Positions 1 through 64,000 of a stretch of DNA of 64,000 bases are shown one piece after another; position 1 is the first letter of the stretch; the number at the start of each line of letters is the position of its first letter. The stretch covers positions 2,743,566-2,807,565 of the forward strand of contig NC_021921.1 in the NCBI RefSeq assembly GCF_000470655.1, read 5' to 3'. A program made the position numbers and the translations under genes. The notes below the pieces were generated by a model. That model saw nothing but the letters and a program-made list of their open reading frames with translations, was not told the origin of the DNA and searched no databases. The stretch comes from Halorhabdus tiamatea SARL4B (GTDB lineage: Archaea; Halobacteriota; Halobacteria; Halobacteriales; Haloarculaceae).

Positions 1-47
1 AGTCCCGAATTAACAACGAATGGGAAAAAGCTAGGGTGTTCTGGCGG

Positions 48-262
48 GGCGGTGTTCAGATAAGCAGTACCAAAGAGTCTGTTTCTGCTTCCAAATCAGT
101 CGAACCCTGATGGAATGAAAGGGCGAGCCAGTTTCGGGAACCCCGACAACGCAAGCCCTGTAGGCCGCAACGCGGCCGAAGCGGCAGCGAGGCGCAGGAC
201 CGAAACTGGCGAGAGCTTTCAGAGCACTCCCACCCCGTTTGTCCCCTTATCTGAACACTGCC
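48..262. repeat. Nested inverted-repeat non-coding element (MITE-like or structured RNA)
   Basis: The first 290 bases hold no convincing gene. Outer arms at 48-64 and 246-262 are inverted repeats matching at 16 of 17 positions. Inner arms at 127-137 and 200-210 pair perfectly over 11 bases, and a smaller hairpin lies at 163-177. This nesting fits a non-autonomous transposable element or a structured RNA. Bases 96-120 loosely resemble a haloarchaeal CRISPR repeat, but no second copy is nearby. Its function is unknown. Confidence 0.5.
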
Positions 263-290
263 TCTGGCGGACAGTGGCACAGCCGGCCAC

Positions 291-569
291 TCACTCCCGA
301 AGGCCGTTGAATCGCCCGGCGAGTTCGAGGTCAGCGTCGGTTATGCCGCCGGCGTCGTGGGTCGTCAGCCGAATCTCGACCTCGCGCCAGCCGATGGTCA
401 ACTCCGGATGGTGGAAGGCTTCCTGGGCGAGGCCGCCCGCAGCCGCCGCGAAGCCGACGCCGTCGAGATAGGCGTCGAATTCGAAGGTCCGGACGATTTC
501 GTCTTCGTCGCGCTCCCAACCAGCCGGGAGCCGCTCGTCGACTTCCCGATCGTCGAGTACGTCTGTCAT
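291..569 (-). CDS. Pterin-4a-carbinolamine dehydratase (PCD/DCoH family)
   Basis: This 92-residue protein is the usual length for PCD. The family dehydrates 4a-hydroxytetrahydropterin, regenerating the pterin cofactor of aromatic amino acid hydroxylases. The active-site histidine pair H53-H54 followed by PEL, then W61 and H71, matches the family pattern, and the C-terminal ITDADL stretch is typical. No pterin-dependent hydroxylase is visible nearby, so the physiological partner is unknown. It stands alone on the minus strand, 86 bases beyond the end of hemA, with a plain ATG start. Confidence 0.88.
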   Translation of the reverse strand: MTDVLDDREVDERLPAGWERDEDEIVRTFEFDAYLDGVGFAAAAGGLAQEAFHHPELTIGWREVEIRLTTHDAGGITDADLELAGRFNGLRE

Positions 570-655
570 ACGTGATCACACGTTACTCGATGACAAGAAC
601 GTTCGGGCGAGGGCGAAAGCCCCCGGATCGACGGTTCGTCACTCCGCGTTGGCCC

Positions 656-1972
656 TCAATCGTCGGCGTCGACAGCCGTCGAGACGTGCTCCGGCACGGT
701 CCCCTCCGCGCCCGCCACGCTCGGCGGGAATTCCTCGTCGCCGAAATCGGGGTCGAACAGCCGCAACGCCGTGTCGACAGTGGCCCAGTCGTCCGCCTCG
801 GCGGCGTCTCTGAGCGATTTCGTCGGCGCGGCGAGTAGCTGATTGACCAGCGAGTCGGCCATCGCTTCGACGACCTCGCGCTGGTCGTCGTCGAGATCGA
901 GCGTCGACAGCGCCTGCTCGACCTCGCGGGCCTTGACGCGCTCGGCGCTTTCGTACATCGTCGAGATCACGTCGTCGGCGCGCGAGCGCTTGTATCTGGT
1001 GAGCAAATGAGCGAGTTCGTCCGCGACGATGTCCTCGACGGTGGCGGCCGCCGCCTCGCGGTTCGCCCGTGTTTCGGCCGTCACGGCCTCGAGATCGTCG
1101 AGGTCGAAGACGTCGACGGTCGTCCGCTCGTCGACGGCCGGCGAGACGTCCCGCGGCTGACCGATGTCGACGACGACGGTTTCACCGGCCGTCTCGAAGG
1201 CAGCGGGTTCGAGGAGTGGGTCGGGGCTACCAGTCGCCGAAACGACGACCTCGGCGCGGTTGAGCGCCGCTGGCACGTCGTCCAGACCGATCGCCTCGCT
1301 CTCGACCCCGACGACTGACGCGACGTGTTCCGCGTGTGAGACTGTCCGGTTGGCGACGGCGAGGTGCTCGACGTCGCTTCGGTCGGCGAGCGCCTTGGCG
1401 GCGAGTGTCGCGATCTCGCCAGCACCGACGATCAGTGCCCGCGCGGCATCGAGATCGCACTCCCGTTCGGCGAGTTCGACGGCTGCACTTCCCAGCGAGA
1501 CGACTCCCTCGTTGATCGACGTCTCGGTGCGGGCGCGCTCGCCGACGTGGATCGCCTTCGTGAGGGCCTCTTCGAGGACCGGCCCGAGCCCGTCGGCCGC
1601 GCGTGCGTCCTCGTAGGCGTCTCTGACCTGCCCGAGAATTTGATCTTCGCCAGGGACGAGCGATTCCAGTCCGGCAGCGACTCGAAGCAAGTGCCGGAGG
1701 CTCTCCTCGTGACCCATCTCGACGACCGCCGCGTCCGAGACGTCGGTGATCGCTCCCGACAGCGCTGTCTGGCCCGCGCTGGGATCGTCGGTGACTACGT
1801 AGCGTTCGGTCCGATTGCACGTCTGGAGGACGAACGCCTCACTCACACCGGGAGCGTCCAGAAGCTCTTCGACGCCAGCGCGCTGGCTGTCGGCCGCTGC
1901 CGCATCGATATCCTCGACGCTGCCGCGCTGATGAGCGACACTCACGGCCGTCACGTAGCCAGATCCCCTCAC
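656..1972 (-). CDS. hemA: Glutamyl-tRNA reductase
   Basis: HemA reduces glutamyl-tRNA(Glu) to glutamate-1-semialdehyde, the first committed step of C5-pathway tetrapyrrole synthesis. The 438-residue length is typical for haloarchaea. The catalytic cysteine sits in LQTCNRTERY (C52). An NADPH-binding Rossmann motif, GAGEIATLAAKAL, lies near residues 180-195. A helical dimerisation domain fills the C terminus, and the tail is acidic. The expected haloarchaeal neighbours (precorrin-2 dehydrogenase, heme-pathway genes) are not visible on either side, so it may be transcribed alone. The start is the first ATG of the frame; a start a few codons later cannot be excluded. Confidence 0.95.
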   Translation of the reverse strand: MRGSGYVTAVSVAHQRGSVEDIDAAAADSQRAGVEELLDAPGVSEAFVLQTCNRTERYVVTDDPSAGQTALSGAITDVSDAAVVEMGHEESLRHLLRVAAGLESLVPGEDQILGQVRDAYEDARAADGLGPVLEEALTKAIHVGERARTETSINEGVVSLGSAAVELAERECDLDAARALIVGAGEIATLAAKALADRSDVEHLAVANRTVSHAEHVASVVGVESEAIGLDDVPAALNRAEVVVSATGSPDPLLEPAAFETAGETVVVDIGQPRDVSPAVDERTTVDVFDLDDLEAVTAETRANREAAAATVEDIVADELAHLLTRYKRSRADDVISTMYESAERVKAREVEQALSTLDLDDDQREVVEAMADSLVNQLLAAPTKSLRDAAEADDWATVDTALRLFDPDFGDEEFPPSVAGAEGTVPEHVSTAVDADD

Positions 1973-2096
1973 GACGTATCACCAGTCTCGTCCGAAATCA
2001 CAGTTGCTACCGTTGGTCGACGTTGGGTTCGCTTGCATCTAAAGCCTTCCTAACCCGGCCCCCTTTGACGATACCCGGGCCGTCACAATGGTTCTG

Positions 2097-2495
2097 TCAG
2101 GGTGACTCGACGTCCTCGACGTCGTAACCCTCCTCCTGAAGGTCTGTGAGGATCGCCTCCGTGTCCGCACTGTCCTCGTAGTAGAACACCACGTCGAAGG
2201 TCCCGTCGCGCAACAGTTGCTGGCACTCCCAGACGAACTCCTCGCCCTCGATCGTCCGGCCCTGGTGCTGGTTGAGGCCGAACTCCGGGTCGTCGGTGCC
2301 GGAGTAGACGTACGTGTCGGCGTCTGTTGTCGCGTGTTCGGAAATGGCATCACCGATTTCGAGCGTCACGCGGTTGAGCTCCGGTTCCTCACTGTTGGGG
2401 ACGTCCGTCCGGACGATCAGCCCTCGCAGTTCGATCTCGCCAGGTTCGATCAACGCCTCGGTCTGTTCGCGCAAGTCCTGCTCGGCCTGGTCCAT
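2097..2495 (-). CDS. Conserved haloarchaeal protein, DUF5778-like
   Basis: This is a 132-residue acidic soluble protein with no signal peptide or membrane segment. The segment HQGRTIEGEEFVWECQQLL and the surrounding alpha/beta pattern match, from memory, a small haloarchaea-restricted family labelled DUF5778. No catalytic motif can be named and no function is known. It lies 124 bases downstream of the hemA start on the same strand, with its own upstream spacer, so co-transcription with hemA is uncertain. Confidence 0.75.
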   Translation of the reverse strand: MDQAEQDLREQTEALIEPGEIELRGLIVRTDVPNSEEPELNRVTLEIGDAISEHATTDADTYVYSGTDDPEFGLNQHQGRTIEGEEFVWECQQLLRDGTFDVVFYYEDSADTEAILTDLQEEGYDVEDVESP

Positions 2496-2642
2496 GTCTC
2501 ACAGTTCGGGTCGGCAGTAATACGACTCACGGTCTCCGAGCAGCCTGTCGGAAGCGCAACCGCTCGTCGTCCTGAGAGCGGAAGAAAGCGGGACGCCCCC
2601 GCTTCGACCGTATCTGTGCGTGGGAACCGTCTTCGACTCCGC

Positions 2643-2837
2643 TTACAGTCGGGTCAGATTCGTCGCACGCGGGCCTTTCTCGGCCTCTTCGATCTCGAAT
2701 TCGACCTCCTGACCTTCCTCCAGGTCAGGGCCGCCGACGTCTTCCATGTGGAAGAACACGTCTTCGTCGGCGTCTTCAGTCTCGATGAACCCGTAACCGC
2801 CCGTATCGTTGAAGAAATCCACGGTGCCTGTCGCCAT
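2643..2837 (-). CDS. cspA: Cold-shock domain protein, copy 1 of tandem pair
   Basis: This 64-residue protein is a single cold-shock domain (OB fold) that binds single-stranded RNA or DNA. RNP1-like GGYGFIE and RNP2-like VFFHMED motifs are present. It differs from the neighbouring copy at only two residues: an E replaces D before DVFF, and a T replaces K in RATNLTRL. It begins two bases after the stop of the upstream copy, so the two are very likely one transcript. Near identity suggests recent duplication or gene conversion. Confidence 0.95.
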   Translation of the reverse strand: MATGTVDFFNDTGGYGFIETEDADEDVFFHMEDVGGPDLEEGQEVEFEIEEAEKGPRATNLTRL

Positions 2838-2839
2838 GC

Positions 2840-3034
2840 TTACAGCCTCGTGAGGTTCTTCGCACGCGGGCCCTTCTCGGCCTCTTCGATCTCGAACTCT
2901 ACCTCTTGGCCTTCCTCGAGGTCAGGACCGCCGACGTCCTCCATGTGGAAGAACACGTCGTCGTCTGCGTCCTCAGTCTCGATGAAACCGTAACCGCCAG
3001 TGTCGTTGAAGAAATCAACCGTACCGGTCGCCAT
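2840..3034 (-). CDS. cspA: Cold-shock domain protein, copy 2 (promoter-proximal)
   Basis: This 64-residue cold-shock domain protein has the same RNP1 (GGYGFIE) and RNP2 (VFFHMED) motifs as its downstream twin. Such proteins act as nucleic-acid chaperones. It is the first gene of a two-gene unit. A TATA-like box centred 29 bases above the ATG predicts a leaderless mRNA, which supports this start. The two copies together probably raise gene dosage, since the proteins differ at only two positions. Confidence 0.95.
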   Translation of the reverse strand: MATGTVDFFNDTGGYGFIETEDADDDVFFHMEDVGGPDLEEGQEVEFEIEEAEKGPRAKNLTRL

Positions 3035-3058
3035 TGCAACTGGGCTAATGTGGCCGAC

Positions 3059-3068
3059 GTATTAAAAC
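3059..3068 (-). promoter_or_regulatory. TATA-like promoter of the cspA pair
   Basis: On the minus strand this reads GTTTTAATAC and is centred about 29 bases upstream of the ATG at 3034, the spacing expected for a leaderless haloarchaeal transcript. It is the only AT-rich patch in the spacer. Confidence 0.6.
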
Positions 3069-3142
3069 CCTGCGGGTGGGGCCCCCGTCTTGGATGGTTC
3101 GGAACGGAAGACTCATGCGCGACGACGACGATCTATTGACAT

Positions 3143-4072
3143 ATGCGCTCGTGGATCCGAGACCGTGCGAACAGCGTCTACGAGCGACTGCTGAAGGGGG
3201 AGATCGACGGCGCTCCCGCACACGTCGCTGTAATACAGGACGGCAACCGTCGATACGCCCGCAAAGAGGGCGAGGAAACGTCGGAAGGCCATCGAGAAGG
3301 CGCTGAAACTACCGAGGCATTGCTGGAGTGGTGTGACGAACTCGGCATCGAGGAACTCACGCTGTATACCTTCTCGACGGAGAACTTCGACCGGCCGGCC
3401 GACCAGCGGGCGGTGCTGTTCGATCTCATCGAGGAGAAACTCTATGACTTCGCCGACGCCGATCGCGTCCACGAGGCTGGCGTTCGGATCCGGGCGATCG
3501 GCGAGACTCATCGCCTGCCCACACGCGTTCGGGAGGCGATCGACTACGCTGAATCCCGAACCGAAGGGTACGACCAGTTTCACCTGAACATCGCACTCGC
3601 CTACGGTGGGCGGGCCGAGTTGCTCGGTGCGGTCGAGGAGATAGCCAGCGACGTCGACACTGGCGACCTCGACCCGGGGGAAATCGACGTCGAAACGGTC
3701 GAAAACCGACTCTACGAGGGCCCGACTCGGGACGTGGACCTCATCGTCCGCACCGGTGGCGACGAGCGGACATCGAACTTCCTGCCGTGGCACGCCAACG
3801 GCAACGAGGCCGCCGCGTACTTCTGTGCGCCCTATTGGCCCGAGTTCCGGAAAATCGACTTCCTCCGGGCGATACGGACCTACGAACACCGGGCGGACTC
3901 CTGGCGGCGAACCCGGGCCAGACGCGCACTCGCGCTGGTTCGGGCCGTCAGCGACGCGGAGCTACACACTGCAAAGGGCGTCCTCCGGCGGTTCCGCGAC
4001 TCACTGTCCCCTCGTGAACTCGAAGACGTCGACGTTTCGATCGACCCCGAACACGAACCCGGAAGCGACTAA
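3143..4072 (+). CDS. uppS: cis-Prenyltransferase (undecaprenyl diphosphate synthase family)
   Basis: UppS-family enzymes extend allylic diphosphates with isopentenyl diphosphate in cis. In archaea they make the dolichol-type lipid carriers used for protein glycosylation. The protein has 309 residues. The catalytic DGNRRYAR motif is at residues 33-40, and the signature RTGGDERTSNFLPW starts at R203. An FSTENF motif near residue 77 is also present. The C-terminal 45 residues extend past the core domain. The many sequons in the surface proteins at 44843-54240 would be natural clients of such a lipid, but that link is inference. It is monocistronic and points away from cspA. Confidence 0.93.
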   Translation: MRSWIRDRANSVYERLLKGEIDGAPAHVAVIQDGNRRYARKEGEETSEGHREGAETTEALLEWCDELGIEELTLYTFSTENFDRPADQRAVLFDLIEEKLYDFADADRVHEAGVRIRAIGETHRLPTRVREAIDYAESRTEGYDQFHLNIALAYGGRAELLGAVEEIASDVDTGDLDPGEIDVETVENRLYEGPTRDVDLIVRTGGDERTSNFLPWHANGNEAAAYFCAPYWPEFRKIDFLRAIRTYEHRADSWRRTRARRALALVRAVSDAELHTAKGVLRRFRDSLSPRELEDVDVSIDPEHEPGSD

Positions 4073-4128
4073 CTTCGAGCGGTCGGTGCTACCGATCCCC
4101 GACAGGGCTCATTGCCACTCACCGACAG

Positions 4129-5268
4129 CTACGCGCTGGCGGCCTCGAAACGTGCGTGAGCGTCTTCGAGCAGCGAGATGATTTCCAGGTTCTGCGGACA
4201 GGCCTCCTCACACTCGCCACAGGCGACGCAGGCGTCCGCACGTGCTGTGTCGTCCATGTCTTCGAGGGTCGAGACGACGGCGTCAGGATCGCCGCCGGTC
4301 TCCAGGCGGTTGTATAAGTCGAAGTTCCGCGGGATTTCGACCCCGGTCGGACACGGCATACAGTAGTTACAGCCGGTACAGTCGACGGCCATCAGTTCTT
4401 CAAATCGGTCGCGAGCTTCTTCGATAGCAGCGTGATCGTCCGCGGAGAACTGACTGACGCCGGATCGAGACGCGATCTCGACGTTCTCGTTCACCTGATC
4501 CATCGTCGACATACCGCTCAAGACCAGCGATACTTCCGGTTGATCCCACAGCCATTGCAGCGCCCACGCGACAGGTGGGCGATCGGCCGCGGCGCGTTCG
4601 AACGCTTCGGCGACGGGATCGGGGAGATCAGTCGCAAGCCGCCCGCCTCGAAGGGGTTCCATGACGATGACACCGAGCCCCCGATCGACCGCATATTGCA
4701 GCCCGTCACGTCCGGCCTGAAACTCCTCGTCGAGGTAGTTGTACTGGATCTGGCAGAAGTCCCAGTCGTAGGCGTCGACAATCTCTTTGAAAAGGTCGAC
4801 ATCGTCGTGGAAGGAGAACCCAACGTGGTCGATCTTCCCCGCGTCGTGGACGTCTTCGAGCCAACCGAAGACATCGACGGACTGGTAATTCTCCCAGAAG
4901 TCCTGACCGAGGGCATGGAGGAGATAGCAGTCGACGGTCTCGACGCCGAGTCGATCGAGCTGAGCGTCGAGATAGTGATCGAGGTCGGCCTGTGACTCGA
5001 TCTCCCAGGACGGCATCTTCGTCGCGAGATGGACTTCCTCGCGATAGCCGTCTTCGAGTGCCTGGCCGACGACGCGTTCGCTCTCGCCGTCGTGATACGG
5101 CCAGGCAGTGTCGACGTAGTTGACCCCGTTGTCGATCGCCGTCCGGATCATCTCGATCGCGCGGTCCTCGTCGACTGAACCCTCCTCGTCGGTGGGCAAT
5201 CGCATCGCGCCGAATCCGAGTGCGGACGGTTCCCAGTCGATCGACGAACCGAAGTCACGATATTGCAT
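4129..5268 (-). CDS. Aldo/keto reductase with C-terminal 2[4Fe-4S] ferredoxin domain
   Basis: The protein has 379 residues. Residues 1-270 form an aldo/keto reductase TIM barrel with the catalytic tetrad D53, Y58, K84 and H118. The last 90 residues carry two cysteine clusters, CTGCNYCMPC and CVACGECEEAC, each expected to bind a [4Fe-4S] centre. This architecture is common in archaea and anaerobes and suggests electron transfer to or from ferredoxin in place of, or as well as, NAD(P)H. The substrate cannot be predicted. It stands alone on the minus strand, convergent with uppS. Confidence 0.9.
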   Translation of the reverse strand: MQYRDFGSSIDWEPSALGFGAMRLPTDEEGSVDEDRAIEMIRTAIDNGVNYVDTAWPYHDGESERVVGQALEDGYREEVHLATKMPSWEIESQADLDHYLDAQLDRLGVETVDCYLLHALGQDFWENYQSVDVFGWLEDVHDAGKIDHVGFSFHDDVDLFKEIVDAYDWDFCQIQYNYLDEEFQAGRDGLQYAVDRGLGVIVMEPLRGGRLATDLPDPVAEAFERAAADRPPVAWALQWLWDQPEVSLVLSGMSTMDQVNENVEIASRSGVSQFSADDHAAIEEARDRFEELMAVDCTGCNYCMPCPTGVEIPRNFDLYNRLETGGDPDAVVSTLEDMDDTARADACVACGECEEACPQNLEIISLLEDAHARFEAASA

Positions 5269-5383
5269 GGCGATACAGTCCCATGCAAGTATTGCCTATT
5301 TAGCGTTTGGGTGTCTGCTGGATCGCTGTCGGGTGGCGGCGATCCGAAACCGCTCGACCGAAAAATAGCGCGTATTGCGTCGA

Positions 5384-5635
5384 TTAGATGTCGCGGCCGG
5401 TGTTCTGCCGGAGGCGTTCGTACATGTCTTCTGGGGGATCCACAGAGGCAGTGACGTCAGTCCCGTCGAAGTCGGAGACCCGGAGAAGTTCCGGTCCGTT
5501 CGTGCTGATCTGCCAGTAGAACGTATAGCGTTTCGTCTGCGTCAATACTGCGTCCTCTGCCGTCTCGTCAGTCGAGAGCTGCGTCGTCGTAAACGACGCG
5601 TCGGAGGGGCGGGACGACGGAGATTTACAGCTCAT
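5384..5635 (-). CDS. Small hypothetical protein
   Basis: An 83-residue reading frame with no recognised domain. The N-terminal third is rich in Ser/Thr and may be disordered. The middle, TKRYTFYWQISTNGPELL, looks like a beta-strand-rich core, and the C terminus is PPEDMYERLRQNTGRD. It has no membrane segment or signal peptide. The composition is plausible for a small haloarchaeal protein, but I do not recognise the family. It lies just outside the left boundary of the integrated element. Confidence 0.5.
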   Translation of the reverse strand: MSCKSPSSRPSDASFTTTQLSTDETAEDAVLTQTKRYTFYWQISTNGPELLRVSDFDGTDVTASVDPPEDMYERLRQNTGRDI

Positions 5636-6034
5636 TGTCTATCTTTTCCTAAATGCGCCCAGACGTATAAGTACCTAGATCCAGATATCATTTGTAGGCA
5701 TGTTACCGATAACCGTGTAAGTGCTTACACGGGTTGGAAATCAACTAACGCCCAATTTTGCCTTATATTGAATCGATTGTCAGAACAAGATGTGAATTAA
5801 CCATACTCAGACCAACAATTATAGACGACCATTATAGACAGGAATTTTACTAATTTTCATGGCTGTGAATCCGACGCGTATGGAGTCGTGAGTGTGCAGT
5901 GGGCCAGAGTCAAGCGGTTGGAACTCACCCAATGTGTTACCGAAGTCGAGTCGTTCTGTGGAAGAGCGCTCACGCGACGAATCGACAGTCATTTTAATCC
6001 CCGTCCACCACGTTGGAATGGAGTTAATCGCAGG
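5636..6034. other. Gene-poor AT-richer spacer left of attL
   Basis: No convincing coding frame is visible. The stretch is clearly AT-richer than the core chromosome, with runs such as 5745-5840. Near its right end a TATA-like ATTTTAATCC (5991-6000) lies about 44 bases before the tRNA-like sequence at 6039, the spacing expected for a tRNA promoter. It probably contains the original promoter flank of the tRNA-Leu locus. Confidence 0.45.
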
Positions 6035-6088
6035 AAGCGCGTGGGTAGCCAAGCCAGGCCAACGGCGCAGCGTTGAGGGCGCTGTCCC
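6035..6088 (+). repeat. attL: 54-base direct repeat with the 5' half of tRNA-Leu(GAG)
   Basis: These bases are identical to 13254-13307, which covers the acceptor 5' strand, D arm and anticodon arm of the complete tRNA-Leu(GAG). The repeats bracket the recombinase-bearing, AT-richer region, as integration att sites do. Homology continues weakly upstream (TGGAATG at 6014 and 13235, plus a TATA-like box at equal distance). The element therefore seems to carry a replacement promoter and 5' tRNA half. Confidence 0.8.
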
Positions 6089-6100
6089 TTGGACCCACGC
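6039..6100 (+). pseudogene. T-arm-less tRNA-Leu(GAG) remnant
   Basis: The fragment keeps the acceptor 5' strand (6039-6045), D arm and anticodon arm of tRNA-Leu(GAG). It then jumps to CCCACGC at 6094-6100, which can re-pair with the 5' acceptor strand. The variable arm and T arm are missing. With a TATA-like box about 44 bases upstream it may be transcribed. It cannot be a normal cytoplasmic tRNA. Confidence 0.55.
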
Positions 6101-6240
6101 CGTCCCCCTCTCGCAGTTTTCTGCCGTCGTGAACGTGATACAAATGAGTATTCACAAGCCACGGCGAAAACTACCCACATTGCTGAATCGGCAAATCAAT
6201 AGACGGCAGGGCGATCCCTGTAACAGTCAGGCTAACGACA

Positions 6241-7347
6241 ATGAGTGACGAGACTATTGCTGTCAACGGGGATCGACACGACGTGACGTTAGTGCCTGAC
6301 CCGTCACACGACTGTCTCAACCAACGACAACGAACGGATTACAAGGAGTTTAGACGAGAGTTAGCACAGTGGTTACTCGGGTTCGGCAAAGATCCTGACC
6401 ATGCAGAGGGGTATGCAGGTTCGACAGTCAGACGACGGATGCACGACATTGACGTGTTCTACAGGTGGGTGTGGGACGAACGTGACGGCTACACCCTGTC
6501 GATAGATACAGACGCACTTGACGACTACTGCCGGTCACTCGTCTACTCGGATCACTCGGATGCCCACAAGTCCAACGCACAGAAGTCACTCAAAACACTT
6601 GCCCGCTATCACGACGACATAGACGACTGGGACCCGTCAGTCACGTTTAGCGGGGATAGTGCCCGACAGCAACCACGGGATTTCTTCACCCGAGAGGAAC
6701 GTCGGCTACTTGAAGAGGCGTCACTGGAATACGGGGGCGTGTCTCAATATCACGAACTTGCTCACGACGAGAAGAAAGAGTTGTCCCACCGATTCCGCAA
6801 GCCGATTGACGCAATCGACAGTGATGACGTACAACGGGCAAACGGGTTCAAAGTCCCTTCACTCGTGTGGACATCGTTAGATGCAGGCCTTCGACCTGTT
6901 GAAGTCGGACGTGCCCGTGTCTCGTGGATCGACCTGTCCAATGCACGACTGTTGATTCCCGCAGAAGAGGCATCGAAGAGTCGTGATAACTGGAAGGTCG
7001 CTTTACGAGAACGGACAGCAACCATGTTAGAACGGTGGCTTGAGGAACGTGAGTTGTACGACAAATACGACGAGACAGATGCACTATGGTTGACCCGTGA
7101 GGCACACCCCTACTCGTCACGGTCCCTCAAGTACCTCTTGGGGAAGTTGTGTGAGACGGCAGGGATCGACACGTCGAATCGGCAAATCAGTTGGTATGCC
7201 ATACGCCACTCGACGGGCACGTACATGACCCGCCAAGAGGGGCTTGTAGCCGCCAGTGAGCAATTGCGTAACTCACCGAAGACGATGCAACGGTACGACC
7301 AAGCTCCGACAGAGGACAGACGTGACGCCCTGAATCGGATGGGGTAA
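6241..7347 (+). CDS. Tyrosine recombinase / integrase of the element
   Basis: This 368-residue protein has an N-terminal SAM-like DNA-binding region (about residues 30-130) and a C-terminal catalytic domain. R218 (in DAGLRPVEVG), a likely lysine near 246-252, R322 (in YAIRHS) and the nucleophile Y352 (in TMQRYDQ) are visible. The usual box II histidine is Y319, and the box II H/W position falls in NSPKTM, so two general-acid/base positions are unconventional. Other tyrosine integrases vary here too, so activity remains plausible. The gene starts 153 bases inside attL and reads into the element, as expected for its integrase. Confidence 0.9.
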   Translation: MSDETIAVNGDRHDVTLVPDPSHDCLNQRQRTDYKEFRRELAQWLLGFGKDPDHAEGYAGSTVRRRMHDIDVFYRWVWDERDGYTLSIDTDALDDYCRSLVYSDHSDAHKSNAQKSLKTLARYHDDIDDWDPSVTFSGDSARQQPRDFFTREERRLLEEASLEYGGVSQYHELAHDEKKELSHRFRKPIDAIDSDDVQRANGFKVPSLVWTSLDAGLRPVEVGRARVSWIDLSNARLLIPAEEASKSRDNWKVALRERTATMLERWLEERELYDKYDETDALWLTREAHPYSSRSLKYLLGKLCETAGIDTSNRQISWYAIRHSTGTYMTRQEGLVAASEQLRNSPKTMQRYDQAPTEDRRDALNRMG

Positions 7348-7436
7348 GGCAGGAATCTATTCGCACTCACCGATATACAGGGGCGAATTCTAACCCAACG
7401 GTAGTTTTTTGCCTCTTTCCTGAATGGGATTAAGAT

Positions 7437-7670
7437 ATGATAGTTGAATCGTTATGGATTCCCTTATCAGGGCTATCCCTTCTCACGCTCGGGTTCGTAA
7501 GCTGTTGTTGTGGGGGGAGTCAACAACAACAGCAACAAATCTTAAAAGATGACGACGACGAGCCAAAACGAATATGTCCTGAATGTGGGTTAGAAAATCC
7601 AAGAGAGGCTGAATACTGTGGTGACTGTGGATTTTCGTTTAAGAGGGACAGTGAAGACAATGACAACTGA
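7437..7670 (+). CDS. Small membrane protein with C-terminal zinc ribbon
   Basis: This 77-residue protein begins with one hydrophobic segment (about residues 4-24) ending in CCC, followed by a polyglutamine run and an acidic linker. It ends in a zinc-ribbon motif, CPECGLENPREAEYCGDCG. The layout suggests a membrane-tethered ribbon. It overlaps the next gene by 11 bases, and that gene carries a similar C-terminal ribbon, so the two were probably made by duplication and act together. Function unknown. Confidence 0.7.
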   Translation: MIVESLWIPLSGLSLLTLGFVSCCCGGSQQQQQQILKDDDDEPKRICPECGLENPREAEYCGDCGFSFKRDSEDNDN

Positions 7671-8046
7671 AGAAGACAAGTCATTCACTGATAGCGTAGA
7701 AGAAGTTCCAACAGCAAACTACGAAGAAGATCAAAGTCAAAAGGATAGTGACAATTCAGATGGGGCTTTAGTCGGTGGATTAGGGTTACTATTGGTAGTA
7801 GTTAGCTGGTTTTTCTTCGCTCAGGGACAAGTAGTTATCGCCGTGTTTTTTCTTGTTCTTGCATTTGTGATTTTGATTGTGTTTAAACCAGAAGATGCTA
7901 CACCTTTCAAGGATATTAGTGAAGGTTTGGAACAGGCACAGTCATCTTCTAAACCCAATCAAAAGAAGATTTGTCAAAATTGTGGGTGGCAAAATCCCAA
8001 AGATAACAATTATTGTCATGACTGTGGGGAAGAATTGAATCCATAG
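7660..8046 (+). CDS. Membrane protein with C-terminal zinc ribbon
   Basis: This protein has about 128 residues, starting at the ATG at 7660, which overlaps the previous stop and is preferred to the earlier start at 7618. The N-terminal 35 residues are acidic and hydrophilic. Two closely spaced membrane helices follow, then a short loop and a ribbon, CQNCGWQNPKDNNYCHDCG, at the C terminus. The ribbon resembles that of the preceding protein. It is translationally coupled to its neighbours (4 bases to the next gene). Function unknown. Confidence 0.7.
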   Translation: MTTEEDKSFTDSVEEVPTANYEEDQSQKDSDNSDGALVGGLGLLLVVVSWFFFAQGQVVIAVFFLVLAFVILIVFKPEDATPFKDISEGLEQAQSSSKPNQKKICQNCGWQNPKDNNYCHDCGEELNP

Positions 8047-8050
8047 ACAA

Positions 8051-8422
8051 ATGAGTCAGATTCTTGAATGGGTATTTCAGAAGTCGCAGCTGTTCCGTTC
8101 CTATCCCTTCTGCCACTCACGTCCAGATCGTTCCTTTTGTTACAATGGTCGATATTTTGGACTCTGTGCCCGTTGCACAACGATGTATTTGGGCGGCATT
8201 CTGACTATACTATCCTCCCCAATTTGGTCAATACTCAGCCCGCAATACGCGATTGTATTAGGAGCCATTTCACTAGTTCCAGGGGGGCTTGACGGAACAA
8301 CTCAAATGTTTGGTGATCGGGAAAGTAATAACAGACTGAGAGCAATTACAGGATTTCTCTTAGGTGTCGGAATAGTATTCATTTCTTATGGAGTAGTCAC
8401 ACTTATCACAAACATTGGGTAG
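8051..8422 (+). CDS. DUF2085-like integral membrane protein
   Basis: This 123-residue protein has the hallmarks of DUF2085: a CHSRPDRSF motif near residue 21, then GLCARCTTMYLG, and GGLDGTTQ with RESNNRLR in the second half. Three hydrophobic segments span the rest. The conserved Cys/His residues near the membrane suggest metal binding, but the family has no established role. It is the third gene of a coupled set with the two ribbon proteins, so the three may form a membrane complex; that is inference. The gene is markedly AT-rich. Confidence 0.75.
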   Translation: MSQILEWVFQKSQLFRSYPFCHSRPDRSFCYNGRYFGLCARCTTMYLGGILTILSSPIWSILSPQYAIVLGAISLVPGGLDGTTQMFGDRESNNRLRAITGFLLGVGIVFISYGVVTLITNIG

Positions 8423-9451
8423 TATTTTATCTGATAGGATTTCCCAAACTCTGTTATAGATGTTTCTTTCTCTCTAAGGCTGTCATAGGGCTCTCACGCC
8501 GTTTGATGAATTATACAATGGTTGGCACTCGATTGGCGAACAAATCGATTGTTTCCCTATTCACGGCCCTTAGAATTGACTGTGGGGGCAGTGACGTGGG
8601 GCACAGTTGGTTTGAAATGAGAATAGGATGGTTACCACTTGTTTTCTCAACAAACTTCACAGAACACCACTCACGCCGATATTTGAGGGACTGTAACGAT
8701 CATGATGGTACAGGGGCTTGGGGGTCTCCGTGCAGAGCGACACGACCACTCGGGGATCATCTCCACTACGTTCCGATGCTTTCCCCAACGCTGGGTCGTC
8801 TTCTCTGCTCGACCCCAACAGCATTAGGAAGGCAGGCAACCAACTCAATCGACCCGCAATACCGTGTAATCAGCTGGGGGCCGTCTAACAGAGATTTGAA
8901 GGCATACGTTCGAATGAACGTGATAATCCATATCTCTGTTCTCAACTAGGTAACTGTGACATGGGAGTGAAACAGCGGGTGAACGTCGATTACGAAGTAA
9001 TCGTAAGTGAACCCCGTTGTTGAACGACTACTTACCTGTTGGCGTTACACCCAACTAGTTCTAGTACAAGTATGTATAGTAGGTATCTACGCGCGTAACC
9101 CTCACTCCCCTGCCCCCCATATGATAACATTGTAGGCCAAAGATATGACGTATTAGCCACTCTACTGTTTGATTTTGAGGGGTGGTTTATATCAATAGTT
9201 TACTAATTAATTACAGTATTGTTAGAGTAGTAATTTAACCCCGAAAAAATAGTCTGTTTAGGTATACTACTGCCGAATCATATGTAGTCAGATACTATCA
9301 ATATTCAAATCATTTAAGTATCTCTCGTTACAATGTCTAGATATGTGGGGGAAGTAATGACAGAATGAGTATGCAACTACGAACGGGCAAGTGGTGTCGA
9401 TTGCAAACAACTAATCGCAGTACATCGCCGTGTAGTCAGATATTTCACTCT
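8423..9451. other. Long non-coding AT-rich interval within the element
   Basis: About 1 kb without a convincing gene. It contains a hairpin at 8987-9003 (CGATTAC, GAA loop, GTAATCG), a very AT-rich stretch at about 9170-9345, and at 9133-9166 a motif shared with 10525-10558. These features would suit a replication origin or regulatory region, but no initiator gene is recognised nearby. Confidence 0.5.
9133..9166. repeat. Shared motif, copy 1 (upstream of 9452 gene)
   Basis: Reads TAGGCCAAAGA, five or so variable bases, then GTATTAGC and CTCTACT. Bases 10525-10558 share most positions. Both copies lie upstream of small unknown genes on the + strand, suggesting a common regulator or a replication-associated repeat. 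Confidence 0.55.
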
Positions 9452-9730
9452 ATGTCACGCAAGTCTATCCGCGTTGATCGACAGATTGCTGACCAGTTGA
9501 ATAGTCAGTTTGACGACAAAACATACTCCCAAACAATTGCAATATTGGCGGGAGAGTTTCTTGGACGGTCAGGTTCGTGTAGTCACGGCCACATTGAACG
9601 TTCGAGGGAGGAAACTACGCCGATCAAGGTTTCCAGTAGTTGTTACACAGTTTTGAATGAAATGAAATCAGACATTTTCCATGAGCCAGATACGGTTTCG
9701 ATTAACGACGTGCTTGAAGTGATAGCATGA
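9452..9730 (+). CDS. Small protein with two RHH-like segments
   Basis: About 92 residues from the ATG at 9452. The first segment, SIRVDRQIADQLNSQF, and the last, PIKVSSSCYTVLNEMKSD followed by VSINDVLEVIA, both follow the beta-helix-helix pattern of ribbon-helix-helix DNA-binding proteins. The second resembles haloarchaeal RHH proteins closely. A His/Cys-bearing linker (CSHGH) joins them. It could be an element-encoded repressor. It overlaps the next gene by four bases (ATGA), so the pair is co-translated. An earlier in-frame start at 9365 exists but lacks family-like sequence. Confidence 0.55.
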   Translation: MSRKSIRVDRQIADQLNSQFDDKTYSQTIAILAGEFLGRSGSCSHGHIERSREETTPIKVSSSCYTVLNEMKSDIFHEPDTVSINDVLEVIA

Positions 9731-10398
9731 GTCGGAGTGACAGATGGGTCAATAAGAATGACCCGACAGACGTAGGTAAAGATTTTGACAGTGATTATAT
9801 TAATCAGGATAATGACGGTGAACCCGCAGACGATTGCATTTCAGACACCGTTGGTCCGAGAGAACACCTGTTTGACCCGAAAACAGATCCCGATGACGAA
9901 TTTGAACATGGGGACGATACAGACGAATATGAGTCAAACACTTCACTGCCGAATGAGTCGGGTGCCCGTACAATTTGGGACGGGAAAGACGCTAATGCGT
10001 TCGAGAAAGGTGGATTGCGCTACAAACACCATGTAGGTCTGCCGACTATTCGGGGTGATGGTGGTGAGTTTGACCGAAACAAAGACGATAATTACCGATA
10101 CGTCAATACGATAGTTACGAAACTGTTCCCATCGAAAGAAGAGTGGTTTACAGATCGGGTGACGTACATGGTGATGGATGACCCGTATCTAAATTCAGCA
10201 TGGTCACGTCACTACGACGGTATCATTGGAGCAACAGTCGGCTATTGCGGGGTGATTATGGACGATGACTCCCCCATAGAGACGATTGTGAGTGAGATAG
10301 GTGTTCAACCTAATTTCGAGGAAAAGACCGACATAGCCGACTGTATTGGCTATGCTGAAAAACGGATTGAAGAACGTAAAGATGTAACTACACCTTAG
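9727..10398 (+). CDS. Hypothetical acidic protein of the element
   Basis: 223 residues. The N-terminal 80 residues are extremely acidic and probably disordered. The C-terminal half (from about residue 115) is predicted helical, with segments such as KLFPSKEEWFTDRVTYMVMDD. I do not recognise a domain. It overlaps the preceding RHH-like gene by four bases, so the two probably form an operon and may interact. Composition is AT-richer than the chromosome, as for the rest of the element. Confidence 0.6.
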   Translation: MSRSDRWVNKNDPTDVGKDFDSDYINQDNDGEPADDCISDTVGPREHLFDPKTDPDDEFEHGDDTDEYESNTSLPNESGARTIWDGKDANAFEKGGLRYKHHVGLPTIRGDGGEFDRNKDDNYRYVNTIVTKLFPSKEEWFTDRVTYMVMDDPYLNSAWSRHYDGIIGATVGYCGVIMDDDSPIETIVSEIGVQPNFEEKTDIADCIGYAEKRIEERKDVTTP

Positions 10399-10518
10399 TA
10401 AAGGGGCAACAGGGAGAAATGATAACCCCCGTTCCCCTGGAATTTGACATTGATTTGACGACCTCTCCACGGAAGCCGCAGAGAGTTGAGTGGGGAATCT
10501 CACCCCACTCACTTACAA

Positions 10519-10579
10519 ACCTTCTAGGCCAAAGACAGTTGTATTAGTCTCTCTACTACACGTTTCTGGCCTAGAAGGT
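10519..10579. promoter_or_regulatory. 12-base inverted repeat bracketing a promoter region
   Basis: ACCTTCTAGGCC at 10519-10530 is the exact reverse complement of GGCCTAGAAGGT at 10568-10579. The arms flank the shared TAGGCCAAAGA motif (10525-10558) and end 23 bases before the ATG at 10603. This geometry fits an operator controlling the three-gene unit downstream. Confidence 0.55.
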
Positions 10580-10602
10580 AATGATATGAAGAGGTTGAAA
10601 GT

Positions 10603-10878
10603 ATGAGATATTTGAAGCAAGGTCTTGAAGTTGGAGAGGAAATCGAGTTTGGAGAGCTCAATCACGTCGAATTGAAGTCGTCTAGTGGGGGTGTGGCGTT
10701 AGAAGCAATCTCACAGGGCGAAGAGGAACCTCACGTTATTCTAAAAGAAAGTGGACTTGACAGAGGAGAGTCGATCGACCTGCATGAAGACGCCAAATTG
10801 CTAGGTCTTTCGTCGGGCAATTCGTTTGTCGGGTCAAGTGTTTGGTATGCGTTGCCAAGGAGCGTGTATAACGAATGA
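10603..10878 (+). CDS. Small hypothetical protein, first of three-gene unit
   Basis: 91 residues, soluble and acidic, with predicted beta strands and no recognised family. It lies immediately downstream of the inverted repeat at 10519-10579 and overlaps the next gene by four bases (ATGA), which supports both its reality and an operon with 10875-11450 and 11450-11710. Confidence 0.55.
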   Translation: MRYLKQGLEVGEEIEFGELNHVELKSSSGGVALEAISQGEEEPHVILKESGLDRGESIDLHEDAKLLGLSSGNSFVGSSVWYALPRSVYNE

Positions 10879-11450
10879 ACCTGTCGTCTAAGATGATTCA
10901 AGAGTGCGATGGGCAGGTTCGTGACGATCGGCCAGATTATGTTGAAGAACTTACCTTACAGAGAAAGGTCGGGTGGCAGGAAGGTTCCCCCATCGTTGGC
11001 GATCCCGTTGGGCTCGGAGACGACTTGAGTCAAGGTTACGAACATTACCGACGTAGGGACGAATTGTTTCAACCTGATGCGGGCAAGTTCCTATCTGAGT
11101 TATTCGAGTCAGACTATATCACGTCACTCGAAGACGCTAGTGAAGAGTTAAATACGGAAAAATCTACCCTGGAAAAAGCCTGTGACCTTCACGGTATTGA
11201 CCTGCCTGAATCACAGTCGAGTGACCCACAGGAACCTGAATCCGATACGTTCGTATTCCCGAATGGAGAGAGTTGGCCCCTCGAATTGCTACAAGAGCCT
11301 GTATACGCCGACGTGAGGGTCCTTAGTCAGCTGTTGGCTACGAACGGTATGTCCGTTGAGGAATCCGCCAGGTACATATCAGACCGCTTTGAGAGCAACG
11401 TGACTGCTAGTGACGTTCGGCAAGAGGCTCAGAGAGTGAACATTCTCTAA
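10875..11450 (+). CDS. Hypothetical protein with two HTH-like segments
   Basis: 191 residues. The segment SLEDASEELNTEKSTLEKAC (about residues 76-95) has the spacing of a helix-turn-helix of the kind that recognises DNA in Psq/resolvase-like folds. The C-terminal SVEESARYISDRFES and following residues could form a second one. No catalytic motif is visible. It is coupled to the genes on both sides (4-base and 1-base overlaps). A DNA-binding role in the element is inferred, not shown. Confidence 0.55.
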   Translation: MNLSSKMIQECDGQVRDDRPDYVEELTLQRKVGWQEGSPIVGDPVGLGDDLSQGYEHYRRRDELFQPDAGKFLSELFESDYITSLEDASEELNTEKSTLEKACDLHGIDLPESQSSDPQEPESDTFVFPNGESWPLELLQEPVYADVRVLSQLLATNGMSVEESARYISDRFESNVTASDVRQEAQRVNIL

Positions 11451-11710
11451 TGCCAATATCCCGTGACGACTTGTGTGACGGGGAGAGAGTGAGGGAATTG
11501 CACAGAGAGGCACAACTGTCTGATAAAGTTGGTGACAATCCCGTCATGGCACTCGATTTCTACCTAAGACATGAATACGAAAAGGATGGGAACATCCGTA
11601 TCTGTGATGTCGCTACTGCCCTAGGTAGGTTTACTGACGTTGACCCACATGACTCTCTGAAATCATCTGCTATGGTTGCCCGCATACACAGGGAGAGCGA
11701 GCGAAGTTGA
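11450..11710 (+). CDS. Small hypothetical protein, third of the unit
   Basis: 86 residues, predicted largely helical. It starts with a TAATG overlap on the preceding stop, a strong sign of translational coupling. Composition matches its neighbours. No family is recognised. Confidence 0.5.
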   Translation: MPISRDDLCDGERVRELHREAQLSDKVGDNPVMALDFYLRHEYEKDGNIRICDVATALGRFTDVDPHDSLKSSAMVARIHRESERS

Positions 11711-12102
11711 GTGGTGGACTCCTGACAATTACGTAACATCTTTTTTGACAGAGTTAATCAAATACGGGTGAGGGGGCGGGGACACACCCATTTCCTGTTA
11801 GAAATATAATGAGAAAGTCGGTTGATCGGTACATTCCCGTGTCGAAGGTGGGGGTTGACCCGAAAGATCATGGTTCCAGTAGGACTCTGACCCGTAACCG
11901 ACTCTCTTTTCACATATTTCTACTAGAAACAAACCTATGATAGTCTCTGTTCTCACATTTTGTTCTTCCTCTTTCCAATGCTGTTGCTGGCGAGAAGACG
12001 AACCGAACGTTGGGGGAAACTCACGGAGTGAGGAAACCCGAGTGTTCGTGTCGCTCGCCAGATAACTGTGCTGTCACTTTCTTCGAGAGAAACAATTCCG
12101 TA
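11711..12102. other. Non-coding interval with paired inverted repeats
   Basis: No coding frame is convincing. An imperfect inverted repeat of about 27 bases lies at 11797-11823 and 11896-11923. A near-palindrome TTTCTACTAGAAA is at 11917-11929. A separate perfect 8-base inverted repeat at 11987-11994 and 12054-12061 closes a partly self-complementary loop. The region sits between convergent gene sets and may hold terminators, an origin or recombinase arm sites. Confidence 0.5.
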
Positions 12103-12729
12103 TTAGACTCGACGGAAGTGATCGTAAATCTGTTCTGTGGTTTGAATACTTCTGTGCCTGAGACGGTTTCTCACATCGTATAGCGTGTTCCCCTCTTCAA
12201 CGTTCATCATGCGATATGCAACGCTGTGACGGAGCGTGTGAGGAGTTACGTTCGAAGGTCCCACAGGTTCGTTTTTCTTCTTTGTCGTTAAGGGACGTAT
12301 CTCACCCACCTCTGCCGCCTTTGAGACGACATTACGGACGGATTCCGTTGTCATCCGTGCCGACTGGCGTGACGGGAATAATGCCTCACTGTCTTTCCAC
12401 CGATTCGAGAGGTATTTCCGTAGGTCCCTGACTGTCGAGTCGGCTAATTCTATTTCTGTGTACGTCGGGGAATTGTCGTTCGGATAATCCTTCTGGATGT
12501 CGGGGGGTAGCCGTATGATCCCGTCATCACAATCAACCATGTCCACGTCGAGAGCAACTACTTCCCCGACACGTAACCCCGTGTCATAGATTAACTCAAT
12601 CAACACGTCGTTCCTGTCGGCCAAGTAGCTGGCAGAGGTTTCGATTGTAGCGTCACGGAGCTTCTCGACTTGCTCAGGTTTCAACCAGTAGGTGGCTGTC
12701 TGAGTTTGGGAATTTGTTGATTCGGGCAT
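12103..12729 (-). CDS. Short tyrosine recombinase (catalytic domain only)
   Basis: 208 residues comprising a complete tyrosine recombinase catalytic domain: R53 in TGLRVGEVV, H164-x-x-R167-H168 in TPHTLRHS, H192 in RLRHRS and nucleophile Y202 in QIYDHF. The usual N-terminal core-binding domain is nearly absent. Short versions of this kind occur in haloarchaeal plasmids and elements. It faces inward from the right end of the element, opposite to the integrase at the left. It may resolve multimers or control excision. Confidence 0.85.
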   Translation of the reverse strand: MPESTNSQTQTATYWLKPEQVEKLRDATIETSASYLADRNDVLIELIYDTGLRVGEVVALDVDMVDCDDGIIRLPPDIQKDYPNDNSPTYTEIELADSTVRDLRKYLSNRWKDSEALFPSRQSARMTTESVRNVVSKAAEVGEIRPLTTKKKNEPVGPSNVTPHTLRHSVAYRMMNVEEGNTLYDVRNRLRHRSIQTTEQIYDHFRRV

Positions 12730-13253
12730 GATCGTACCCCGTCGTATATAAACGAATGACCCGCAGGCACTTGTGAGTTTGGGTTTCTATTAGAGAAGTC
12801 CCAATGACACTCATTTGATAGTTGTGAAAGCCAAATCCGTTGCCATACGCGCCTTACGCGCACGCAGACGCTTCTAATAGATTTTTCTGGCCCTTTCACA
12901 CCCGTTTTCTAATCAAATCTCTGGCTACTTTCATACGAATCATGTTCAAGTCGAATAAAATGTTGTGTATTGTTGGCAATCGGAAAGTTTCGTGAAGGCA
13001 CGTTCCTACTGGACCCGAAGAACCTACCCCCCGTCACAGGCCTTCACCCGTTTACGGGCTTGCGATTTGACGAACGTGGGTAGCCTATGGACAATCGACA
13101 CAGTGATTTAAGGCAATCGGGTGATTGAGTCTACAGTGACGGCAGAAAACTATCAGTCATGTCCACTGTGAGAGTGAAGGAATGTCGGGGACGGAAGCCA
13201 AACGAAAGCGACTTTAGTATGCCGACTACAACAGTGGAATGCAGACAGCGAAC
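12730..13253. other. Non-coding interval between recombinase and attR
   Basis: No convincing gene. An imperfect inverted repeat (TCTATTAGAGAAG at 12786-12798 with CTTCTAATAGA at 12871-12881) sits just upstream of the short recombinase. A TATA-like ACTTTAGTAT at 13211-13220 lies about 43 bases before the tRNA start and is the likely promoter of tRNA-Leu(GAG), here apparently supplied by the element. Confidence 0.5.
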
Positions 13254-13342
<89 letters not shown>

Positions 13343-13884
13343 CTATTCTAATCGAGCAACGCGAGATTTGATAGTGGTCAGACCGGATTCGAATCCTGAA
13401 AGTCACAGCCCGGAACGGCGCGTAGCGCCGCATGCCCGGAATGTCTTCATCCTGTTCAAATCCGGTCCCACGCATCTTCTGAAGGAACGGACGTGACTGA
13501 AGAGATGCATCACGTCCGATTCGAGCATCGTCACGAGTGGAGCGAAGTGACGGAAGTTCGAATCCGGTCCGATACTCGATTTGAGAACGTTGGCTGTTTG
13601 CGAACAGCTGGGACGTCTGAACCCGATCTCCGCACCGATCAAGCGACCCATGTGCCTCATCTTAAAATCAGATATGATAATTCCAGAGTAACATTTATAC
13701 CATTCCATGCCACTAATGGAAATGTGGCACCGCAAGGTGCCCGACTTTCCCACCCCCCCACCCCCACCCCTATTCGTTCGCCGTGACCAACGTTCGGAAG
13801 CGACTGCTCGCACTGTTTCGCTACTACACGTAATTCTGGCAGAGACGACGGTTCGGTTCGACCACGAAAAGTGCAATCGGCGTC
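13343..13884. other. Debris with repeated tRNA-Leu 3'-end copies
   Basis: No convincing gene in about 540 bases. The tRNA 3' end (13322-13342) recurs at 13454-13474 with one mismatch. A 15-base part recurs at 13556-13570, and an inverted piece lies at 13380-13397. A hairpin, CGGCGC-GTA-GCGCCG, is at 13416-13430 and a C-rich run near 13752. This looks like the scar of one or more earlier integrations using the tRNA 3' end. Confidence 0.6.
13454..13474 (+). repeat. Duplicate of tRNA-Leu(GAG) 3' end
   Basis: Matches 13322-13342 at 20 of 21 bases, including the T-loop side, the acceptor 3' strand and discriminator. A bare tRNA 3' end is the usual trace of a tRNA-targeting integrase. Confidence 0.75.
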
Positions 13885-15714
13885 CTAGTAACTGCGATCG
13901 ACTGGTTCGTAGGTCTTCTCGTCGCCTTCGAGGATGACCGGGACGAAATAGAGGTCGAGGTCGCCGTCGTCCCACGCGATCATCGTGTGTTTGAGCCACT
14001 CGTCGTCCTTGCGGGTCTGGTGTTCGGCCCGCCAGTGTGCGCCGCGGAACTCCGTCCGGGCGAGTGCGCCGAGCGCGATCGTCTCCGCGAGGTCGATGAT
14101 GTTACGCGTCTCCAGGGTGTGGATGAGATCAGTGTTGAAGGTTCTCGAGGGGTCCTCGACGGCGACGTCCTGATAGTCCCGTCGGGCGTCCTGGAGTTCC
14201 TCGAGTGCCGTCTCGAGCCCCGTTTCCGTCCGGAAGACGTTGACGTGTCCGGTCATCGTCTCCTGGACGTCAGCCCGGACCTCGGCGTGGTTGGTGCCGT
14301 CGCGTTCGAGAAGGGTTTCGATCCGTTCGCGTTCGGTCTCGACCTGCTGTTCGACGACGGCTGCGGGGTCGGCGGCGACGCCGCCGTCGGCTGCCACGTC
14401 CTCGTTCGCGTTTTCGAGTGCCCCCGGCTCGACGCCGGGTGAGACGTCACTGGTCTCCGTACGGGCAGAGGGGCCGACCGGGATTTCGGCGGTCTTCATG
14501 TCCCGGCCGGCGGCGTGATAGCCAGCGCGCTTGCCGAAGACGAACAGTTCGGGCAGGGCGTTGCCACCCAGCCGGTTCGCGCCGTGGACCGAGACGCAGG
14601 CACACTCCCCGGCGGCGTACAGTCCCTCGATGCAGGTCTCGCCGTTCTCGTCGGTCTCGATGCCACCCATCTGGTAGTGTTGGCCGGGCTTGACCGGCAT
14701 CGGCTCTTCCAACCCGTCGACACCCTCGAAGTCCGCCGCGAGGTGGAGGATGTTCTCCAGACGATCCATGATCCGCTCCTCGCCGAGGTGACGCATGTCG
14801 AGGTGGACGTACTCGTCTTCGATGCCACGTCCCTCGTTGACTTCGGTGAGTTCCGCCCGCGAGACCACGTCTCGGGAGGCGAGTTCGCCCTCGTTGTTTG
14901 CGTAGCCGTGCTCGAACATGAAGCGCTCGCCCTCGGCGTTATAGAGGATCCCGCCTTCACCTCGGACAGCCTCCGAGATGAGGACGCCCGTCGAGGGCAG
15001 CGACGTCGGGTGAAACTGGACGAACTCCATGTCTTCGAGAGGCACGCCCGCCCGGTAGGCCATCGCCTGGCCGTCGCCGGTGTTGGCGACAGCGTTGGTC
15101 GTGTGGTCGAATACCTGGCCGAGCCCGCCCGTCGCCAGGATGACGCCGTCCCGCGCCCGGAATCCCTCGACTTCCCCTGTCTTGATGTCGTAGGCAGCTA
15201 CGCCGTGGCACGTCCGCTCTTCCGGATCGTCCTCGTCGGTCACGGCGAGGTCGGTGACGTACCACTCCTCGTAGACCTCGATGCCACGTTTGACCACCTG
15301 CTCGTACATCGTGTGGAGCAGGTGATGGCCCGTCTCCGCGCCGGCGTAGGTCGTCCGCGGATACGACAGGCCGCCGAAGGGACGCTGGGAGACTGTGCCG
15401 TCCTCTTCGCGGGAGAAAGGCATCCCCCAGTGTTCGAGTTCGATGACGTCCTCCGGGGCGTCCCGTGCAAGGGTCTCGATCGCCGGCGCGTCTCCGAGGA
15501 AGTCCGAGCCCTTCATGGTGTCGTAGGCGTGGTCTTCCCAGGAATCGTCGTCCTGGAGGGCAGCATTGATCCCGCCTTCCGCTGCGCCCGTGTGACTTCG
15601 GACGGGATGGAGCTTCGTGACGATCGCTACGTCTGCGCCCTCTTCGGCGGCCGCGATGGCCGCCCGGAGTCCTGCGCCGCCCGCACCGACGACGATGACG
15701 TCGTGTTCGTGCAT
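13885..15714 (-). CDS. sdhA: Succinate dehydrogenase flavoprotein subunit
   Basis: SdhA oxidises succinate to fumarate and passes electrons to SdhB in the membrane-bound respiratory complex II. From the ATG at 15714 it has 609 residues. This start is four bases past the sdhB stop, and the next residues HDVIVVGAGGAGLRAA form the FAD-binding motif; an earlier in-frame start would overlap sdhB. H41 in RSHTGAAEGGI is the expected covalent FAD ligand. Downstream are the capping domain, the VHGANRLGGN motif and the C-terminal helical domain. It is the last gene of sdhCDBA. Confidence 0.96.
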   Translation of the reverse strand: MHEHDVIVVGAGGAGLRAAIAAAEEGADVAIVTKLHPVRSHTGAAEGGINAALQDDDSWEDHAYDTMKGSDFLGDAPAIETLARDAPEDVIELEHWGMPFSREEDGTVSQRPFGGLSYPRTTYAGAETGHHLLHTMYEQVVKRGIEVYEEWYVTDLAVTDEDDPEERTCHGVAAYDIKTGEVEGFRARDGVILATGGLGQVFDHTTNAVANTGDGQAMAYRAGVPLEDMEFVQFHPTSLPSTGVLISEAVRGEGGILYNAEGERFMFEHGYANNEGELASRDVVSRAELTEVNEGRGIEDEYVHLDMRHLGEERIMDRLENILHLAADFEGVDGLEEPMPVKPGQHYQMGGIETDENGETCIEGLYAAGECACVSVHGANRLGGNALPELFVFGKRAGYHAAGRDMKTAEIPVGPSARTETSDVSPGVEPGALENANEDVAADGGVAADPAAVVEQQVETERERIETLLERDGTNHAEVRADVQETMTGHVNVFRTETGLETALEELQDARRDYQDVAVEDPSRTFNTDLIHTLETRNIIDLAETIALGALARTEFRGAHWRAEHQTRKDDEWLKHTMIAWDDGDLDLYFVPVILEGDEKTYEPVDRSY

Positions 15715-15718
15715 TTTA

Positions 15719-16654
15719 TCACCAGAATTTGATGTCTTCTTTGATCGCTTCACGCTTGAGTTCCTGAATGTGTTCGGTCAGCGGGATGTCCTTCGGACAG
15801 ACCTCGGTACAGGAGAACTGGGTCTGGCACCGCCAGACGCCGTGTTCGTCCTCGACGATCTCGAGGCGCTCCTCCCGGCGTTGCTCGCCCTCCCGCTCGT
15901 CCATGACGAATCGGTAGGCCTTGTTGAGTGCCGCCGGGCCGAGGTACTCGTTGTCGCCCGCAGCGACGTTGCACGAGGACATGCACGCGCCACACTGAAT
16001 GCACCGCGTCGAGAGCTTGACTTTCTCTCGATTCTCCCGGGTCTGGCGTTGCTCTTCGAGTTCGTCTTCGGGCAACTCGTCGGGCTCGAAGTACGGCTCG
16101 ACGGCATCCATCTGCTCGTAGAAGTGCTGCATGTCCACGACCAGATCCTTGACGACGTCCTGGTGGGGGAGCGGCTCGACCCGGACCGGCTCGTCGAACT
16201 CGTTGAGCTGGGTCTTACACCCCAGGTACTGCGAGCCGTTGACGAACAGCGCGTCCGACCCACAGACGCCCTGCTGGCAGGAGTGCCGGAAGGTGAGCGT
16301 CGAATCGTAGTGATCGCGGGCGTAGATCAGCGCATCGAGGACAGTCATCCCCTCCTCGTAGGGAACGTTGAAGTCCTCGAAGCGCGGTTCGGTCTTGCCC
16401 TCGACTTCGGGGTCGTACCGGAAGATCCGGAGGTGCGTCGTCTCCTCGTCGAGGTCGGCCCCCGCGGCCGCCCGCTCGTCGCGTTCGGCCATTCGCTCTT
16501 CCTTCTCGGCCAGCCGGCGTTGCTGGTGGGACGAGACTTGCGGTTCGGGGATCGCCGGCTCGGCTTCGGTCTCCGTGTCTGTACTGGCTTCGACGTCAGT
16601 CTCTGGCGCCGATTCGGCGTCCGACCCAGCTTCTCCGTCTGACTCTGTGCTCAT
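15719..16654 (-). CDS. sdhB: Succinate dehydrogenase iron-sulfur subunit
   Basis: SdhB relays electrons from FAD to quinone through three Fe-S clusters. It has 311 residues; the first 70 or so form an acidic, low-complexity extension common in haloarchaea. The [2Fe-2S] site is SCQQGVCGSD, with Asp where some ferredoxins have Cys, as in E. coli SdhB, followed by a later Cys in YLGCKT. CIQCGACMSSC and CQTQFSCTEVCP supply ligands for the [4Fe-4S] and [3Fe-4S] centres. It overlaps sdhD by four bases. Confidence 0.96.
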   Translation of the reverse strand: MSTESDGEAGSDAESAPETDVEASTDTETEAEPAIPEPQVSSHQQRRLAEKEERMAERDERAAAGADLDEETTHLRIFRYDPEVEGKTEPRFEDFNVPYEEGMTVLDALIYARDHYDSTLTFRHSCQQGVCGSDALFVNGSQYLGCKTQLNEFDEPVRVEPLPHQDVVKDLVVDMQHFYEQMDAVEPYFEPDELPEDELEEQRQTRENREKVKLSTRCIQCGACMSSCNVAAGDNEYLGPAALNKAYRFVMDEREGEQRREERLEIVEDEHGVWRCQTQFSCTEVCPKDIPLTEHIQELKREAIKEDIKFW

Positions 16655-17019
16655 AGTGAAATCCCTGCCATTGCGAGTGCGACTCTGATTCCCTGTCCGA
16701 TCAACAGCAACCCGGCGACCGTGAGTCCGTACTTCGCGACGCGCTTGCGGGCCCCGGAGATGCCCTGATTGATCAGCGCGTTGTAGATACCGTTGACGCC
16801 GTGGAACGTCGCCGTCACGAGAAAGACGACCATGGTCGTAAAGTACCCTACCTGTTGCATCCGGGCCTGCGTGCCGGCAAAGGAAATCTCAGCGGCGTGA
16901 TTGACGAAGTGCAAGAGGAAGAAGTGAAACGCGAGCGTTCCGATCAGGATGACGGCGGTGATCCGCTGGAGGAACCACCGCGTGCCGCCTGACTCGAAGG
17001 AGGAGTAGTACTCGGCCAT
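16651..17019 (-). CDS. sdhD: Succinate dehydrogenase membrane anchor subunit
   Basis: 122 residues with three membrane helices. Histidines near the first helix (FHFFLLHFVNH) are candidates for heme or quinone contacts. It lies between sdhC (three bases upstream) and sdhB (4-base overlap), which fixes its role as the second anchor of complex II even though anchors diverge rapidly in sequence. Confidence 0.9.
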   Translation of the reverse strand: MAEYYSSFESGGTRWFLQRITAVILIGTLAFHFFLLHFVNHAAEISFAGTQARMQQVGYFTTMVVFLVTATFHGVNGIYNALINQGISGARKRVAKYGLTVAGLLLIGQGIRVALAMAGISL

Positions 17020-17022
17020 GAC

Positions 17023-17412
17023 TTACAGCCCCCCGAGGAACGTCGGCACGCTGGCGACGGCGATCGCCCCGGTGATCACCAGCGACGCGTAGAAACTCTG
17101 GTCTTGTCGCTCGAGTCCGAGACCGAGGTCGACGAACAACAGCCGGACGCCGTTGAGCATGTGAAAGACCGCGACGGCGAGGAGTCCGACTTCGAGCAAC
17201 CGGACGATCGCCAGCGCTTCGAGGCCGCCCAGTGTGCCATTGTAAAGCTCCGCGCCGCCCGTCGCCGTACTCAACACGGCGATGTGCGTGAACAGGTACC
17301 CCACGAGCACCCAGCCGGTGAACTTGTGGAGCACCCACGCCCACATCCCGGCGGAGAACTCGCGCCATCGCCCGAAGTCCTCGACGGCTCCGCGGTCGTA
17401 GGTTTGGGCCAT
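17023..17412 (-). CDS. sdhC: Succinate dehydrogenase cytochrome b subunit
   Basis: 129 residues with three membrane helices. The N-terminal WVLHKFTGW matches the family H-x-x-(S/T)-G signature around the quinone site, and THIAVL carries a probable axial heme histidine. It is the first gene of the sdhCDBA operon. An AT-rich patch at about 17436-17445 lies some 28 bases above the ATG and may be its promoter. Confidence 0.92.
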
Positions 17413-17503
17413 ACTGGCACACGACGGCCCGGACTATCATAGTTGTTGTCCCCGGGTTACGATTCGCCGGTTTCGGGTGGCGATCGTCGGCTGGAATTGT
17501 GCC

Positions 17504-19732
17504 TCACTCGACGACGGTCGTCTCTTCGACGGCGACTGTCTGCTCGGCGACGATATCGCGAGCAGACCGACCCACGAGAACGGTGTAGTCGCCGTCCGTT
17601 GCGACCCAGGCACCCTCTTCGACGTCGTAGTAGGCGAACGCACGAGCGTCGACGTCCAGTGACACTGTCGTCGTCTCACCCGCGTCCAGTTCGACCGTCT
17701 CGAAGCCGGCGAGGGCTTTCGGCGGCCGGTCGAGCGGCGCGTCTGCCGGGCCGAGGTACACCTGGACGACATCTCGCCCCGGGCGGTCCCCAACGTTCTC
17801 GACGTCTACTTCGACGGTCGCGCCCGGTTGGCCGTCGTTCTCGACAGTCACGTCCGCGTACGTGAAGTCAGTGTAGCTCAGGCCGTGGCCGAAGGCGAAC
17901 TGCGGTTCGATCCCTTCGGCGTCGAAGTGGCGGTAGCCGACGAAGACGCCCTCGTCGTACTCGGCTTCGAGCCCGACTCCCGGGTAGCGCTCCTCGGACG
18001 ACGCCGGGTAGTCGTCGAGCCGGCGGCCGAACGTGACCGGCAACCGGCCGCTCGGGTCGGTGTCGCCGAACAGGACAGACGCCGTCGCGTGGCCGTCTTC
18101 CTGACCGGGATACCAGGTCTCGACGATCGCGTCGACGTCGCCGGCCCACGGCATCCGGATCGGGCCGGCCGTGTTACAGACAACCACAGTCTGCTCGGCG
18201 GCGTCGGCGACGGCCGCGACGAGTCGGTCTTGTTCGCCCGGGAGCCACAGTGATCGGTCTGCGCCTTCCGTCGCGTCGTCCTGGACGACAATCACTGCGA
18301 CGTCTGCCTGCCGGGCAGCGACGACTGCATCGCCCACCCCTGGCGCGCCATCGTCGCTACCGGATGCTCCTGGAGCGAACTCCGAGAGGTCGAAGTCCAT
18401 ACCCGCCACGCCTTCGGTGTCGTCGATCGGTTCGGTTCCGCGGGCGAAGGCGACGCGGGTGTCGCCGTCGACGCGCTCGCGAATTCCCTCGAGCGGACTC
18501 ACCGTGCGCTCCGGCGTGACTCGCGAACTCCCGCCGCCGCCGACCTTCGCCGTGTCGGCGTTGGGTCCAATCACGGCGATCGAGTCAGTTTCGGGCGAGA
18601 GCGGGAGTACGTCCCCTTCGTTCCGGAGGAGGACTGCGCCGCGCTCGGCGACCCGCGTTGCCACGTCGCGGTGTTCCTCGGTACCGAGCGCACCGCTTGG
18701 CTGCTCGTCGTCGAACAGCCCGAAGCGATCCATCTGTCCGAAGACGCGCCTAATCTTTTCGTCGATGTCCGACTCGGCGACCTGCCCGCGCCGGACTGCC
18801 TCCGGGAGCTCGACTTCGAACGGGCTTCGATCGAAGAGGTTCGGATTGACGTTCTCGCCGAGCCACGGCGACGTCGCGAGTTTCGCGATCGATTGTTTGG
18901 GCAGCGCGTCGGGCAATCCGTCGATTACGTCGTGTAAGAGACTCTCCTCTGCGTGCCACTGAGTCACCGGGATCCCGGGCATGTCGACGTCGAGGCCGGC
19001 GTTGGCAGCGGCGACGCCGTCGGAGGTCGCCCACCAGTCGCTGACGACGTACCCTTCGAATCCCCACTCGTCTTTGAGGAGGTCTTTCAGCAACCACTCG
19101 TGTTCTGTCGCGTAGGTTCCGTTGATGCGGTTGTAGGCAGCCATCACCGACCCGACATCGGCCTCTTTGATCGCCGCCTCGAAGGCCGGCAGGTAGATCT
19201 CCCGGAGCGCGCGCTCGCTCACCTCGGCGCTCACTTCGTGGCGATCCTGCTCCTGGTTGTTGGCGACGAAGTGCTTCGCGGTGGCGATCGCGCCGGCGTC
19301 CTGGACTCCCTCGACGGTCCCGACAGCCAGCCGACTCGCCAGGTACGGGTCCTCGCTGTAATACTCGAACGTCCGGCCGCCCTGGGGCACTCGAACGATG
19401 TTGAACCCTGGCGCGAGCAAGACGTCCTGGTCAGCACCGAGTGTCTCCCGGCCGAGAGCCTCGCCCTGCTCGTGGGCGAGGTCGTCGTCCCAGGCGGCAG
19501 CCAGCGCGATCGACGCCGGGAACGCCGTCGCCGTGCCCGGCCGAACGCCCAGCGGCCCGTCGACCATCGAAACTGAGGGAATGTCGAGCCGTTCGACGCC
19601 CGGGAGAAATCCCGTCGCGAGTTCGGCCGGGTCGTCCTCGCCGTGAACGAGGTCGAGTTTCTCTTCGAGCGTGAGTCGGTCGATCAGCGCCTCGATCCGG
19701 TCTGTCGTATCGTCCGTGTCGGTGGTGGCCAT
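17504..19732 (-). CDS. Glycoside hydrolase family 3 (beta-glucosidase-like)
   Basis: 742 residues. GH3 enzymes remove terminal beta-linked glucose, xylose or similar residues by a retaining mechanism. The N-terminal barrel contains TAKHFVANNQ (K153-H154) and the nucleophile D232 in YVVSDWW. The alpha/beta sandwich domain starts near residue 380 and a fibronectin-III-like domain occupies about 630-720. No signal peptide is present, so it likely acts inside the cell on imported oligosaccharides. The upstream palindrome at 19791-19802 may be an operator. The exact sugar specificity cannot be read from sequence. Confidence 0.93.
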   Translation of the reverse strand: MATTDTDDTTDRIEALIDRLTLEEKLDLVHGEDDPAELATGFLPGVERLDIPSVSMVDGPLGVRPGTATAFPASIALAAAWDDDLAHEQGEALGRETLGADQDVLLAPGFNIVRVPQGGRTFEYYSEDPYLASRLAVGTVEGVQDAGAIATAKHFVANNQEQDRHEVSAEVSERALREIYLPAFEAAIKEADVGSVMAAYNRINGTYATEHEWLLKDLLKDEWGFEGYVVSDWWATSDGVAAANAGLDVDMPGIPVTQWHAEESLLHDVIDGLPDALPKQSIAKLATSPWLGENVNPNLFDRSPFEVELPEAVRRGQVAESDIDEKIRRVFGQMDRFGLFDDEQPSGALGTEEHRDVATRVAERGAVLLRNEGDVLPLSPETDSIAVIGPNADTAKVGGGGSSRVTPERTVSPLEGIRERVDGDTRVAFARGTEPIDDTEGVAGMDFDLSEFAPGASGSDDGAPGVGDAVVAARQADVAVIVVQDDATEGADRSLWLPGEQDRLVAAVADAAEQTVVVCNTAGPIRMPWAGDVDAIVETWYPGQEDGHATASVLFGDTDPSGRLPVTFGRRLDDYPASSEERYPGVGLEAEYDEGVFVGYRHFDAEGIEPQFAFGHGLSYTDFTYADVTVENDGQPGATVEVDVENVGDRPGRDVVQVYLGPADAPLDRPPKALAGFETVELDAGETTTVSLDVDARAFAYYDVEEGAWVATDGDYTVLVGRSARDIVAEQTVAVEETTVVE

Positions 19733-19790
19733 GGTGATTGTCCTGCCGTGGTCTCACTGTCGGAATCCAGTGTCGAACCACTGTCTCTAC

Positions 19791-19802
19791 CAGTACGTAC
19801 TG
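19791..19802. promoter_or_regulatory. Candidate operator upstream of GH3 gene
   Basis: CAGTACGTACTG is a perfect 12-base palindrome 59-70 bases upstream of the GH3 ATG, followed at 19811-19818 by the palindrome TACTAGTA. Such dyads could bind a sugar-responsive regulator. No regulator gene is adjacent. Confidence 0.4.
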
Positions 19803-19952
19803 CACCGTGCTACTAGTAGTTGTTGTACTATCTCTTCGATGTTTACAAGGTGACGATATCGAGCTGGTCGACCGGCCCGTTCGAGTTCTCCCCGTGTGGT
19901 ACTGGCGTTCGCCCTCGTTGGCCGTGAGATTCACTGTGTGAGTTTCACAGAA

Positions 19953-19962
19953 CGTTTATTTG
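19953..19962 (+). promoter_or_regulatory. TATA-like promoter of hicBA
   Basis: CGTTTATTTG is centred about 27 bases upstream of the ATG at 19985, matching a leaderless haloarchaeal transcript. This favours that ATG over an earlier in-frame one at 19967. Confidence 0.55.
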
Positions 19963-19984
19963 GGTCGTGCACGTAATTTGTTTC

Positions 19985-20236
19985 ATGAGTACAGGTCGGG
20001 AGATCAGCCTGATCGAGAACGATTCCGGCCAGTGGTCGGCGATCGACGAGGAAACCGGCGTCGCCAGCCAGGGTGAAAGCCGCCAGGAAGCACTCGAAAA
20101 TCTCGACGAGGCTGTCGCGCTGCACAAGGGTGAGATCGGGGACCCCGTCGACGACGATCTCCGAGAGTGGGGGATCGATCCGGAGACGGTCCCCGACGAA
20201 CCCCGCGAACCCGACGCCCCCTGGTTTGAGGAATGA
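19985..20236 (+). CDS. hicB: HicB-family antitoxin
   Basis: About 83 residues. The N-terminal beta-alpha fold, with WSAIDEETGVASQGESRQEA and ENLDEAVALH, is the degenerate RNase-H-like HicB domain that caps the HicA toxin. The remainder is an acidic tail instead of a DNA-binding domain. It overlaps the downstream hicA by four bases (ATGA). The order antitoxin-toxin is the reverse of the E. coli layout but common elsewhere. It is likely autoregulated with HicA. Confidence 0.85.
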   Translation: MSTGREISLIENDSGQWSAIDEETGVASQGESRQEALENLDEAVALHKGEIGDPVDDDLREWGIDPETVPDEPREPDAPWFEE

Positions 20237-20478
20237 GCCGGCGACGGTTCACGGGCGAAGACGTGGCGTCAGTGTTGATCGATATGGACTACTATCCTGT
20301 TGATCGAACCGGGAGCCACCTCAAACCCCGCTATCAACACCCCAACACGGGCGAAGTACGGAACGTGACCGTGCCGATGGGGGGCGAAATCCAGACTGGA
20401 ACGTTGCGAAATATCGCCGATCAGTGCGGCGCCCAGGACTTCGAGGCGTTCTGCGAGTGGATCGACGACCATCAGTGA
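20233..20478 (+). CDS. hicA: HicA-family mRNA interferase toxin
   Basis: 81 residues with a double-stranded-RNA-binding-like fold. The expected catalytic histidine is H29 in RTGSHLKPR, followed by the strand NVTVPMGGEI and a C-terminal helix. HicA toxins cleave mRNA when freed from HicB. Start is coupled to the hicB stop by an ATGA overlap. The module sits next to a tRNA-Leu gene with signs of past integration, a common place for toxin-antitoxin modules. Confidence 0.87.
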   Translation: MSRRRFTGEDVASVLIDMDYYPVDRTGSHLKPRYQHPNTGEVRNVTVPMGGEIQTGTLRNIADQCGAQDFEAFCEWIDDHQ

Positions 20479-20826
20479 GTGATGACATTCCGCCGACTGA
20501 CTTCCGAGCTCTCGTTTGCTCCGTTCACGGCGGAGCCGTTCACATTTCCGAGACGCTTCTGACGGTCGCGTCTCGACGCATCTTCGCGCGGCCTTGCCGC
20601 GAATGGTCCGAGAGAGCGTACGCTCCCTCGCTACTCACGAGAACCCTACGGGAGCGGATCTTGCGTCCGCGGCTGTGTATAGATTTGTCTACGCGATGAC
20701 TTTGTCCGAGAGATTTTGCGAGGGAAGACCGCTCCAGCTCACGGCGCGACGCGCCGTTCGCTTCGAGGTCGCTTCGCGACCTCGCCGACCTTCCTGCACT
20801 TGCGAGGGGCCGCGTGGGCCCGCCAG
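20479..20826. other. Non-coding spacer with partial tRNA-Leu copy
   Basis: No convincing gene. It contains several short G+C hairpins (for example CGCGGCCTTGCCGCG near 20586) and, at 20644-20670, a direct repeat of the anticodon/variable-arm part of the adjacent tRNA-Leu(CAA). It is probably the scar of a lost element. Confidence 0.55.
20644..20670 (-). pseudogene. tRNA-Leu(CAA) fragment
   Basis: Matches the variable arm and anticodon arm of the intact gene (20856-20882) at 26 of 27 bases, in the same orientation; the anticodon loop base has changed. No D, T or acceptor arm is recognisable around it. It suggests past integration or rearrangement at this tRNA. Confidence 0.65.
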
Positions 20827-20910
20827 TGCGAGGGATGCGATTTGAACGCATGGACCCCTACGGGAGCGGATCTTGAGTCCGCCGCCGTTTCCAGGCTTGG
20901 CTACCCTCGC
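20827..20910 (-). tRNA. tRNA-Leu (CAA)
   Basis: An 84-base tRNA on the minus strand. The acceptor stem GCGAGGG/CCCTCGC, leucine-type D arm, anticodon loop CTCAAGA (anticodon CAA), long variable arm, T loop TTCAAAT and discriminator A are all present. No intron and no encoded CCA. Confidence 0.95.
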
Positions 20911-21032
20911 ACGCATCCGAATCCAGTCCGTTCTGGGGGTTAAATGGCCCGGTTTCGATCGGGGGTGACGGCGGTCGTTGGAAGTTGTCACAGCCGACGG
21001 AATTACCCGTTTGTGAGTCGTCCTCCCCAGTA

Positions 21033-21515
21033 ATGGACGAACATACGCGCGACGACAGCGTCGGGCCGCCGGCGGGGTCGCCGACGGGGTGGGACCCCGA
21101 CGCCGAGCAATGGGAGCACGCGACCCTCCGGCGTGCAGTCGTCCACGGCGTCGCGCTGTACAACGACGGCGCGTTCCACGAATCGCATGATTGCTTCGAA
21201 GACGAGTGGTTCAACTACGGGCGTGGCACCACCGAGAGTGCGTTCCTCCACGGGATGGTCCAGGTCGCTGCGGGCGCGTACAAACACTACGACTTCGAGA
21301 ACGACGACGGGATGCGGAGTCTCTTCGAGACTGCCCTGCAGTACCTCCGGGACGTTCCGCGTGACTACTACGGGATTGACCTGCTCGACGTGCGAACCAC
21401 CGTCACGAACGCGATTGCCGATCCGGACGCGCTCGATGGGTGGATCATTACCCTTGACGGCGAAGCCCCTGAGGCCCGGGACGCCGATTATCAGTACGCC
21501 GAACGCCTTGGGTAA
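21033..21515 (+). CDS. DUF309-family protein
   Basis: About 160 residues from the ATG at 21033, preferred to an upstream in-frame start at 20985 because the family-like sequence begins after it. The signature [20 protein letters not shown], followed by [15 protein letters not shown], is characteristic of DUF309, a helical family with conserved His/Glu residues and no established activity. It is monocistronic. Confidence 0.85.
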
Positions 21516-21522
21516 GGAGCGA

Positions 21523-21843
21523 TCAGTCGTCGTCCTCGTCGCCGGGTATGCGCCGAATTGCCTTTCGCCAGTTGTCTTTGGCCATCTCTCCTGGCGAGAG
21601 CGGATTGTACGCGACATCCGCCGCGGTCCGGGGATGCTCGTCGTCCCTGTCGGTTAGCTTTCGCCAAACGCCAACGACAGCGATGATTGCCAACGACCCG
21701 AAGAAGATGACTAACGGCAGGTCGGCCACCTCTTCGACCTGCGGTATCATGATGAGCGTGATCGCGACGAGCGGACCCGCCATGACGACGAACATGAGAG
21801 ACCAGATGAGCGAGTTACGCGATATCCCAAACCCACGATTCAT
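21523..21843 (-). CDS. Hypothetical protein with two membrane helices
   Basis: About 106 residues from the ATG at 21843; an upstream in-frame ATG at 21915 would add 24 residues. Two hydrophobic segments (SLMFVVMAGPLVAITLIMI and LVIFFGSLAIIAVVGVW) are separated by a short acidic loop. The C-terminal cytosolic tail contains YNPLSPGEMAKDNW. Family not recognised. It converges with the DUF309 gene, ending eight bases away. Confidence 0.6.
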   Translation of the reverse strand: MNRGFGISRNSLIWSLMFVVMAGPLVAITLIMIPQVEEVADLPLVIFFGSLAIIAVVGVWRKLTDRDDEHPRTAADVAYNPLSPGEMAKDNWRKAIRRIPGDEDDD

Positions 21844-22257
21844 TCCTACGCTGGTGCTTCTATATCGAGTCGTATGTTTCCACTGATTTGTGATTTCCAT
21901 GTGATGGTAACTCACTTGCCTCGCGTCGATATCGATCAGTCGATGTCAGAAGGGGGTTGATCAACGGGTCCCATTCGAGCGATACCGCAAATCGTGCGGC
22001 CTGAGGTGCTTCAGCGTTCGCTTTGGGGAATCGCCCTCGACAATCAGCCCCCGTCGAAACCATCAAGTTCTGTGTCCGGGATCATACTGGAGAATGTATC
22101 TCCACACCGAGAGCCGCGAGACGAGCACGCTCGACGTCGTCGGGATCAACGAATACTATGGCTGACACGCCGGCGTGCGGGCGATGTGCGCGCGTTCTCA
22201 GACCTTCGCGAACACTACCGTCGTCGATGGGTGGCCCGGACAGTCTTCGGCGATCGG
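21844..22257. other. Intergenic region, possible decayed coding
   Basis: No intact gene. On the minus strand around 22080-22170 a short run reading SAIVFVDPDDVERARLAALG looks protein-like before hitting a stop, suggesting a decayed gene. Nothing else stands out. Confidence 0.35.
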
Positions 22258-23061
22258 TCACTCCGTGTCGCCGGTCTCGCGTTCGGTCGACTCGACGAGC
22301 GGGTGTCGCGCGTAGTCGACGATTGTGATGTCCTCGATCGACTCTAAGCCTTCCTCCGTCGTGGTCTTGGCCATCTCCAGGTCGACTGGCTCCTCGACGG
22401 CGATGACGTAGGCGTCCATCTCTTCGATACCGAGCTCGGCGGCGGCTGTCGTCCGGTGGTGGCCGTCCGCGAGCAGGAGATTCCCGGCGTTGTCGATGAC
22501 CACCAGGGGCTCGGCGAGGCCGCGTTCGAGTTCGTACATCCGGCCTTCGAGTTCGTCACCGTACACTTTCGTCTGGGTCGGCGTGAGGTCGGCGAGGTCG
22601 ACGACCCGACGTTCCTGACGGGCATCGACGTCGTGGACGTCCTCGATCGTGTTCAGTAGCTGTTCGACCTTGTCGGGGGTCGCCCGCTCGATCTGGCTCC
22701 GAATGACGTCGGCGTTGGAAATGATCCCGACGAGCTGGCCGTCGTCGTCGAGGACGGGCAACCGCTGGATCCCCGACCGGAGGATGACACGGGCGACGTC
22801 GTCGAGATCCATATCAGGGTGGGCGACCATCAGGTCTTTCGACATCACCTCGGTAACCGGCAGGTCGTCGGCGGCGAGCAGAAGATCGCTCGCGCTCACG
22901 AAGCCATGTACGTCTCGACCACTGCAGACCGGAAATCCGGTGTGGCCCCCGCTGTCGGCAATGCGACTCGCTACGTCCGCAACTGTGTCCTCCGGCGCGA
23001 CCGTCGAGACCTCGTGGGTCATGTAATCTCCGACGGTCAGAGACTCCTCAGAACTGGCCAT
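22258..23061 (-). CDS. CBS-pair protein with ParB-like C-terminal domain
   Basis: About 267 residues. Two CBS motifs (about residues 10-60 and 70-125) form an adenosyl-ligand-binding Bateman module. Residues 150-225 contain LLADGHHRTTAAAELG, the core motif of the ParB/sulfiredoxin-like fold. In chromosomal ParB this fold binds CTP. The combination suggests a ligand-responsive sensor with nucleotide binding. The role is unknown; I would not call it a partition protein. An ATG at 23061 is preferred to a GTG one codon earlier. Confidence 0.8.
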   Translation of the reverse strand: MASSEESLTVGDYMTHEVSTVAPEDTVADVASRIADSGGHTGFPVCSGRDVHGFVSASDLLLAADDLPVTEVMSKDLMVAHPDMDLDDVARVILRSGIQRLPVLDDDGQLVGIISNADVIRSQIERATPDKVEQLLNTIEDVHDVDARQERRVVDLADLTPTQTKVYGDELEGRMYELERGLAEPLVVIDNAGNLLLADGHHRTTAAAELGIEEMDAYVIAVEEPVDLEMAKTTTEEGLESIEDITIVDYARHPLVESTERETGDTE

Positions 23062-23109
23062 CACTATCGGTGCGTGATCCGCAGGTAAAAATCTCTCGCT
23101 GGAAGCGCG

Positions 23110-24774
23110 TCACGTCCCGTCGTTGTCGTCTACTGCGCTCCGGTCCGGTTCGTCGTCTACTGCGCTCCGGTCCGGTTCGTCGTCTCGCTCCGTGGCCGAG
23201 TCGGACTCCCCGACTCGATAGCGGTCCACGGGATCATCGGACCGGTCCGCTCCCGAATCGCTGGCGCGGATCGTCTCGGGGCGGGACGCCGTCGGTGTGG
23301 CGGCCTCCGGCAAGTCAGTGTCCACTCCCAGGAGGTCGAAGGGCAACTGGGACGGATGCATTTCGAGGACGTCGAGGAACCGATCGGTGACGATATCCCC
23401 AACGATGTGCTGGAGATCGTCGTTGCTGCTGTCCTCTAAGACCCCGAGTTCGAGTTGTGCACCGGCCATGTCAGCGTGGCCGCCGGCGCTGCCGATCTGG
23501 CCGAAGGCGGTCCGCAGTGTCTCTCCGAGGTCCAGATCTGTTCCCCGTGAACGTGCGGAGACGTACACTGTCCCGGCATCCAATCCGTAGACCAGCGTCG
23601 TCGTGACGTCTTCGATCGCGAGCAGGCGGTCTGCGGCCTGTGCGAGGGCGTCCCTGTCACGTAACTCGCCGACGCCGCTCACGACCACGGGACCGTGGCG
23701 CGTCCGACTGTGGATCGCTTCGGCGATCGTCTCGAGAGTATCGGAACTCATACTTGGCTCCTCGATCCGCTCGAGGACGCCTAAATCCGCGTTCTGGAGC
23801 AGGAACGCGGCGGCCTCGAAGTCGGCGACTGAGACCTCCCGCGTGAACTCGTCGGTGTCGACCCTGATCCCGAACAACAGTGCCGTCGCGAGCGTCTCTG
23901 TGGGGTCGATATCGAGCCGTCTGAGGTAGTCCACTAGTAACGTACTCGTCGCTCCGACGCCGCTTCGGAGGTCGGTGAAGGCTGCGCTGATCGGACCGCG
24001 TGGCGGATGGTGGTCGATGACGACATCGACTGTTGTCTCTGGTGGCAGCCCGTCGTTGATCCCCGGGCGGCCGTGATCGACCAGCGCGAACCCGCCGAAC
24101 TCCGAGAGGTCCGCATCCGGCTCCAGCGCCCTGAGATCGAGTTCGAGCAAGTTGACGAACGCGCGGTTCTGCTGGTGGTTGATCGACCCGTAGTAACACG
24201 CTGTGGCCGACTGGCCCATGCGCTCGGCGATCCGGACCAGCGCGAGGGCGCTCGCGATGGCGTCGGGATCCGGATTGTCGTGCATCACGACCGCGAGCGT
24301 CCCCTCGATGTCTTCGATCACACGACGGAGTTTGTGGACTGAGATGCCACCCGTCTCGATGCGCTCACTAAGATGGGAGCCAAGCACCGCGCCAGGATCG
24401 ACGACTCGGTCGGCGACGGATCTGAGATCGGCCAGTGCCGCCTCACGCTGCCCGGTTTGCCCTTCTCTCCCGTCGGCACCCGCGTACACCAGCAGGAAGG
24501 CGGCTGGGAACGCCCGACGAGCCGCATGTGCGATCAGCAGGTTCTCCGCAAGTGTCTCGGCCGTAACGACGACTGTCTCGACGTCTGCCTCGACCGCCGC
24601 CAGTTGTGTCTGAGAGGTCGGATCGACGGACAGTGTCTCGGCCGCGTCGGTCTCACAGGGTTGATCGGTCTCCTCGTCGGATCCAGTGACCAGCAGACGG
24701 CCGGGTCGGTCACACAGCGAGTCGATGACGGCCCGAGCGATCGAGCCGGTTCCCACCACCAGCCGCGTGCGCAT
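23110..24774 (-). CDS. Rossmann (TrkA-N-like) plus DHH/DHHA1 phosphoesterase
   Basis: 554 residues. The N terminus, RLVVGTGSIARAVIDSL, begins a TrkA-N-like NAD-binding domain (to about residue 140). A DHH phosphoesterase follows, with HDNPDPDAIAS (165-175), DHG (233-235) and DHH (254-256). The DHHA1 domain contains GSAGGHADMAGAQ. DHH enzymes hydrolyse nanoRNA, pAp or cyclic di-nucleotides. The fused nucleotide-sensing domain occurs in euryarchaea, but the substrate is not settled. The last 60 residues are disordered, and the 3' end contains a 27-base tandem duplication giving the repeat DEPDRSAVD. Confidence 0.88.
   Translation of the reverse strand: MRTRLVVGTGSIARAVIDSLCDRPGRLLVTGSDEETDQPCETDAAETLSVDPTSQTQLAAVEADVETVVVTAETLAENLLIAHAARRAFPAAFLLVYAGADGREGQTGQREAALADLRSVADRVVDPGAVLGSHLSERIETGGISVHKLRRVIEDIEGTLAVVMHDNPDPDAIASALALVRIAERMGQSATACYYGSINHQQNRAFVNLLELDLRALEPDADLSEFGGFALVDHGRPGINDGLPPETTVDVVIDHHPPRGPISAAFTDLRSGVGATSTLLVDYLRRLDIDPTETLATALLFGIRVDTDEFTREVSVADFEAAAFLLQNADLGVLERIEEPSMSSDTLETIAEAIHSRTRHGPVVVSGVGELRDRDALAQAADRLLAIEDVTTTLVYGLDAGTVYVSARSRGTDLDLGETLRTAFGQIGSAGGHADMAGAQLELGVLEDSSNDDLQHIVGDIVTDRFLDVLEMHPSQLPFDLLGVDTDLPEAATPTASRPETIRASDSGADRSDDPVDRYRVGESDSATERDDEPDRSAVDDEPDRSAVDDNDGT
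23131..23184. repeat. 27-base tandem duplication at 3' end of DHH gene
   Basis: Two perfect adjacent copies (23131-23157, 23158-23184). The unit is a multiple of three, so it simply repeats nine residues in the disordered tail. Confidence 0.9.
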
Positions 24775-24875
24775 GGTCTGACCATCGGGCCAAGGAACCT
24801 AAAACCCCTGTCTCATCGTTGGACTGGTATTCGGGTGTTGGATTGTCGAGTTCTGGCGATGGAGTCCCGCCGTGG

Positions 24876-26891
24876 CTACGAGCGTGGGGACTGGCCACCG
24901 TTTGTCTGGACTTGCTCGCGGATTTGATCGGGGACGGACGGGTCACGGAGCGTTGTCGTATCGCCGAGGTCCTCTTTGTTCGAGATGTTTTCGAGGACGC
25001 GACGCATGATCTTCCCCGAGCGGGTCTTCGGGAGAGCCGAGACAAACAGGACGCGATCGGGGCGGGCGAATGCGCCGATCTCGTCCTCGACGGACGCGAT
25101 GACCTGCTTTCGGACGTCGTCACTGCCCTCGACGCCGTCTCTGAGCACGACGTAGACGTCCGGGACGTGCCCCCGCTCTCGATCCTCGCGGGCGACGACG
25201 GCGGCCTCGGCGATCGCCTCGACCTCGGCGACGGCGCTTTCCAGTTCCATCGTTCCGAGGCGATGGCCGGAGACGTTCATGACGTCGTCGAGCCGGCCGA
25301 GGACGCGATAGTAGCCGTCCTGGCCGTGGACTGCGCCGTCGCCGGTCTTGTACACCCAGTCACGCCAGTCGTCGCTGTCGGTGTCCGAGAAGCGCCGCCA
25401 GTACTCGTCGATAAACCGGTCGTCGTCGCCATAGACCGTCTGGAGCATCCCCGGCCAGGGGCGCTCGATCACGAGGTTGCCGGCCCGGCCACTCGCCGCT
25501 TCGATCTCCGTGCCGTCGTCCTCGTAGAGTGCCGGTTCGATCCCGGGACACGGTCGGCCTGCACTGCCCGGTTTCATGTCCTCGAGGGCAGGGAGGTTGG
25601 TGATGAGGTGGCCGCCGGTCTCGGTCTGCCACCACGTGTCGACGATGACCGCATCCTCGTCGCCGACGTGGTCGTAGTACCACTGCCAGGCTTCGGGCTG
25701 GATCGGTTCGCCGACGGTCGTCAGGTGGCGAAAGTCGAAGTCATAGCCCGCGAGGTGCTCCTCGCCCCACTTCATGAACTGCCGAATCGCTGTCGGCGAG
25801 GTGTGGAAGATGTCGACATCGTAGCGTTCTGCGATCTCCCAGAGCCGCGAGCGGTCTGGATAGTCCGGTGTTCCCTCGTACATGACGCTCGTCGTGCCCA
25901 GGGCGAGCGGGCCGTAGACGATGTAGGAGTGGCCGGTGATCCAGCCGATGTCCGCCGCACACCAGTAGGTGTCCGTCGTCTTGATGTCGAGGACATACTT
26001 CGAGGTGCCCGCGGCGTACGCCAGGTAGCCGCCCGTGCGATGTTGACAGCCCTTGGGCTTGCCCGTCGTGCCCGAGGTATACATCAAAAAGAGGGGGTCC
26101 TCTGCGTCGCGGGCGACGGGTTCGACGTGGGCACCCTGCTTCTCGGCGAGCACGTCGTCGACGAGGACGTATGGATCGTCGCCGGTGAGTTCGACGCCCT
26201 CGTGAAGGTCGTCGTGACGCGACCACAGCAGTGCGGTCTCGACGGCCGTCTCCTCGGTGTCGATTGCTTCGTCGGCCTTCGCCTTGTGATCGAGCCACTC
26301 ACCGCGACGGTAGTACCCGTCGATCGACACGAGGACGTCGCTGTCCGCGTCGACGAGACGGTCGGCCAGGGCGTTCGCCGAGAAGCCCGCGAAGACGACC
26401 GAATGGACGGCACCGATCCGGGCACACGCGAGCATCGTGATGGGCAACGCCGGGACCATCGGGAGGTGCAGCGTGACCACGTCGTCCTCCTCGACGCCGA
26501 CCTCGCGCAGGACAGCCGCCATCTCGTTGACCTGCCGATAGAGATCCTGATACGTGATGGTCCGGGCCTCGCCACCCTCACCTTCCCAGATGAGGGCGGC
26601 CTGGTTCTTTCGCTCTTCGAGGTGTCGATCCACGCAGTTGACCGACGCGTTCAGTGAGCCGCCGACGAACCACTCGAAGAATGGCGGGTCGCTCCCGTCG
26701 AAAGTTTCGTCCCAGCGTTCGTCCCAGGTCAGCAGTTCGGCGTACTCACTGAACCCGTCCGGAAAGTCCTCGAAGCGCTCGTAGATGTCGGGATCGGTAC
26801 CGTTCGCCTGCCCGACGAACTTCGGGGGCGGTCGATAGTACTCCTGATCCGGTAACCGGGCTTCGAGCCCGATAGTATCATCTTCGTTCAT
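24876..26891 (-). CDS. acs: Acetyl-CoA synthetase (AMP-forming)
   Basis: About 671 residues from the ATG at 26891. Acs activates acetate with ATP and CoA to give acetyl-CoA. The ANL motifs are clear: YTSGTTGKPKG (ATP loop), VDTWWQTETGG, YKTGDGA, and the C-terminal lysine in PKTRSGKIMRR, the usual acetylation site. Length and domain order are canonical. It is followed, past a MITE-like repeat at 27000-27079, by an Lrp regulator and porBA on the same strand, so acetyl-CoA metabolism genes cluster here. Acetate specificity over propionate is not proven. Confidence 0.93.
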   Translation of the reverse strand: MNEDDTIGLEARLPDQEYYRPPPKFVGQANGTDPDIYERFEDFPDGFSEYAELLTWDERWDETFDGSDPPFFEWFVGGSLNASVNCVDRHLEERKNQAALIWEGEGGEARTITYQDLYRQVNEMAAVLREVGVEEDDVVTLHLPMVPALPITMLACARIGAVHSVVFAGFSANALADRLVDADSDVLVSIDGYYRRGEWLDHKAKADEAIDTEETAVETALLWSRHDDLHEGVELTGDDPYVLVDDVLAEKQGAHVEPVARDAEDPLFLMYTSGTTGKPKGCQHRTGGYLAYAAGTSKYVLDIKTTDTYWCAADIGWITGHSYIVYGPLALGTTSVMYEGTPDYPDRSRLWEIAERYDVDIFHTSPTAIRQFMKWGEEHLAGYDFDFRHLTTVGEPIQPEAWQWYYDHVGDEDAVIVDTWWQTETGGHLITNLPALEDMKPGSAGRPCPGIEPALYEDDGTEIEAASGRAGNLVIERPWPGMLQTVYGDDDRFIDEYWRRFSDTDSDDWRDWVYKTGDGAVHGQDGYYRVLGRLDDVMNVSGHRLGTMELESAVAEVEAIAEAAVVAREDRERGHVPDVYVVLRDGVEGSDDVRKQVIASVEDEIGAFARPDRVLFVSALPKTRSGKIMRRVLENISNKEDLGDTTTLRDPSVPDQIREQVQTNGGQSPRS

Positions 26892-26999
26892 GTTAGACCC
26901 ACGCACGTCTCGTGTACGCTGGCCAACGTGAACGTGCGCAAAGAGGCGACATTCCCCCCTATCGAGGGAAAAGACGGAGCATCAACGGCCTGCTGACTG

Positions 27000-27079
27000 A
27001 TACTGTCGGGGCTACCTTTGTGAAGATGTTCGGCCCACCGTGGAGCCGATAGTGCTCACAGGCGTCTAGCCGACAGTAT
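27000..27079. mobile_element. MITE-like inverted-repeat element, copy A
   Basis: The ends ATACTGTCGG (27000) and CCGACAGTAT (27070-27079) are perfect inverted repeats, extended by GCTA/TAGC. Size and ends match the elements at 48134-48213 and 54510-54589. It lies between acs and the lrp stop. Confidence 0.65.
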
Positions 27080-27098
27080 GCATTGCGGGATATGGATT

Positions 27099-27527
27099 CT
27101 ACTTCAAGCGTTCTTGCAAAAACGATGGGTGGACGGCGGCGACGCCCTCGAGCGACCTGATCTCGTCGTTGATGACGTCCCCGAGTGCGTCACCGTCCGG
27201 CGCGCGCATCTCGGCCATCAGCGTATGGTCGCCGCTGGAGGTGTACAACGCTTCGATCGCGTCGACGTCCTTCAGTGCACGCGAGATGTCGACGTACGCC
27301 TCGCTCTCGACGTCGACGCCGACGATCGCGATGGTTTCACCGGGGAGCTTCTTCGGATCGACGTCGGCAGAGTACCCCACGATGACGCCGTCGTCTTCGA
27401 GTCGCTGGATATATTTCCGGACAGTCGGTTTCGATACACCTACCTGGTCGGCGATCTCGGCGTAGGAGGCCTGGGCGTCCGCCTCTAACACCTCGAGTAT
27501 TCGTTTTTCCGTCGCTTCGGCGCTCAT
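27099..27527 (-). CDS. Lrp/AsnC-family transcription regulator
   Basis: 142 residues. An N-terminal winged helix-turn-helix (YAEIADQVGVSKPTVRKYIQ, about residues 22-41) is followed by a RAM (AsnC) ligand-binding domain (about 65-140). It lies 99 bases upstream of porB's stop on the same strand, between porBA and acs, and could control either. Lrp-type regulators beside 2-oxoacid oxidoreductases are common in haloarchaea. The effector, probably an amino acid, is not predictable. Confidence 0.9.
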   Translation of the reverse strand: MSAEATEKRILEVLEADAQASYAEIADQVGVSKPTVRKYIQRLEDDGVIVGYSADVDPKKLPGETIAIVGVDVESEAYVDISRALKDVDAIEALYTSSGDHTLMAEMRAPDGDALGDVINDEIRSLEGVAAVHPSFLQERLK

Positions 27528-27626
27528 GAACGTTCTTTTCCGTTACGTCGAAAAATATCTTCCGAACGTGAAAGTAATATCCGGCTTCGGGCGAGCGGGA
27601 CGGCCGATCGGCGTGACGTGGGACGT

Positions 27627-28562
27627 TTACGTGTGACGTTCGAGGAGGTCGTAGCTGCGCTTCCACTCGGCGTCGTCGTCGAAGTACTTCCCGGCCAGCG
27701 GATCCTCGGGCATCTCGTCGGTCGCCTGCTTCTCTTCGGTGTAGGACGGGCGGTCCTCCTCGACGTAGAACCGGCCTGTGAGGATCTCGCCCTCGTAGAG
27801 CTTGTCCTCGACCTCGTGCATCATCTCGCCGGCTTCCCGGCGATCGGTGACGTCGAAGTCGTAGTCCTCGGACTCCTGGACGTCAGTGTAGGGGACGTAC
27901 TGCTTTGCGTCCTTGTTCCAGGTCGGACACTGCGTGAGGAAGTCGACGTGGGCGAACCCGTCGTGTTCGATTGCTTCCACGAGAATCTCCTTGGCCTGGT
28001 TGGGGTTGACCGCGGCCGTCCGGGCGATGTAGGACGCCCCGGATGTCAACGCCAGGCTCAGCGGCCGGATCGGGGACTTGGCGCTGCCGTGGGGCTGGGT
28101 CTTGGACTTGTGGCCCTTGGGGCTGGTCGGGGACGTCTGGCCCTTCGTCAGCCCGAAGATCTCGTTGTTGAACACGATGTAGGTCATGTCGTGGTTCTCC
28201 CGGGCCGTGTGCATGAAGTGGTTGCCACCGATGCCGTAGCCGTCGCCGTCGCCGCCGGCCGCGATCACTTCGAGGTCGGGGTTGGCGAGTTTGGCGGCCC
28301 GGGCGATCGGGAGCGATCGACCGTGAATCGAGTGGAATCCGTAGGAGTCGAAATACGAATTGAGCTTGCTCGAACACCCGATCCCGGTGACCGTCAGCAC
28401 TTCCTCGGGCGTGCGGCCGACTTCCGGCATCGCCTGCTTGAGCGCCTTGAGGACGCTGAAGTCACCACAGCCCGGACACCAGGTGGCCTGCGGTTCGATG
28501 CCGGGGGTATACTCCTCGCTGTCTATCTCGCGATCCTCGCCGATTGCGCTGAATGCACTCAT
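27627..28562 (-). CDS. porB: Pyruvate (2-oxoacid):ferredoxin oxidoreductase, beta subunit
   Basis: 311 residues. The beta subunit binds thiamine diphosphate and a [4Fe-4S] cluster and decarboxylates pyruvate to acetyl-CoA with ferredoxin as acceptor. CPGCG (C29, C32), C63 and a later Cys are cluster ligands. GGDGDGYGIGGNHF with NN at 132-133 is the TPP-Mg motif. The length matches the Halobacterium pyruvate enzyme (beta about 312), which favours pyruvate over 2-oxoglutarate; databases often label such genes korB. Two bases separate it from porA. Confidence 0.9.
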   Translation of the reverse strand: MSAFSAIGEDREIDSEEYTPGIEPQATWCPGCGDFSVLKALKQAMPEVGRTPEEVLTVTGIGCSSKLNSYFDSYGFHSIHGRSLPIARAAKLANPDLEVIAAGGDGDGYGIGGNHFMHTARENHDMTYIVFNNEIFGLTKGQTSPTSPKGHKSKTQPHGSAKSPIRPLSLALTSGASYIARTAAVNPNQAKEILVEAIEHDGFAHVDFLTQCPTWNKDAKQYVPYTDVQESEDYDFDVTDRREAGEMMHEVEDKLYEGEILTGRFYVEEDRPSYTEEKQATDEMPEDPLAGKYFDDDAEWKRSYDLLERHT

Positions 28563-28564
28563 GG

Positions 28565-30460
28565 TTAGTCACCTGCCGCTGGGACGAAGGTAGTCGAATT
28601 GCCGGGGATGTCGGGCTCGTTCTCGACGATGGCCTCGAAGCCCTCGACGATCTCGGCCGGCTCGAAGGGGTTGCCGTTGTACTTCAGGAGACTCGAGAGT
28701 TTGTCGCCAAAGCGTCCGAGTTCCTTCTGGGTCAGCCCCTTGAACTGCCCGCTGGCGTTCATCTCGACGACGATCGCCTCCTCGACACTCTCTAAGAATT
28801 CGGTCATCTCGGCCTCGGGGTAGGGCATGAGATCGCTGACGCCGATGGCCTTCACCGAGTGGCCCTCGTCGTTGAGTCGATCGACGGCCTCGAAGACCGT
28901 GCCCTGCTGGCTACCCCACGTGACGATGCCGTACTCGGCGTCCTCGGGCCCACGATACGCCTGGTTGGTCTCGCCCGCGTCGAGATCCTCGCGGATGGTA
29001 TCGAGTTTGCCGATCCGACGCGACATGTGGGCGACCCGGTTGTCCGGGTCCTCGTCGATGTGGCCGTAGTCGTTGGTCTCGTTACCCGACGTGAGGTGGC
29101 GACCGCCCTTCTGGCCGGGGACGGTCCGCGGACTGACGCCGTCCTCGGCGTTCGGGTCGAAGCGCTGGAACGCGCCCGCCTCGTGGTGGGCTGCTTCCTT
29201 GATCTCCGCCTCGGAGAGGACTTTGCCGAGGTCCGCGTCGGGTTCCCGGTCGAAGAACTCGACCGGCACCGAGCGGAGTTCGCCCTCGATCTTCTGGTCG
29301 TAGACGACGATCGCCGGGATCTGGTAGTCGTAGGCGATCTCGAAGGCTGTCCGGGTTTGCTCGTAGGCTTCCTTGACGCCTGCCGGCGCGAAGACGACGC
29401 GGGCGGAGTCGCCCTGGCTCGTATATAGAACGTGTTCGAGGTCGCCCTGCTCGGGCTTGGTGGGCATCCCCGTGGAGGGACCGGCCCGCATCGCCTCGAC
29501 CAGCACGATCGGCGTCTCGGTCATCTCAGCGAGGCCGAGTGGCTCGGACATCAGGGCGAATCCGCCGCCAGAGGAGCCGGACATCGCCTTGACGCCGGCG
29601 TGACTCGCGCCCAGCGCCATCGCCGCGGCGGCGATCTCGTCTTCGACCTGCTCGGCGACGCCGCCGAACTCGCTCATGTGCTGAGACATGATCGTGAACA
29701 CTTCTGTCCACGGCGTCATCGGATAGCCGGAGATGAACCGACAGCCCTCGTCGAACGCGCCGTAGGCGATCGACTGCGAGCCGTTCATCAGGGCCATCTC
29801 GGTCTCGTTGTCGCCGGTGGGAACTTCGAGATCGTGGGTGAACTCGAAGTCCTGGGCCTGCTCGTAGGCGTCGGCGAGGACGTTCAGGTTGTCTTCCTGA
29901 ATGTCACCGGACATGTTCTGGGTGATGAGCTCCTCGAAATAGGAGACGTCCATCCCCAGCAGCGCGGCGGTAATCCCGACGCCGGCCGTGTTCCGCATGA
30001 CGTCACGGCCGTGTTCGCGTGCGATCTCCCGGAGATTGACCGGGTAGACGTGCCAGTCGTTCTCCGCGGCACGCTCTTCGAGGTTCAACTCGGCGACTTC
30101 GTCCTCGTCGAACAGGCCGGTATCGTAGACGATGACACCACCCTCCCGAAGTTCGTCGAGGTTCTCGGCGAGGGGTTTGCGTTCCTCGTTGCCGTAGTAG
30201 GCGTCTTCCGCGGGGTTCCGGGCGAAACTGTCACCGAGCGACAACAGGAAGTTATACCCGTCTCCACGGGAGGTTACCTCCTCGTCTTTGGCCCGTACTT
30301 CGACGTACGTGTGGCCACCGCGAATCCGCGACGGGTAGTGTCGGTGCGTGAAAATGTTGAGCCCAGCCCGCATCAGGGCTTTGGCGAAATTCTGGCTCGT
30401 CGAGGCGATCCCGTCGCCGGAACCACCCGCGATTCGCCAGATGAGTTCGTTGTCTGTCAT
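28565..30460 (-). CDS. porA: Pyruvate (2-oxoacid):ferredoxin oxidoreductase, gamma-alpha fused subunit
   Basis: 631 residues. The gamma domain (about residues 1-190, GGSGDGIASTSQNFA and PSRIRGGHTYVEV) is fused to the alpha pyrimidine-binding domain (from about 210, with MSGSSGGGFALMSE). This two-subunit layout is the haloarchaeal form. Together with PorB it is expected to feed acetyl-CoA to the citric acid cycle, consistent with acs nearby and the sdh operon. It is first in the porA-porB unit. An AT-rich patch near 30493-30500 is a possible promoter. Confidence 0.9.
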   Translation of the reverse strand: MTDNELIWRIAGGSGDGIASTSQNFAKALMRAGLNIFTHRHYPSRIRGGHTYVEVRAKDEEVTSRGDGYNFLLSLGDSFARNPAEDAYYGNEERKPLAENLDELREGGVIVYDTGLFDEDEVAELNLEERAAENDWHVYPVNLREIAREHGRDVMRNTAGVGITAALLGMDVSYFEELITQNMSGDIQEDNLNVLADAYEQAQDFEFTHDLEVPTGDNETEMALMNGSQSIAYGAFDEGCRFISGYPMTPWTEVFTIMSQHMSEFGGVAEQVEDEIAAAAMALGASHAGVKAMSGSSGGGFALMSEPLGLAEMTETPIVLVEAMRAGPSTGMPTKPEQGDLEHVLYTSQGDSARVVFAPAGVKEAYEQTRTAFEIAYDYQIPAIVVYDQKIEGELRSVPVEFFDREPDADLGKVLSEAEIKEAAHHEAGAFQRFDPNAEDGVSPRTVPGQKGGRHLTSGNETNDYGHIDEDPDNRVAHMSRRIGKLDTIREDLDAGETNQAYRGPEDAEYGIVTWGSQQGTVFEAVDRLNDEGHSVKAIGVSDLMPYPEAEMTEFLESVEEAIVVEMNASGQFKGLTQKELGRFGDKLSSLLKYNGNPFEPAEIVEGFEAIVENEPDIPGNSTTFVPAAGD

Positions 30461-30749
30461 TGGTAAATCATCGGCCCCAGTAGGCGCCGTGTCTTAATCA
30501 GGGGTGGGTCGAACAAAAGGGTTTCTGTTGTGTCAATTACCGAATAATTATGATAGTTCCCACGAGCGAGACAGGGGTCCCCCTGAGAGTAGCCGCGTCA
30601 CTCGATTTCGCCTGGGTATTGTCGTCATTGCTCGACGCGCCGATCCGCCGTGATTCGTGCCAACGGCACCCAGATCTGACACGTGTGGGAGAGTTCGCTG
30701 GCGCTGACCTGGCGGATGTTTCTCTCGATCTGACGGCTGATTCTCCCGG

Positions 30750-31820
30750 TCACTGTCCGGGCGCGTTCGCTTCTGGAATCCGCCCCATACGAACGTTCGC
30801 GACGGCGACTGCCTCGTCCCGGACTGCGGCCGCCTTCGCGGCGAGAATCACGTCGACAGCCCGGCGCGCTTCCCGGCCAGGGACGGCGGGGTCTCGGCCC
30901 TCGCGAAGCGCCTCGACGAAGTCCTCGACGGCCAGCGCGTGGCCTTCGCCCCACGCCAGGGTCGCGACGTCGACGTCGACGGTAGTCGTCTCGGCCCCGT
31001 AGTTGGTTTCCTCGCCAGTGCCGACCTCGAAGGCGGCGATATCGCCGCCGGCGAGCGTGATCGACCCGTCGGTGCCGTTGATCTCGATACGGTCGTCGCC
31101 ACCTTTCGTCGCCGTGGTCGCCGAGACTGTCCCGAGCGCACCGTTCGCAAATCGCAGGGAGAGTGCCGCGGTTGTCTCACACCCGTCCGCGAGATCGCGG
31201 TCGTGGGTGGTGGTCACCGCTCGTACCGACTCGACGCCGCCCACGAGCCACTGTAGTCGGTCGATCGTGTGGATCGCCTGGCTCAGGAGAACACCGCCGT
31301 CGAATTCGCGCGTCCCTTTCCAGTCGGCCCCGTCGTAGTAGGCCTGTGGTCGGAACCACTTGACCTGGGCGTCGCCGAGTACCGGCCCGCCGAGGTCGCC
31401 GGCCTCGATCGCCGCCTTCGCCCGCCGGGTCGCGGGCTGAAAGCGCTGCTGGAAGACGCCCGCCAGCGTCACGCCGGCGTCCTCGCAGGCGGCGATCATC
31501 CGATCCATTCGGTCGGCGTAGACGTCGAGTGGTTTCTCACAGAGGACGGCCGCACCTGCCTTCGCTGCCTCGATCACGACTTCGGCGTGGGTCCCGCTCG
31601 GTGTGCAAACGCTGACGGCGTCGAGATCGCTGCCCTCGATCATCTCGCCAACGTCGTCGTATGCCCCATCGAGGTCGTATGCGTCGGCGAACTCCCGTGC
31701 CCCGTCGAGCGATCGGCTCGTACACGCGACGAGCGTCGCTCCGTCGGCCGATTCGACGGCCTCGGCGTGTATCTCCCCGATCGCGCCACAGCCGACGATG
31801 CCGTACCGAATGTCGTCCAT
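30750..31820 (-). CDS. Gfo/Idh/MocA-family oxidoreductase
   Basis: 356 residues. The N-terminal Rossmann domain begins YGIVGCGAIGEIHAEA and contains the family EKPLDV motif (about residues 95-100). The C-terminal alpha/beta domain follows. Members oxidise or reduce sugars, inositol or related ligands with NAD(P). The specificity is not predictable, and no sugar-pathway neighbour is present to help. About 290 bases without a recognised gene separate it from porA. Confidence 0.9.
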   Translation of the reverse strand: MDDIRYGIVGCGAIGEIHAEAVESADGATLVACTSRSLDGAREFADAYDLDGAYDDVGEMIEGSDLDAVSVCTPSGTHAEVVIEAAKAGAAVLCEKPLDVYADRMDRMIAACEDAGVTLAGVFQQRFQPATRRAKAAIEAGDLGGPVLGDAQVKWFRPQAYYDGADWKGTREFDGGVLLSQAIHTIDRLQWLVGGVESVRAVTTTHDRDLADGCETTAALSLRFANGALGTVSATTATKGGDDRIEINGTDGSITLAGGDIAAFEVGTGEETNYGAETTTVDVDVATLAWGEGHALAVEDFVEALREGRDPAVPGREARRAVDVILAAKAAAVRDEAVAVANVRMGRIPEANAPGQ

Positions 31821-31945
31821 CGGCTCATCGAGCGTGTCACATCCTCAAGAGTGTTCCGGGACCGGGGAGTCGAGAACGCGTCGCTACGCCCGCGACGATT
31901 GTCGGCGTCGTCATCGTTATCCAGGCGACAGCCAAACCCTGGGCT

Positions 31946-32977
31946 ATGGATTTCGTCCGTCTCGGCAGTGGGGCGTCGGTGAGTGCGACCGGTGCCGTCG
32001 TCTTCGCGATCGCGCTGTCGGCCGTCTGGAACGGCTATGCCTCACTCTATGACCTGGCGCTGGCCGGCCTCGGCATCGTCGTCGGCCTCACGCTCGTGGC
32101 CGCAGGCGCGGCGCTGGTCGTGCTCGACGCCCTCCGGACCAATCACGTTCTCCGCGTGGCCGGCTGGAACGCGCTCGGTGTCCTCGTTCTCGGGATTGTC
32201 CTCGCTCTGGTCGCCGCGAGCCCGTCGGTTTCGCTGCCACCAGCCGTCGTCGCCGACGTGCTCGGCGTCAGTGCCGTCGCACACGTCCTCATCGGCGTCA
32301 ACGACGTCCGCCGGATCAGGGTCGGCGAACTGGCACGCGAACGTCAAAAACTCGCCGTCCTCAACCGGATCGTCCGTCACAACCTCCGCAACGACGCCCA
32401 GGTACTGCTGGGAAACGCCGAGGGACTCACTGCCGAACTCGCGGACGACCGCCTGGCCAAGATGGCCGAGACGATCGCGGCGAAAGCGACCGGACTGGCG
32501 TCGATGAACGAGAAACTCGGCGTTTTCCAGGCTGCGATCGACCACGATCCTGACGCCGAACGCGGAGTCGACGTCCGCGAGATTGTCTCCTCGGTTCGCG
32601 AGAATCTCCTCGCTGACTATCCCGACGCCGACGTCGAACTAGCTGTGCCCGACTCACTGGCCGTTCGCGCGGACGACAAACTCGCCGCCGCGCTCGAAGA
32701 GGCAATCGAGAACGCGATCGTCCACACTGGCGGGCCGGTGACGGTCTCGGCCGCCCGAAGTGACGGCCACGTCGAGATCAGCGTCACTGACGAGGGCCCC
32801 GGAATCCCCGAGCACGAACGCGTCTCGATCACTGGTGACACCGAGATTACTCAACTCGAACACGGAACGGGTGTCGGCCTGTGGGTCATTCGCTCGGTCG
32901 TCGACGCTTACGACGGCACTGTCTCGATCGACACGACCGACGGCACGACGGTGACGATCCACTTGCCGGCAGCCTGA
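31946..32977 (+). CDS. Membrane sensor histidine kinase
   Basis: 343 residues from the ATG at 31946; the longer upstream frame lacks protein-like composition. Four membrane helices (about 12-32, 38-60, 72-92, 98-118) form the input region with almost no extracellular domain. The phosphoacceptor H145 lies in RIVRHNLRND, a haloarchaeal H-box, and the ATPase domain has EEAIENAIVHT (N box), VTDEGPGIP and HGTGVGLWVI. No response regulator is adjacent, so it is an orphan kinase. The signal is unknown. Confidence 0.9.
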   Translation: MDFVRLGSGASVSATGAVVFAIALSAVWNGYASLYDLALAGLGIVVGLTLVAAGAALVVLDALRTNHVLRVAGWNALGVLVLGIVLALVAASPSVSLPPAVVADVLGVSAVAHVLIGVNDVRRIRVGELARERQKLAVLNRIVRHNLRNDAQVLLGNAEGLTAELADDRLAKMAETIAAKATGLASMNEKLGVFQAAIDHDPDAERGVDVREIVSSVRENLLADYPDADVELAVPDSLAVRADDKLAAALEEAIENAIVHTGGPVTVSAARSDGHVEISVTDEGPGIPEHERVSITGDTEITQLEHGTGVGLWVIRSVVDAYDGTVSIDTTDGTTVTIHLPAA

Positions 32978-33055
32978 TTGAATCGGCCTTCCTGGGCGGC
33001 ATTTCTCGCCAGGAACGCACTCTGCGGTCACCGACACACCCCTCGGATTACCATA

Positions 33056-33065
33056 CTTATTAATA
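33056..33065 (+). promoter_or_regulatory. TATA-like promoter of the Usp-like gene
   Basis: CTTATTAATA, followed by a second AT-rich run, lies about 53 bases before the ATG at 33114, leaving a short leader with a GGAG just before the start. Confidence 0.45.
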
Positions 33066-33113
33066 GAAAGATATATCGGTGTGGGCGACCAATTGGAAGG
33101 TAGTGAGCGGAGC

Positions 33114-33527
33114 ATGGCAACACAAATATTGGTCCCGACGGACGGAAGCGGCCGGTCAACCGAGCGGATCCAACACGCGTTCGATCTCGCGGCTGATCGA
33201 GAGGCGATGGTCCACGTGCTGTACGTCGTCGACACCCAGCGGTACGGCGAGCCGGCACTGAGTAGCGCCGAGGTGTTGATCGACTGTCTCGAGGACGACG
33301 GTCGCGAGCACTTGCGCTCGCTCGTCGAAAGTGGGGACCGTCGCGGCGTGACCGTCGAGGAACACTGTCGGCATGGTCGTCCAGCCGACGAGATCGCCGC
33401 GGCGGCCGAGGAACTGGCCGTGGACCTGATCGTCCCCTGTCTGTCCGACGTGACACCCGCACAGCTCCGTCACCAGGGTGTCGACTCGAATCGGATCGCC
33501 GATCCACGCTCGCCGATGACAGCCTGA
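33114..33527 (+). CDS. Universal stress protein-like, lacking the nucleotide-binding tail
   Basis: About 137 residues. The N-terminal ATQILVPTDGSGRST and the following helix and strand are typical of UspA, as is GRPADEIAAAAEELAVDLIV. After that point the family normally continues into a Gly-rich ATP-binding loop and a final strand. Here the sequence instead reads PCLSDVTPAQLRHQGVDSN and stops. It is either a non-ATP-binding variant or a degenerate copy; no simple frameshift restoring the tail was found by eye. A preceding GGAG supports the ATG at 33114. Confidence 0.75.
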   Translation: MATQILVPTDGSGRSTERIQHAFDLAADREAMVHVLYVVDTQRYGEPALSSAEVLIDCLEDDGREHLRSLVESGDRRGVTVEEHCRHGRPADEIAAAAEELAVDLIVPCLSDVTPAQLRHQGVDSNRIADPRSPMTA

Positions 33528-33564
33528 GTCGATTCGATCCGGACACTCCGTCGAGCTGCCGATT

Positions 33565-34167
33565 CTACACTTCGATTTCCTGCATCAGTTCGACGAGTTC
33601 TTCGAGTTCCGGGAAGGTGTAGACCTTCACGTCGATGTCTGAATCGAGTGCCTGGACCCGTGAGTCGAACATGAGTGCCATTTCGGAATCCCGTTCGCCG
33701 ACGAGTTCGTCGACCATGCCGCTGCCTGGCCCGTAGGTGAACGTCGGCGTCGAGATGTCGATGGTCGTCTCGAGGACGTTGGCCCACCCGTCGATGAACC
33801 CCGAGGTCATGATGTTGCCGATCTCCTGGATCGCCGACCGCTCCATGTCCGTGAACCCGTCCTGGTCGGGCTCTCCCCCACCCATATCGCCCATCATGCC
33901 CTGAGCGAGATCCTTGGCGCTGTCGGCGTTCAGCAGAAAGAGAATGTGGCCGTGGGGTGGCTCTTCGAGTTCGATGCTGATCCCGATCTGTTTCTCGTCG
34001 CCGATGTGGGTCTTGATGTCGGGGACGTCGATGAAGTTGATCTTGGTGATCTCCATCTCGGTCTCCATCCCGGTCATCGTACTGAGGTGCTCGGCGACCG
34101 TGTTGCCCCCCTCCTTGGCCATCTTGTTGAACAACGCGAGCTTCCGGATGTCGATCATCAGACTCAT
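33565..34167 (-). CDS. CheC-family chemotaxis phosphatase
   Basis: 200 residues. CheC-type proteins dephosphorylate CheY-P. The two pseudo-symmetric phosphatase signatures appear as E19-x-x-N22 (in AKEGGN) and E115-x-x-N118 (in IQEIGN), each on a helix, so both sites look intact. The acidic Gly/Met-rich loop MGDMGGGEPDQDG separates the halves. No che operon is in this window, so it acts with distant chemotaxis genes. Its proximity to the pilus island may be coincidental. Confidence 0.88.
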   Translation of the reverse strand: MSLMIDIRKLALFNKMAKEGGNTVAEHLSTMTGMETEMEITKINFIDVPDIKTHIGDEKQIGISIELEEPPHGHILFLLNADSAKDLAQGMMGDMGGGEPDQDGFTDMERSAIQEIGNIMTSGFIDGWANVLETTIDISTPTFTYGPGSGMVDELVGERDSEMALMFDSRVQALDSDIDVKVYTFPELEELVELMQEIEV

Positions 34168-34271
34168 GGGTACATTGAACGTTATTCCCCCTTTCCCGCC
34201 CTCCCATATAAGTCATTGACCTGCAGTTTTCAACGCCGAGAATCGGCCCGCGGCCGGAACGCGGGTGCCGA

Positions 34272-34934
34272 TCAGTCGGTCCGGACCGCGACGACGACGC
34301 CCTCACCGACCGGCAACAGCGAGGCCACGAAGCGCGGATCGCCGTGGATCGCCCTGACGAACGCCGCGATTCCTTCCGTCGACGCGCCGGCCGTCTCGGC
34401 CTCGCCCGTGAGCAGTTCCCTCACCCGATCGGCGTCGATCCCGCCGCCGGCGATCGCGTTGTCGGCGACGACGATCCCACCGGGGGCGACCTTCTCGCGA
34501 ACGGCCTCGAAGGCCTCTCGATAGCGCGTTTTCTCGTTGTCGATCAGGACCACGTCGAAGGGGCCGTCGTAGTCGTCGACGATCTCGATGGCGTCGCCGT
34601 GTTCGTACTGGAACGTCGCGTCGAACTCGCTGCGTTCGAGGTACTCCCGCGCGAGGTCGAGTTCGTCCTCGTCGATCTCCGTGAGGACGATCTCGCCGTC
34701 CGTGGCGAGTCCGCGCGCGAACCAGTACGCCGAGTAGCCATACCCCGATCCGAACTCGAAGACGGACTCGGCATCGACCATGCGCGCGAGTACTTCGAGC
34801 CAGCCGCCGACTGCGGGGCCGACCGTCGGGAACCCTTCGCGTTCGGCGTATGCGTCCATCTCCTCGATAACGTCGTCGGGTTCCGGGCCGACGACTGTCG
34901 CGTACTGTTCAATCCATGCAGGGACGGTTGGCAT
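34272..34934 (-). CDS. SAM-dependent O-methyltransferase-like protein
   Basis: About 220 residues from the ATG at 34934; an earlier start adds an unlikely Arg-rich leader. The class I methyltransferase core has ESVFEFGSGYGYSAYWFA (SAM loop), VLTEIDEDEL and DVVLIDNEK, followed by GGIVVADNAIAGGG. It resembles the catechol/caffeoyl-CoA O-methyltransferase group (COG4122). The substrate is unknown. It lies 68 bases beyond the MscS-like gene's stop on the same strand. Confidence 0.85.
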   Translation of the reverse strand: MPTVPAWIEQYATVVGPEPDDVIEEMDAYAEREGFPTVGPAVGGWLEVLARMVDAESVFEFGSGYGYSAYWFARGLATDGEIVLTEIDEDELDLAREYLERSEFDATFQYEHGDAIEIVDDYDGPFDVVLIDNEKTRYREAFEAVREKVAPGGIVVADNAIAGGGIDADRVRELLTGEAETAGASTEGIAAFVRAIHGDPRFVASLLPVGEGVVVAVRTD

Positions 34935-35002
34935 ACCCTCACTGGGTTCGCTCCGGTCAAAACGGCGTCGGTCGTTCGGCCCGTGTCGCCACCGCGATCG
35001 GC

Positions 35003-35947
35003 TCACCGACTCCGACTGACCGGAAAGCCCACGCGATCTGGATTGTCGTTGAACCGTCGAAGAATCGCCTCGTACATCGCGTTTCGAGCGCGGGTCCCCC
35101 GCCGGGGATGGACGAGATACCGGAGGCGCAACTCGACCCAGGACTCCGCCTGGCGGACGTTGACCGTCGGCTCCTCGACCACGTCGAGTTCGACGGGCGT
35201 TTCCGCGAGGCGATCGCGGTACTTCGCGATCTCTCGGGCCATCTCTTCGCCGAGGTGATCGTCTGCGACGTCGATCATCACGTCCGTCGCGAAGTCCAGA
35301 TCGGTCTCGTAGGCGACCTGGACGGATAGCTCGTTCCAGACGTACGGGACGCCCTCGCCGTAGAAGTTGACGACGTGACTCGAGAGGACGCCGCTGTTCG
35401 GGACGGTGATGATCCGGCCCGAGGGCTGGTTCGTCGAGACGAGCTCACCGTCGATCTCCCAGACCTCCGTGACGAAGAAGCCGATCGAGACGACGTCCCC
35501 GCGCGTGTCCTCGATGGCGATCCGATCGCCGACCTGGTAGGGGCGGTTGACGAGGATGTAGAACCAGCCGATCAGCGAGAACAGGGGCTGCTGGAGGGCG
35601 AAAGTGATCGCAAAGCCGACGACGCCCAGCGAGACGAGCATCCCGACCCACTGGTCGGTGAGGGCCCCCAGCGTCGCGACGGTCGCGACGATCCCGAACG
35701 CGAGTCGAAGGACATTCCGGGCGTCGTGGCGGCGGCGCTTGTCTACCGCGTGGGACGCGAGGTATGCCAGGACGAGCCAGTAACTCCCGAAAGCCGCCGA
35801 AAGGATCGCAAGGACAGTCAGTCCCTCGACGAGCAATGCCTCGCCGTCAGGGCCGAACCACGGCACGCCGGCCCGACCGACGGCAAGGGCCGAAAGGGCG
35901 CTTGCGACGGCAAGAACGACGAGCGCGGAGGAAAGTCGTCGCGCCAT
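35003..35947 (-). CDS. MscS-family mechanosensitive channel
   Basis: About 314 residues from the ATG at 35947, which begins the first membrane helix; earlier in-frame sequence is not family-like. Three or more membrane helices precede a pore-region helix (LGVVGFAITFALQQPLFSLI). A beta domain follows with GDRIAIEDTRGDVVSIGF, typical of MscS, and a C-terminal alpha/beta domain. It should release solutes on osmotic downshift. The long in-frame upstream stretch overlaps the 3' end of the thioredoxin-like gene. Confidence 0.9.
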   Translation of the reverse strand: MARRLSSALVVLAVASALSALAVGRAGVPWFGPDGEALLVEGLTVLAILSAAFGSYWLVLAYLASHAVDKRRRHDARNVLRLAFGIVATVATLGALTDQWVGMLVSLGVVGFAITFALQQPLFSLIGWFYILVNRPYQVGDRIAIEDTRGDVVSIGFFVTEVWEIDGELVSTNQPSGRIITVPNSGVLSSHVVNFYGEGVPYVWNELSVQVAYETDLDFATDVMIDVADDHLGEEMAREIAKYRDRLAETPVELDVVEEPTVNVRQAESWVELRLRYLVHPRRGTRARNAMYEAILRRFNDNPDRVGFPVSRSR

Positions 35948-36023
35948 ACACCGCGATCGCGGGGCAGCGGGAAAACGGTTGTCCCGCGAGTTTGACTGTC
36001 CGACAGTCTGGAATCGGTGACGC

Positions 36024-36605
36024 TCACTCGGGCCGGACGCCGCCGTCCTTCCACTTGATGTTGCAGCCACGCGACGGCCGGAACTCGTCGGTAAGTTCCC
36101 GGCCGGCGAGCAGATCCTCGACGACCTCGCGCATCTCGAACGTTTCAGGTTCTTCGTCGGGGCTCATCGCGTCGTCGATCCGGCCGTGATAGGCCAGGCG
36201 GAACTCGCCGCCGTCGTTCTCGAGCAGGAAGGGATCGGGCGTACAGACAGCGCCGTACGCGCGGGCGACGTCCTGGGACTCGTCGCGGAGGTAGGCGTCG
36301 TAGGCGATGGTGCCGTCCTCGACGAGTTCGACCATCCGCTCGAAGGAGTCGTCGGGGTACTCCTCGCTATCGTTCGAGTTGATGCCGACGACCGCGAGGT
36401 CGTCGTATTCGGCGGCGAGTTCGTTCAGCGGGTCGAACTTCGCTTTGGCGTACGGGCAGTGATTGCAGGTGAACACGACGAGGACAGCCTCGTGGTCGGC
36501 AAAGTCCGCGAGCGCGTGGGTCTCGCCGTCGGTTCCGGGGAGTTCGAAAGCCGGCGCGACCTCGCCGCGTTCGATGGCCTCGGGTTCGGAGTCGAGTGCA
36601 GTCAT
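36024..36605 (-). CDS. Thioredoxin-fold (AhpC/TSA/redoxin-like) protein
   Basis: 193 residues from the ATG at 36605; the upstream extension is Arg-rich and not family-like. The fold begins GEVAPAFELPGTDGE, and the redox motif is FTCNHCPYAKA, a CxxC-type active site. The C-terminal region GCNIKWKDGG is characteristic of this subgroup of thioredoxin-family proteins. It probably reduces peroxides or disulfides. The 22-base tandem repeats at 36699-36764 lie about 95-160 bases upstream of its start and could affect its promoter. Confidence 0.87.
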   Translation of the reverse strand: MTALDSEPEAIERGEVAPAFELPGTDGETHALADFADHEAVLVVFTCNHCPYAKAKFDPLNELAAEYDDLAVVGINSNDSEEYPDDSFERMVELVEDGTIAYDAYLRDESQDVARAYGAVCTPDPFLLENDGGEFRLAYHGRIDDAMSPDEEPETFEMREVVEDLLAGRELTDEFRPSRGCNIKWKDGGVRPE

Positions 36606-36698
36606 GGTTCGAGCGGGGATACACCGTCTCGACACAAAAACGTGGAGACACCGGCGATATCGCCTCGAAGGACTGTCGCCGACCAGCCCCGGGAGGCC

Positions 36699-36764
36699 GA
36701 CTGACGTCACTCGGCTGGTTGACTGACGTCACTTGGCCGGTTGACTGACGTCACTTGGCCGGTT
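36699..36764. repeat. Three 22-base tandem repeats with TGACGTCA palindromes
   Basis: Units at 36699-36720 (slightly diverged), 36721-36742 and 36743-36764. Each holds the palindrome TGACGTCA (36702, 36724, 36746). The last unit covers the stop codon of the MFS gene. The array may be a tandem slippage product or a multi-site operator for the thioredoxin-like gene. Confidence 0.9.
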
Positions 36765-38016
36765 GCGTCGAGCCGTCCAGGGACTGTTCGCCCACGGAGA
36801 CGACGACCAGCGTCATCGCGACCGCGAGGACGCCGACGCCGGCGATGATGCCGAAGACGGTCTCGATCGAAGTCCAACCGAGAACGACGCCGAAGGCGGG
36901 CGGCGCGACTGCACCGCCCCCGGAGATGCCGATAGTGAGCAGGCCGAAGTTCTTGCCCACGTCGCCCTCCGCCGAGAGCGCGTCGGCGAGTTTTGCGCGT
37001 GCCGGTCGACTTCCATCGACGGTCGCGCTCAGGACGAGCACCACCCCGAGCGCAGCGACCGTCGGGAGCGCGCCCCAGGCGAGGAGACCCGCCACACCGA
37101 TCAGCGCGACATAGCCGACGAGCAGGACCGCTCCGGCCGAAACCCGGTCGGACAGCCACCCGCCGAGGAAGATCAACAGGGCCCCGGTCGTCAGCATCGC
37201 CGCGACCACGAGGTTCGCCGTCCCGTCGGCCACGCCGTAGGTGCCCGAGAGCAGCGGCGCGGTGTAGGCTTTGATCCCCCAGGCGGCGACCGACGTCAGG
37301 AACCACAGGATTCCGAGGAGGACGAACGCGGGCGAGGACAGCACGGACTGGAACCAGCGGGCCGCGCGAGAGGGTACTGCGGCAACGTCGAGGCCGTCTT
37401 CGGGGCGCTGGTCGGGATCGGGGTGAGTGACGTCGGTACTGACCGCGCGGCGGAAGGTCATCAGGCAGACCACGCCGTAGATCCCCCCGACGGCGGCGAT
37501 CGCACCGATGGCGACGCGCCAGTCGAACCCGAGCGCGCTCGCCCCGCCGACGATCGCCGGCGGCGCGGCGAACCCGAGAACACCGGTGAACCCGTGGACG
37601 CTGTAGGCTCGCCCGCGCGTCGACGGGTCGGTGGCCGCCGCGAGCAACGGGTAGTGTGCGGGGTGGTGGCCGGCGATGCCGAGTCCCGTCACGGCCGCGG
37701 CGACGAGCAACCACGGGTAGGAAGTCGCCGTCGCCGTCAGCGCGGCCCCGAGTGCGCCCATCGACAGTGAGAGTCCGAGGACGGCCGTCCGACTGTAGGC
37801 GTCGGCGACGTACCCCAGTGGCAACTGCAGCGCCGTCACCACCACGCCGACCAGCCCCAGCGCCGCGCCGGCCTGTGGATCGCTGACGCCCAGATCGGCC
37901 TTCAACGCCCCGAATATCGGCGGCAACAGCATGAAGTACATGTGGTTGACGACGTGAGAGCCGCCGACGAGACTCACGACGAGCGAGGATTCATTTGTGG
38001 ACGCAGCCGAAGACAC
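36751..38016 (-). CDS. Major facilitator superfamily transporter
   Basis: 421 residues with about 12 hydrophobic segments in two halves. The loop GYVADAYSRTAVLGLS after the second helix resembles the MFS loop 2-3 motif, and the second half has GGWLSDRVSAGAVL in the equivalent position. Substrate unknown; the overall look is of the sugar/drug group. The last codons and stop are formed by the final unit of a 22-base tandem repeat. It has no operon partners. Confidence 0.9.
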   Translation of the reverse strand: MSSAASTNESSLVVSLVGGSHVVNHMYFMLLPPIFGALKADLGVSDPQAGAALGLVGVVVTALQLPLGYVADAYSRTAVLGLSLSMGALGAALTATATSYPWLLVAAAVTGLGIAGHHPAHYPLLAAATDPSTRGRAYSVHGFTGVLGFAAPPAIVGGASALGFDWRVAIGAIAAVGGIYGVVCLMTFRRAVSTDVTHPDPDQRPEDGLDVAAVPSRAARWFQSVLSSPAFVLLGILWFLTSVAAWGIKAYTAPLLSGTYGVADGTANLVVAAMLTTGALLIFLGGWLSDRVSAGAVLLVGYVALIGVAGLLAWGALPTVAALGVVLVLSATVDGSRPARAKLADALSAEGDVGKNFGLLTIGISGGGAVAPPAFGVVLGWTSIETVFGIIAGVGVLAVAMTLVVVSVGEQSLDGSTQPAK

Positions 38017-38097
38017 GTTCCGAGGGGACGGACTCGCGTGGCTTAGCTATCACGGAACGCGGTCGATCGTGAGGCAGTTCGCTCCGCAGTGAGAAAC

Positions 38098-38412
38098 TCA
38101 ATCGGACGCCAGGCGTTCAGTCGCGATCTCCTCGAAGCGGGCCGCGGCCGCGAGGATGTCGCTGTCGTCGTTAACCGTATAGACGGGCTCGGATTCGGTG
38201 TCGACAGCTTCGAGCACACCAAGCCTGACGAGATCGGAGACGGTGTCCTCGAGGTAGAGTCGTTTCATCGGGACGTCGGCCGCCGTCGCGAGTTCCGAGC
38301 GCGTGACTGTCTCCTCGGGATCGAGTTCGAGCGTCGCGCCGATGAGCGACGCGGCGGCCTCCTTGCTGGCGACGAATTCCCAGCCGGAGGTGACGGAATC
38401 GATCTGCTGCAT
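38098..38412 (-). CDS. Winged-HTH-like haloarchaeal regulator
   Basis: 104 residues, soluble. Residues 35-75 (TVTRSELATAADVPMKRLYL and the next helix) fit a winged helix-turn-helix, and VYTVNDDSDILAAAARFEEI ends the fold. A TATA-like patch at about 38439-38447 (minus strand) lies roughly 30 bases above the ATG, supporting the start. It is divergent from the Lrp gene at 38521. Target unknown. Confidence 0.7.
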   Translation of the reverse strand: MQQIDSVTSGWEFVASKEAAASLIGATLELDPEETVTRSELATAADVPMKRLYLEDTVSDLVRLGVLEAVDTESEPVYTVNDDSDILAAAARFEEIATERLASD

Positions 38413-38488
38413 GGCTGGTGGATTACGCGGTCAACTCCTTAAACAAACGGTTGTTGCTGGGCGAGCCCCATCGCAGGAGAGGTAGCAA

Positions 38489-38498
38489 ACCTTATTGG
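38489..38498 (+). promoter_or_regulatory. TATA-like promoter of the lrp-aminotransferase pair
   Basis: ACCTTATTGG lies about 28 bases upstream of the ATG at 38521, the spacing for a leaderless transcript. Confidence 0.5.
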
Positions 38499-38520
38499 CG
38501 ACCCTCGCGGGTCGGTGCAT

Positions 38521-39009
38521 ATGGACAGTCGCGACGAACTCCTGGAGTTGCTTCGAGAGAACGCCCGGTACTCGACGGCCGAACTCGCCCGATTGGCCGA
38601 CATGGACGAAGACGCTGTCGAGGAGACGATCGCCGACCTCGAAGCCGCCGGGGCACTCCGGGGCTACCAGGCCGTCGTCGACTGGGGTGCGCTCGATCGG
38701 GAGCGCGTACGCGCGACGGTAGAACTCAACGTCACGCTCGATCGCGAGACCAGCTACAGCGACATCGCCGACCGGATCGTGAAGTACCCCGAAGTCACCA
38801 CGCTGCGGCTGATGAGCGGCGACTACGACTTCCTCATGGAGGTGGAGGGCGACTCGATGAGCGAGGTGTCGTGGTTCATCAGCGAGAAGGTCGCGCCGAT
38901 CCCCGAGATCACCCAGACCGTGACGCATTACGTGATGGACTCCTACAAGGAGAACGGCATCGAGTTCGGCGACGGCGACGACGACGATCGTCTCTCGATC
39001 TCGCCATGA
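38521..39009 (+). CDS. Lrp/AsnC-family transcription regulator
   Basis: About 162 residues. The N-terminal winged HTH (YSTAELARLADMDEDAVEETI) and the RAM domain (TLRLMSGDYDFLMEVEGDSM) are clear. It overlaps the aminotransferase gene by four bases (ATGA), so the two are co-translated, suggesting that this regulator controls or senses the amino acid its partner handles. An in-frame ATG six bases earlier (38515) is less well placed relative to the TATA-like box. Confidence 0.9.
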   Translation: MDSRDELLELLRENARYSTAELARLADMDEDAVEETIADLEAAGALRGYQAVVDWGALDRERVRATVELNVTLDRETSYSDIADRIVKYPEVTTLRLMSGDYDFLMEVEGDSMSEVSWFISEKVAPIPEITQTVTHYVMDSYKENGIEFGDGDDDDRLSISP

Positions 39010-40151
39010 CCCTCGAGCCCTCCCAGCGTGCCGAGGCGGTGCCGCCCTCGGGGATCCGGCGGTTCTTCGAACTCGCCGAACAACAGGACGACATCATCTC
39101 CCTTGGCGTGGGCGAACCCGACTTCTCGGCCCCCTGGAGCGCGCGTGAATCCGCGATCGCCTCCCTAGAGCAGGGAAAGACCTCCTATACGGCCAATCGT
39201 GGCAAACTCGAACTCCGCGAGGCGATCGCCGAAACCGTCGATCGACGTTACGATCTCACCTACGATCCCGACGACGAGATCCTGGTCACGACCGGCGTCA
39301 GCGAGGCGCTGGATCTCGCGCTCAGAGCGATCGTCGATCCCGGCGACACCGTCGCGATCGCGAAGCCGGCGTACGTCTCCTACGAACCCGGCGTGATCTT
39401 CGCCGGCGGCGAACCGCTGTCAGTGCCGACCAGACGTGAAGACGAGTTCACGCTGACGCCTGCCGTCCTGGCCGAACACGGCGCGAGCGAGGCTGACGTC
39501 CTCGTCATGAACTACCCGAACAACCCCACGGGCGCGACGATGACCCGCGAGGAACTCGCCGGCGTGGCCGAGTTCGCCCGCGAGCACGACCTCGCGGTCC
39601 TGAGCGACGAGGTCTACTCGGAGCTGAGTTACGAGCACGACCACACCTCGATCGCGACGCTGCCGGGCATGCGCGAGCGGACGATCGTCTTCAACGGGTT
39701 CTCGAAAGCCTACGCGATGACTGGCCTTCGACTCGGGTACGCACTCGGACCGCCGGACGTGATCCGGGCGATGAACCGCATCCACCAGTACACGATGCTT
39801 TCGGCACCCACGACGGCCCAGTACGCGGCTATCGAGGCCCTTCGTCGGTGTGACGACGACGTCACCGAGATGCGAAATCAGTACAACCGGCGACGCCGGT
39901 TCGTCCTTTCGCGCTTCGAGGAGATGGGCGTCGACTGTTTTCCGGCCAGCGGCGCGTTCTACGCCTTCCCGGAGTCACCGTGGGACGACAGCGAGGCGTT
40001 TGCCGAAGCGTTACTGGAGGCAGAGGGCGTCGCGATCGTGCCGGGGACGGCCTTCGGCGAGGCAGGCGCGAATCACCTCCGGGTCTCCTACGCGACGGGG
40101 CTGGGTGACCTCAAGGAGGCCCTGGCACGCTTTGAGTCGTTCGTCTCTTGA
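39006..40151 (+). CDS. PLP-dependent class I/II aminotransferase
   Basis: 381 residues. Fold-type I aminotransferase with NYPNNPTGA, DEVYSELSY and the PLP-binding lysine in FNGFSKAYAMTGLRLGYA; an arginine near the C terminus (HLRVSYA) is expected to bind the substrate carboxylate. It resembles AspC/alanine-type archaeal aminotransferases, but substrate choice cannot be read. It begins within the stop codon of the Lrp gene (ATGA), which fixes the start. Confidence 0.92.
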   Translation: MTLEPSQRAEAVPPSGIRRFFELAEQQDDIISLGVGEPDFSAPWSARESAIASLEQGKTSYTANRGKLELREAIAETVDRRYDLTYDPDDEILVTTGVSEALDLALRAIVDPGDTVAIAKPAYVSYEPGVIFAGGEPLSVPTRREDEFTLTPAVLAEHGASEADVLVMNYPNNPTGATMTREELAGVAEFAREHDLAVLSDEVYSELSYEHDHTSIATLPGMRERTIVFNGFSKAYAMTGLRLGYALGPPDVIRAMNRIHQYTMLSAPTTAQYAAIEALRRCDDDVTEMRNQYNRRRRFVLSRFEEMGVDCFPASGAFYAFPESPWDDSEAFAEALLEAEGVAIVPGTAFGEAGANHLRVSYATGLGDLKEALARFESFVS

Positions 40152-40246
40152 TTCTCTAGTTTCGGTTCTTCGGTGTCGCTGTCTGACGCTGATGTGACAC
40201 GCGTCTTACGTAAACTTTTTTCGTCCGAGTGAGAGAACTAAGGGCA

Positions 40247-42781
40247 ATGGCAATTGATGATGAAAGTGGTGGGGGCGACACGATTCGGTCGCGGGCCACC
40301 TCGCTGTTCGGGGACAGCGACGACGAACAAACCAACGAGGGCGGTGACGAAGCCGCCTACGACTGGGTCGATTTTCGGCGTGAGTTCCACGACGGGGGAG
40401 CCTTCGACCGGAGCGAGTACCTCGGGTTCGATCCGCATCGAACAGCCGCGATCCTCCAGGAACACGCGAGTGACGCAAAGACGCTGAACACACACTGGCA
40501 GGACTTCGTCGATCCCGAGACCACGCCGGTCGTCAGGGGAACGTATCTTTGGGAACACTTCAAACAGGAATACTACTACGAACCGGACGGGTCAGTCCCG
40601 CGTGACGACGAGGGGGAGCAGATCGATTTCGAGAAGCGCGACCATCTCGGGTTCGAACCCGACGAAATCGAGGGTCGATTGAGTCACGGTCAGAACCTGG
40701 CGGACGAACTCGCGGATTTCGTCGACGAACGGACGGTCGACGTCAACGAGGACCTCGACGAGGACGCGTTCTTCTCGACGGTCGAGGGCCACACGACGGT
40801 GGTCAACCGCTACGACCTCGAGCGGGCCGTCCCGATGGAGAAAAAGCTCCATTTCGAGGAAGTCGAGCGCTACTGGGTCAACAAACCCTACGCCTGCGTC
40901 ATCCTCTTTCACTCGAAAAAGGAGAACGAGCGAAAGTACTACGTCATCGAACCAGCGCTCAACGACATCGAGCGCGAGTTGAAGGACTTCCTTGGGAACA
41001 AGCTCAAGACGGCCATCAAGTACGCGGAAGAGGGGGTCAGCGTCGAGGACGGTGAGGTCGATCGGGCCGGCGTCATCGAACGTGAGGCCCAGGACCTCCT
41101 CGCGCGCTACGACATCTACGAGGAGCCGATCCAAACGGATGCTGGCATGGGTTCGACCGAGTGGCTCAAGGGGCTGGTGGGGATGGACACCGAGACCGAC
41201 GCGATCGAACCGGTCGCGGAGTCGAATGGTCTCGACGGGATCTCGGCGCGACCGGAACCGGCGATCCTCGCGGACGATCCCGACACGCTCAACGAATACC
41301 AGGTCGAGAAGCTGCTTTACTTTCTCAAGCGTGATTACATCGGCTACAGCAAGATCGACCCGATCAAACACGACATCAACGTCGAGGACATCTCGTGTGA
41401 CGGGTACAACTCCCGGGTGTTCGCCTATCACACCGACTACGAGCAGACCATCACCAACGTCGAGCACGGCGAGAGCGACCTCGACGACTTCGTGGTGAAA
41501 CTCGCCCAGCGTTCCGGGAAGGGTATCTCAAAGCGCCAACCGCAGGTCGACGCGACCCTGCCCGACGGCTCGCGTGCCCAGCTCACTCTGGGGCGGGAGG
41601 TCTCCGATCACGGGACCAACTACACGATCCGGCAGTTCAAGGACGTCCCGTTCACGCCGGTGGACCTCATCAACTGGAACACATTCAGCTTAGACGAGAT
41701 GGCGTTCCTCTGGCTCGCGATCGAGAACAACAAGTCGATGATCTTCGCGGGCGGGACGGCGTCGGGGAAGACGACCTCGCTGAACGCGATTTCGCTTTTC
41801 ATCCCCAGCAACGCGAAGATCGTCTCTATCGAAGACACCCGCGAGGTCGAACTCCCACAGCGCAACTGGGTCGCCAGCGTGACCCGTCCGTCCTTCGGGG
41901 AGGACCAGACCGGCGACATCGACGAGTTCGACTTGCTCGAAGCGGCACTCCGTCAGCGTCCGGATTACATCGTCATGGGCGAGGTCCGTGGTGAAGAGGG
42001 GCGTGACCTCTTTCAGGTCATGTCGACCGGTCACACCGGGTACTCGACGTTCCACGCCGACACCGTCGGGGAGGTCATCAAACGGTTCACGACCGATCCA
42101 ATCAACGTTTCGAAGACCCTCTTCACCGCGCTGGATCTCGTGTCGATCCAGACCCAGACCCGGGTACAGGGTCGGAAAGTCCGCCGGAACAAGACCCTGA
42201 CCGAGATCAACGAGTACTCTCCGGAGAACGACGAGATCAACGTCAGGGACGTCTACCAGTGGCAGGCTGAATCCGACGAGTTCCTCCAGATGGGCTCTTC
42301 GAGCACCCTAGAGGAGATCAAGTTCGACCGCGGGTGGGATCAGGACACCCTCGACGAGGAGCTGTTCATGCGGAAAGTGGTCCTCGCGTACCTCATCGAG
42401 CAGGGACTGAACACCTACACCGAGGTGGCAGCGACGCTGCAGGCGTTCATCAACGATCCGAAGACGATCATGACGCTGATCGCCAACGACCAACTCGCAC
42501 ATAGCCTCGAGGATCTCCGGGAGATGGAGTCCGTCCAGATCGAGGTCGACCCGGAAAAGGAGGAGATGGTGCCCCGACCGGACCCGCCAGACGAGTTACT
42601 GACAGAGGCCGAGGACGTCCTCGAGAACGCGACGCCGCTGTTCGACCGGTACAAAGACCAGGCCCGGAGTGACATCGTGAGCGCGCTGGCCGACGACGGG
42701 GTCGATGAAGGGGACGATGAGACCGTCGACTTCGGTCGGTTCGTGCCGAAAGCCGGCTCCGACGGGGTCGAAGAGGCATGA
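40247..42781 (+). CDS. pilB: Type IV pilus assembly ATPase (PilB/FlaI/GspE family)
   Basis: About 844 residues from the ATG at 40247; a GTG six codons earlier is possible. The ATPase powers extrusion of pilins. The long N-terminal acidic domain (to about residue 330) is typical of haloarchaeal PilB3-type enzymes. The secretion ATPase core has Walker A AGGTASGKTTSLN (about 501-510), an Asp box near EDTREVELP, Walker B-like YIVMGEVRGEE (about 573) and a His box (TGHTGYSTFHAD). A TATA-like patch at 40210-40219 fits the ATG at 40247. It overlaps the downstream pilC by four bases. Confidence 0.93.
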   Translation: MAIDDESGGGDTIRSRATSLFGDSDDEQTNEGGDEAAYDWVDFRREFHDGGAFDRSEYLGFDPHRTAAILQEHASDAKTLNTHWQDFVDPETTPVVRGTYLWEHFKQEYYYEPDGSVPRDDEGEQIDFEKRDHLGFEPDEIEGRLSHGQNLADELADFVDERTVDVNEDLDEDAFFSTVEGHTTVVNRYDLERAVPMEKKLHFEEVERYWVNKPYACVILFHSKKENERKYYVIEPALNDIERELKDFLGNKLKTAIKYAEEGVSVEDGEVDRAGVIEREAQDLLARYDIYEEPIQTDAGMGSTEWLKGLVGMDTETDAIEPVAESNGLDGISARPEPAILADDPDTLNEYQVEKLLYFLKRDYIGYSKIDPIKHDINVEDISCDGYNSRVFAYHTDYEQTITNVEHGESDLDDFVVKLAQRSGKGISKRQPQVDATLPDGSRAQLTLGREVSDHGTNYTIRQFKDVPFTPVDLINWNTFSLDEMAFLWLAIENNKSMIFAGGTASGKTTSLNAISLFIPSNAKIVSIEDTREVELPQRNWVASVTRPSFGEDQTGDIDEFDLLEAALRQRPDYIVMGEVRGEEGRDLFQVMSTGHTGYSTFHADTVGEVIKRFTTDPINVSKTLFTALDLVSIQTQTRVQGRKVRRNKTLTEINEYSPENDEINVRDVYQWQAESDEFLQMGSSSTLEEIKFDRGWDQDTLDEELFMRKVVLAYLIEQGLNTYTEVAATLQAFINDPKTIMTLIANDQLAHSLEDLREMESVQIEVDPEKEEMVPRPDPPDELLTEAEDVLENATPLFDRYKDQARSDIVSALADDGVDEGDDETVDFGRFVPKAGSDGVEEA

Positions 42782-44817
42782 GCTTACAGACGCGTCAGGC
42801 AGGGTCGCCGATCGGTGAGGCCGGGGGTCTCGGCGATACGTTTTACCCGTTTTTTCGCCGACTGTTCGACGAGGACGGCGACTTCGTCGCCAACGTCGAG
42901 ACGAAACTGGCGGAAGCCCGCATGGCCGACAACGTCGAGATGTTCCTCTCGCGGGCGCTTGCCGTCGGTACGATCGCCGGCACGTCGCTGTGGCTGGTCG
43001 GCATGTTGCTCGGCTATCTGCTGGTGGCGACGCTGTTCGCCGATCAGATGCCGTCGTTTCTCGGGCTTGGCCTCCCCAGGAGCGTGCTCCCCATCATTCA
43101 GGCGCTAAAGCTCCCGTTCCTGATGGTCGTTTCGGGGCTGTTGTTCGGAACGATCGGGTTCGCTGTCGGGTTCGGGTCGCTGGTCTCGATCCCGTACTTC
43201 CGGGCGAGTGCTCGCGAACGCGAGATCAACGTGATGCTTTCGGACGCCGTCTCCTTTATGTACGCGCTGTCGGTCGGTGGGCTCAATCAACTCGACATCC
43301 TCGAAGCGATCGCGGAAGCCGACGACACGTACGGTGAGGTCGCAAAGGAGTTCCAGAGCATCGTTCTGGAGACGACGTACTTCGATACGGACTACCGGAC
43401 GGCGATCAGAAATCAGGCGATTCAGACACCGAGCGACGAGTTGAGTCAGTTCCTGACGGACATGCTCTCGATCGTCGACTCCGGCGGGGACATGACGTCG
43501 TTCCTCGAGGACCAGAAGAACAAGTACATGCGCACGAGCAAGCAGACCCAGGAGCGCATGCTCGAGACCCTCGAGTTGTTCGGGGAGATGTACATGACGC
43601 TATCGCTGTTCCCGCTGCTGCTCATCATCATCCTCGTCGTGATGAGTATGATGGGCAACGCGAGTACCCAACTCATGTATATTACCGTCTATGGGTTGAT
43701 CCCGATGATCAACGTCGCCTTCCTCGTGTTGGTTTCGACGGTCACTTCAGACGAGAGCAGCGACGGCTTCCTGCTCCCGGACGATCCCAAAAAGCGCGCC
43801 CAGATCGAGGGCGAGACGGACCTCTTCAGCCTCGGTCTGATCGAGCAGTATACGGATGGGTACAACATTTTCGATCGAATCAACGACCGCGAGGGGACTC
43901 ATCAGGTACTAGAGATCCTGAAAGCGCCCCACATTTTCCTTCGGGACAACCCGCCGTACGTGCTCGCGGTGACAATCCCCATCACGCTGGTGGCGTTGAT
44001 GGTTGCCGTGGTGGTGGGATGGGCACCGACGTCTCTTGGGGGGATGCAATCCGATCCGCTTCAGGGGACGTTCTTCTGGCTGTACATGCCGGCCTACATC
44101 AACTTCATTCCGTTGTCGATCTTCCACGAGTGGAACGTCCGCTACCGCCGCTCGATCATCGGCAAACTCTCGGAGAACCTCCGGAAACTCTCGAGTGCCA
44201 ACGAGACGGGGATGACGCTGCTCGAATCGCTTGACATCGTCGCCCAGACGTCCTCGGGACGCCTCGCAGACGAGTTTTCGGTCATGCACCGGAAGGTCAA
44301 CTACGGGACGAACCTCAAACAGGCCCTCCGGGAGTTCAACAACAAGTATCATGTCCCACGTCTCAGCCGAATCGTCAAGCTCATCAGTGAGGCGCAGGAG
44401 GCCTCCAACCAGATCCAGGACGTCCTCTCGACGGCCGCCCAGGCCAGCGAGAACCAGGACGACATCGAACGCGATCGGAAGTCACGGACGCGGATGCAAG
44501 TCGTCATCATCATCATGACGTTCATGACGCTTTTGGGCGTCATCGCCATGCTCAAAGTGCAGTTCTTCGAGACGATGGCCGGCCTCTCGAGTCAGGCCTC
44601 GGGTTCCAGCGGGGCGATGGGCGGCCAGAGCTTCGGGTCGAACATGCCAGGCAACGACATGCTGTCGATGCTGTTCTTCCATGCCGTCTCGTTGCAGGCC
44701 ATCTTCTCGGCCGTCATCGCCGGATACATCAGGAACGTTCGGATCATCTCCGGACTGAAGTACGCGGTCGCGTTGATGACCGTGTCTCTCGTGGTGTGGA
44801 TTGCCGTCGGGGGATAG
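42778..44817 (+). CDS. pilC: Type IV pilus platform membrane protein (PilC/TadC-like)
   Basis: 679 residues. Two T2SF-type cytoplasmic domains are separated and flanked by membrane helices (about nine hydrophobic segments). In type IV pili this protein forms the inner-membrane platform on the ATPase. The layout with two repeats is the haloarchaeal PilC3 form. ATGA overlap with pilB shows co-translation. It converges with the pilin-like operon on the minus strand, ending 25 bases from its last stop. The regulated partner pilins are likely those neighbours. Confidence 0.9.
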   Translation: MSLQTRQAGSPIGEAGGLGDTFYPFFRRLFDEDGDFVANVETKLAEARMADNVEMFLSRALAVGTIAGTSLWLVGMLLGYLLVATLFADQMPSFLGLGLPRSVLPIIQALKLPFLMVVSGLLFGTIGFAVGFGSLVSIPYFRASAREREINVMLSDAVSFMYALSVGGLNQLDILEAIAEADDTYGEVAKEFQSIVLETTYFDTDYRTAIRNQAIQTPSDELSQFLTDMLSIVDSGGDMTSFLEDQKNKYMRTSKQTQERMLETLELFGEMYMTLSLFPLLLIIILVVMSMMGNASTQLMYITVYGLIPMINVAFLVLVSTVTSDESSDGFLLPDDPKKRAQIEGETDLFSLGLIEQYTDGYNIFDRINDREGTHQVLEILKAPHIFLRDNPPYVLAVTIPITLVALMVAVVVGWAPTSLGGMQSDPLQGTFFWLYMPAYINFIPLSIFHEWNVRYRRSIIGKLSENLRKLSSANETGMTLLESLDIVAQTSSGRLADEFSVMHRKVNYGTNLKQALREFNNKYHVPRLSRIVKLISEAQEASNQIQDVLSTAAQASENQDDIERDRKSRTRMQVVIIIMTFMTLLGVIAMLKVQFFETMAGLSSQASGSSGAMGGQSFGSNMPGNDMLSMLFFHAVSLQAIFSAVIAGYIRNVRIISGLKYAVALMTVSLVVWIAVGG

Positions 44818-44842
44818 CCAGTTCCGAACCCTTCCGCGATGA

Positions 44843-45709
44843 CTACTCCATCGGATAACTGAGTTCGATCGTGACGACCCGTATCAACACATCGTCGTTA
44901 TTTTCGCAGACTCCTTTCGTGTCTCCGGTATTCCAACTCCAGCCGTCGGCATTCTCGAAGAATTGCTTCCACTGCTCGGGATGGGCCGTCTTCGAGACGT
45001 CGAGTTCGATATCGAGGTCGACACTGGGATCACGACGGTGGATCCGGTCCTGATCGACGAGTTCAGCCTCGAACGTGGCGTATTCGTTGTTCGGAGCGAA
45101 CGGAACCGAATCAGGGACGTTTGACGGCTGGATCGCGTATTCATTGCTGAAGACACCCGTCTCGTAAATCGACTCGTCCGTTGTCAGGTTGACGAGTGAC
45201 ACGATTGTGGTCTCATCGGGCGAACATGTGATCGAGGGACTGTACCGCGGCGTGGCGTAGTCAGTCCGGAAGACGCCGCCACCTTCGTAGGCGATCTGTA
45301 CTGTGCGGTCGGATCGCTCAAAGCGGGTTTCTAAGGCTCCAATCGAAACCTCGGCAGTATTGGCGGTTCCGCTGATGGCGCGTAGGTCCACCTGGGAACT
45401 TTCGATCGTGATGTTTGTCCGGTTGAAGAAGAGGTGTCCGTCGCCCGGAGAGATATCGAACTGCCGGTACGCGTCCCCACTTCGATGAATCTCATCCAGT
45501 GTTGAGGCGACAGCCTGTGTGCCACGATCGTTATTCTGGATGTGTTGGGTGCCGGCGAGGTCGACGAGTGACCCGACGGCGAACATAGAGACGAGCGAGA
45601 CGCTGACGATGATGATCGAGAAGGTGAGCGTGAACGCGACGACGTCGGAGAGCGCCCGCTCATCGAGTGGTTTCCCCGCAACGACCGTGGTGGGGAGGTA
45701 CTGCTTCAT
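44843..45709 (-). CDS. Pilin-like secreted protein, last gene of the operon
   Basis: About 288 residues from the ATG at 45709, which overlaps the preceding stop by one base. The N terminus, DERALSDVVAFTLTFSIII, has a short charged leader then a long hydrophobic helix, the pattern of archaeal class III (type IV pilin) signals; the giant protein at 48616 has a similar DERSVSEILG motif. The rest is an extracellular beta-rich region with N-glycosylation sequons and several cysteines. It is likely a minor pilin-like subunit handled by PilB/PilC. Confidence 0.75.
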   Translation of the reverse strand: MKQYLPTTVVAGKPLDERALSDVVAFTLTFSIIIVSVSLVSMFAVGSLVDLAGTQHIQNNDRGTQAVASTLDEIHRSGDAYRQFDISPGDGHLFFNRTNITIESSQVDLRAISGTANTAEVSIGALETRFERSDRTVQIAYEGGGVFRTDYATPRYSPSITCSPDETTIVSLVNLTTDESIYETGVFSNEYAIQPSNVPDSVPFAPNNEYATFEAELVDQDRIHRRDPSVDLDIELDVSKTAHPEQWKQFFENADGWSWNTGDTKGVCENNDDVLIRVVTIELSYPME

Positions 45710-46206
45710 CAGGAGCACCCCCCAAGCGTGATCGATCCATCACAAAGCGAGATGGTGATCTCCGGGCCCGAATCCTGTGCCGGATCGATACCGGCCTTGG
45801 TTTCGAGTTCGCGAGTGATGGACTGATCGAGACGAGGGACACGCACCTCGAGAACCGCCGGATCACCATTCCCGCGAAGATCAACCTGGTAATTATACGA
45901 TCCCATGATGCGGTCTGGATAGCTCAGCGTTACGTTGAGGCTGGCGGCCTCACCGTTCGCTGCGAGGCGATCGACCGTGTTGATGTGGGATAGTATGTCT
46001 CCGTTGATCTCCGAGACCTGATCGTGACTGATACGCTCCTCCTGACTGTCGAGCAGTGCGCCCGACGCATTGAGCAAGCCTATCAACAGCACACCCGTAA
46101 TCGCGATGGTGAGCCCGTGTGTGATTGCGACCGACACACCACGGGTATCTCCAGTGAAGGACTCGGATCGTCGGTCGAACGACGGCCATCCTGACCAGTC
46201 CCTCAT
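45709..46206 (-). CDS. Pilin-like protein
   Basis: 165 residues. A hydrophilic leader ends in TRGVSVAITHGLTIAITG, starting a hydrophobic helix (about residues 24-46) like archaeal pilin N termini. The remainder is extracellular and ends with a Cys-containing strand. I recall similar haloarchaeal families carrying DUF72xx labels but cannot assign one with certainty. It shares a four-base overlap with the upstream gene. Confidence 0.72.
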   Translation of the reverse strand: MRDWSGWPSFDRRSESFTGDTRGVSVAITHGLTIAITGVLLIGLLNASGALLDSQEERISHDQVSEINGDILSHINTVDRLAANGEAASLNVTLSYPDRIMGSYNYQVDLRGNGDPAVLEVRVPRLDQSITRELETKAGIDPAQDSGPEITISLCDGSITLGGCS

Positions 46207-47099
46207 GATCCGCTCACCTCGAATAGCGTGAACTGCGTTTCGTACGTGACGCTTGGATCTGCCGTCCTGACGATGAACGTCGGATTGAGGTCCATGCCTG
46301 CATCGTCAACACACGGGACGGATCCAGATCCACATGTGGCCCCCTCGGCAGATATTTCGATGGTCGAACCCACGGACGTGGAGCTGTCGTGGAGCGTTAC
46401 GTTGTTGAAGTCGCCGAAGTCGACGTTGGCATTGCCATAGAAATCGTCTACTGTCCTGATTTCACCGGTGCCATTGTGGAAATCCACCTGGACAAAGCTA
46501 CTGGTGTTGAACGTGTGGATGTCACTGCCGTTAAATTCGACGCTGGTACTCGTCACGTTCAGGAACCGGCTCGTGTTCGTGTCTGTGTCGTTGAATTCGA
46601 GTGTGAGGTCGGTGGTTGCGTTCAGCGAAACCAGCGGTGCCTTCCCATCTGCATCTTCCAGGAGCGTTTCACTGCCGCTCAATGACATACTTCCACTCCC
46701 GCTGTAATACGTGAGCGCACCCTCCACGGCAGCACTGTGGTTATACGTGACGTTGACGACCATCGCCCGATCGGTGCTGGCGAGATCGTTGTACTCGGTT
46801 TCGATGCTTTTGACGACGCTTTTAAGATGGGTCTGATCGGCGTACGCGAGTCGATTATCGTTCGTTGTCATTTCGCTGGCATTCGCGGCAAGGAACGCGG
46901 TTCGGAGTTCGTCACGGAGCTCTGTCGCACTTCGATCGGTATCCGCAAGACCCGATGCGTCAGAACGAACGGTGACGTCAGGTGAGGTATGGACAGTGTT
47001 GAGCAGGACCACACTGGCGAGTACTGTCAGGGCGATCATGAGTGCGGCAATCACGACAAGTTGTCCTCGGTCGCCTCCGGGACCGCCCCTGGTTACCAT
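46203..47099 (-). CDS. Pilin-like protein with long Thr/Ser/Asn-rich ectodomain
   Basis: 298 residues. GGDRGQLVVIAALMIALTVL near the N terminus is a short charged leader plus hydrophobic helix, resembling haloarchaeal pilin-like families (DUF7261 by memory). The ectodomain is rich in D, N, S, T and carries many N-x-S/T sequons, so heavy glycosylation is likely. It overlaps the upstream gene by seven bases and the downstream one by four. The role as a minor pilin or surface subunit is inferred from motif and context. Confidence 0.73.
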   Translation of the reverse strand: MVTRGGPGGDRGQLVVIAALMIALTVLASVVLLNTVHTSPDVTVRSDASGLADTDRSATELRDELRTAFLAANASEMTTNDNRLAYADQTHLKSVVKSIETEYNDLASTDRAMVVNVTYNHSAAVEGALTYYSGSGSMSLSGSETLLEDADGKAPLVSLNATTDLTLEFNDTDTNTSRFLNVTSTSVEFNGSDIHTFNTSSFVQVDFHNGTGEIRTVDDFYGNANVDFGDFNNVTLHDSSTSVGSTIEISAEGATCGSGSVPCVDDAGMDLNPTFIVRTADPSVTYETQFTLFEVSGS

Positions 47100-47665
47100 A
47101 CGATCACCCGGAGTTTGACCATGCCGTAGACCTCACTGTCCGTGTCGTGATCCTCGATATAGAACTCGTCGCTACTGGCGTTTTCGAGTGTCGTCCCTGT
47201 TGGCACACACGTCTCACCGCTTCGAACCTGATCCGTATCGTACATCACAACCTGTTCCGTCACTGTTCCTGTCGCGCGCTGCGGTGCCGACCGACTCATC
47301 AACGATTTGGTCCGGACAACTCCGCTGGCGTTGATGAACTCAAGCTCAATAGTGTACGTGCCACGATTCTCGAGTGTCTCGTCCAGCAACGCTCCGAATG
47401 CCGTGTCGGGTGGATCACCGGGGCTCAGCATCGCCGGTTCGCCATCGCTGTCGACGCAGGCTACCGTCGAGTGAATGCGGTCGTCTTCTCGGGCGATATG
47501 CATGACGTCGGCCGCTTGGGTTTCGATTTCCGCAAGATGTCCACCGGCGTTGCTCGCTGGTGTCACGTCGACGATCTGCATCCCCAAGATGAGGGCGATT
47601 CCGATAATGAGTACCCCGATAACCCCTTCGAGGGCGTAAGCTTGCCCCCTCGTAGTCCCCTTCAT
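47093..47665 (-). CDS. Pilin-like protein
   Basis: 190 residues. The N terminus TTRGQAYALEGVIGVLIIGI matches haloarchaeal small pilin-like proteins (DUF7288 by memory): a leader of a few residues, R-G-Q, then a hydrophobic helix. A soluble ectodomain of about 150 residues contains two cysteines. It is coupled to both neighbours (1-base gap upstream, 7-base overlap downstream). Confidence 0.75.
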   Translation of the reverse strand: MKGTTRGQAYALEGVIGVLIIGIALILGMQIVDVTPASNAGGHLAEIETQAADVMHIAREDDRIHSTVACVDSDGEPAMLSPGDPPDTAFGALLDETLENRGTYTIELEFINASGVVRTKSLMSRSAPQRATGTVTEQVVMYDTDQVRSGETCVPTGTTLENASSDEFYIEDHDTDSEVYGMVKLRVIVW

Positions 47666-47666
47666 A

Positions 47667-48113
47667 TTACCACACCCGGACGACTAGGTCACAGGCAGTT
47701 GTACAGTTGTCGAGATTCCCTGCCTGGGTTGTTCGGACGGTCCGGACACTGCTAGCGAGTGGTTTTCCGGACGGCTCGGACGGCCCCCCGCTCGCTTCGA
47801 TCGTTCCGGATCTACGTAGCGTGAGGTTGACTTTGCGCAAGTCTGGGACGCCACTTCGGTCTTTAAGCTCTGCCAGGTACTTGGCCGTGAATGTTCCAGT
47901 ACTCACGTTGAGGGTCCGCTCTCCAGTGGTCGTAGCATTCGTCTCGATGACCTCGGCCGCAAGCTGGTCGGCCATCTTGTCCTGATCGCTCGATACCGGA
48001 TCGAAGAACGGATCGAACACCTGTGGAAACAGCCAGAAGACAGCCGTTATCGCGATCAGGAGGAGCGATATCCCGAGCAGATAGTCGTAGGTCGTTTGAC
48101 CACGTACACTCAT
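47667..48113 (-). CDS. Pilin-like protein, first of the operon
   Basis: About 148 residues from the ATG at 48113. The N terminus SVRGQTTYDYLLGISLLLIA is a short R-G-Q leader and hydrophobic helix, typical of haloarchaeal pilin-like proteins (DUF7287 by memory). The frame stays open upstream to 48560, through the MITE-like repeat, but that part lacks pilin character, so the ATG at 48113 is preferred. The one-base spacing to the next gene makes this the first cistron of the five-gene operon. Confidence 0.75.
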   Translation of the reverse strand: MSVRGQTTYDYLLGISLLLIAITAVFWLFPQVFDPFFDPVSSDQDKMADQLAAEVIETNATTTGERTLNVSTGTFTAKYLAELKDRSGVPDLRKVNLTLRRSGTIEASGGPSEPSGKPLASSVRTVRTTQAGNLDNCTTACDLVVRVW

Positions 48114-48133
48114 GTATTCCCTACCGTTGATTG

Positions 48134-48213
48134 ATACTGCCGGCTGTAACAACCCGACGGAATTCCCCACCACGGGGCGACAGATCTGTTTGCGAACTCG
48201 CCACCGGTAGTAC
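48134..48213. mobile_element. MITE-like inverted-repeat element, copy B (degenerate)
   Basis: Begins ATACTGCCGGCTGTAA like copy C at 54510. The right end, near GAACTCGCCACCGGTAGTAC, is a decayed version of copy C's right end. The centre also shares GGAATTC and CCACCAC-type sequence. It sits directly upstream of the pilin-operon start codon. Confidence 0.65.
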
Positions 48214-48565
48214 GAGGGCACACTCTCGGTCCGTTCGACGTTTTCATCCTCTCCGTGCCCCGCTGATTCGGTTGCTTCTTCAATTGTTGTACGTTCACGT
48301 GATCCATTCCCCTCGATGCGTGACGACGCCAGCATCTCGCTGGATCCGGATGGGCCCATCGACGTAGCCTTTCCATCTCGATATCCGGAATCCCCCTCGG
48401 AGTCCGTGTCACGTATATGCGTGTCAATACGGCGACTCCATACTTTAATCCTCCCATCGATCGTTGCTTCGTTCTCGTACTGCCGTTCTGCACTTGATAC
48501 CCCAATACGGCTCATCACTGCCTTATTAAATCTCTCCACAGTTGTCTGAATAAAATACACATCTG

Positions 48566-48575
48566 GTTATATAGA
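48566..48575 (-). promoter_or_regulatory. TATA-like promoter reading toward the pilin operon
   Basis: On the minus strand this is TCTATATAAC. The predicted start of transcription is near 48545, giving about 430 bases of leader before the ATG at 48113 unless the upstream frame is translated. Confidence 0.5.
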
Positions 48576-48579
48576 TAAC

Positions 48580-48589
48580 GTTTATATCC
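48580..48589 (+). promoter_or_regulatory. TATA-like promoter of the giant adhesin gene
   Basis: GTTTATATCC is about 31 bases upstream of the ATG at 48616, the leaderless spacing. It is back to back with the minus-strand promoter at 48566-48575, so the two units may be co-regulated. Confidence 0.6.
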
Positions 48590-48615
48590 TTACAAGGCGT
48601 ACAATTTTAATCAAT

Positions 48616-51600
48616 ATGGGGAATCGGACAACAAGGGGACAGTACGACGAGATCTGTGCTGACGAGCGAAGTGTTTCGGAGATCCTCGGGACGATTCTGA
48701 TATTTTCGTTCGTGATTTTCCTGGCGGTCGGTCTGATCGTGATCGGGTTACACGCTTTCGAGGGGGCGACAGCCCAGACCGAGGACCGTCTCGCACAGGA
48801 CTCGATGCAGGAGATGGGAAATCGCTTGCATTCACTGACAGGCAGTCAGATCGATACCGCAACCGAGTTCGAATTTCCGACCGGGACTGGGGACGATATC
48901 AAAGCACTCGACGAGGGGACTGTAAATGTCAGTATTAAGACCGATCCAGATTATGTTGGACTCGTAGAAGCCAGCAACCAAAGCAATTACACAAGGATCG
49001 ATCTCGGCACCATCGAGCACGAAGCGGCGGACGGCACCGTAACTGCCTATCAAGGGGGTGCACTGTTCGAAAAGCAGGGGGATCTCATCGAGATTGTCCA
49101 GGAACCGACGTTCGATTACAGGGGAGAGGTGGTCGATCTATCGTTCCGATCGGTAAATCTCTCTCAGATGTCGGATTCGGAGTCTATCACGGCAAAACGC
49201 CTGCTCGAGAAGTCCGCGAATCAGTCCGAACAGATTCGGGAGATGATGCGCCCGCACTGGAATCTGACAGGCTATAGCGACATCATGGCACCGGTCACGA
49301 TCAAAGTCACGATCGAAAGTGAGTACGCCGATGCCTGGCAGATGTACGCCGAAAATCGGATGACTGAGACGCCTACTGTCAATCGGATTAGTTCGAACGA
49401 AGTCGAGATCGTCTTCGACAAGTTCGACGGCGGCTTCACGTTAACGAATCAGACGTTCGACGACGGCGTCTTCTATTCCGGAGAGGCAGCATTGACTGGG
49501 CTGGTCAACGTCTCGAACGCGACGATCGATGGTTTGGGCGGGAAAGTTAACGTGTCTTCTATCAAGGGATCCGGGGCAGGAAGCCCCGTTCCACAGTCAC
49601 AGTATATGTTAGGAATCTACGATGACGGCTTCGACGAATGGCTAATCTACGATACGAGCGGATCTGGGCGATGGTTTAACCTCACCGGTAGTCCAGTCAC
49701 TCCGAGTGCAACCAACGGTGCTGTCACCTCCCTCAATAACGATACCTACCCGATCGACCCGAAAGAAACCTTGACCTGCGTCGTGGAAAGGGACCCCTCT
49801 GGTGGCCCTGACCACGAACAGTTCGTCGACTACGTCGATGCGCCTAACGAAGGCTGTTTGGCAGATCCGCTGGCCAGAAACGTCCCGAAAAACGCCACCG
49901 TCAATCCACATTTCAACGTGTCCTTCGATGACGTCAGGTTGGCCGGGCCGAAGAATATCACCACTGACGACGTCGTCGCCGGACAGGACAAGATCGAGCT
50001 CGAATGGACAGTCGAAAACGACTACGTCAGCAACGGAACGACGCCCGTCGTTCTCCTCTTCAGTGAGGACGGTTCGAGTAACTGGATCCCACTCGATAAA
50101 ACGGACGTCTATCTGGATGGGTATGGTGACAGTAAACCGGGTAGTTTCCAGGTCAACGCGACGGGGAGTAGCAATGTCACGTTCCAGGTGGTCACGCTGG
50201 ATACGAACGACAAGTACGGCCCGGTCGACATCGTCAAACGACCGGAGCGCGGGAAATTCCAGATCGACAGCCTCTCTGTCCCCGATTCGGATCTCACCGC
50301 CGGCGATGATCTCCAGGCCGACGTCGAGATCACCAACACCGCGGCAATCAACGACACCCAGCTGGTCGAGTTACAGTTCGACGACAACAGTGGGAGTGGT
50401 CCGGCGCCAGTCGCCTGGAAGAAAGTGAGCATGAACGCCGGAACGACGAAGACGGTTTCGATCAACTGGACGACCACGAACGCTTTCAACACGTCCAGCG
50501 GCGAGGTGATCGCCGAGACGTATCACGACACTGCATCGGAGAGCCCCATCGAGATCGACAAGGGGATGGCCGCGAACGCGACGTTCGAGGTCGCCATCGA
50601 CAATATCAACCCGAGTCCCATCTGGGACGGCGATTCGGTTACCGTCGACGCGACCGTCGAGAACGTCGGCAGCCAGGCGACCGAGCAGGACATCGCGTTG
50701 CTTGCGGACGGCAAGGTCGTGGACGCGGTACTCGACGAGAATCTCTCGAGTGGCGCGTCAACGACAATGTCCTTCCCGTGGGACAGTACCGGTCACGGTG
50801 GACAAACCGTTGACCTGACCGTGGCAAGCGCGGACGATACCGTGACTCAGCCCGTCACTGTTCAAACGCCAACGCCCACTGACTTCGACGTCAACATCGA
50901 CGAGGTCCGTGTCGACGGTGTGCCTGGCGGTGCGGTGGATCCCGGAAACTCCACGGTGACCGTCGAGGCGACGGTCTCGAACAGCGGCGATAGCGACGCA
51001 CCGACGGTCTGGCTCAACGGCTTCGAGGACAGGGTCGTCGCCGTTGACGACACTGTTCAGACGATCGGACTGCGATCTGGTGATCCGAGTAGCACCAGCG
51101 TGACGTTGCAGTGGAACGTCCCGGCGGACGTCAACACGTCAGATACGGAGATCGAGATCGCGGTCGACGGCGACAGTGAGACGCGAGAGCTCGATATCGA
51201 ATCACGACTGGTGGTCGAGAATATTCAGACGTCGAAGAATACGGCCCAACAAGCTACGTTTACTAATATTTACGTTACTGATAATTCATACGATTGGAGT
51301 CAGCAACCAAGCTCTTTCTCGGTCGATTATAATGTAAACCCTGCAAGTGGGTTCGATCATGTATCATTTGTGTTTGACGGGGCATATAGTTATACGTCAA
51401 AGGATATTCAAAATTCGACCAGTACGACCGGAACTCTGTCTCATTCTCAATCTTACGGGTGGTGGCAGGACTATACGATCACTGGTCGGATCATCGATGA
51501 CGGTAACGTGATCGAAAAAGAGACCTTCAACGTTCTAGCTGACGGGAACGATCGGAACGTCAATGTTTCGGGGGCCAATGTAGTCACCGAATCCGTCGAC

Positions 51601-54240
51601 GTCCAAGCGTACCTCAAGAACATCGGTGACACGACAGCATCCGGACCCGTTGAACTAAAAGACCCCTCCGGCTCAGGTGAGGACACCGCCTACGTCAGTG
51701 GTCTTCCCGGCGGCCAGATGACGATGGTCGACATGACGTGGAACGATCCGACTCGAACGGGTTCGGTGACGGTCGCGACACCCGATGATCAGGCGTCCGA
51801 ACGCGTGGTCATCAAGCGAGACGGACCTGATTGTTCAAACGTGATTTGGACGACAGATTCACAGGGTCGGTACGAAATCAGCAACGTCGACCAATTGCAG
51901 TGTATTCCACAGAACGGTCTCGATGAAGACTACAAACTCGTTGACGATATCGACGCGACTGGCACAAAATATTGGAACAACGGGAAGGGATTCGAGCCGA
52001 TCGGCGATCAGTCTCGAGGTGGTGCCGAGTTCGAGGGCGACTTCGACGGTCAGGGACACAAAATAGAGAACCTCTACATCGACCGTCCGAACGAAAACTT
52101 CGTCGGTCTGTTCGCTGTCGTCCATGACTTCGATGCTGCGAGTTACGTCGGGAGCGGCTCAACGATCGAAAACCTCCGTTTAGAGGGTGTTGACATCCAC
52201 GGGCAGCAGGTCACTGGGGGTGTTGCGGGCGCTACCGGTGGCATCATCGAAAACACCCGAGTCGAAGGTAGAGTCGAAGCCGAATATCAGGAAGTCGGTG
52301 GAATCGTGGGGTCCACCCACAATGCAGACCTGGACAACAGGTTAGTCGTTGATGGCGAAGTCATCGGTGGTATTCCGGCTGGTGCTGTCAACGGGGTTAG
52401 CCATCCCTGGAATGATCGAAATCTCGGAATCGGCGGTATAGTCGGATCGACTGGTTACAACACTGAAGTCTCGACCGTGTACTCCCTCGCGGACGTCAAA
52501 GGTGCGTTCAGCGTCGGCGGTATCGTTGGGTGGACCTCGGACTACGCTAGCGACAACCGGCAGATGTACTGGGCCGGTGACGACATTGTCGTAACTGCGA
52601 CGCAGTCGGAGATCGACGGCTATCTTAATGACCTCGGCCGGACCTCGTACGGGACCGCTACTGGCGGAGCGATTTTCGGCCGGGGTGATGACAACCAGGA
52701 CACGTTCCAAAATAGCGTCTACTACAATAATCAGCATCACCCGTATGGCCTGGGAGAGCACGTCATTGAAGATCAGATCGACATCAACGATCGGACGACT
52801 GACGAGATGATGGGTCTCGGCGTTACCGACCGGGGTAACATGTCAAATCTAGATTACAATGACGAGGGCGGACCCTGGGTCGCGATTCCGGGCGAGTACC
52901 CGCGTTTCCAGTGGGAACTCGAAGCCGAAGGTCGCGTCGGTGTCGACATCGACGAGAGCAGTCTCAATTCCGTCGAGGCTGGCGACCCCTTGGACGTTCC
53001 AGTAACGGTCACGAACAGCAACTACGAAGAGGTCACACAGACGATCCGGCTGTTCGCCGACGGAACTCCGGTCGACAGCACGGAGGTGACGGTTGACGCC
53101 CGGGATCTGGGAGACCCACCCGAAAGCAAGTACCTCTCCAGTGCGCTGACCTGGAATACGAAATCCGACGACGATGGCACGGTACAACTCGAAGTCCGCA
53201 GTGAGGACGCGATCGATACGGAAACGGTCACGATACAGACACCGACGACGGGTGACTACACCGTCGACAGTATCAGTACTACCGGTCCGACGACTGCCGG
53301 CGATGTGCTCACCGTCTACGCTGACATCAACTACACCGGATCGAGTCCCGCCCCCTCTGAACTCGTCACACTGCAGAATTTCGACGGAGGCGTGGTCGAT
53401 AGCAAGAATATCTCTAACGACTGGACCAATTTGCCACTCGAATGGGACACCAGCGAGGGCTTGGTCTCGAGCGGGGCCATCACCGACGATATCACTGTCG
53501 GGACGAGTGACGATTTGGAGACGGAAGAGGTCACGATCCAGGCAGCGGGCGACGGTGACTTCCAGATTCAGAACCTCACCGCGAACGATCCGGTCACGGA
53601 AGGCGATGCGTTAAATATCACCGCCACTGTTGAGAATGTCGGCTCGAAAAACGGAACCCAGAATCTCCTGTTGCGGGACCACGGGGACAGTCCAGTCGAC
53701 ATCACGTCCGTGTCGCTGGATCCGGGCGATTCGACGACCGTCACGCTCACCTGGAACACGGCCGTCGGCGACAACGGTCAGGACGATGTCACCGTGACCA
53801 CCATGGACGACACTGAGACGAAGAATGTGAAAATAGAAGAACAACCCGAGGAGCAACTCGATGTGGTTGTCAAAGAGGTACGTTACAACGGCTCGCAGAT
53901 CTCCAATGGGACGACCGTCGAGGCGGGAGCAACCCTCGAAGCCGACGTCGCAGTCAGCAACGCAACCCAGCCAGTCACGAAGCCGGTGTGGCTCGAGTTC
54001 GCTGGTGAAACGGTCGCGTTCAACTCCGGCGTGACTGTCAATGCGAATTCGAGCCACACCGTGACCCTGACGTGGAACGTTCACGAAGCGATGAATGGTT
54101 CCGATTTGGTGGCGAAGACAGCCCACGATAGTGATCTCTTCGACCTGACGATCGAACCCGTCCGGACGTCGACGATGCCGTTGACGACACCCGGCGGGGA
54201 GCCGATAGACGTCGACCTCGATAAACTCGCAATCGGATAA
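48616..54240 (+). CDS. Giant pilin-type-anchored surface protein (CARDB-like and GLUG domains)
   Basis: 1,874 residues. The N terminus DERSVSEILGTILIFSFVIF (residues 17-36) has the leader and hydrophobic helix of haloarchaeal pilin-like proteins (DUF7289 by memory). Beta-rich ectodomains follow: CARDB-like repeats at about 545-655, 655-755 and 756-860; a divergent AT-rich module at about 866-1070; a GLUG-type beta-helix at about 1073-1435 (KLVDDIDATG, FEGDFDGQGHKIENLYIDRP, repeated VGGIVG); then four more CARDB-like repeats to 1860. There is no C-terminal membrane helix or sorting motif, so the N-terminal helix is the only visible anchor. Many N-glycosylation sequons are present. It may be an adhesin exported by the adjacent PilB/PilC machinery. 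Confidence 0.85.
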   Translation: MGNRTTRGQYDEICADERSVSEILGTILIFSFVIFLAVGLIVIGLHAFEGATAQTEDRLAQDSMQEMGNRLHSLTGSQIDTATEFEFPTGTGDDIKALDEGTVNVSIKTDPDYVGLVEASNQSNYTRIDLGTIEHEAADGTVTAYQGGALFEKQGDLIEIVQEPTFDYRGEVVDLSFRSVNLSQMSDSESITAKRLLEKSANQSEQIREMMRPHWNLTGYSDIMAPVTIKVTIESEYADAWQMYAENRMTETPTVNRISSNEVEIVFDKFDGGFTLTNQTFDDGVFYSGEAALTGLVNVSNATIDGLGGKVNVSSIKGSGAGSPVPQSQYMLGIYDDGFDEWLIYDTSGSGRWFNLTGSPVTPSATNGAVTSLNNDTYPIDPKETLTCVVERDPSGGPDHEQFVDYVDAPNEGCLADPLARNVPKNATVNPHFNVSFDDVRLAGPKNITTDDVVAGQDKIELEWTVENDYVSNGTTPVVLLFSEDGSSNWIPLDKTDVYLDGYGDSKPGSFQVNATGSSNVTFQVVTLDTNDKYGPVDIVKRPERGKFQIDSLSVPDSDLTAGDDLQADVEITNTAAINDTQLVELQFDDNSGSGPAPVAWKKVSMNAGTTKTVSINWTTTNAFNTSSGEVIAETYHDTASESPIEIDKGMAANATFEVAIDNINPSPIWDGDSVTVDATVENVGSQATEQDIALLADGKVVDAVLDENLSSGASTTMSFPWDSTGHGGQTVDLTVASADDTVTQPVTVQTPTPTDFDVNIDEVRVDGVPGGAVDPGNSTVTVEATVSNSGDSDAPTVWLNGFEDRVVAVDDTVQTIGLRSGDPSSTSVTLQWNVPADVNTSDTEIEIAVDGDSETRELDIESRLVVENIQTSKNTAQQATFTNIYVTDNSYDWSQQPSSFSVDYNVNPASGFDHVSFVFDGAYSYTSKDIQNSTSTTGTLSHSQSYGWWQDYTITGRIIDDGNVIEKETFNVLADGNDRNVNVSGANVVTESVDVQAYLKNIGDTTASGPVELKDPSGSGEDTAYVSGLPGGQMTMVDMTWNDPTRTGSVTVATPDDQASERVVIKRDGPDCSNVIWTTDSQGRYEISNVDQLQCIPQNGLDEDYKLVDDIDATGTKYWNNGKGFEPIGDQSRGGAEFEGDFDGQGHKIENLYIDRPNENFVGLFAVVHDFDAASYVGSGSTIENLRLEGVDIHGQQVTGGVAGATGGIIENTRVEGRVEAEYQEVGGIVGSTHNADLDNRLVVDGEVIGGIPAGAVNGVSHPWNDRNLGIGGIVGSTGYNTEVSTVYSLADVKGAFSVGGIVGWTSDYASDNRQMYWAGDDIVVTATQSEIDGYLNDLGRTSYGTATGGAIFGRGDDNQDTFQNSVYYNNQHHPYGLGEHVIEDQIDINDRTTDEMMGLGVTDRGNMSNLDYNDEGGPWVAIPGEYPRFQWELEAEGRVGVDIDESSLNSVEAGDPLDVPVTVTNSNYEEVTQTIRLFADGTPVDSTEVTVDARDLGDPPESKYLSSALTWNTKSDDDGTVQLEVRSEDAIDTETVTIQTPTTGDYTVDSISTTGPTTAGDVLTVYADINYTGSSPAPSELVTLQNFDGGVVDSKNISNDWTNLPLEWDTSEGLVSSGAITDDITVGTSDDLETEEVTIQAAGDGDFQIQNLTANDPVTEGDALNITATVENVGSKNGTQNLLLRDHGDSPVDITSVSLDPGDSTTVTLTWNTAVGDNGQDDVTVTTMDDTETKNVKIEEQPEEQLDVVVKEVRYNGSQISNGTTVEAGATLEADVAVSNATQPVTKPVWLEFAGETVAFNSGVTVNANSSHTVTLTWNVHEAMNGSDLVAKTAHDSDLFDLTIEPVRTSTMPLTTPGGEPIDVDLDKLAIG

Positions 54241-54434
54241 CCCGCTCATCTGGCACCTCCGCTGGCCCGACGGGCGTCAGGCGAGTCAAATCGACCAGTG
54301 TCCCCCAGAACTCACGTCCAGTCGGTCTCCGAGCGGGCGTCCGGAACCGCTCCCGGTACTCGTCGAGTCCGTGGTGTGGCGTCCGCTTCGGTCGCGTGCG
54401 CATCGTCGTACTATCCAGTCGCTCTCTTTCGAGC

Positions 54435-54472
54435 TTCCAAGCGGGTGTCCACTTTGTCGCACCCGCTTGGAA
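54435..54472. terminator. 13-base perfect hairpin
   Basis: TTCCAAGCGGGTG at 54435-54447 pairs exactly with CACCCGCTTGGAA at 54460-54472 across a 12-base loop. It lies about 195 bases past the giant gene's stop. It could terminate that transcript or be a stray repeat; no clear T-run follows. Confidence 0.45.
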
Positions 54473-54509
54473 ACACCAGCAGACGCCTCGCACTGCTCGG
54501 CGTCTCCTG

Positions 54510-54589
54510 ATACTGCCGGCTGTAACAGACTGAAGGAATTCGCCACCCCGGTGTGGCGTATATCTTTACGAACTTACAGCCGGCAGTAT
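54510..54589. mobile_element. MITE-like inverted-repeat element, copy C (intact)
   Basis: Perfect 16-base terminal inverted repeats: ATACTGCCGGCTGTAA (54510-54525) and its reverse complement (54574-54589). The interior is short and non-coding with an internal CGCCAC/GTGGCG dyad. It is the best-preserved member of the family also at 48134 and 27000. Confidence 0.75.
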
Positions 54590-54749
54590 GAGCCTCCGCG
54601 TTCGCGTGTCTTTGACACGCTTCACGCGGAAACACCGATAGACTCCTTCGAGAGGTCGTCGTCTATCGAGCTTCGCCGTTCGCATGCTAATCGCATGCTC
54701 ACGGCGAAACACTACCCTTTTACCACGCCTACCGGTAGGAACGCATATC

Positions 54750-56939
54750 ATGGGCCGACGCAAGAAAATCGTACAGGAATGTGAGACGCTGATGGACAAA
54801 CCGGAGAACATCCGGAACATCGCCATCGCGGCTCACGTCGATCACGGAAAGACGACACTGACTGACAATCTCCTCGCTGGTGCGGGCATGATCTCCGACG
54901 AGACCGCCGGCGAACAGCTCGCGATGGACACCGAGGAGGACGAACAGGAACGCGGGATCACCATCGACGCGGCGAACGTCTCGATGACCCACGAGTACGA
55001 GGACACCAACCACCTCATCAACCTCATCGATACCCCTGGCCACGTCGACTTCGGCGGGGACGTCACCCGCGCGATGCGGGCCGTCGACGGCGCACTGGTG
55101 GTCGTCGACGCCGTCGAGGGCGCGATGCCCCAGACCGAGACGGTGCTCCGACAGGCGCTCCGCGAAGGCGTCAAGCCGACGCTGTTCATCAACAAGGTCG
55201 ACCGCCTCATCTCCGAACTCCAGGAAGGGCCGGAGGAGATGCAGGAGCGCCTGCTCGCGGTCATCCGCGACGTGAACGAACTCATCCGCGGGATGACCGA
55301 GGAGATGGACGACATCGAGGACGACTGGACGGTCTCCGTCGAGGAGGGCACCGTCGGCTTCGGGTCGGCGCTGTACAAGTGGGGCGTCTCGATGCCCTCG
55401 ATGCAGCGCACCGGGATGGACTTCGGCGAGATCATGGAACTCGAGCGCGCGGACAAGCGCCAGGAGCTCCACGAGCGCACGCCGCTCAGCGACGTCGTCC
55501 TCGACATGGTGTGTGAGCACTTCCCGAACCCCGTCGACGCCCAGCCCCGTCGTATTCCACGTATCTGGCGTGGCGACGCCGACAGCGACGTCGCCGAACA
55601 GATGCAGTTCGTCGACGAGGACGGCGAGGTCGTCCTGATGGTCACCGACATCGGCATCGACCCCCACGCCGGCGAGGTCGCCGCGGGTCGCGTCTTCTCC
55701 GGGACGATCGAGGAAGGCCAGGAACTGTACGTTTCGGGAACCGCGGGCAAGAACCGCGTCCAGAGCGTCGGCATCTACATGGGTGGCGAACGCGAGGAAG
55801 TCGACGAAGTCCCTGCCGGCAATATCGCCGCCGTGACTGGCCTGAAGGACGCCATCGCGGGCTCGACGGTTTCGAGCCTCGAGATGACGCCCTTCGAGTC
55901 GATCGAACACATCTCGGAGCCGGTCATCACCAAGAGCGTCGAGGCCCAGCGCATGGACGACCTGCCGAAGCTCATCGAGACGCTCCAGCAGGTCAGTAAG
56001 GAGGACCCGACCATCGAGATCGAGATCAACGAGGACACCGGCGAGCACCTGATCTCCGGGCAGGGCGAACTTCACCTCGAAGTCGTCACCCAGCGCATCG
56101 AGCGCAACCAGGGCATCCCGATCACGACCGGCGAACCGATCGTCGTCTTCCGGGAGGCACCCCAGGAAGCCAGCCGCGAGGTCGAGGGGATTTCGCCGAA
56201 CCGCCACAACCGCTTCTACATCACCGTCGAACCGCTTTCCGAGGACATCGTCGACGCGATCCAGCTCGGCGAGGCCTCGATGGACATGCCCGAACTGGAG
56301 CGTCGTGAAGCACTCCAGGAAGCCGGCATGGACAAGGACACGTCCCAGAACGTCGAGCACATCCACGGGACGAACGTCATCATCGACGACACGAAGGGGA
56401 TCCAGCACCTCAACGAGACGATGGAACTCGTCCTCGAAGGGTTCGAGGAGGCCTTGAACGACGGGCCACTGGCCGCCGAGCCGGTTCAGGGCTCGCTCAT
56501 TCGCCTCCACGACGCCCGGCTCCACGAGGACGCCATCCACCGCGGTCCGGCCCAGGTCATCCCGGCCGTCCGCCAGTCGCTGCACAACGCCCTGATCGAC
56601 GCCGAGATCCGCCTCCTCGAACCGATCCAGGACGTCCGCATCGACGTCCCCAACGAGCACATGGGTGCCGCGAGCGGCGAGGTCCAGGGTCGTCGTGGCC
56701 GCGTCGACGACATGTACCAGGAAGGCGACCTCATGGTCGTCGAGGGCATCGCGCCCGTCGAGGAGATGATCGGCTTCTCCAGCGACATCCGGAGCGCGAC
56801 CGAGGGTCGTGCGTCCTGGAACACGGAGAACGCCGGCTTCCGCGTCATGGCCGACAATCTCCAGCCGGAGAAGATCACCGAGATTCGCGAACGCAAGGGC
56901 ATGAAGACCGAACTGCCCGAAGCGATCGATTACTTCTAG
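54750..56939 (+). CDS. fusA: Translation elongation factor 2
   Basis: 729 residues, the standard haloarchaeal EF-2 length, from the ATG at 54750 ([14 protein letters not shown]); an upstream frame from 54684 is not conserved-looking. EF-2 drives ribosomal translocation with GTP. The G1 motif AHVDHGKTT starts at residue 28. [10 protein letters not shown] and [10 protein letters not shown] cover switch I and G3, and NKVDR is G4. The diphthamide-modified histidine is about H597 in [11 protein letters not shown] perfect 61-base palindrome begins one base after the stop. Usual neighbours such as rps7 are absent here. Confidence 0.97.
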
Positions 56940-57000
56940 AGACCACCTTTTTACTTCAGAGGGTCGCCGACGGCGACCCTCTGAAGTAAAAAGGTGGTCT
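56940..57000. terminator. Perfect 61-base palindrome directly after EF-2
   Basis: Bases 56940-56969 are the exact reverse complement of 56971-57000 around a single central base at 56970. The arms include T5 and A5 tracts, so transcripts from either strand could fold and end in U-rich sequence. It may be a strong bidirectional terminator, an mRNA-end stabiliser or a recent palindromic duplication. The EF-2 stop codon ends at 56939. Confidence 0.8.
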
Positions 57001-57066
57001 TGCTGAGCGAAGCGAAGCAAGGCTCGGAAGACGAACGGAGTGAGTTTTCTGGTGGACCAAAAACAT

Positions 57067-57087
57067 CCGAGCGCCTTCGGCGCTCGG
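57067..57087. terminator. Hairpin with 9-base stem
   Basis: CCGAGCGCC, loop TTC, GGCGCTCGG. One of several hairpins between EF-2 and the next gene. Role unproven. Confidence 0.5.
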
Positions 57088-57091
57088 GGAA

Positions 57092-57113
57092 ACGACGGCG
57101 CAAGCGCCGTCGT
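57092..57113. terminator. Hairpin with 10-base stem
   Basis: ACGACGGCGC, AA, GCGCCGTCGT. Another strong dyad a few bases after the previous one. The 230-base spacer to the next gene contains no coding frame. Confidence 0.5.
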
Positions 57114-57231
57114 ATGCTTGTCGCTTGTTGTTTGTTGATTCAACAACTGGTCCGGGGGCCCGCTATCCGTTCATGGTCGGTGCTTTTCACGCCGGTAGAT
57201 ATATTTCATCGGACGTCGTGTGTCGGAGGGC

Positions 57232-58203
57232 ATGGAGTACACGACACTCGGTTCGACCGGAATGGAGGTCAGTAAGATCGCGCTGGGCTGTATGAGTTTC
57301 GGGAGTCAGGACGACTGGATGCTGGATGCGGAGGAGGGCCGGGAACTCGTCGAGCGGGCGATCGACCTCGGCGTCAACTTCTTCGACACGGCAAACACGT
57401 ACTCGTCGGGCGAGAGCGAGGAGATCCTCGGCGACGTCCTCGCGGAGTACGACCGTGACGAGCAGGTCGTCGCGACGAAGGTCCGCTTCTCGGGGGCGAA
57501 GGAACACCGCAATGCGGAGGGCCTCTCCCGGAAGACCATCGAGCAGGAACTCGACGCCTCCCTGGAGCGTCTCGGCATGGACACCGTGGATCTCTACCAG
57601 ATCCACCGCTGGGACTACGACACGCTGATCGAGACCACGCTCCGGGCGCTCGACGATGCGGTTCGGCGTGGGAAGGTCCGGCACATCGGAGCCTCCTCGA
57701 TGTGGGCCCATCAGTTCCAGAAGGCGCTGCACGTCAGCGATCGGGAGGGACTCGCGCGCTTCGAGACGATGCAGAATCTCTATCACCTGGCCTACCGCGA
57801 GGAAGAACGTGAGATGTATCCCGTCTGTGACACGGAGAACATCGGCGTCATGCCGTGGTCGCCGCTGGGGGCGGGCTATCTCACGCGTCCGCACGACGAG
57901 TTCACGTCGACAGCGCGTGGCGAGCACGAACTCGACTACGGAACGCCGTATCACGAGGGGCCGGGCAGCGAGGAGATCAACGACCGCGTCGCCGAACTCG
58001 CTGCCGACTACGGGGTGACGATGGCCCAGATCGCGCTGGCGTGGCACTTCCAGAACGAGTACGTCGACGCGCCGATCGTCGGAACCTCGAGTATCGAACA
58101 CTTAGAAGACGCCGTCGAAGCGCTGGAGATCAACCTCAGCGCCTCGGACGTCGAGTACCTCGAAGAACCCTACGAACCAGTCGAAGTTTTCGGCCACGAG
58201 TGA
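57232..58203 (+). CDS. Aldo/keto reductase
   Basis: About 323 residues from the ATG at 57232. NAD(P)H-dependent aldo/keto reductase TIM barrel with catalytic tetrad D52, Y57 (ANTYSSG), K83 (ATKV) and H125 (YQIHRWD). The family fingerprint GSESEEILG-like stretch is ESEEILGDVL. Unlike the enzyme at 4129-5268 it has no Fe-S tail. Substrate unknown; it resembles the YajO/PdxI-like group. An in-frame start 12 bases earlier is possible. Confidence 0.9.
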   Translation: MEYTTLGSTGMEVSKIALGCMSFGSQDDWMLDAEEGRELVERAIDLGVNFFDTANTYSSGESEEILGDVLAEYDRDEQVVATKVRFSGAKEHRNAEGLSRKTIEQELDASLERLGMDTVDLYQIHRWDYDTLIETTLRALDDAVRRGKVRHIGASSMWAHQFQKALHVSDREGLARFETMQNLYHLAYREEEREMYPVCDTENIGVMPWSPLGAGYLTRPHDEFTSTARGEHELDYGTPYHEGPGSEEINDRVAELAADYGVTMAQIALAWHFQNEYVDAPIVGTSSIEHLEDAVEALEINLSASDVEYLEEPYEPVEVFGHE

Positions 58204-58289
58204 GCCATCGCGGGTTCGGTGGAGGTCTCCCGCCGAGGCACGTCGCCCGTCAGGCTTAACTCCCCCTCCGTCGAAGGCCGGATACTCAG

Positions 58290-58505
58290 ATGCCAGAAGT
58301 AGAGATCACGATTCCGGATCATCTGGAGATGCAGATCGCCCAGCTAGTCGAGGAAGGCGAGTTTCTCAACCGCGAGGAGGCGATCGAGGACCTCCTCTCA
58401 ACGGGGCTGAAGGCGTATAAGACGAGTGGCCCGATCGACGACGAGGAGGAACCGGGCCTCGAAGAAGACGGCATGATGGGACACGACGACGAGTACGTCT
58501 TCTGA
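58290..58505 (+). CDS. Ribbon-helix-helix (CopG-like) small protein
   Basis: 71 residues. EVEITIPDHLEMQIAQLVEEG and FLNREEAIEDLLSTGLKAY match the beta-helix-helix of RHH DNA-binding proteins common in haloarchaea. The C terminus is acidic and ends in DDEYVF. It probably acts as a dimeric regulator; no toxin partner is adjacent. It follows the aldo/keto reductase by 86 bases on the same strand. Confidence 0.8.
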   Translation: MPEVEITIPDHLEMQIAQLVEEGEFLNREEAIEDLLSTGLKAYKTSGPIDDEEEPGLEEDGMMGHDDEYVF

Positions 58506-58642
58506 GACGAATTTTCAGACCGCCGGGTGCCCGAAGGAGTGGCCGCCCGGCTGAGAGCAAACAGTCGTTCGGCAGGTCTGTGACGTCTGGTAGGTGTTCC
58601 CGGGTAATCCTTATGCCGGACTCAACCTAACGTATCCGTACC

Positions 58643-58921
58643 ATGCATAAAGACGAACTGCTCGAACTTCACGAGGAGATGGTAACGATCATGGACTATT
58701 TCGACCGGCAGGAAAGCGTCGACAGCGAGTTGTTCGAACCGTACAAAGAACTCGACGTGACTCCCGCCGACGTTCATATGTCCAAAAGCGAGCACAAACA
58801 CGCCGTCTTCGTCCTCGGCAACGCGCTGGCGAACGCGATGAGCGAAGACGAGTTCTCCGACGCCGGCCGCGTCGGCAAACGGATGAAAGAACTCGCCGAA
58901 GACGCCGAAAGTAAGCTCTGA
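58643..58921 (+). CDS. UPF0058-family small helical protein
   Basis: 92 residues. MHKDELLELHEEMVTIMDYF and SKSEHKHAVFVLGNALA match UPF0058, a conserved archaeal family of small helical proteins with conserved His/Glu residues suggestive of metal binding. Function unknown. It is monocistronic with a 137-base upstream spacer; a CTTATG-type patch upstream may belong to its promoter. Confidence 0.88.
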   Translation: MHKDELLELHEEMVTIMDYFDRQESVDSELFEPYKELDVTPADVHMSKSEHKHAVFVLGNALANAMSEDEFSDAGRVGKRMKELAEDAESKL

Positions 58922-59008
58922 GGTGGCGGCGTCTATTGCCATCCGGGCGGGAAATCGTCGAGACAGCAGACATTCGCCCGTTTTCTCAAGTTTACCGTCG
59001 CCCAGCGC

Positions 59009-59791
59009 TCATTCATTTTCGAACGCGGGCTCGCGCTGGTCGATGAACGCGCCCGCGCCTTCGACGTGTTCGCTCGTTCCGAACCGGCGTCGCCGGGCGG
59101 CGCGTTCGGCCTCCATTGCTGTATGCAAAGACTGTGGCCCGTTCGCTGTGAGTAACTGTCCGGTCTCGCGCGTCGCTTCGGGAGGGCCGGACGCGACTGT
59201 TTCGACGAACGCGTCGAGTCGTTCCTCGAACTCACCGGTCGGAAACACTCGCTTGAACAACCCCAATTCCTTCGCGCGCTCGGCATCGAGTAACTCGCCA
59301 GTATAGAGGAGTTCGGCGGCCCTCGATTCACCGACGGCCGTCGGGAGGAGTGTCGAGACGCCGGCCCCGACTGGCATCCCGACGCGGTGAAAGCCAAAGC
59401 CGATCGACCCGTCCTCGCTCGCGACGACCACGTCACACGCGAGGGCGAGTGCCCCGCCGGCCCCGAACGCCGGTCCGTCGACAGCGGCGACGGTGGGTGC
59501 TGGAAACCCATAGAGGCGTTCGATCAACGCGTCGATCCGTTCGAGGCGGTCGACGAATGCCGCCTCGGAAAGCTCGCCGCGTGCGCCGGCGACGATCCCC
59601 TCAAGATCACCGCCGGCACAGAACGTCTCGCCCGCGCCGGCGACGACGAGACACGCGGCGTCCGCGACGCTATCGAGTGCGTCGTGAGCCGCCGTGACGA
59701 TGTCCGGCGTGAGAGTATTGCGCCCCTCGGCGTCCGTGATCGTCACCGTCGCAACCCCGTCTTCGAGTGTCCACTCGAGCGGTTCGCTCAT
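59009..59791 (-). CDS. Enoyl-CoA hydratase/isomerase family protein
   Basis: 260 residues from the ATG at 59791; the longer frame to 60130 runs antisense to the photolyase and is not family-like. Crotonase fold with the oxyanion-hole segments ETFCAGGDLEGI (about residues 59-70) and AAVDGPAFGAGGALALAC. A Gly lies where the first catalytic Glu of classic hydratases often is, so hydratase versus isomerase or other crotonase chemistry is open. It diverges from the photolyase gene, with 107 bases between starts. Confidence 0.88.
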   Translation of the reverse strand: MSEPLEWTLEDGVATVTITDAEGRNTLTPDIVTAAHDALDSVADAACLVVAGAGETFCAGGDLEGIVAGARGELSEAAFVDRLERIDALIERLYGFPAPTVAAVDGPAFGAGGALALACDVVVASEDGSIGFGFHRVGMPVGAGVSTLLPTAVGESRAAELLYTGELLDAERAKELGLFKRVFPTGEFEERLDAFVETVASGPPEATRETGQLLTANGPQSLHTAMEAERAARRRRFGTSEHVEGAGAFIDQREPAFENE

Positions 59792-59898
59792 ACGATGAGA
59801 TGGTGTTGTCGACCCAAAGTATCTCCGCTGGCCCCAGTCGATGTTTCGGTGCAGGAATCCGCCCGTGGATTGACGTGGGTTCCGTTCCAGGATGACGC

Positions 59899-61311
59899 AT
59901 GCGCATCCACTGGCACCGCCGGGACCTCCGAGTCGCCGACAACCGCGGGCTCGCTGGCGACAACATCGAAGCGGGCGAGGGACCTGTCCTGCCGGCGTTC
60001 GTCTTCGATCCGGCCGTCCTCGCTCACGCCGGGCCGCCGCGAGTCGCCGCTCTCCTCGAAGCCGTCTCCGAACTCCGGGACGCCTACCGCGAACGCGGGA
60101 GCGACCTCGTCGTCGCCCGCGGCGACCCACAGACTGTTCTCCCGACGCTCGCCGACGAGTTCGGGGCTGAACGCGTCACCTGGAACCGTGATTATACCCG
60201 ACTCGGCCGCAAGCGCGACGCGGCCGTCCGGGAGGCGCTCGACGACGCCGGCGTCGAGCGAGCGGCTGTTCACGACGCTGTCCTCCACGAACCGGGGACG
60301 ATCCGGACGAACGACGGCGACCCCTATCAGGTGTTTACGTACTTCTGGAAGAAGTGGCGCGACCGCGAGAAGTCACCAGCCGTGGACGCGCCAGCGCCCG
60401 CTGCCCTCGCCGACGTCGAAGACGATACACCGGTTCCGACGCTTGCGGATCTCAGTGTCGACGAGCCGGCGGCGTCGCTTCCGACCGTCACGTCGACTGC
60501 AGCCCGCGAACGTCTCGCGGATTTCTGTGCCGAAGACATCTACCGCTACGAGGACCGCCGGGACTACCCGGCCGACGGTTGCACCTCCCGACTCTCACAG
60601 CACCTCGCGTACGGGACGATCGGGATTCGTGAGGTCTACGAGGCGACAGAAGAGGCTTACGCACGTTCCGACAGCGACGCGGAACGCGAGTCCGTCCGAG
60701 AGTTCCAATCCCAACTCGCGTGGCGGGAGTTCTACACCCAGGTTCTGTGGTTCAATCCCTCGGTGGTGACCGAGAACTTCAAAACCTACGAGAACCCGAT
60801 CGAGTGGCGGTCGGATCCGGAGGGCTTGCAGGCCTGGAAAGACGGCGAGACTGGCTACCCGATCGTCGACGCCGGGATGCGCCAGCTCGAGGCGGAGGCG
60901 TACATGCACAACCGCGTCCGAATGATCGTCGCGTCGTTCCTGACGAAGGATCTGCTGATCGACTGGCGGAAGGGCTACGACTGGTTCCGGAAGCGACTCG
61001 TGGATCACGACACCGCAAACGACAACGGCGGCTGGCAGTGGGCCGCCTCGACCGGCACCGACGCACAGCCGTACTTCCGGATCTTCAATCCGATGACCCA
61101 GGGCGACCGCTACGATCCGGACGCAGAGTACATCCGGGAGTACGTCCCTGAACTCGACGGCGTTCCGGCCGACGCCATCCACTCCTGGCACGAACTCGAC
61201 CCCGGGACGCGCGAGATGCACGCCCCCGACTACCCGGCCCCGATCGTCGACCACGCCGAGCGACGCGAAGCGGCGCTTGCGATGTTCGAGGCAGCGCGCG
61301 GCGAAGACTAG
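59899..61311 (+). CDS. phr: Deoxyribodipyrimidine photolyase
   Basis: 470 residues. The N-terminal alpha/beta photolyase domain starts IHWHRRDLRVADNRGL (antenna-chromophore domain, to about 130). The C-terminal FAD-binding helical domain has SRLSQHLAYGTIGIRE, AWREFYTQVLW, MRQLEAEAYMHNRVRMI and DHDTANDNGGWQWAASTGTDAQPYFRIFNP split over its length. It repairs cyclobutane pyrimidine dimers with blue light, a key function in high-light brines. Class I CPD type is most likely; cryptochrome function cannot be excluded. Confidence 0.95.
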   Translation: MRIHWHRRDLRVADNRGLAGDNIEAGEGPVLPAFVFDPAVLAHAGPPRVAALLEAVSELRDAYRERGSDLVVARGDPQTVLPTLADEFGAERVTWNRDYTRLGRKRDAAVREALDDAGVERAAVHDAVLHEPGTIRTNDGDPYQVFTYFWKKWRDREKSPAVDAPAPAALADVEDDTPVPTLADLSVDEPAASLPTVTSTAARERLADFCAEDIYRYEDRRDYPADGCTSRLSQHLAYGTIGIREVYEATEEAYARSDSDAERESVREFQSQLAWREFYTQVLWFNPSVVTENFKTYENPIEWRSDPEGLQAWKDGETGYPIVDAGMRQLEAEAYMHNRVRMIVASFLTKDLLIDWRKGYDWFRKRLVDHDTANDNGGWQWAASTGTDAQPYFRIFNPMTQGDRYDPDAEYIREYVPELDGVPADAIHSWHELDPGTREMHAPDYPAPIVDHAERREAALAMFEAARGED

Positions 61312-61525
61312 CCCACAACCACCGGACGATCCGCTGACCAGTCGTTGCAGTGGCCCGAAATTTACGGCCTGGAGATACACCGATCGACGGCAGCTCGCTG
61401 ACCCGCTGATCGACTGGTGTTTCGGTCCAACGCCACGCTTTCCGTCGGTCCATGTTCCACGATAGCATTTGGCTTCTAAAGGTTTAACAGGAGTCCGTTC
61501 GTCAGAAAAGATGGAGGAAATTCAC

Positions 61526-62137
61526 ATGTCCGAACGTTCAAACCCCGAACTGCCGTCCCTGCCGTACGACTACGACGCCCTCGAGCCGCACATCTCCGAG
61601 CAGGTCCTGGAGTGGCATCACGACACCCACCATCAGGGCTACGTGAACGGTCTCGACGCCGCCGAGGAGACCCTCGCCGAGAACCGCGCGTCGGGCGATC
61701 ACAGCACGACCGGCGGCGCGCTGGGTAACGTTACCCACAACGGCTCCGGTCACTACCTGCACACGCTGTTCTGGGAGAACATGTCCCCGAACGGCGGTGG
61801 CGAACCCGAGGGCGCTCTCCTGGAACGGATCGAGGAGGACTTCGGCTCCTACGACGCCTGGAAGGCCGAGTTCGAGGCCGCAGCCGGTGCCGCGGGTGGC
61901 TGGGCACTGTTGGTCTATGACCCTGTCGCCAAGCAACTCCGGAACGTCGCGGTCGACAAACACGACAACGGTGCGCTGTGGGGCTCCCACCCGATCCTGG
62001 CGCTCGACGTCTGGGAGCACTCCTACTACTACGACTACGGACCGGACCGCGGCAGCTTCATCGACGCCTTCTTCGAGGTCCTCAACTGGGAGAAAGTCGC
62101 CGAGGAGTACCAGAAGTCCCTCGATCACTTCGAGTAA
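61526..62137 (+). CDS. sod: Superoxide dismutase (Mn/Fe family)
   Basis: 203 residues from the ATG at 61526, chosen because GGAGG lies 9 bases upstream (61513-61517); an ATG at 61511 would put that site inside the gene. It dismutates superoxide in the cytosol. Metal ligands are H31, H79, D160 (in LALDVWEH) and H164. The LFWENMSPNGGG and DVWEHSYYYDYG motifs fit archaeal Mn/Fe SODs. The 3' end and stop codon are part of a 22-base tandem repeat. Confidence 0.95.
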   Translation: MSERSNPELPSLPYDYDALEPHISEQVLEWHHDTHHQGYVNGLDAAEETLAENRASGDHSTTGGALGNVTHNGSGHYLHTLFWENMSPNGGGEPEGALLERIEEDFGSYDAWKAEFEAAAGAAGGWALLVYDPVAKQLRNVAVDKHDNGALWGSHPILALDVWEHSYYYDYGPDRGSFIDAFFEVLNWEKVAEEYQKSLDHFE

Positions 62138-62201
62138 GTCCCTCGATCACTTCGAGTAAGTCCCTCGATCACTTCGAGTCAGTCGCCCGGTCAATTCGAG
62201 T
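62114..62201. repeat. 22-base tandem repeats spanning the sod 3' end
   Basis: Units at 62114-62135, 62136-62157 and 62158-62179 are identical; a fourth at 62180-62201 is degenerate. The first encodes KSLDHFE and half the stop codon. The later copies are untranslated. Confidence 0.92.
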
Positions 62202-62344
62202 CAGTCGCTACCCCTACCTCACGTTTTTGCGGTCAGATCACCACGATGTAGCTCGCCTTCGGTCGTGAGCGCGACGCACATTCAGAACAGACCGTCCGGC
62301 CCTCGAACGTGACCTTTAGGCATCCCATCGGCGTATCGAGTGGT

Positions 62345-62617
62345 ATGCCACGCCCGAGAGACGAGTTCGACGACCTGCGACCGCTGGAGTTTCGCGAACC
62401 CGAAGACGTCCTTGCGGCCGACCGGATGTACACGATCTACGAGGTAGCCAAGTTGTTGCAGGGCCTCGACCCCGAGGCCGACCTCGACGTCGAGACCGAG
62501 AACGTCCTGCTTGACTGGGCGATCCCGTGGATGCTCAAGTACGCCGAATCGTTCGTCTTCGCCGAGCCGGCCGGCGACGACGAACCCGGCTACTACGGCC
62601 TCGCGACTGACGCATGA
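62345..62617 (+). CDS. DUF5827-like small haloarchaeal protein
   Basis: About 90 residues from the ATG at 62345. DRMYTIYEVAKLLQGLDPEA and ENVLLDWAIPWM match, from memory, the haloarchaea-restricted DUF5827 family. It is soluble and acidic. Its function is unknown. The stop overlaps the next gene's start by four bases (ATGA), so the two proteins are co-translated and may work together. Confidence 0.8.
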   Translation: MPRPRDEFDDLRPLEFREPEDVLAADRMYTIYEVAKLLQGLDPEADLDVETENVLLDWAIPWMLKYAESFVFAEPAGDDEPGYYGLATDA

Positions 62618-63417
62618 AGCTGCTCGTCGCGGGCGCTGATCGGGTCGACGCCGGCAAGACCACCTTCTCGACGGGGTTGCTCGAACGCACTGGCGCGATC
62701 GGATTCAAGCCACGGGCGGGCAACGACTACTGGTTCGACCACGACGACTACCGCCGGGCGATCGCGGACGGTCGCCTCTACGGGAAAGACGCCAGGCGAC
62801 TCGCGGCGGCGGGCCCCGGCGAGCGGTCGCCCGAATCACTGAATCCGATCCATCGACTCTGGCGGCCGAGTCCGGGAGAGGGCTCCGGCCTGCTCGGGCA
62901 AACTGACCGGGAGTTCGTCCTCGATCGGGTGGGGGACCGTTTCGTCGTCAACGGGACGGTCGAGATACCCGACTCAGCCCGCGAGCACCTCCCGATTTCG
63001 GAGGGTGCCACCGTCGAGTCGCTCCAGGAGTTCAACGCTGTCATGCAGCGTCTCCACGTCCCGGCACTGGACTCGATCCGCGAAACCGTCGAATCGGCAG
63101 ATCGGGCTGTCGTCGAGTCATACGGGAACATCGCTCGCCCGGTAGCAAACCTGTCGCCTGACGCCGTCGCAGTCGTCGAACCTGGCCGTGTCCGGGTGTA
63201 TCCGGGCAACCGCTACGAGAAGGCCTGTCGGGTCGCCTCCGGATCGGCCAGAGAGGGCCAACTCGAGGAGCGCGTTCCCGCGGTGGTCGATCTGATCGAC
63301 CCGGTCGCCACTGTCTCGCTACCGGCACTCGACACTGATCGACGACGGGATCCGGCTGCGATCGCCGAAGCCTACGATCACGCTTACGACGCCGTCCTCG
63401 CTGCAGCCTTCGAGTGA
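62614..63417 (+). CDS. P-loop ATPase of the dethiobiotin-synthetase-like type
   Basis: 267 residues. The N-terminal LLVAGADRVDAGKTTFSTGL is a Walker A-type loop of the SIMIBI class, resembling BioD-like and haloarchaeal predicted ATPases. AVVESYGNIARPV near residue 165 is a candidate Walker B-like region. No enzymatic partner domain is present. It starts within the stop of the DUF5827-like gene (ATGA), which fixes the start. Substrate unknown. Confidence 0.75.
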   Translation: MKLLVAGADRVDAGKTTFSTGLLERTGAIGFKPRAGNDYWFDHDDYRRAIADGRLYGKDARRLAAAGPGERSPESLNPIHRLWRPSPGEGSGLLGQTDREFVLDRVGDRFVVNGTVEIPDSAREHLPISEGATVESLQEFNAVMQRLHVPALDSIRETVESADRAVVESYGNIARPVANLSPDAVAVVEPGRVRVYPGNRYEKACRVASGSAREGQLEERVPAVVDLIDPVATVSLPALDTDRRRDPAAIAEAYDHAYDAVLAAAFE

Positions 63418-63436
63418 GCACGGGTAGAACGGACGC

Positions 63437-64000
63437 TCAAAATCGTGCCGCCTGGCCGGCGAGTTCGATAGTCTGGTAGGGCTCGGTCTGGACCGGACGG
63501 CCGTGGCCGGCGTACATTACCTCCAGGCCGGGCTCGACAGTCTCCAGGACTCGCCGGATGCTTTCGACGAGTAGCGAACGGTCGCCTTCTTCGAGATCGG
63601 TCCGGCCGAATCCACCGTTCTCGAAGACCAGATCGCCCGCAAAGAGAATTTCAGGCTCGGCGGCGTACAGACAGAGGTGATCGTCCTTGTGGCCTGGTGT
63701 GTGCAGGGCCGTGTAGGTGTGATCGCCCAGCACGACGCTGTCGCCGTCGGCGATCGCTCGTTCGACGCCAGAGGCGTCTAGGTCGTAGCCAAAGACCGGG
63801 ACGTCGAAGGCCGTCGTGACTGCTTGTAGATTGCCGACGTGGTCGGGATGGGTGTGCGTCAGGACGACGGCGTCGATCGTCTCGACGTGTTCCCGGACGC
63901 GCGCGATCACGTCGAAGTCGTTGCCGACGTCGACGAGTACCGTTCGGTCGCCGGTCACGAGATAGACGTTGCTGGTGAACCCCTCGACGCCTTCGGCGAG
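63437..64000 (-). CDS. Metallo-beta-lactamase-fold hydrolase (start outside window)
   Basis: The frame stays open past the window's right edge, so the N terminus is missing here. The visible part includes GFTSNVYLVTGDRTVLVDVG (the usual start of this fold), then the metal motif LTHTHPDHVGN, HTPGHKDDH, FAGDLVF and AGHGRP, giving the complete dinuclear zinc ligand set. It resembles glyoxalase II-like or related hydrolases; the exact substrate is not predictable. It converges with the P-loop ATPase gene. Confidence 0.88.
   Translation of the reverse strand, partial: LAEGVEGFTSNVYLVTGDRTVLVDVGNDFDVIARVREHVETIDAVVLTHTHPDHVGNLQAVTTAFDVPVFGYDLDASGVERAIADGDSVVLGDHTYTALHTPGHKDDHLCLYAAEPEILFAGDLVFENGGFGRTDLEEGDRSLLVESIRRVLETVEPGLEVMYAGHGRPVQTEPYQTIELAGQAARF

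Follow-up and report, generated by a model that had tools for sequence, protein, structure and literature searches.

The window, by which we mean the whole stretch of 64,000 nucleotides of Halorhabdus tiamatea SARL4B that was analysed, carries a locus that we take, with a probability of about 0.7, to encode a type IV pilus of the PilB4 kind, in which PilB and PilC would work with five minor pilins and a giant pilin located at the filament tip, the pilin cassette having come from a Halovenus-like donor. The gene content, the pilin module of the giant, the composition of its other modules, its relatives and the exchange of the cassette are all read from the sequence. The initial annotation had read the locus as a dedicated pilus system that brings its pilins along and has the giant as tip or effector, and this is supported as the best reading.

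A pilBC locus with its own set of small pilins

The motor genes and the five small pilin genes are the following (a slash marks the presumed cut in the leader).
40247-42781, plus strand: pilB, assembly ATPase (Pfam T2SSE, 1.1e-30), with a PilB3_C-like tail and a long N-terminal region
42778-44817, plus strand: pilC, membrane platform, two T2SSF stretches (Pfam T2SSF, 1.1e-30)
44843-45718, minus strand: DUF7289 minor pilin, RA/LSDVV leader (Pfam 1.1e-29), start at ATG 45709 possible, paralogue of the N-terminus of the giant
45709-46206, minus strand: DUF7266 minor pilin, RG/VSVA leader (Pfam 2.1e-9, above cut-off)
46203-47099, minus strand: DUF7261 minor pilin, RG/QLVV leader (Pfam 1.4e-9, above cut-off)
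47093-47665, minus strand: DUF7288 minor pilin, RG/QAYA leader (Pfam 1.5e-37)
47667-48113 (corrected), minus strand: DUF7287 minor pilin, RG/QTTY leader, starting at M150 of a 297-codon frame

As claimed earlier, pilB and pilC overlap by ATGA, pilB ending at 42781 and pilC beginning at 42778, and this overlap of a VirB11-like ATPase gene with a TadC/T2SSF gene is of the PilB4 type. An alternative start for pilB is GTG 40229, and its product is 89% identical in the Halorhabdus relatives G088 and G050. At another locus, L058 of genome G139 (6411-8440), pilC lies in two frames (238 and 440 aa), which reflects either a sequencing error or a disrupted gene.

All five small genes score above the cut-offs of the Pfam pilin-cassette families. 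Their tight coupling on the minus strand and their RG or RA leaders, each with a hydrophobic helix, had been noticed before and hold: leader and helix are present in five of five translations, and the junctions are +1 (47667/47665), -7 (47099/47093), -4 (46206/46203) and about -1 to -10. The last one, between DUF7266 and DUF7289, sets a DUF7289 start at 45718 or at the internal ATG 45709 against position 45709. Within the DUF7287 frame (47667-48560) the Pfam match begins at residue 153 and the G050 homologue aligns from residue 150, so the start is most likely M150, at 48113. The HMMs that we built for DUF7266, DUF7289 and the N-terminus of the giant merged into one superfamily and the three genes were therefore assigned by order and strand. 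In native Halorhabdus cassettes (L058, L060, L062, L115 and L116) the DUF7266 slot holds an enlarged pilin of 443-583 aa. In the open-access literature no paper was found under the names DUF7287, DUF7288, DUF7261, DUF7266 or DUF7289.

The locus had been compared with PilB3/PilC3. According to Makarova et al. (2016, PMC4858521), PilB3 loci encode no pilins, PilB4 loci have their own pilin set, and motor and pilin set evolve independently. Since in the window five Pfam families of prepilins adjoin pilC, the locus fits the PilB4 kind and not the PilB3 kind. It shares with the PilB3/PilC3-PilA system of H. volcanii the ATPase/TadC superfamily and a PilB3_C match of the pilB product barely above the cut-off; PilB3 loci, however, are without pilins and PilA is encoded elsewhere (PMC4858521), whereas the window has five prepilins and the giant next to pilBC. 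With the PilB4-type pili of Euryarchaeota (Clade 2, second branch) it has in common an own pilin set and a minor pilin of variable length. The latter is described there as arCOG02911, of about 250-550 aa (PMC4858521), and probably corresponds to DUF7289. The window differs from these systems by a pilin of 1,874 aa with non-pilus modules and by a cassette inverted relative to pilBC, and the exchange reported below is resolved to one locus and to a named donor-like genus. In H. volcanii pilB4 and pilC4 are expressed and a pilus of two relatively large pilins was suggested (PMC4371748), and in H. gibbonsii expression of pilB4-pilC4 drops during virus infection (PMC12542753).

The giant belongs with the pilins

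The giant is built of the following parts.
48616-54240, plus strand: giant modular pilin, 1,874 aa (Pfam CARDB, 1.8e-19)
48616-49425, plus strand: pilin module (aa 1-270), ERS/VSEILG leader, helix 18-74 and beta domain 81-267, from AlphaFold2 and the family alignment
49903-51585, plus strand: CARDB/Ig-like repeats, block 1 (about aa 430-990), from Pfam, the first repeat resembling 3idu
51589-53250, plus strand: GLUG-type module (aa 992-1545), 58-59% to G142 and G104, common to other long pilins
53251-54180, plus strand: CARDB/Ig-like repeats, block 2 (about aa 1546-1855), from Pfam and repeat matches
54202-54240, plus strand: conserved C-terminal strand PIDVDLDKLAIG and stop codon, the best of 1,863 windows along the protein in a leave-one-out test

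The giant had been regarded as an adhesin separate from the pilins. By sequence comparison it is instead the sixth prepilin of the locus and a paralogue of the DUF7289 gene, with a class III leader and a DUF7289-like module: hhalign aligned its pilin module with the small DUF7289 protein over about 170 residues with a probability of 97.5 (E 7e-12), the Pfam DUF7289 model staying below threshold on the giant itself. The N-terminus, ERS/VSEILGTILIFSF, fits the leader type of long prepilins at other loci. The residue preceding the presumed cut is S instead of G or A (ERS/VSEI), and RS is also found in G050, G229, L057 and L093. A YQGGG(V/L)W-like motif is common to 25 aligned pilin modules of long prepilins. 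Class III signal and pilin helix are followed by a module foreign to pilus biology, CARDB, as in modular pilins; CARDB is above the Pfam cut-off and GLUG just below. The GLUG-type module is probably a beta-helix.

AlphaFold2 modelled the N-terminal part of the giant as a 57-residue helix (18-74), a beta domain (81-267), a weak linker and a CARDB-like domain (430-540), with moderate confidence (mean pLDDT 65.3, pTM 0.47). Structure comparison matched the CARDB part only (3idu, aa 426-539, Z 8.9) and so lends the pilin fold no support. When the profile of the pilin module was compared with the PDB, three chains were retrieved at E up to 1, all of them archaeal type IV pilins; these matches are weak (E 0.014-0.17) and cover the helix region only.

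This architecture recalls the modular pilins of bacteria, such as PilB (Raynaud et al. 2021, PMC8179133) and PilC (PMC9934059) of S. sanguinis, which likewise begin with a class III leader and a pilin module followed by functional modules; vWA is also found in relatives of the giant. The likeness concerns this architecture and not the homology of the pilin modules; the giant belongs to an archaeal pilin family. Archaeal giants reach 2,267 aa, against 860 aa for the most extreme bacterial case reported in the survey (PMC8179133), and they share a C-terminal strand, which suggests that the pilin fold may end only after the inserted modules. The proposed arrangement also resembles that of the tip adhesin PilY1/PilC of Pseudomonas and Neisseria, a large binding protein presented by small minor pilins that form a priming complex. 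However, PilY1 is a non-pilin with a C-terminal beta-propeller (PMC8179133), while the giant has a prepilin leader and no Pfam match to a PilY1-type beta-propeller.

A family of long modular pilins with a common last strand

Long prepilins on the same pilin base range from 466 to 2,267 aa and carry vWA, CARDB, TSP3, PPC, CBM or DUF7308 modules. We observed vWA in those of the Halorhabdus relatives G088, H. salina and H. amylolytica, vWA and TSP3 repeats in G235, CARDB, vWA and PPC in Halovenus carboxidivorans (2,082 aa), CARDB, vWA and a weak CBM match in G219, and DUF7308 in Haloferax marinum. The giants of the window and of G050 (2,267 aa) both have CARDB and weak GLUG. A model of the long pilin of H. 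amylolytica matched 62 chains at E up to 0.001, the top one being an unrelated vWA protein; by virtue of the vWA domain these chains include SpaC, a pilus adhesin, and S. sanguinis PilB, a modular pilin (E 3e-6).

Outside Halorhabdus the closest relatives of the GLUG module are in G142 and G104 (58-59%). These two and the GLUG relatives in G046, G033 and G077 are stand-alone prepilins of 1,185-1,359 aa with pilin N-termini (L233-L237; five of the six best other genomes, G032 being left out), and at all five loci no match to PilB, PilC, DUF7287, DUF7288 or DUF7261 was found within 12 kb. Their genomes belong to other families.

The giants end with a short strand of the form PIDVDxxxIxIG. For the C-terminal tests truncated copies and near-identical C-termini were excluded, which reduced 101 long pilins to 73 and kept 20 distinct giants of at least 1,000 aa. 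In a leave-one-out test the C-terminal window was the best-scoring one of the whole protein in 18 of these 20, the giant studied here included; the combined p-values treat related proteins as independent. A motif made from 53 shorter pilins missed the terminal strand of the type found here (rank 103 of 2,256 for its G050 representative), and with a motif made from the other giants this strand ranks first. In the H. amylolytica model the final 12 residues form a strand with good confidence (block means 72-89). The modules may therefore be inserted ahead of the last strand of the pilin fold. In the open-access literature on modular pilins and on archaeal and haloarchaeal pilins, we found no description of such archaeal giant modular pilins; the literature found on modular pilins is bacterial, judging by titles and abstracts.

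Distribution of the cassette and order of its genes

DUF7288 was found in 138 of the 145 sampled genomes of Halobacteria, with the control H. volcanii positive. The five-pilin set is therefore nearly universal beside pilBC in this class, and in general the locus is not the special, self-contained island that had been proposed. In Haloferax, cassette genes adjoin pilBC at L147 (full) and at L143 (partial, at a contig end).

The usual order is pilB, pilC, 7287, 7288, 7261, 7266 and 7289 on one strand, in many cases followed by a long prepilin, mostly convergent; in Halovenus pilBC, the five pilins and the giant are all on a single strand. In the window and in G050 the five-gene block is inverted. 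We mapped 138 stretches (the window, sets of 40, 2 and 16, and 79 named loci), some being duplicates of one another: 116 have PilC and cassette on one strand, two (the window and G050) have them on opposite strands, and 20 do not have both. The 118 stretches with both genes contain 104 distinct PilC C-termini.

Among the 79 named loci six gave no DUF7288 call. A long prepilin of at least 400 aa is present at 38 of the remaining 73 (41 proteins, 466-2,082 aa) and absent from 35, some of them interrupted by a contig end and many from Natrialbaceae-type genomes; the filters used (hydrophobicity and a motif excluding the DUF7266 slot) dropped some long frames, for instance at L132 and L150. The long pilin thus appears to be dispensable to the system, 35 of 73 loci showing none nearby. 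The initial annotation had named the absence of the giant from otherwise conserved pilBC loci, together with surface exposure of its protein without PilBC, as evidence against its reading, and the absence is observed at about half of the loci. In G050 (L101, L056 and L057), two cassettes of different type lie around the giant and another is found elsewhere on the chromosome, so that cassettes are stacked in a single genome. In relatives, paired close cassettes accompanied by a long prepilin, either between the two or at their side, recur at L071, L074, L075, L113, L136 and L173.

The pilin set and the giant look to have been swapped behind the native pilBC

In the PilC tree the window falls inside Halorhabdus. 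In the cassette tree, for which four of the five pilins were joined and DUF7261 was excluded, the window and G050 are nested in Halovenus (99/99 with G229, 96/96 with G116 and G218). AU tests reject the alternative placements with p = 1e-7 for the cassette and p = 9e-52 for PilC. Between the window and G088, PilC is 93% identical, and the pilins of the window are 24-35% identical to those of G088, G144 and G198. With G050 the values are 91% for PilC and 66-79% for the pilins, and with four Halovenus loci 62-66% and 30-53%, respectively. The other five Halorhabdus in the tree have a different cassette, with a long pilin of 739-794 aa.

The DNA shows the limits of the exchange.
44818-54410: replaced segment, pilin cassette and giant, without blastn similarity to G088 or G144
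Blastn blocks to G088 and G144 stop at 44816 and 44801, respectively, and resume at 54411-54669. Against G088, similarity breaks at the end of pilC (44816) and returns at 54411, ahead of the EF-2 gene, whose protein is 97% identical. GC3 is 0.65-0.72 in the five pilin genes and the giant and 0.77-0.87 in most neighbours; the aminotransferase gene before pilB is also low (0.694).

Taken together, the PilC and cassette trees, the AU tests and the DNA boundaries suggest that the pilin set and the giant arrived as a unit while the motor stayed. The placement of the donor near Halovenus comes from a tree built on pilins, which evolve fast. No remnant of a native cassette was seen adjoining the giant. 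In G050 an additional cassette, of a third type, follows the giant; we considered whether it could be a retained native set, but it groups elsewhere in the tree. Inversion of the cassette by phase variation was also considered and rejected: inverted repeats at its ends are few and short and both genomes with the inverted order have the same orientation, so that there is no evidence for cassette switching. There is partial evidence that a motor can work with pilin sets other than its own, as PilB3-C3 rescued a PilB1-C1 deletion (PMC6491452).

The divergent region and an 85-nt repeat

Three noncoding features lie around the giant.
48114-48615: divergent control region, with TTTATAT at 48581-48587 and blocks conserved with G050
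48132-48216: 85-nt palindromic genome repeat, copy 1, 18 bp before the DUF7287 start
54508-54592: 85-nt palindromic genome repeat, copy 2, just downstream of the giant

A back-to-back promoter had been proposed between the giant and the small pilins. The genes are indeed divergent and TTTATAT precedes the giant ATG at 48616; the gap, put at 55 bp, is about 500 bp, as the DUF7287 start has moved to 48113. A scan of this region for sigma-70 type promoters gave no more matches than shuffled sequences, as expected since the host is an archaeon.

The core of the 85-nt repeat is present in 19 copies in this genome, in 37 in G069 and in one in G139, and is absent from the other 17 of the 20 genomes searched. 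It looks like a non-autonomous mobile element. We rejected the idea that the two copies are the ends of a transposition unit carrying the giant, because the repeat is dispersed in the genome and G050, although its giant is the same, lacks copy 1 at the corresponding site. Copy 1 probably arrived later. Elsewhere in the window, positions 6241-12729 are low in GC, contain two phage-type integrase genes (6241-7347, plus strand; 12103-12729, minus strand) near a tRNA-Leu at 13258, and are probably an integrated element.

Proposed functioning and alternative explanations

We infer leader processing, assembly by this PilBC, the tip position and adhesion as follows. The prepilin peptidase PibD would cut the six leaders, including the class III leader of the giant. 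The five small pilins would start or cap the filament as an initiating or tip complex, although they may be filament subunits instead, and PilB, the ATPase, and PilC, the membrane platform, would add filament subunits. The helix of the giant would enter the filament core, and its CARDB stalk and GLUG-type module, about 1,600 residues together, would be displayed outside. The bulk of this subunit places it best, and probably, at the filament tip, an argument also made for bacterial modular pilins (PMC8179133); there it would attach to a surface, to a polymer or to another cell. In the history of the locus, a cassette and giant from a Halovenus-like donor would have taken the place of the native set, from pilC to the EF-2 gene, the native motor being kept.

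CARDB stalks are typical of surface proteins, and the giant could be an S-layer-like or stalk protein that is independent of any pilus, held in the membrane by its pilin helix and crossing the S-layer with its CARDB stalk. The stand-alone relatives with the same GLUG module, at five of five loci without pilBC or 7287/7288/7261 within 12 kb, are consistent with this, and membrane pilins alone may give some adhesion (PMC4371748). However, at the window locus the long prepilin shares the position and the transfer history of the cassette, the leader and the helix of the giant are pilin-type, and for PilB3 pili it is usual that pilins stand alone (PMC4858521). We therefore consider such a membrane anchor unlikely, although it is the main alternative. 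Five small pilins with one large tip pilin also resemble the GspH-K tip set, so that PilBC and the pilins might form the piston of a secretion pseudopilus as in a T2SS, with the giant as tip or cargo; GspK is discussed as a large tip minor pilin in PMC8179133. This seems improbable, since none of the matches in the locus is to a gene specific for secretion, halophilic archaea are single-membraned, and the modules are binding-type domains.

The history of the locus could be told without any exchange, the pilins having diverged fast within Halorhabdus and grouping with Halovenus by chance or by long-branch effects. Surface pilins do evolve fast, as the comparison of the window with G050 illustrates (66-79% for pilins, 91% for PilC). 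Yet the nesting in Halovenus (99/99 and 96/96), the AU test of the cassette (p 1e-7, within the model used) and the sharp DNA boundaries against G088 make this explanation very improbable, and we retain the replacement of the pilin set behind a native motor.

A broader idea, which we put forward tentatively and with less than even confidence, is that the complete pilus tip, five minor pilins and giant, could be a plug-in traded between genera that docks on the resident PilBC, like serotype cassettes. The giants keep a pilin module at the start, and their conserved last strand might close the pilin fold and so pin at the tip an interchangeable loop of modules (vWA, CARDB, GLUG or TSP3) of up to about 2,000 residues.

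PilB4 pilus systems were already known; what is new here is a modular pilin of giant size and the clean replacement of pilin set and giant behind a constant motor. The giant is a concrete candidate for the binding part of haloarchaeal PilB4-type pili, and it places modular pilins in archaea, at sizes exceeding those reported in the bacterial survey (PMC8179133). With one motor (93% identity for PilC) and two unrelated pilin sets in sister species, these loci constitute a natural experiment, so that the compatibility of motor and pilins and the choice of ligand become directly testable.

Follow-up and report, generated by a model that had tools for sequence, protein, structure and literature searches.

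A giant haloarchaeal protein built on a DUF7289 pilin module: a probable modular type IV pilin encoded beside PilB and PilC

A pilus locus with a divergent giant gene

The window analyzed here is a 64,000-nucleotide stretch of Halorhabdus tiamatea SARL4B (contig NC_021921.1, positions 2,743,566 to 2,807,565), and all coordinates below are counted from its first letter. On the plus strand, a PilB-type secretion ATPase of 850 aa (40229..42781; T2SSE 107 bits, PilB3_C 28 bits), whose N- and C-terminal extensions liken it to PilB4, is followed by a PilC-type membrane platform with two T2SSF domains (42778..44817). Five pilin-like genes then lie on the minus strand: a short DUF7289 pilin (44843..45709; 104 bits), a DUF7266 protein (45709..46206; 37.7 bits), a DUF7261 protein (46203..47099; 38.8 bits), a DUF7288 protein (47093..47665; 130 bits) and a DUF7287 protein (47667..48560), the last scoring 93 bits over residues 153-297 of its open reading frame only. 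Facing away from this set on the plus strand is the giant gene itself (48616..54240). The same combination of PilB, PilC and DUF7289, DUF7266, DUF7261, DUF7288 and DUF7287 genes is also found together in relatives. A member of the prepilin peptidase family is encoded in the genome, PilC-type domains occur in four places of it only, and no PilA-like major pilin was seen among the genes of the giant's locus.

Several details of the surroundings deserve mention. The DUF7287 gene probably starts internally, near 48113, which would leave about 500 bases (48113-48616) between it and the giant, transcribed the other way. This stretch keeps translated similarity to a congener (G006) and may be a conserved regulatory one. 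Upstream of the pilus genes, about 200 residues precede the domain in an aminotransferase reading frame (38418-40151), whose start is probably placed too far upstream. Elsewhere in the genome, a 781-aa open frame (L002; G000:C2:201333-203294, minus strand) shares 27% identity with residues 1082-1742 of the giant; it is a separate surface-protein candidate, with a T2SSF domain about 5 kb off, at 208759.

Architecture of the giant

The sequence-only reading of this DNA had described a 1,874-residue surface protein with a pilin-like N terminus, CARDB-like repeats, a GLUG region, many sequons and nothing resembling a C-terminal anchor, and each of these elements withstood closer analysis. The reading frame begins with ATG and contains no internal stop, and in G006, presumably H. 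utahensis, its orthologue is likewise intact and 2,267 aa long; the first 295 residues of the two proteins are 83% identical. Residues 1-19 (48616..48672) form a predicted class III leader that carries the motif of its family, with the cut expected after Ser19, between DERS and VSEILG. A serine directly before the predicted cut is found in 7 of 114 family members, the window giant included, and we read the DSAV given for H. volcanii PilA2 in a published table as the same case. The pilin-type domain, DUF7289 (PF23960), spans residues 18-273 (48667..49434) and would consist of a long N-terminal helix followed by a beta domain, judging by models of relatives. It was unlisted by the whole-protein Pfam scan and emerged on piecewise scanning, where the N-terminal piece alone reached 51.2 bits against a cut-off of 27; Pilin_N (PF07790) stayed under its own cut-off in Pfam.

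Only one hydrophobic segment is present, at the N terminus, with a 19-residue mean hydropathy of 3.1. The hydropathy scan yielded no second segment at or above 1.7, and thus no C-terminal hydrophobic anchor, while comparison with the NCBIfam models, those of PGF-CTERM type included, returned zero matches and hence no sorting motif.

Beyond the pilin module, CARDB scores 70 bits over the whole protein in Pfam, spread over several stretches, among which residues 662-736 (50599..50823) are the top-scoring of three in the piece scanned and residues 1648-1729 (53557..53802) reach 25.7 bits against a cut-off of 22.7; a weaker candidate at residues 988-1054 (51577..51777) falls below the cut-off at 18 bits. 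The whole-protein score for GLUG lies just under its cut-off, and a single motif, at residues 1199-1220 (52210..52275), passes (25.3 bits, cut-off 20.5) when its piece is scanned alone. Further weak Pfam matches, such as MS_channel_2nd, DUF4198, Ig_GlcNase and 4HBT, were dismissed as chance or low complexity. Sequons number 39, about twice the shuffled count (20.6 +/- 4.0; maximum 32, n=500). By content, the giant has the make-up of a modular pilin: a DUF7289 pilin module joined to CARDB and GLUG, domains that are not specific to pili.

A family of short and long DUF7289 proteins

How general this arrangement is can be judged from a sample of 60 regions from relatives together with the window, the wider set of relatives having been gathered by PilB alignment; a genome-contig search with the N-terminal domain as a single protein gave zero matches. 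The sample holds 114 DUF7289-domain proteins, of which 44 are short (240-289 aa) and 70 long (376-2,267 aa), and in 110 of them the start keeps a class III motif with R[G/A/S] before the cut and [V/Q]S after it. DUF7289 itself is nearly universal in the class, occurring in 287 of the 292 genomes examined; the long form is less so. Other haloarchaeal proteins that join DUF7289 to CARDB or GLUG, for which the sequence-only reading had recommended a search, are found among the 70 long members. Its description of the layout as unusual did not hold: long DUF7289 proteins are common in haloarchaea, and the giant belongs to the known class of modular pilins.

Long members often keep company with pilus genes. 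Within the fetched regions, PilC accompanies 28 of 69 long relatives and some other gene of the set 47 of 69, and 36 long relatives lie no more than 600 bases from a short DUF7289 gene. Given the four PilC places in the window's genome, proximity of a long member to PilC by chance would be expected in a few per cent of cases. Conversely, a long member is within reach at 25 of 80 named PilB loci. Many long relatives are distant from PilB-PilC; some of these may rely on machinery encoded elsewhere, in trans, or may never be assembled. Two further patterns were observed: the PilB4-type loci of Natrialbaceae (L112-L187) mostly carry a short DUF7289 gene, with no long member within reach, and at L041, L042, L093 and L035 long DUF7289 genes stand in tandem pairs or triples away from a detected PilB-PilC set, L041 having adjoining proteins of 1,039 and 998 aa.

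The ectodomains of the long members vary widely, and include vWA, CARDB, DUF7305, DUF7308, PPC, TSP_3 and GLUG. For instance, in several Halorhabdus species the giant's place, flanked by the pilin set and EF-2, is taken by a vWA-type protein of 739-790 aa. When a model of the 790-aa protein from this slot in Halorhabdus salina was compared with the PDB, the best matches were the pilus adhesins SpaC and PitA and the fourth was the modular pilin PilB of S. sanguinis. These similarities are probably due to the vWA domain that the proteins have in common, and lend support by analogy only. Foldseek with the model of a 507-aa member returned no pilin, only incoherent matches to beta-rich proteins at an rmsd of about 20, and a profile of the long family matched no sequence in the PDB.

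A conserved C-terminal strand and the probable insertion of the ectodomain

The end of the giant, PIDVDLDKLAIG (residues 1863-1874; 54202..54237), is conserved, and we interpret it as the strand that completes the pilin domain, on the basis of a motif test with near kin left out and of models of relatives. In short DUF7289 pilins, a terminal strand of the form VYVRxxxIxVxF follows immediately on the profiled domain. When a motif learned from the short pilins alone is run along the 70 long proteins, its best score falls at the very end of the chain in 41 of them, with 2.4 expected and no more than 9 in shuffles. The largest long proteins share a related ending, [PVI]IDVDxxxIxI; with a giant-class motif learned without near kin of the protein under test, the C-terminus of the 25 largest ranks best in 19 (0.4 expected) and among the top five in all 25. 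Among the roughly 1,600 positions of the window giant, the C-terminus comes second by the giant-class motif but only 79th by the short-pilin motif, so that the link between its strand and that of the short pilins runs via its relatives.

AF2 models of two relatives, computed from alignments that excluded short pilins, agree with this picture. Both show a helix at about residues 19-72 and then a beta domain. The C-terminal strand is modelled about as confidently as the core: its pLDDT is about 93 in the 507-aa member, the middle of which is at about 50, and about 91 in the 790-aa member, although there the neighbouring region is fairly confident too. Taken together, these results make it probable that the pilin domain is interrupted by the adhesin before its last beta-strand, docking of the strand being read from model confidence and secondary structure alone. 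A C-terminus brought back to the pilin domain would account for the absent C-terminal anchor, and insertion of this kind would be a way to hold a giant protein without one.

Proposed exchange of pilins and giant between genera

Phylogenies of the locus are discordant. Named relatives of its PilB place the window in or close to Halorhabdus. In quick-search trees with SH-aLRT support only, and with some long branches, PilC of the window falls within Halorhabdus (support 100), whereas the short DUF7289 pilin and the N-terminal domain of the long protein, each together with the first of two gene sets in G006, join Halovenus (support 98 and 99, respectively), away from other Halorhabdus. In G006, PilB-PilC is followed by set 1, which is inverted and includes the giant; next come set 2, with a 650-aa long protein of DUF7305 type, and finally EF-2. 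The window is without set 2, and in G005 a single set lies directly after PilC. The cassette has a G+C content of 56%, against about 60% for the window.

The discordant trees and the two-set arrangement of G006 suggest that the pilins are transferred as one cassette with their tip protein, and their travelling together suggests that they are assembled jointly. Set 2 of G006 in turn diverges from the vWA-type sets of other Halorhabdus, such that more than one exchange may have occurred. We tentatively propose, as a possibility we would rate somewhat short of even, that haloarchaeal pilus-tip cassettes are exchangeable: a giant adhesin housed in a pilin domain and its matched minor pilins would cross genera and use the resident PilB-PilC. 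If so, the pili of closely related species would have entirely different binding targets. Halorhabdus genomes would offer a natural series from before, between and after such exchange, and the proposal yields a testable rule, whereby a swapped cassette should change binding.

A proposed mechanism and its alternatives

The sequence-only reading suggested a very large adhesin fused to a pilin, which the pilus machinery would export and tether or assemble as a pilus tip. That proposal is supported by the leader motif, DUF7289, the adjoining PilB-PilC and five pilin-like genes, the peptidase and the vWA-bearing relatives. We consider it likely that the giant is a modular type IV pilin, presumably a tip pilin, extruded by PilB-PilC with its ectodomain inserted in DUF7289. 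The pathway we infer would begin with entry of the precursor into the membrane via Sec and cleavage after Ser19 by prepilin peptidase. The hydrophobic helix (about residues 20-72) would then enter the filament core alongside the five neighbouring pilin-like proteins, and the PilB-PilC motor would push the assembly out. Roughly 1,590 residues of ectodomain, comprising CARDB Ig-like modules and the GLUG region, would sit ahead of the last DUF7289 beta-strand, the chain leaving the pilin base and coming back to it, such that no C-terminal anchor would be needed. The tip is the position that would best fit such bulk, and from there the ectodomain would be expected to attach to surfaces, polymers or other cells. 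The pilins and the giant would have been gained jointly, as a cassette next to an older PilB-PilC pair.

The strongest competing explanation, which we nonetheless regard as unlikely, is an adhesin of the cell body, held in the membrane by its N-terminal helix, processed or not, with the pilus machinery serving for exposure only or unused. Membrane-associated pilins of H. volcanii lacking pilB3-C3 still give some adhesion, according to a review; about 40 of the 69 long relatives have no PilC in the fetched region; and the giant is far larger than ordinary shaft subunits. Joint assembly is indicated instead by the adjoining PilB-PilC and pilin genes and by the shared inheritance of the giant and the short pilins. 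A role in a short pseudopilus, pushing or presenting cargo as GspK does in type II secretion, in place of an adhesive pilus, is more improbable by a good measure: the ectodomains of the relatives are adhesion-type modules such as vWA and CARDB, and a secretin-like outer channel is, to our knowledge, not applicable to archaea. In GspK the pilin sheet takes up an extra domain, as is proposed for the giant (PMC8179133), and the want of a PilA-like gene at the locus would suit a pseudopilus, although haloarchaeal major pilins are often encoded elsewhere (PMC4858521). Least probable of all is an ordinary Sec-exported or signal-anchored surface glycoprotein with a merely pilin-like start, for which an AxA-like stretch (GATAQ) after the hydrophobic helix and the commonly predicted secretion of large CARDB proteins of Halobacteria could be cited, since R[GAS]-type class III motifs recur in 110 of 114 relatives, DUF7289 scores above its cut-off, and the hydrophobic stretch is long and is predicted to run on as a helix in the relatives' models.

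Comparison with known systems

The likely modular tip pilin finds its nearest archaeal parallel in the PilB4-type haloarchaeal system, which has an extended ATPase and a shared minor pilin, arCOG02911, of variable length (about 250-550 aa) (PMC4858521). As portrayed there, arCOG02911 is likewise FlaFind-positive, beta-rich, duplicated and variable in length, and by this description it is probably the same family as DUF7289; giants, adhesin modules, a C-terminal strand and cassette exchange are not among the features we found described there. According to an older review, a pair of relatively large pilins shares its regulation with PilB4-PilC4 (PMC4371748). The determinants of binding at archaeal pilus tips are poorly known, and the DUF7289 family provides candidates across haloarchaea.

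Large tip pilins are known from bacterial Tad systems. Caulobacter CpaL and the Myxococcus Kil/Tad pilins, too, are minor pilins that carry large modules, and models put them at the pilus tip (PMC12607857, PMC12075869); the Myxococcus system has several exchangeable tips. The likeness is drawn from their published description. The PilY1/PilC tip adhesin shares an adhesive role at the tip and, in some cases, a vWA domain, yet is not a pilin, and Pfam scans of the giant found no beta-propeller domain of PilY1 type.

Modular pilins as a class are established in bacteria (PMC8179133, PMC9934059). In S. sanguinis, for example, PilB (vWA) and PilC (lectin) likewise combine a class III start with a pilin module that bears a separate adhesion module, and vWA also occurs in DUF7289 relatives of the giant. 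In the bacterial survey the most extreme multi-domain case measures 860 aa, against up to 2,267 aa here (PMC8179133, PMC9934059), and the bacterial modules are grafted C-terminally, whereas here insertion before the last pilin strand is probable. GspK, a proposed tip subunit, holds an extra domain in its pilin beta-sheet (PMC8179133), but that insert is one alpha-domain, in contrast to the insertion proposed here, which would comprise Ig-like modules and GLUG over approximately 1,590 residues. In the open-access literature we found no description of such an archaeal version, and no paper on DUF7289 or on class III signals combined with CARDB. Relative to the bacterial modular pilins, what appears to be new is the carrier, an archaeal DUF7289 family with giant members, along with the insertion topology and the cassette exchange that we propose for it.
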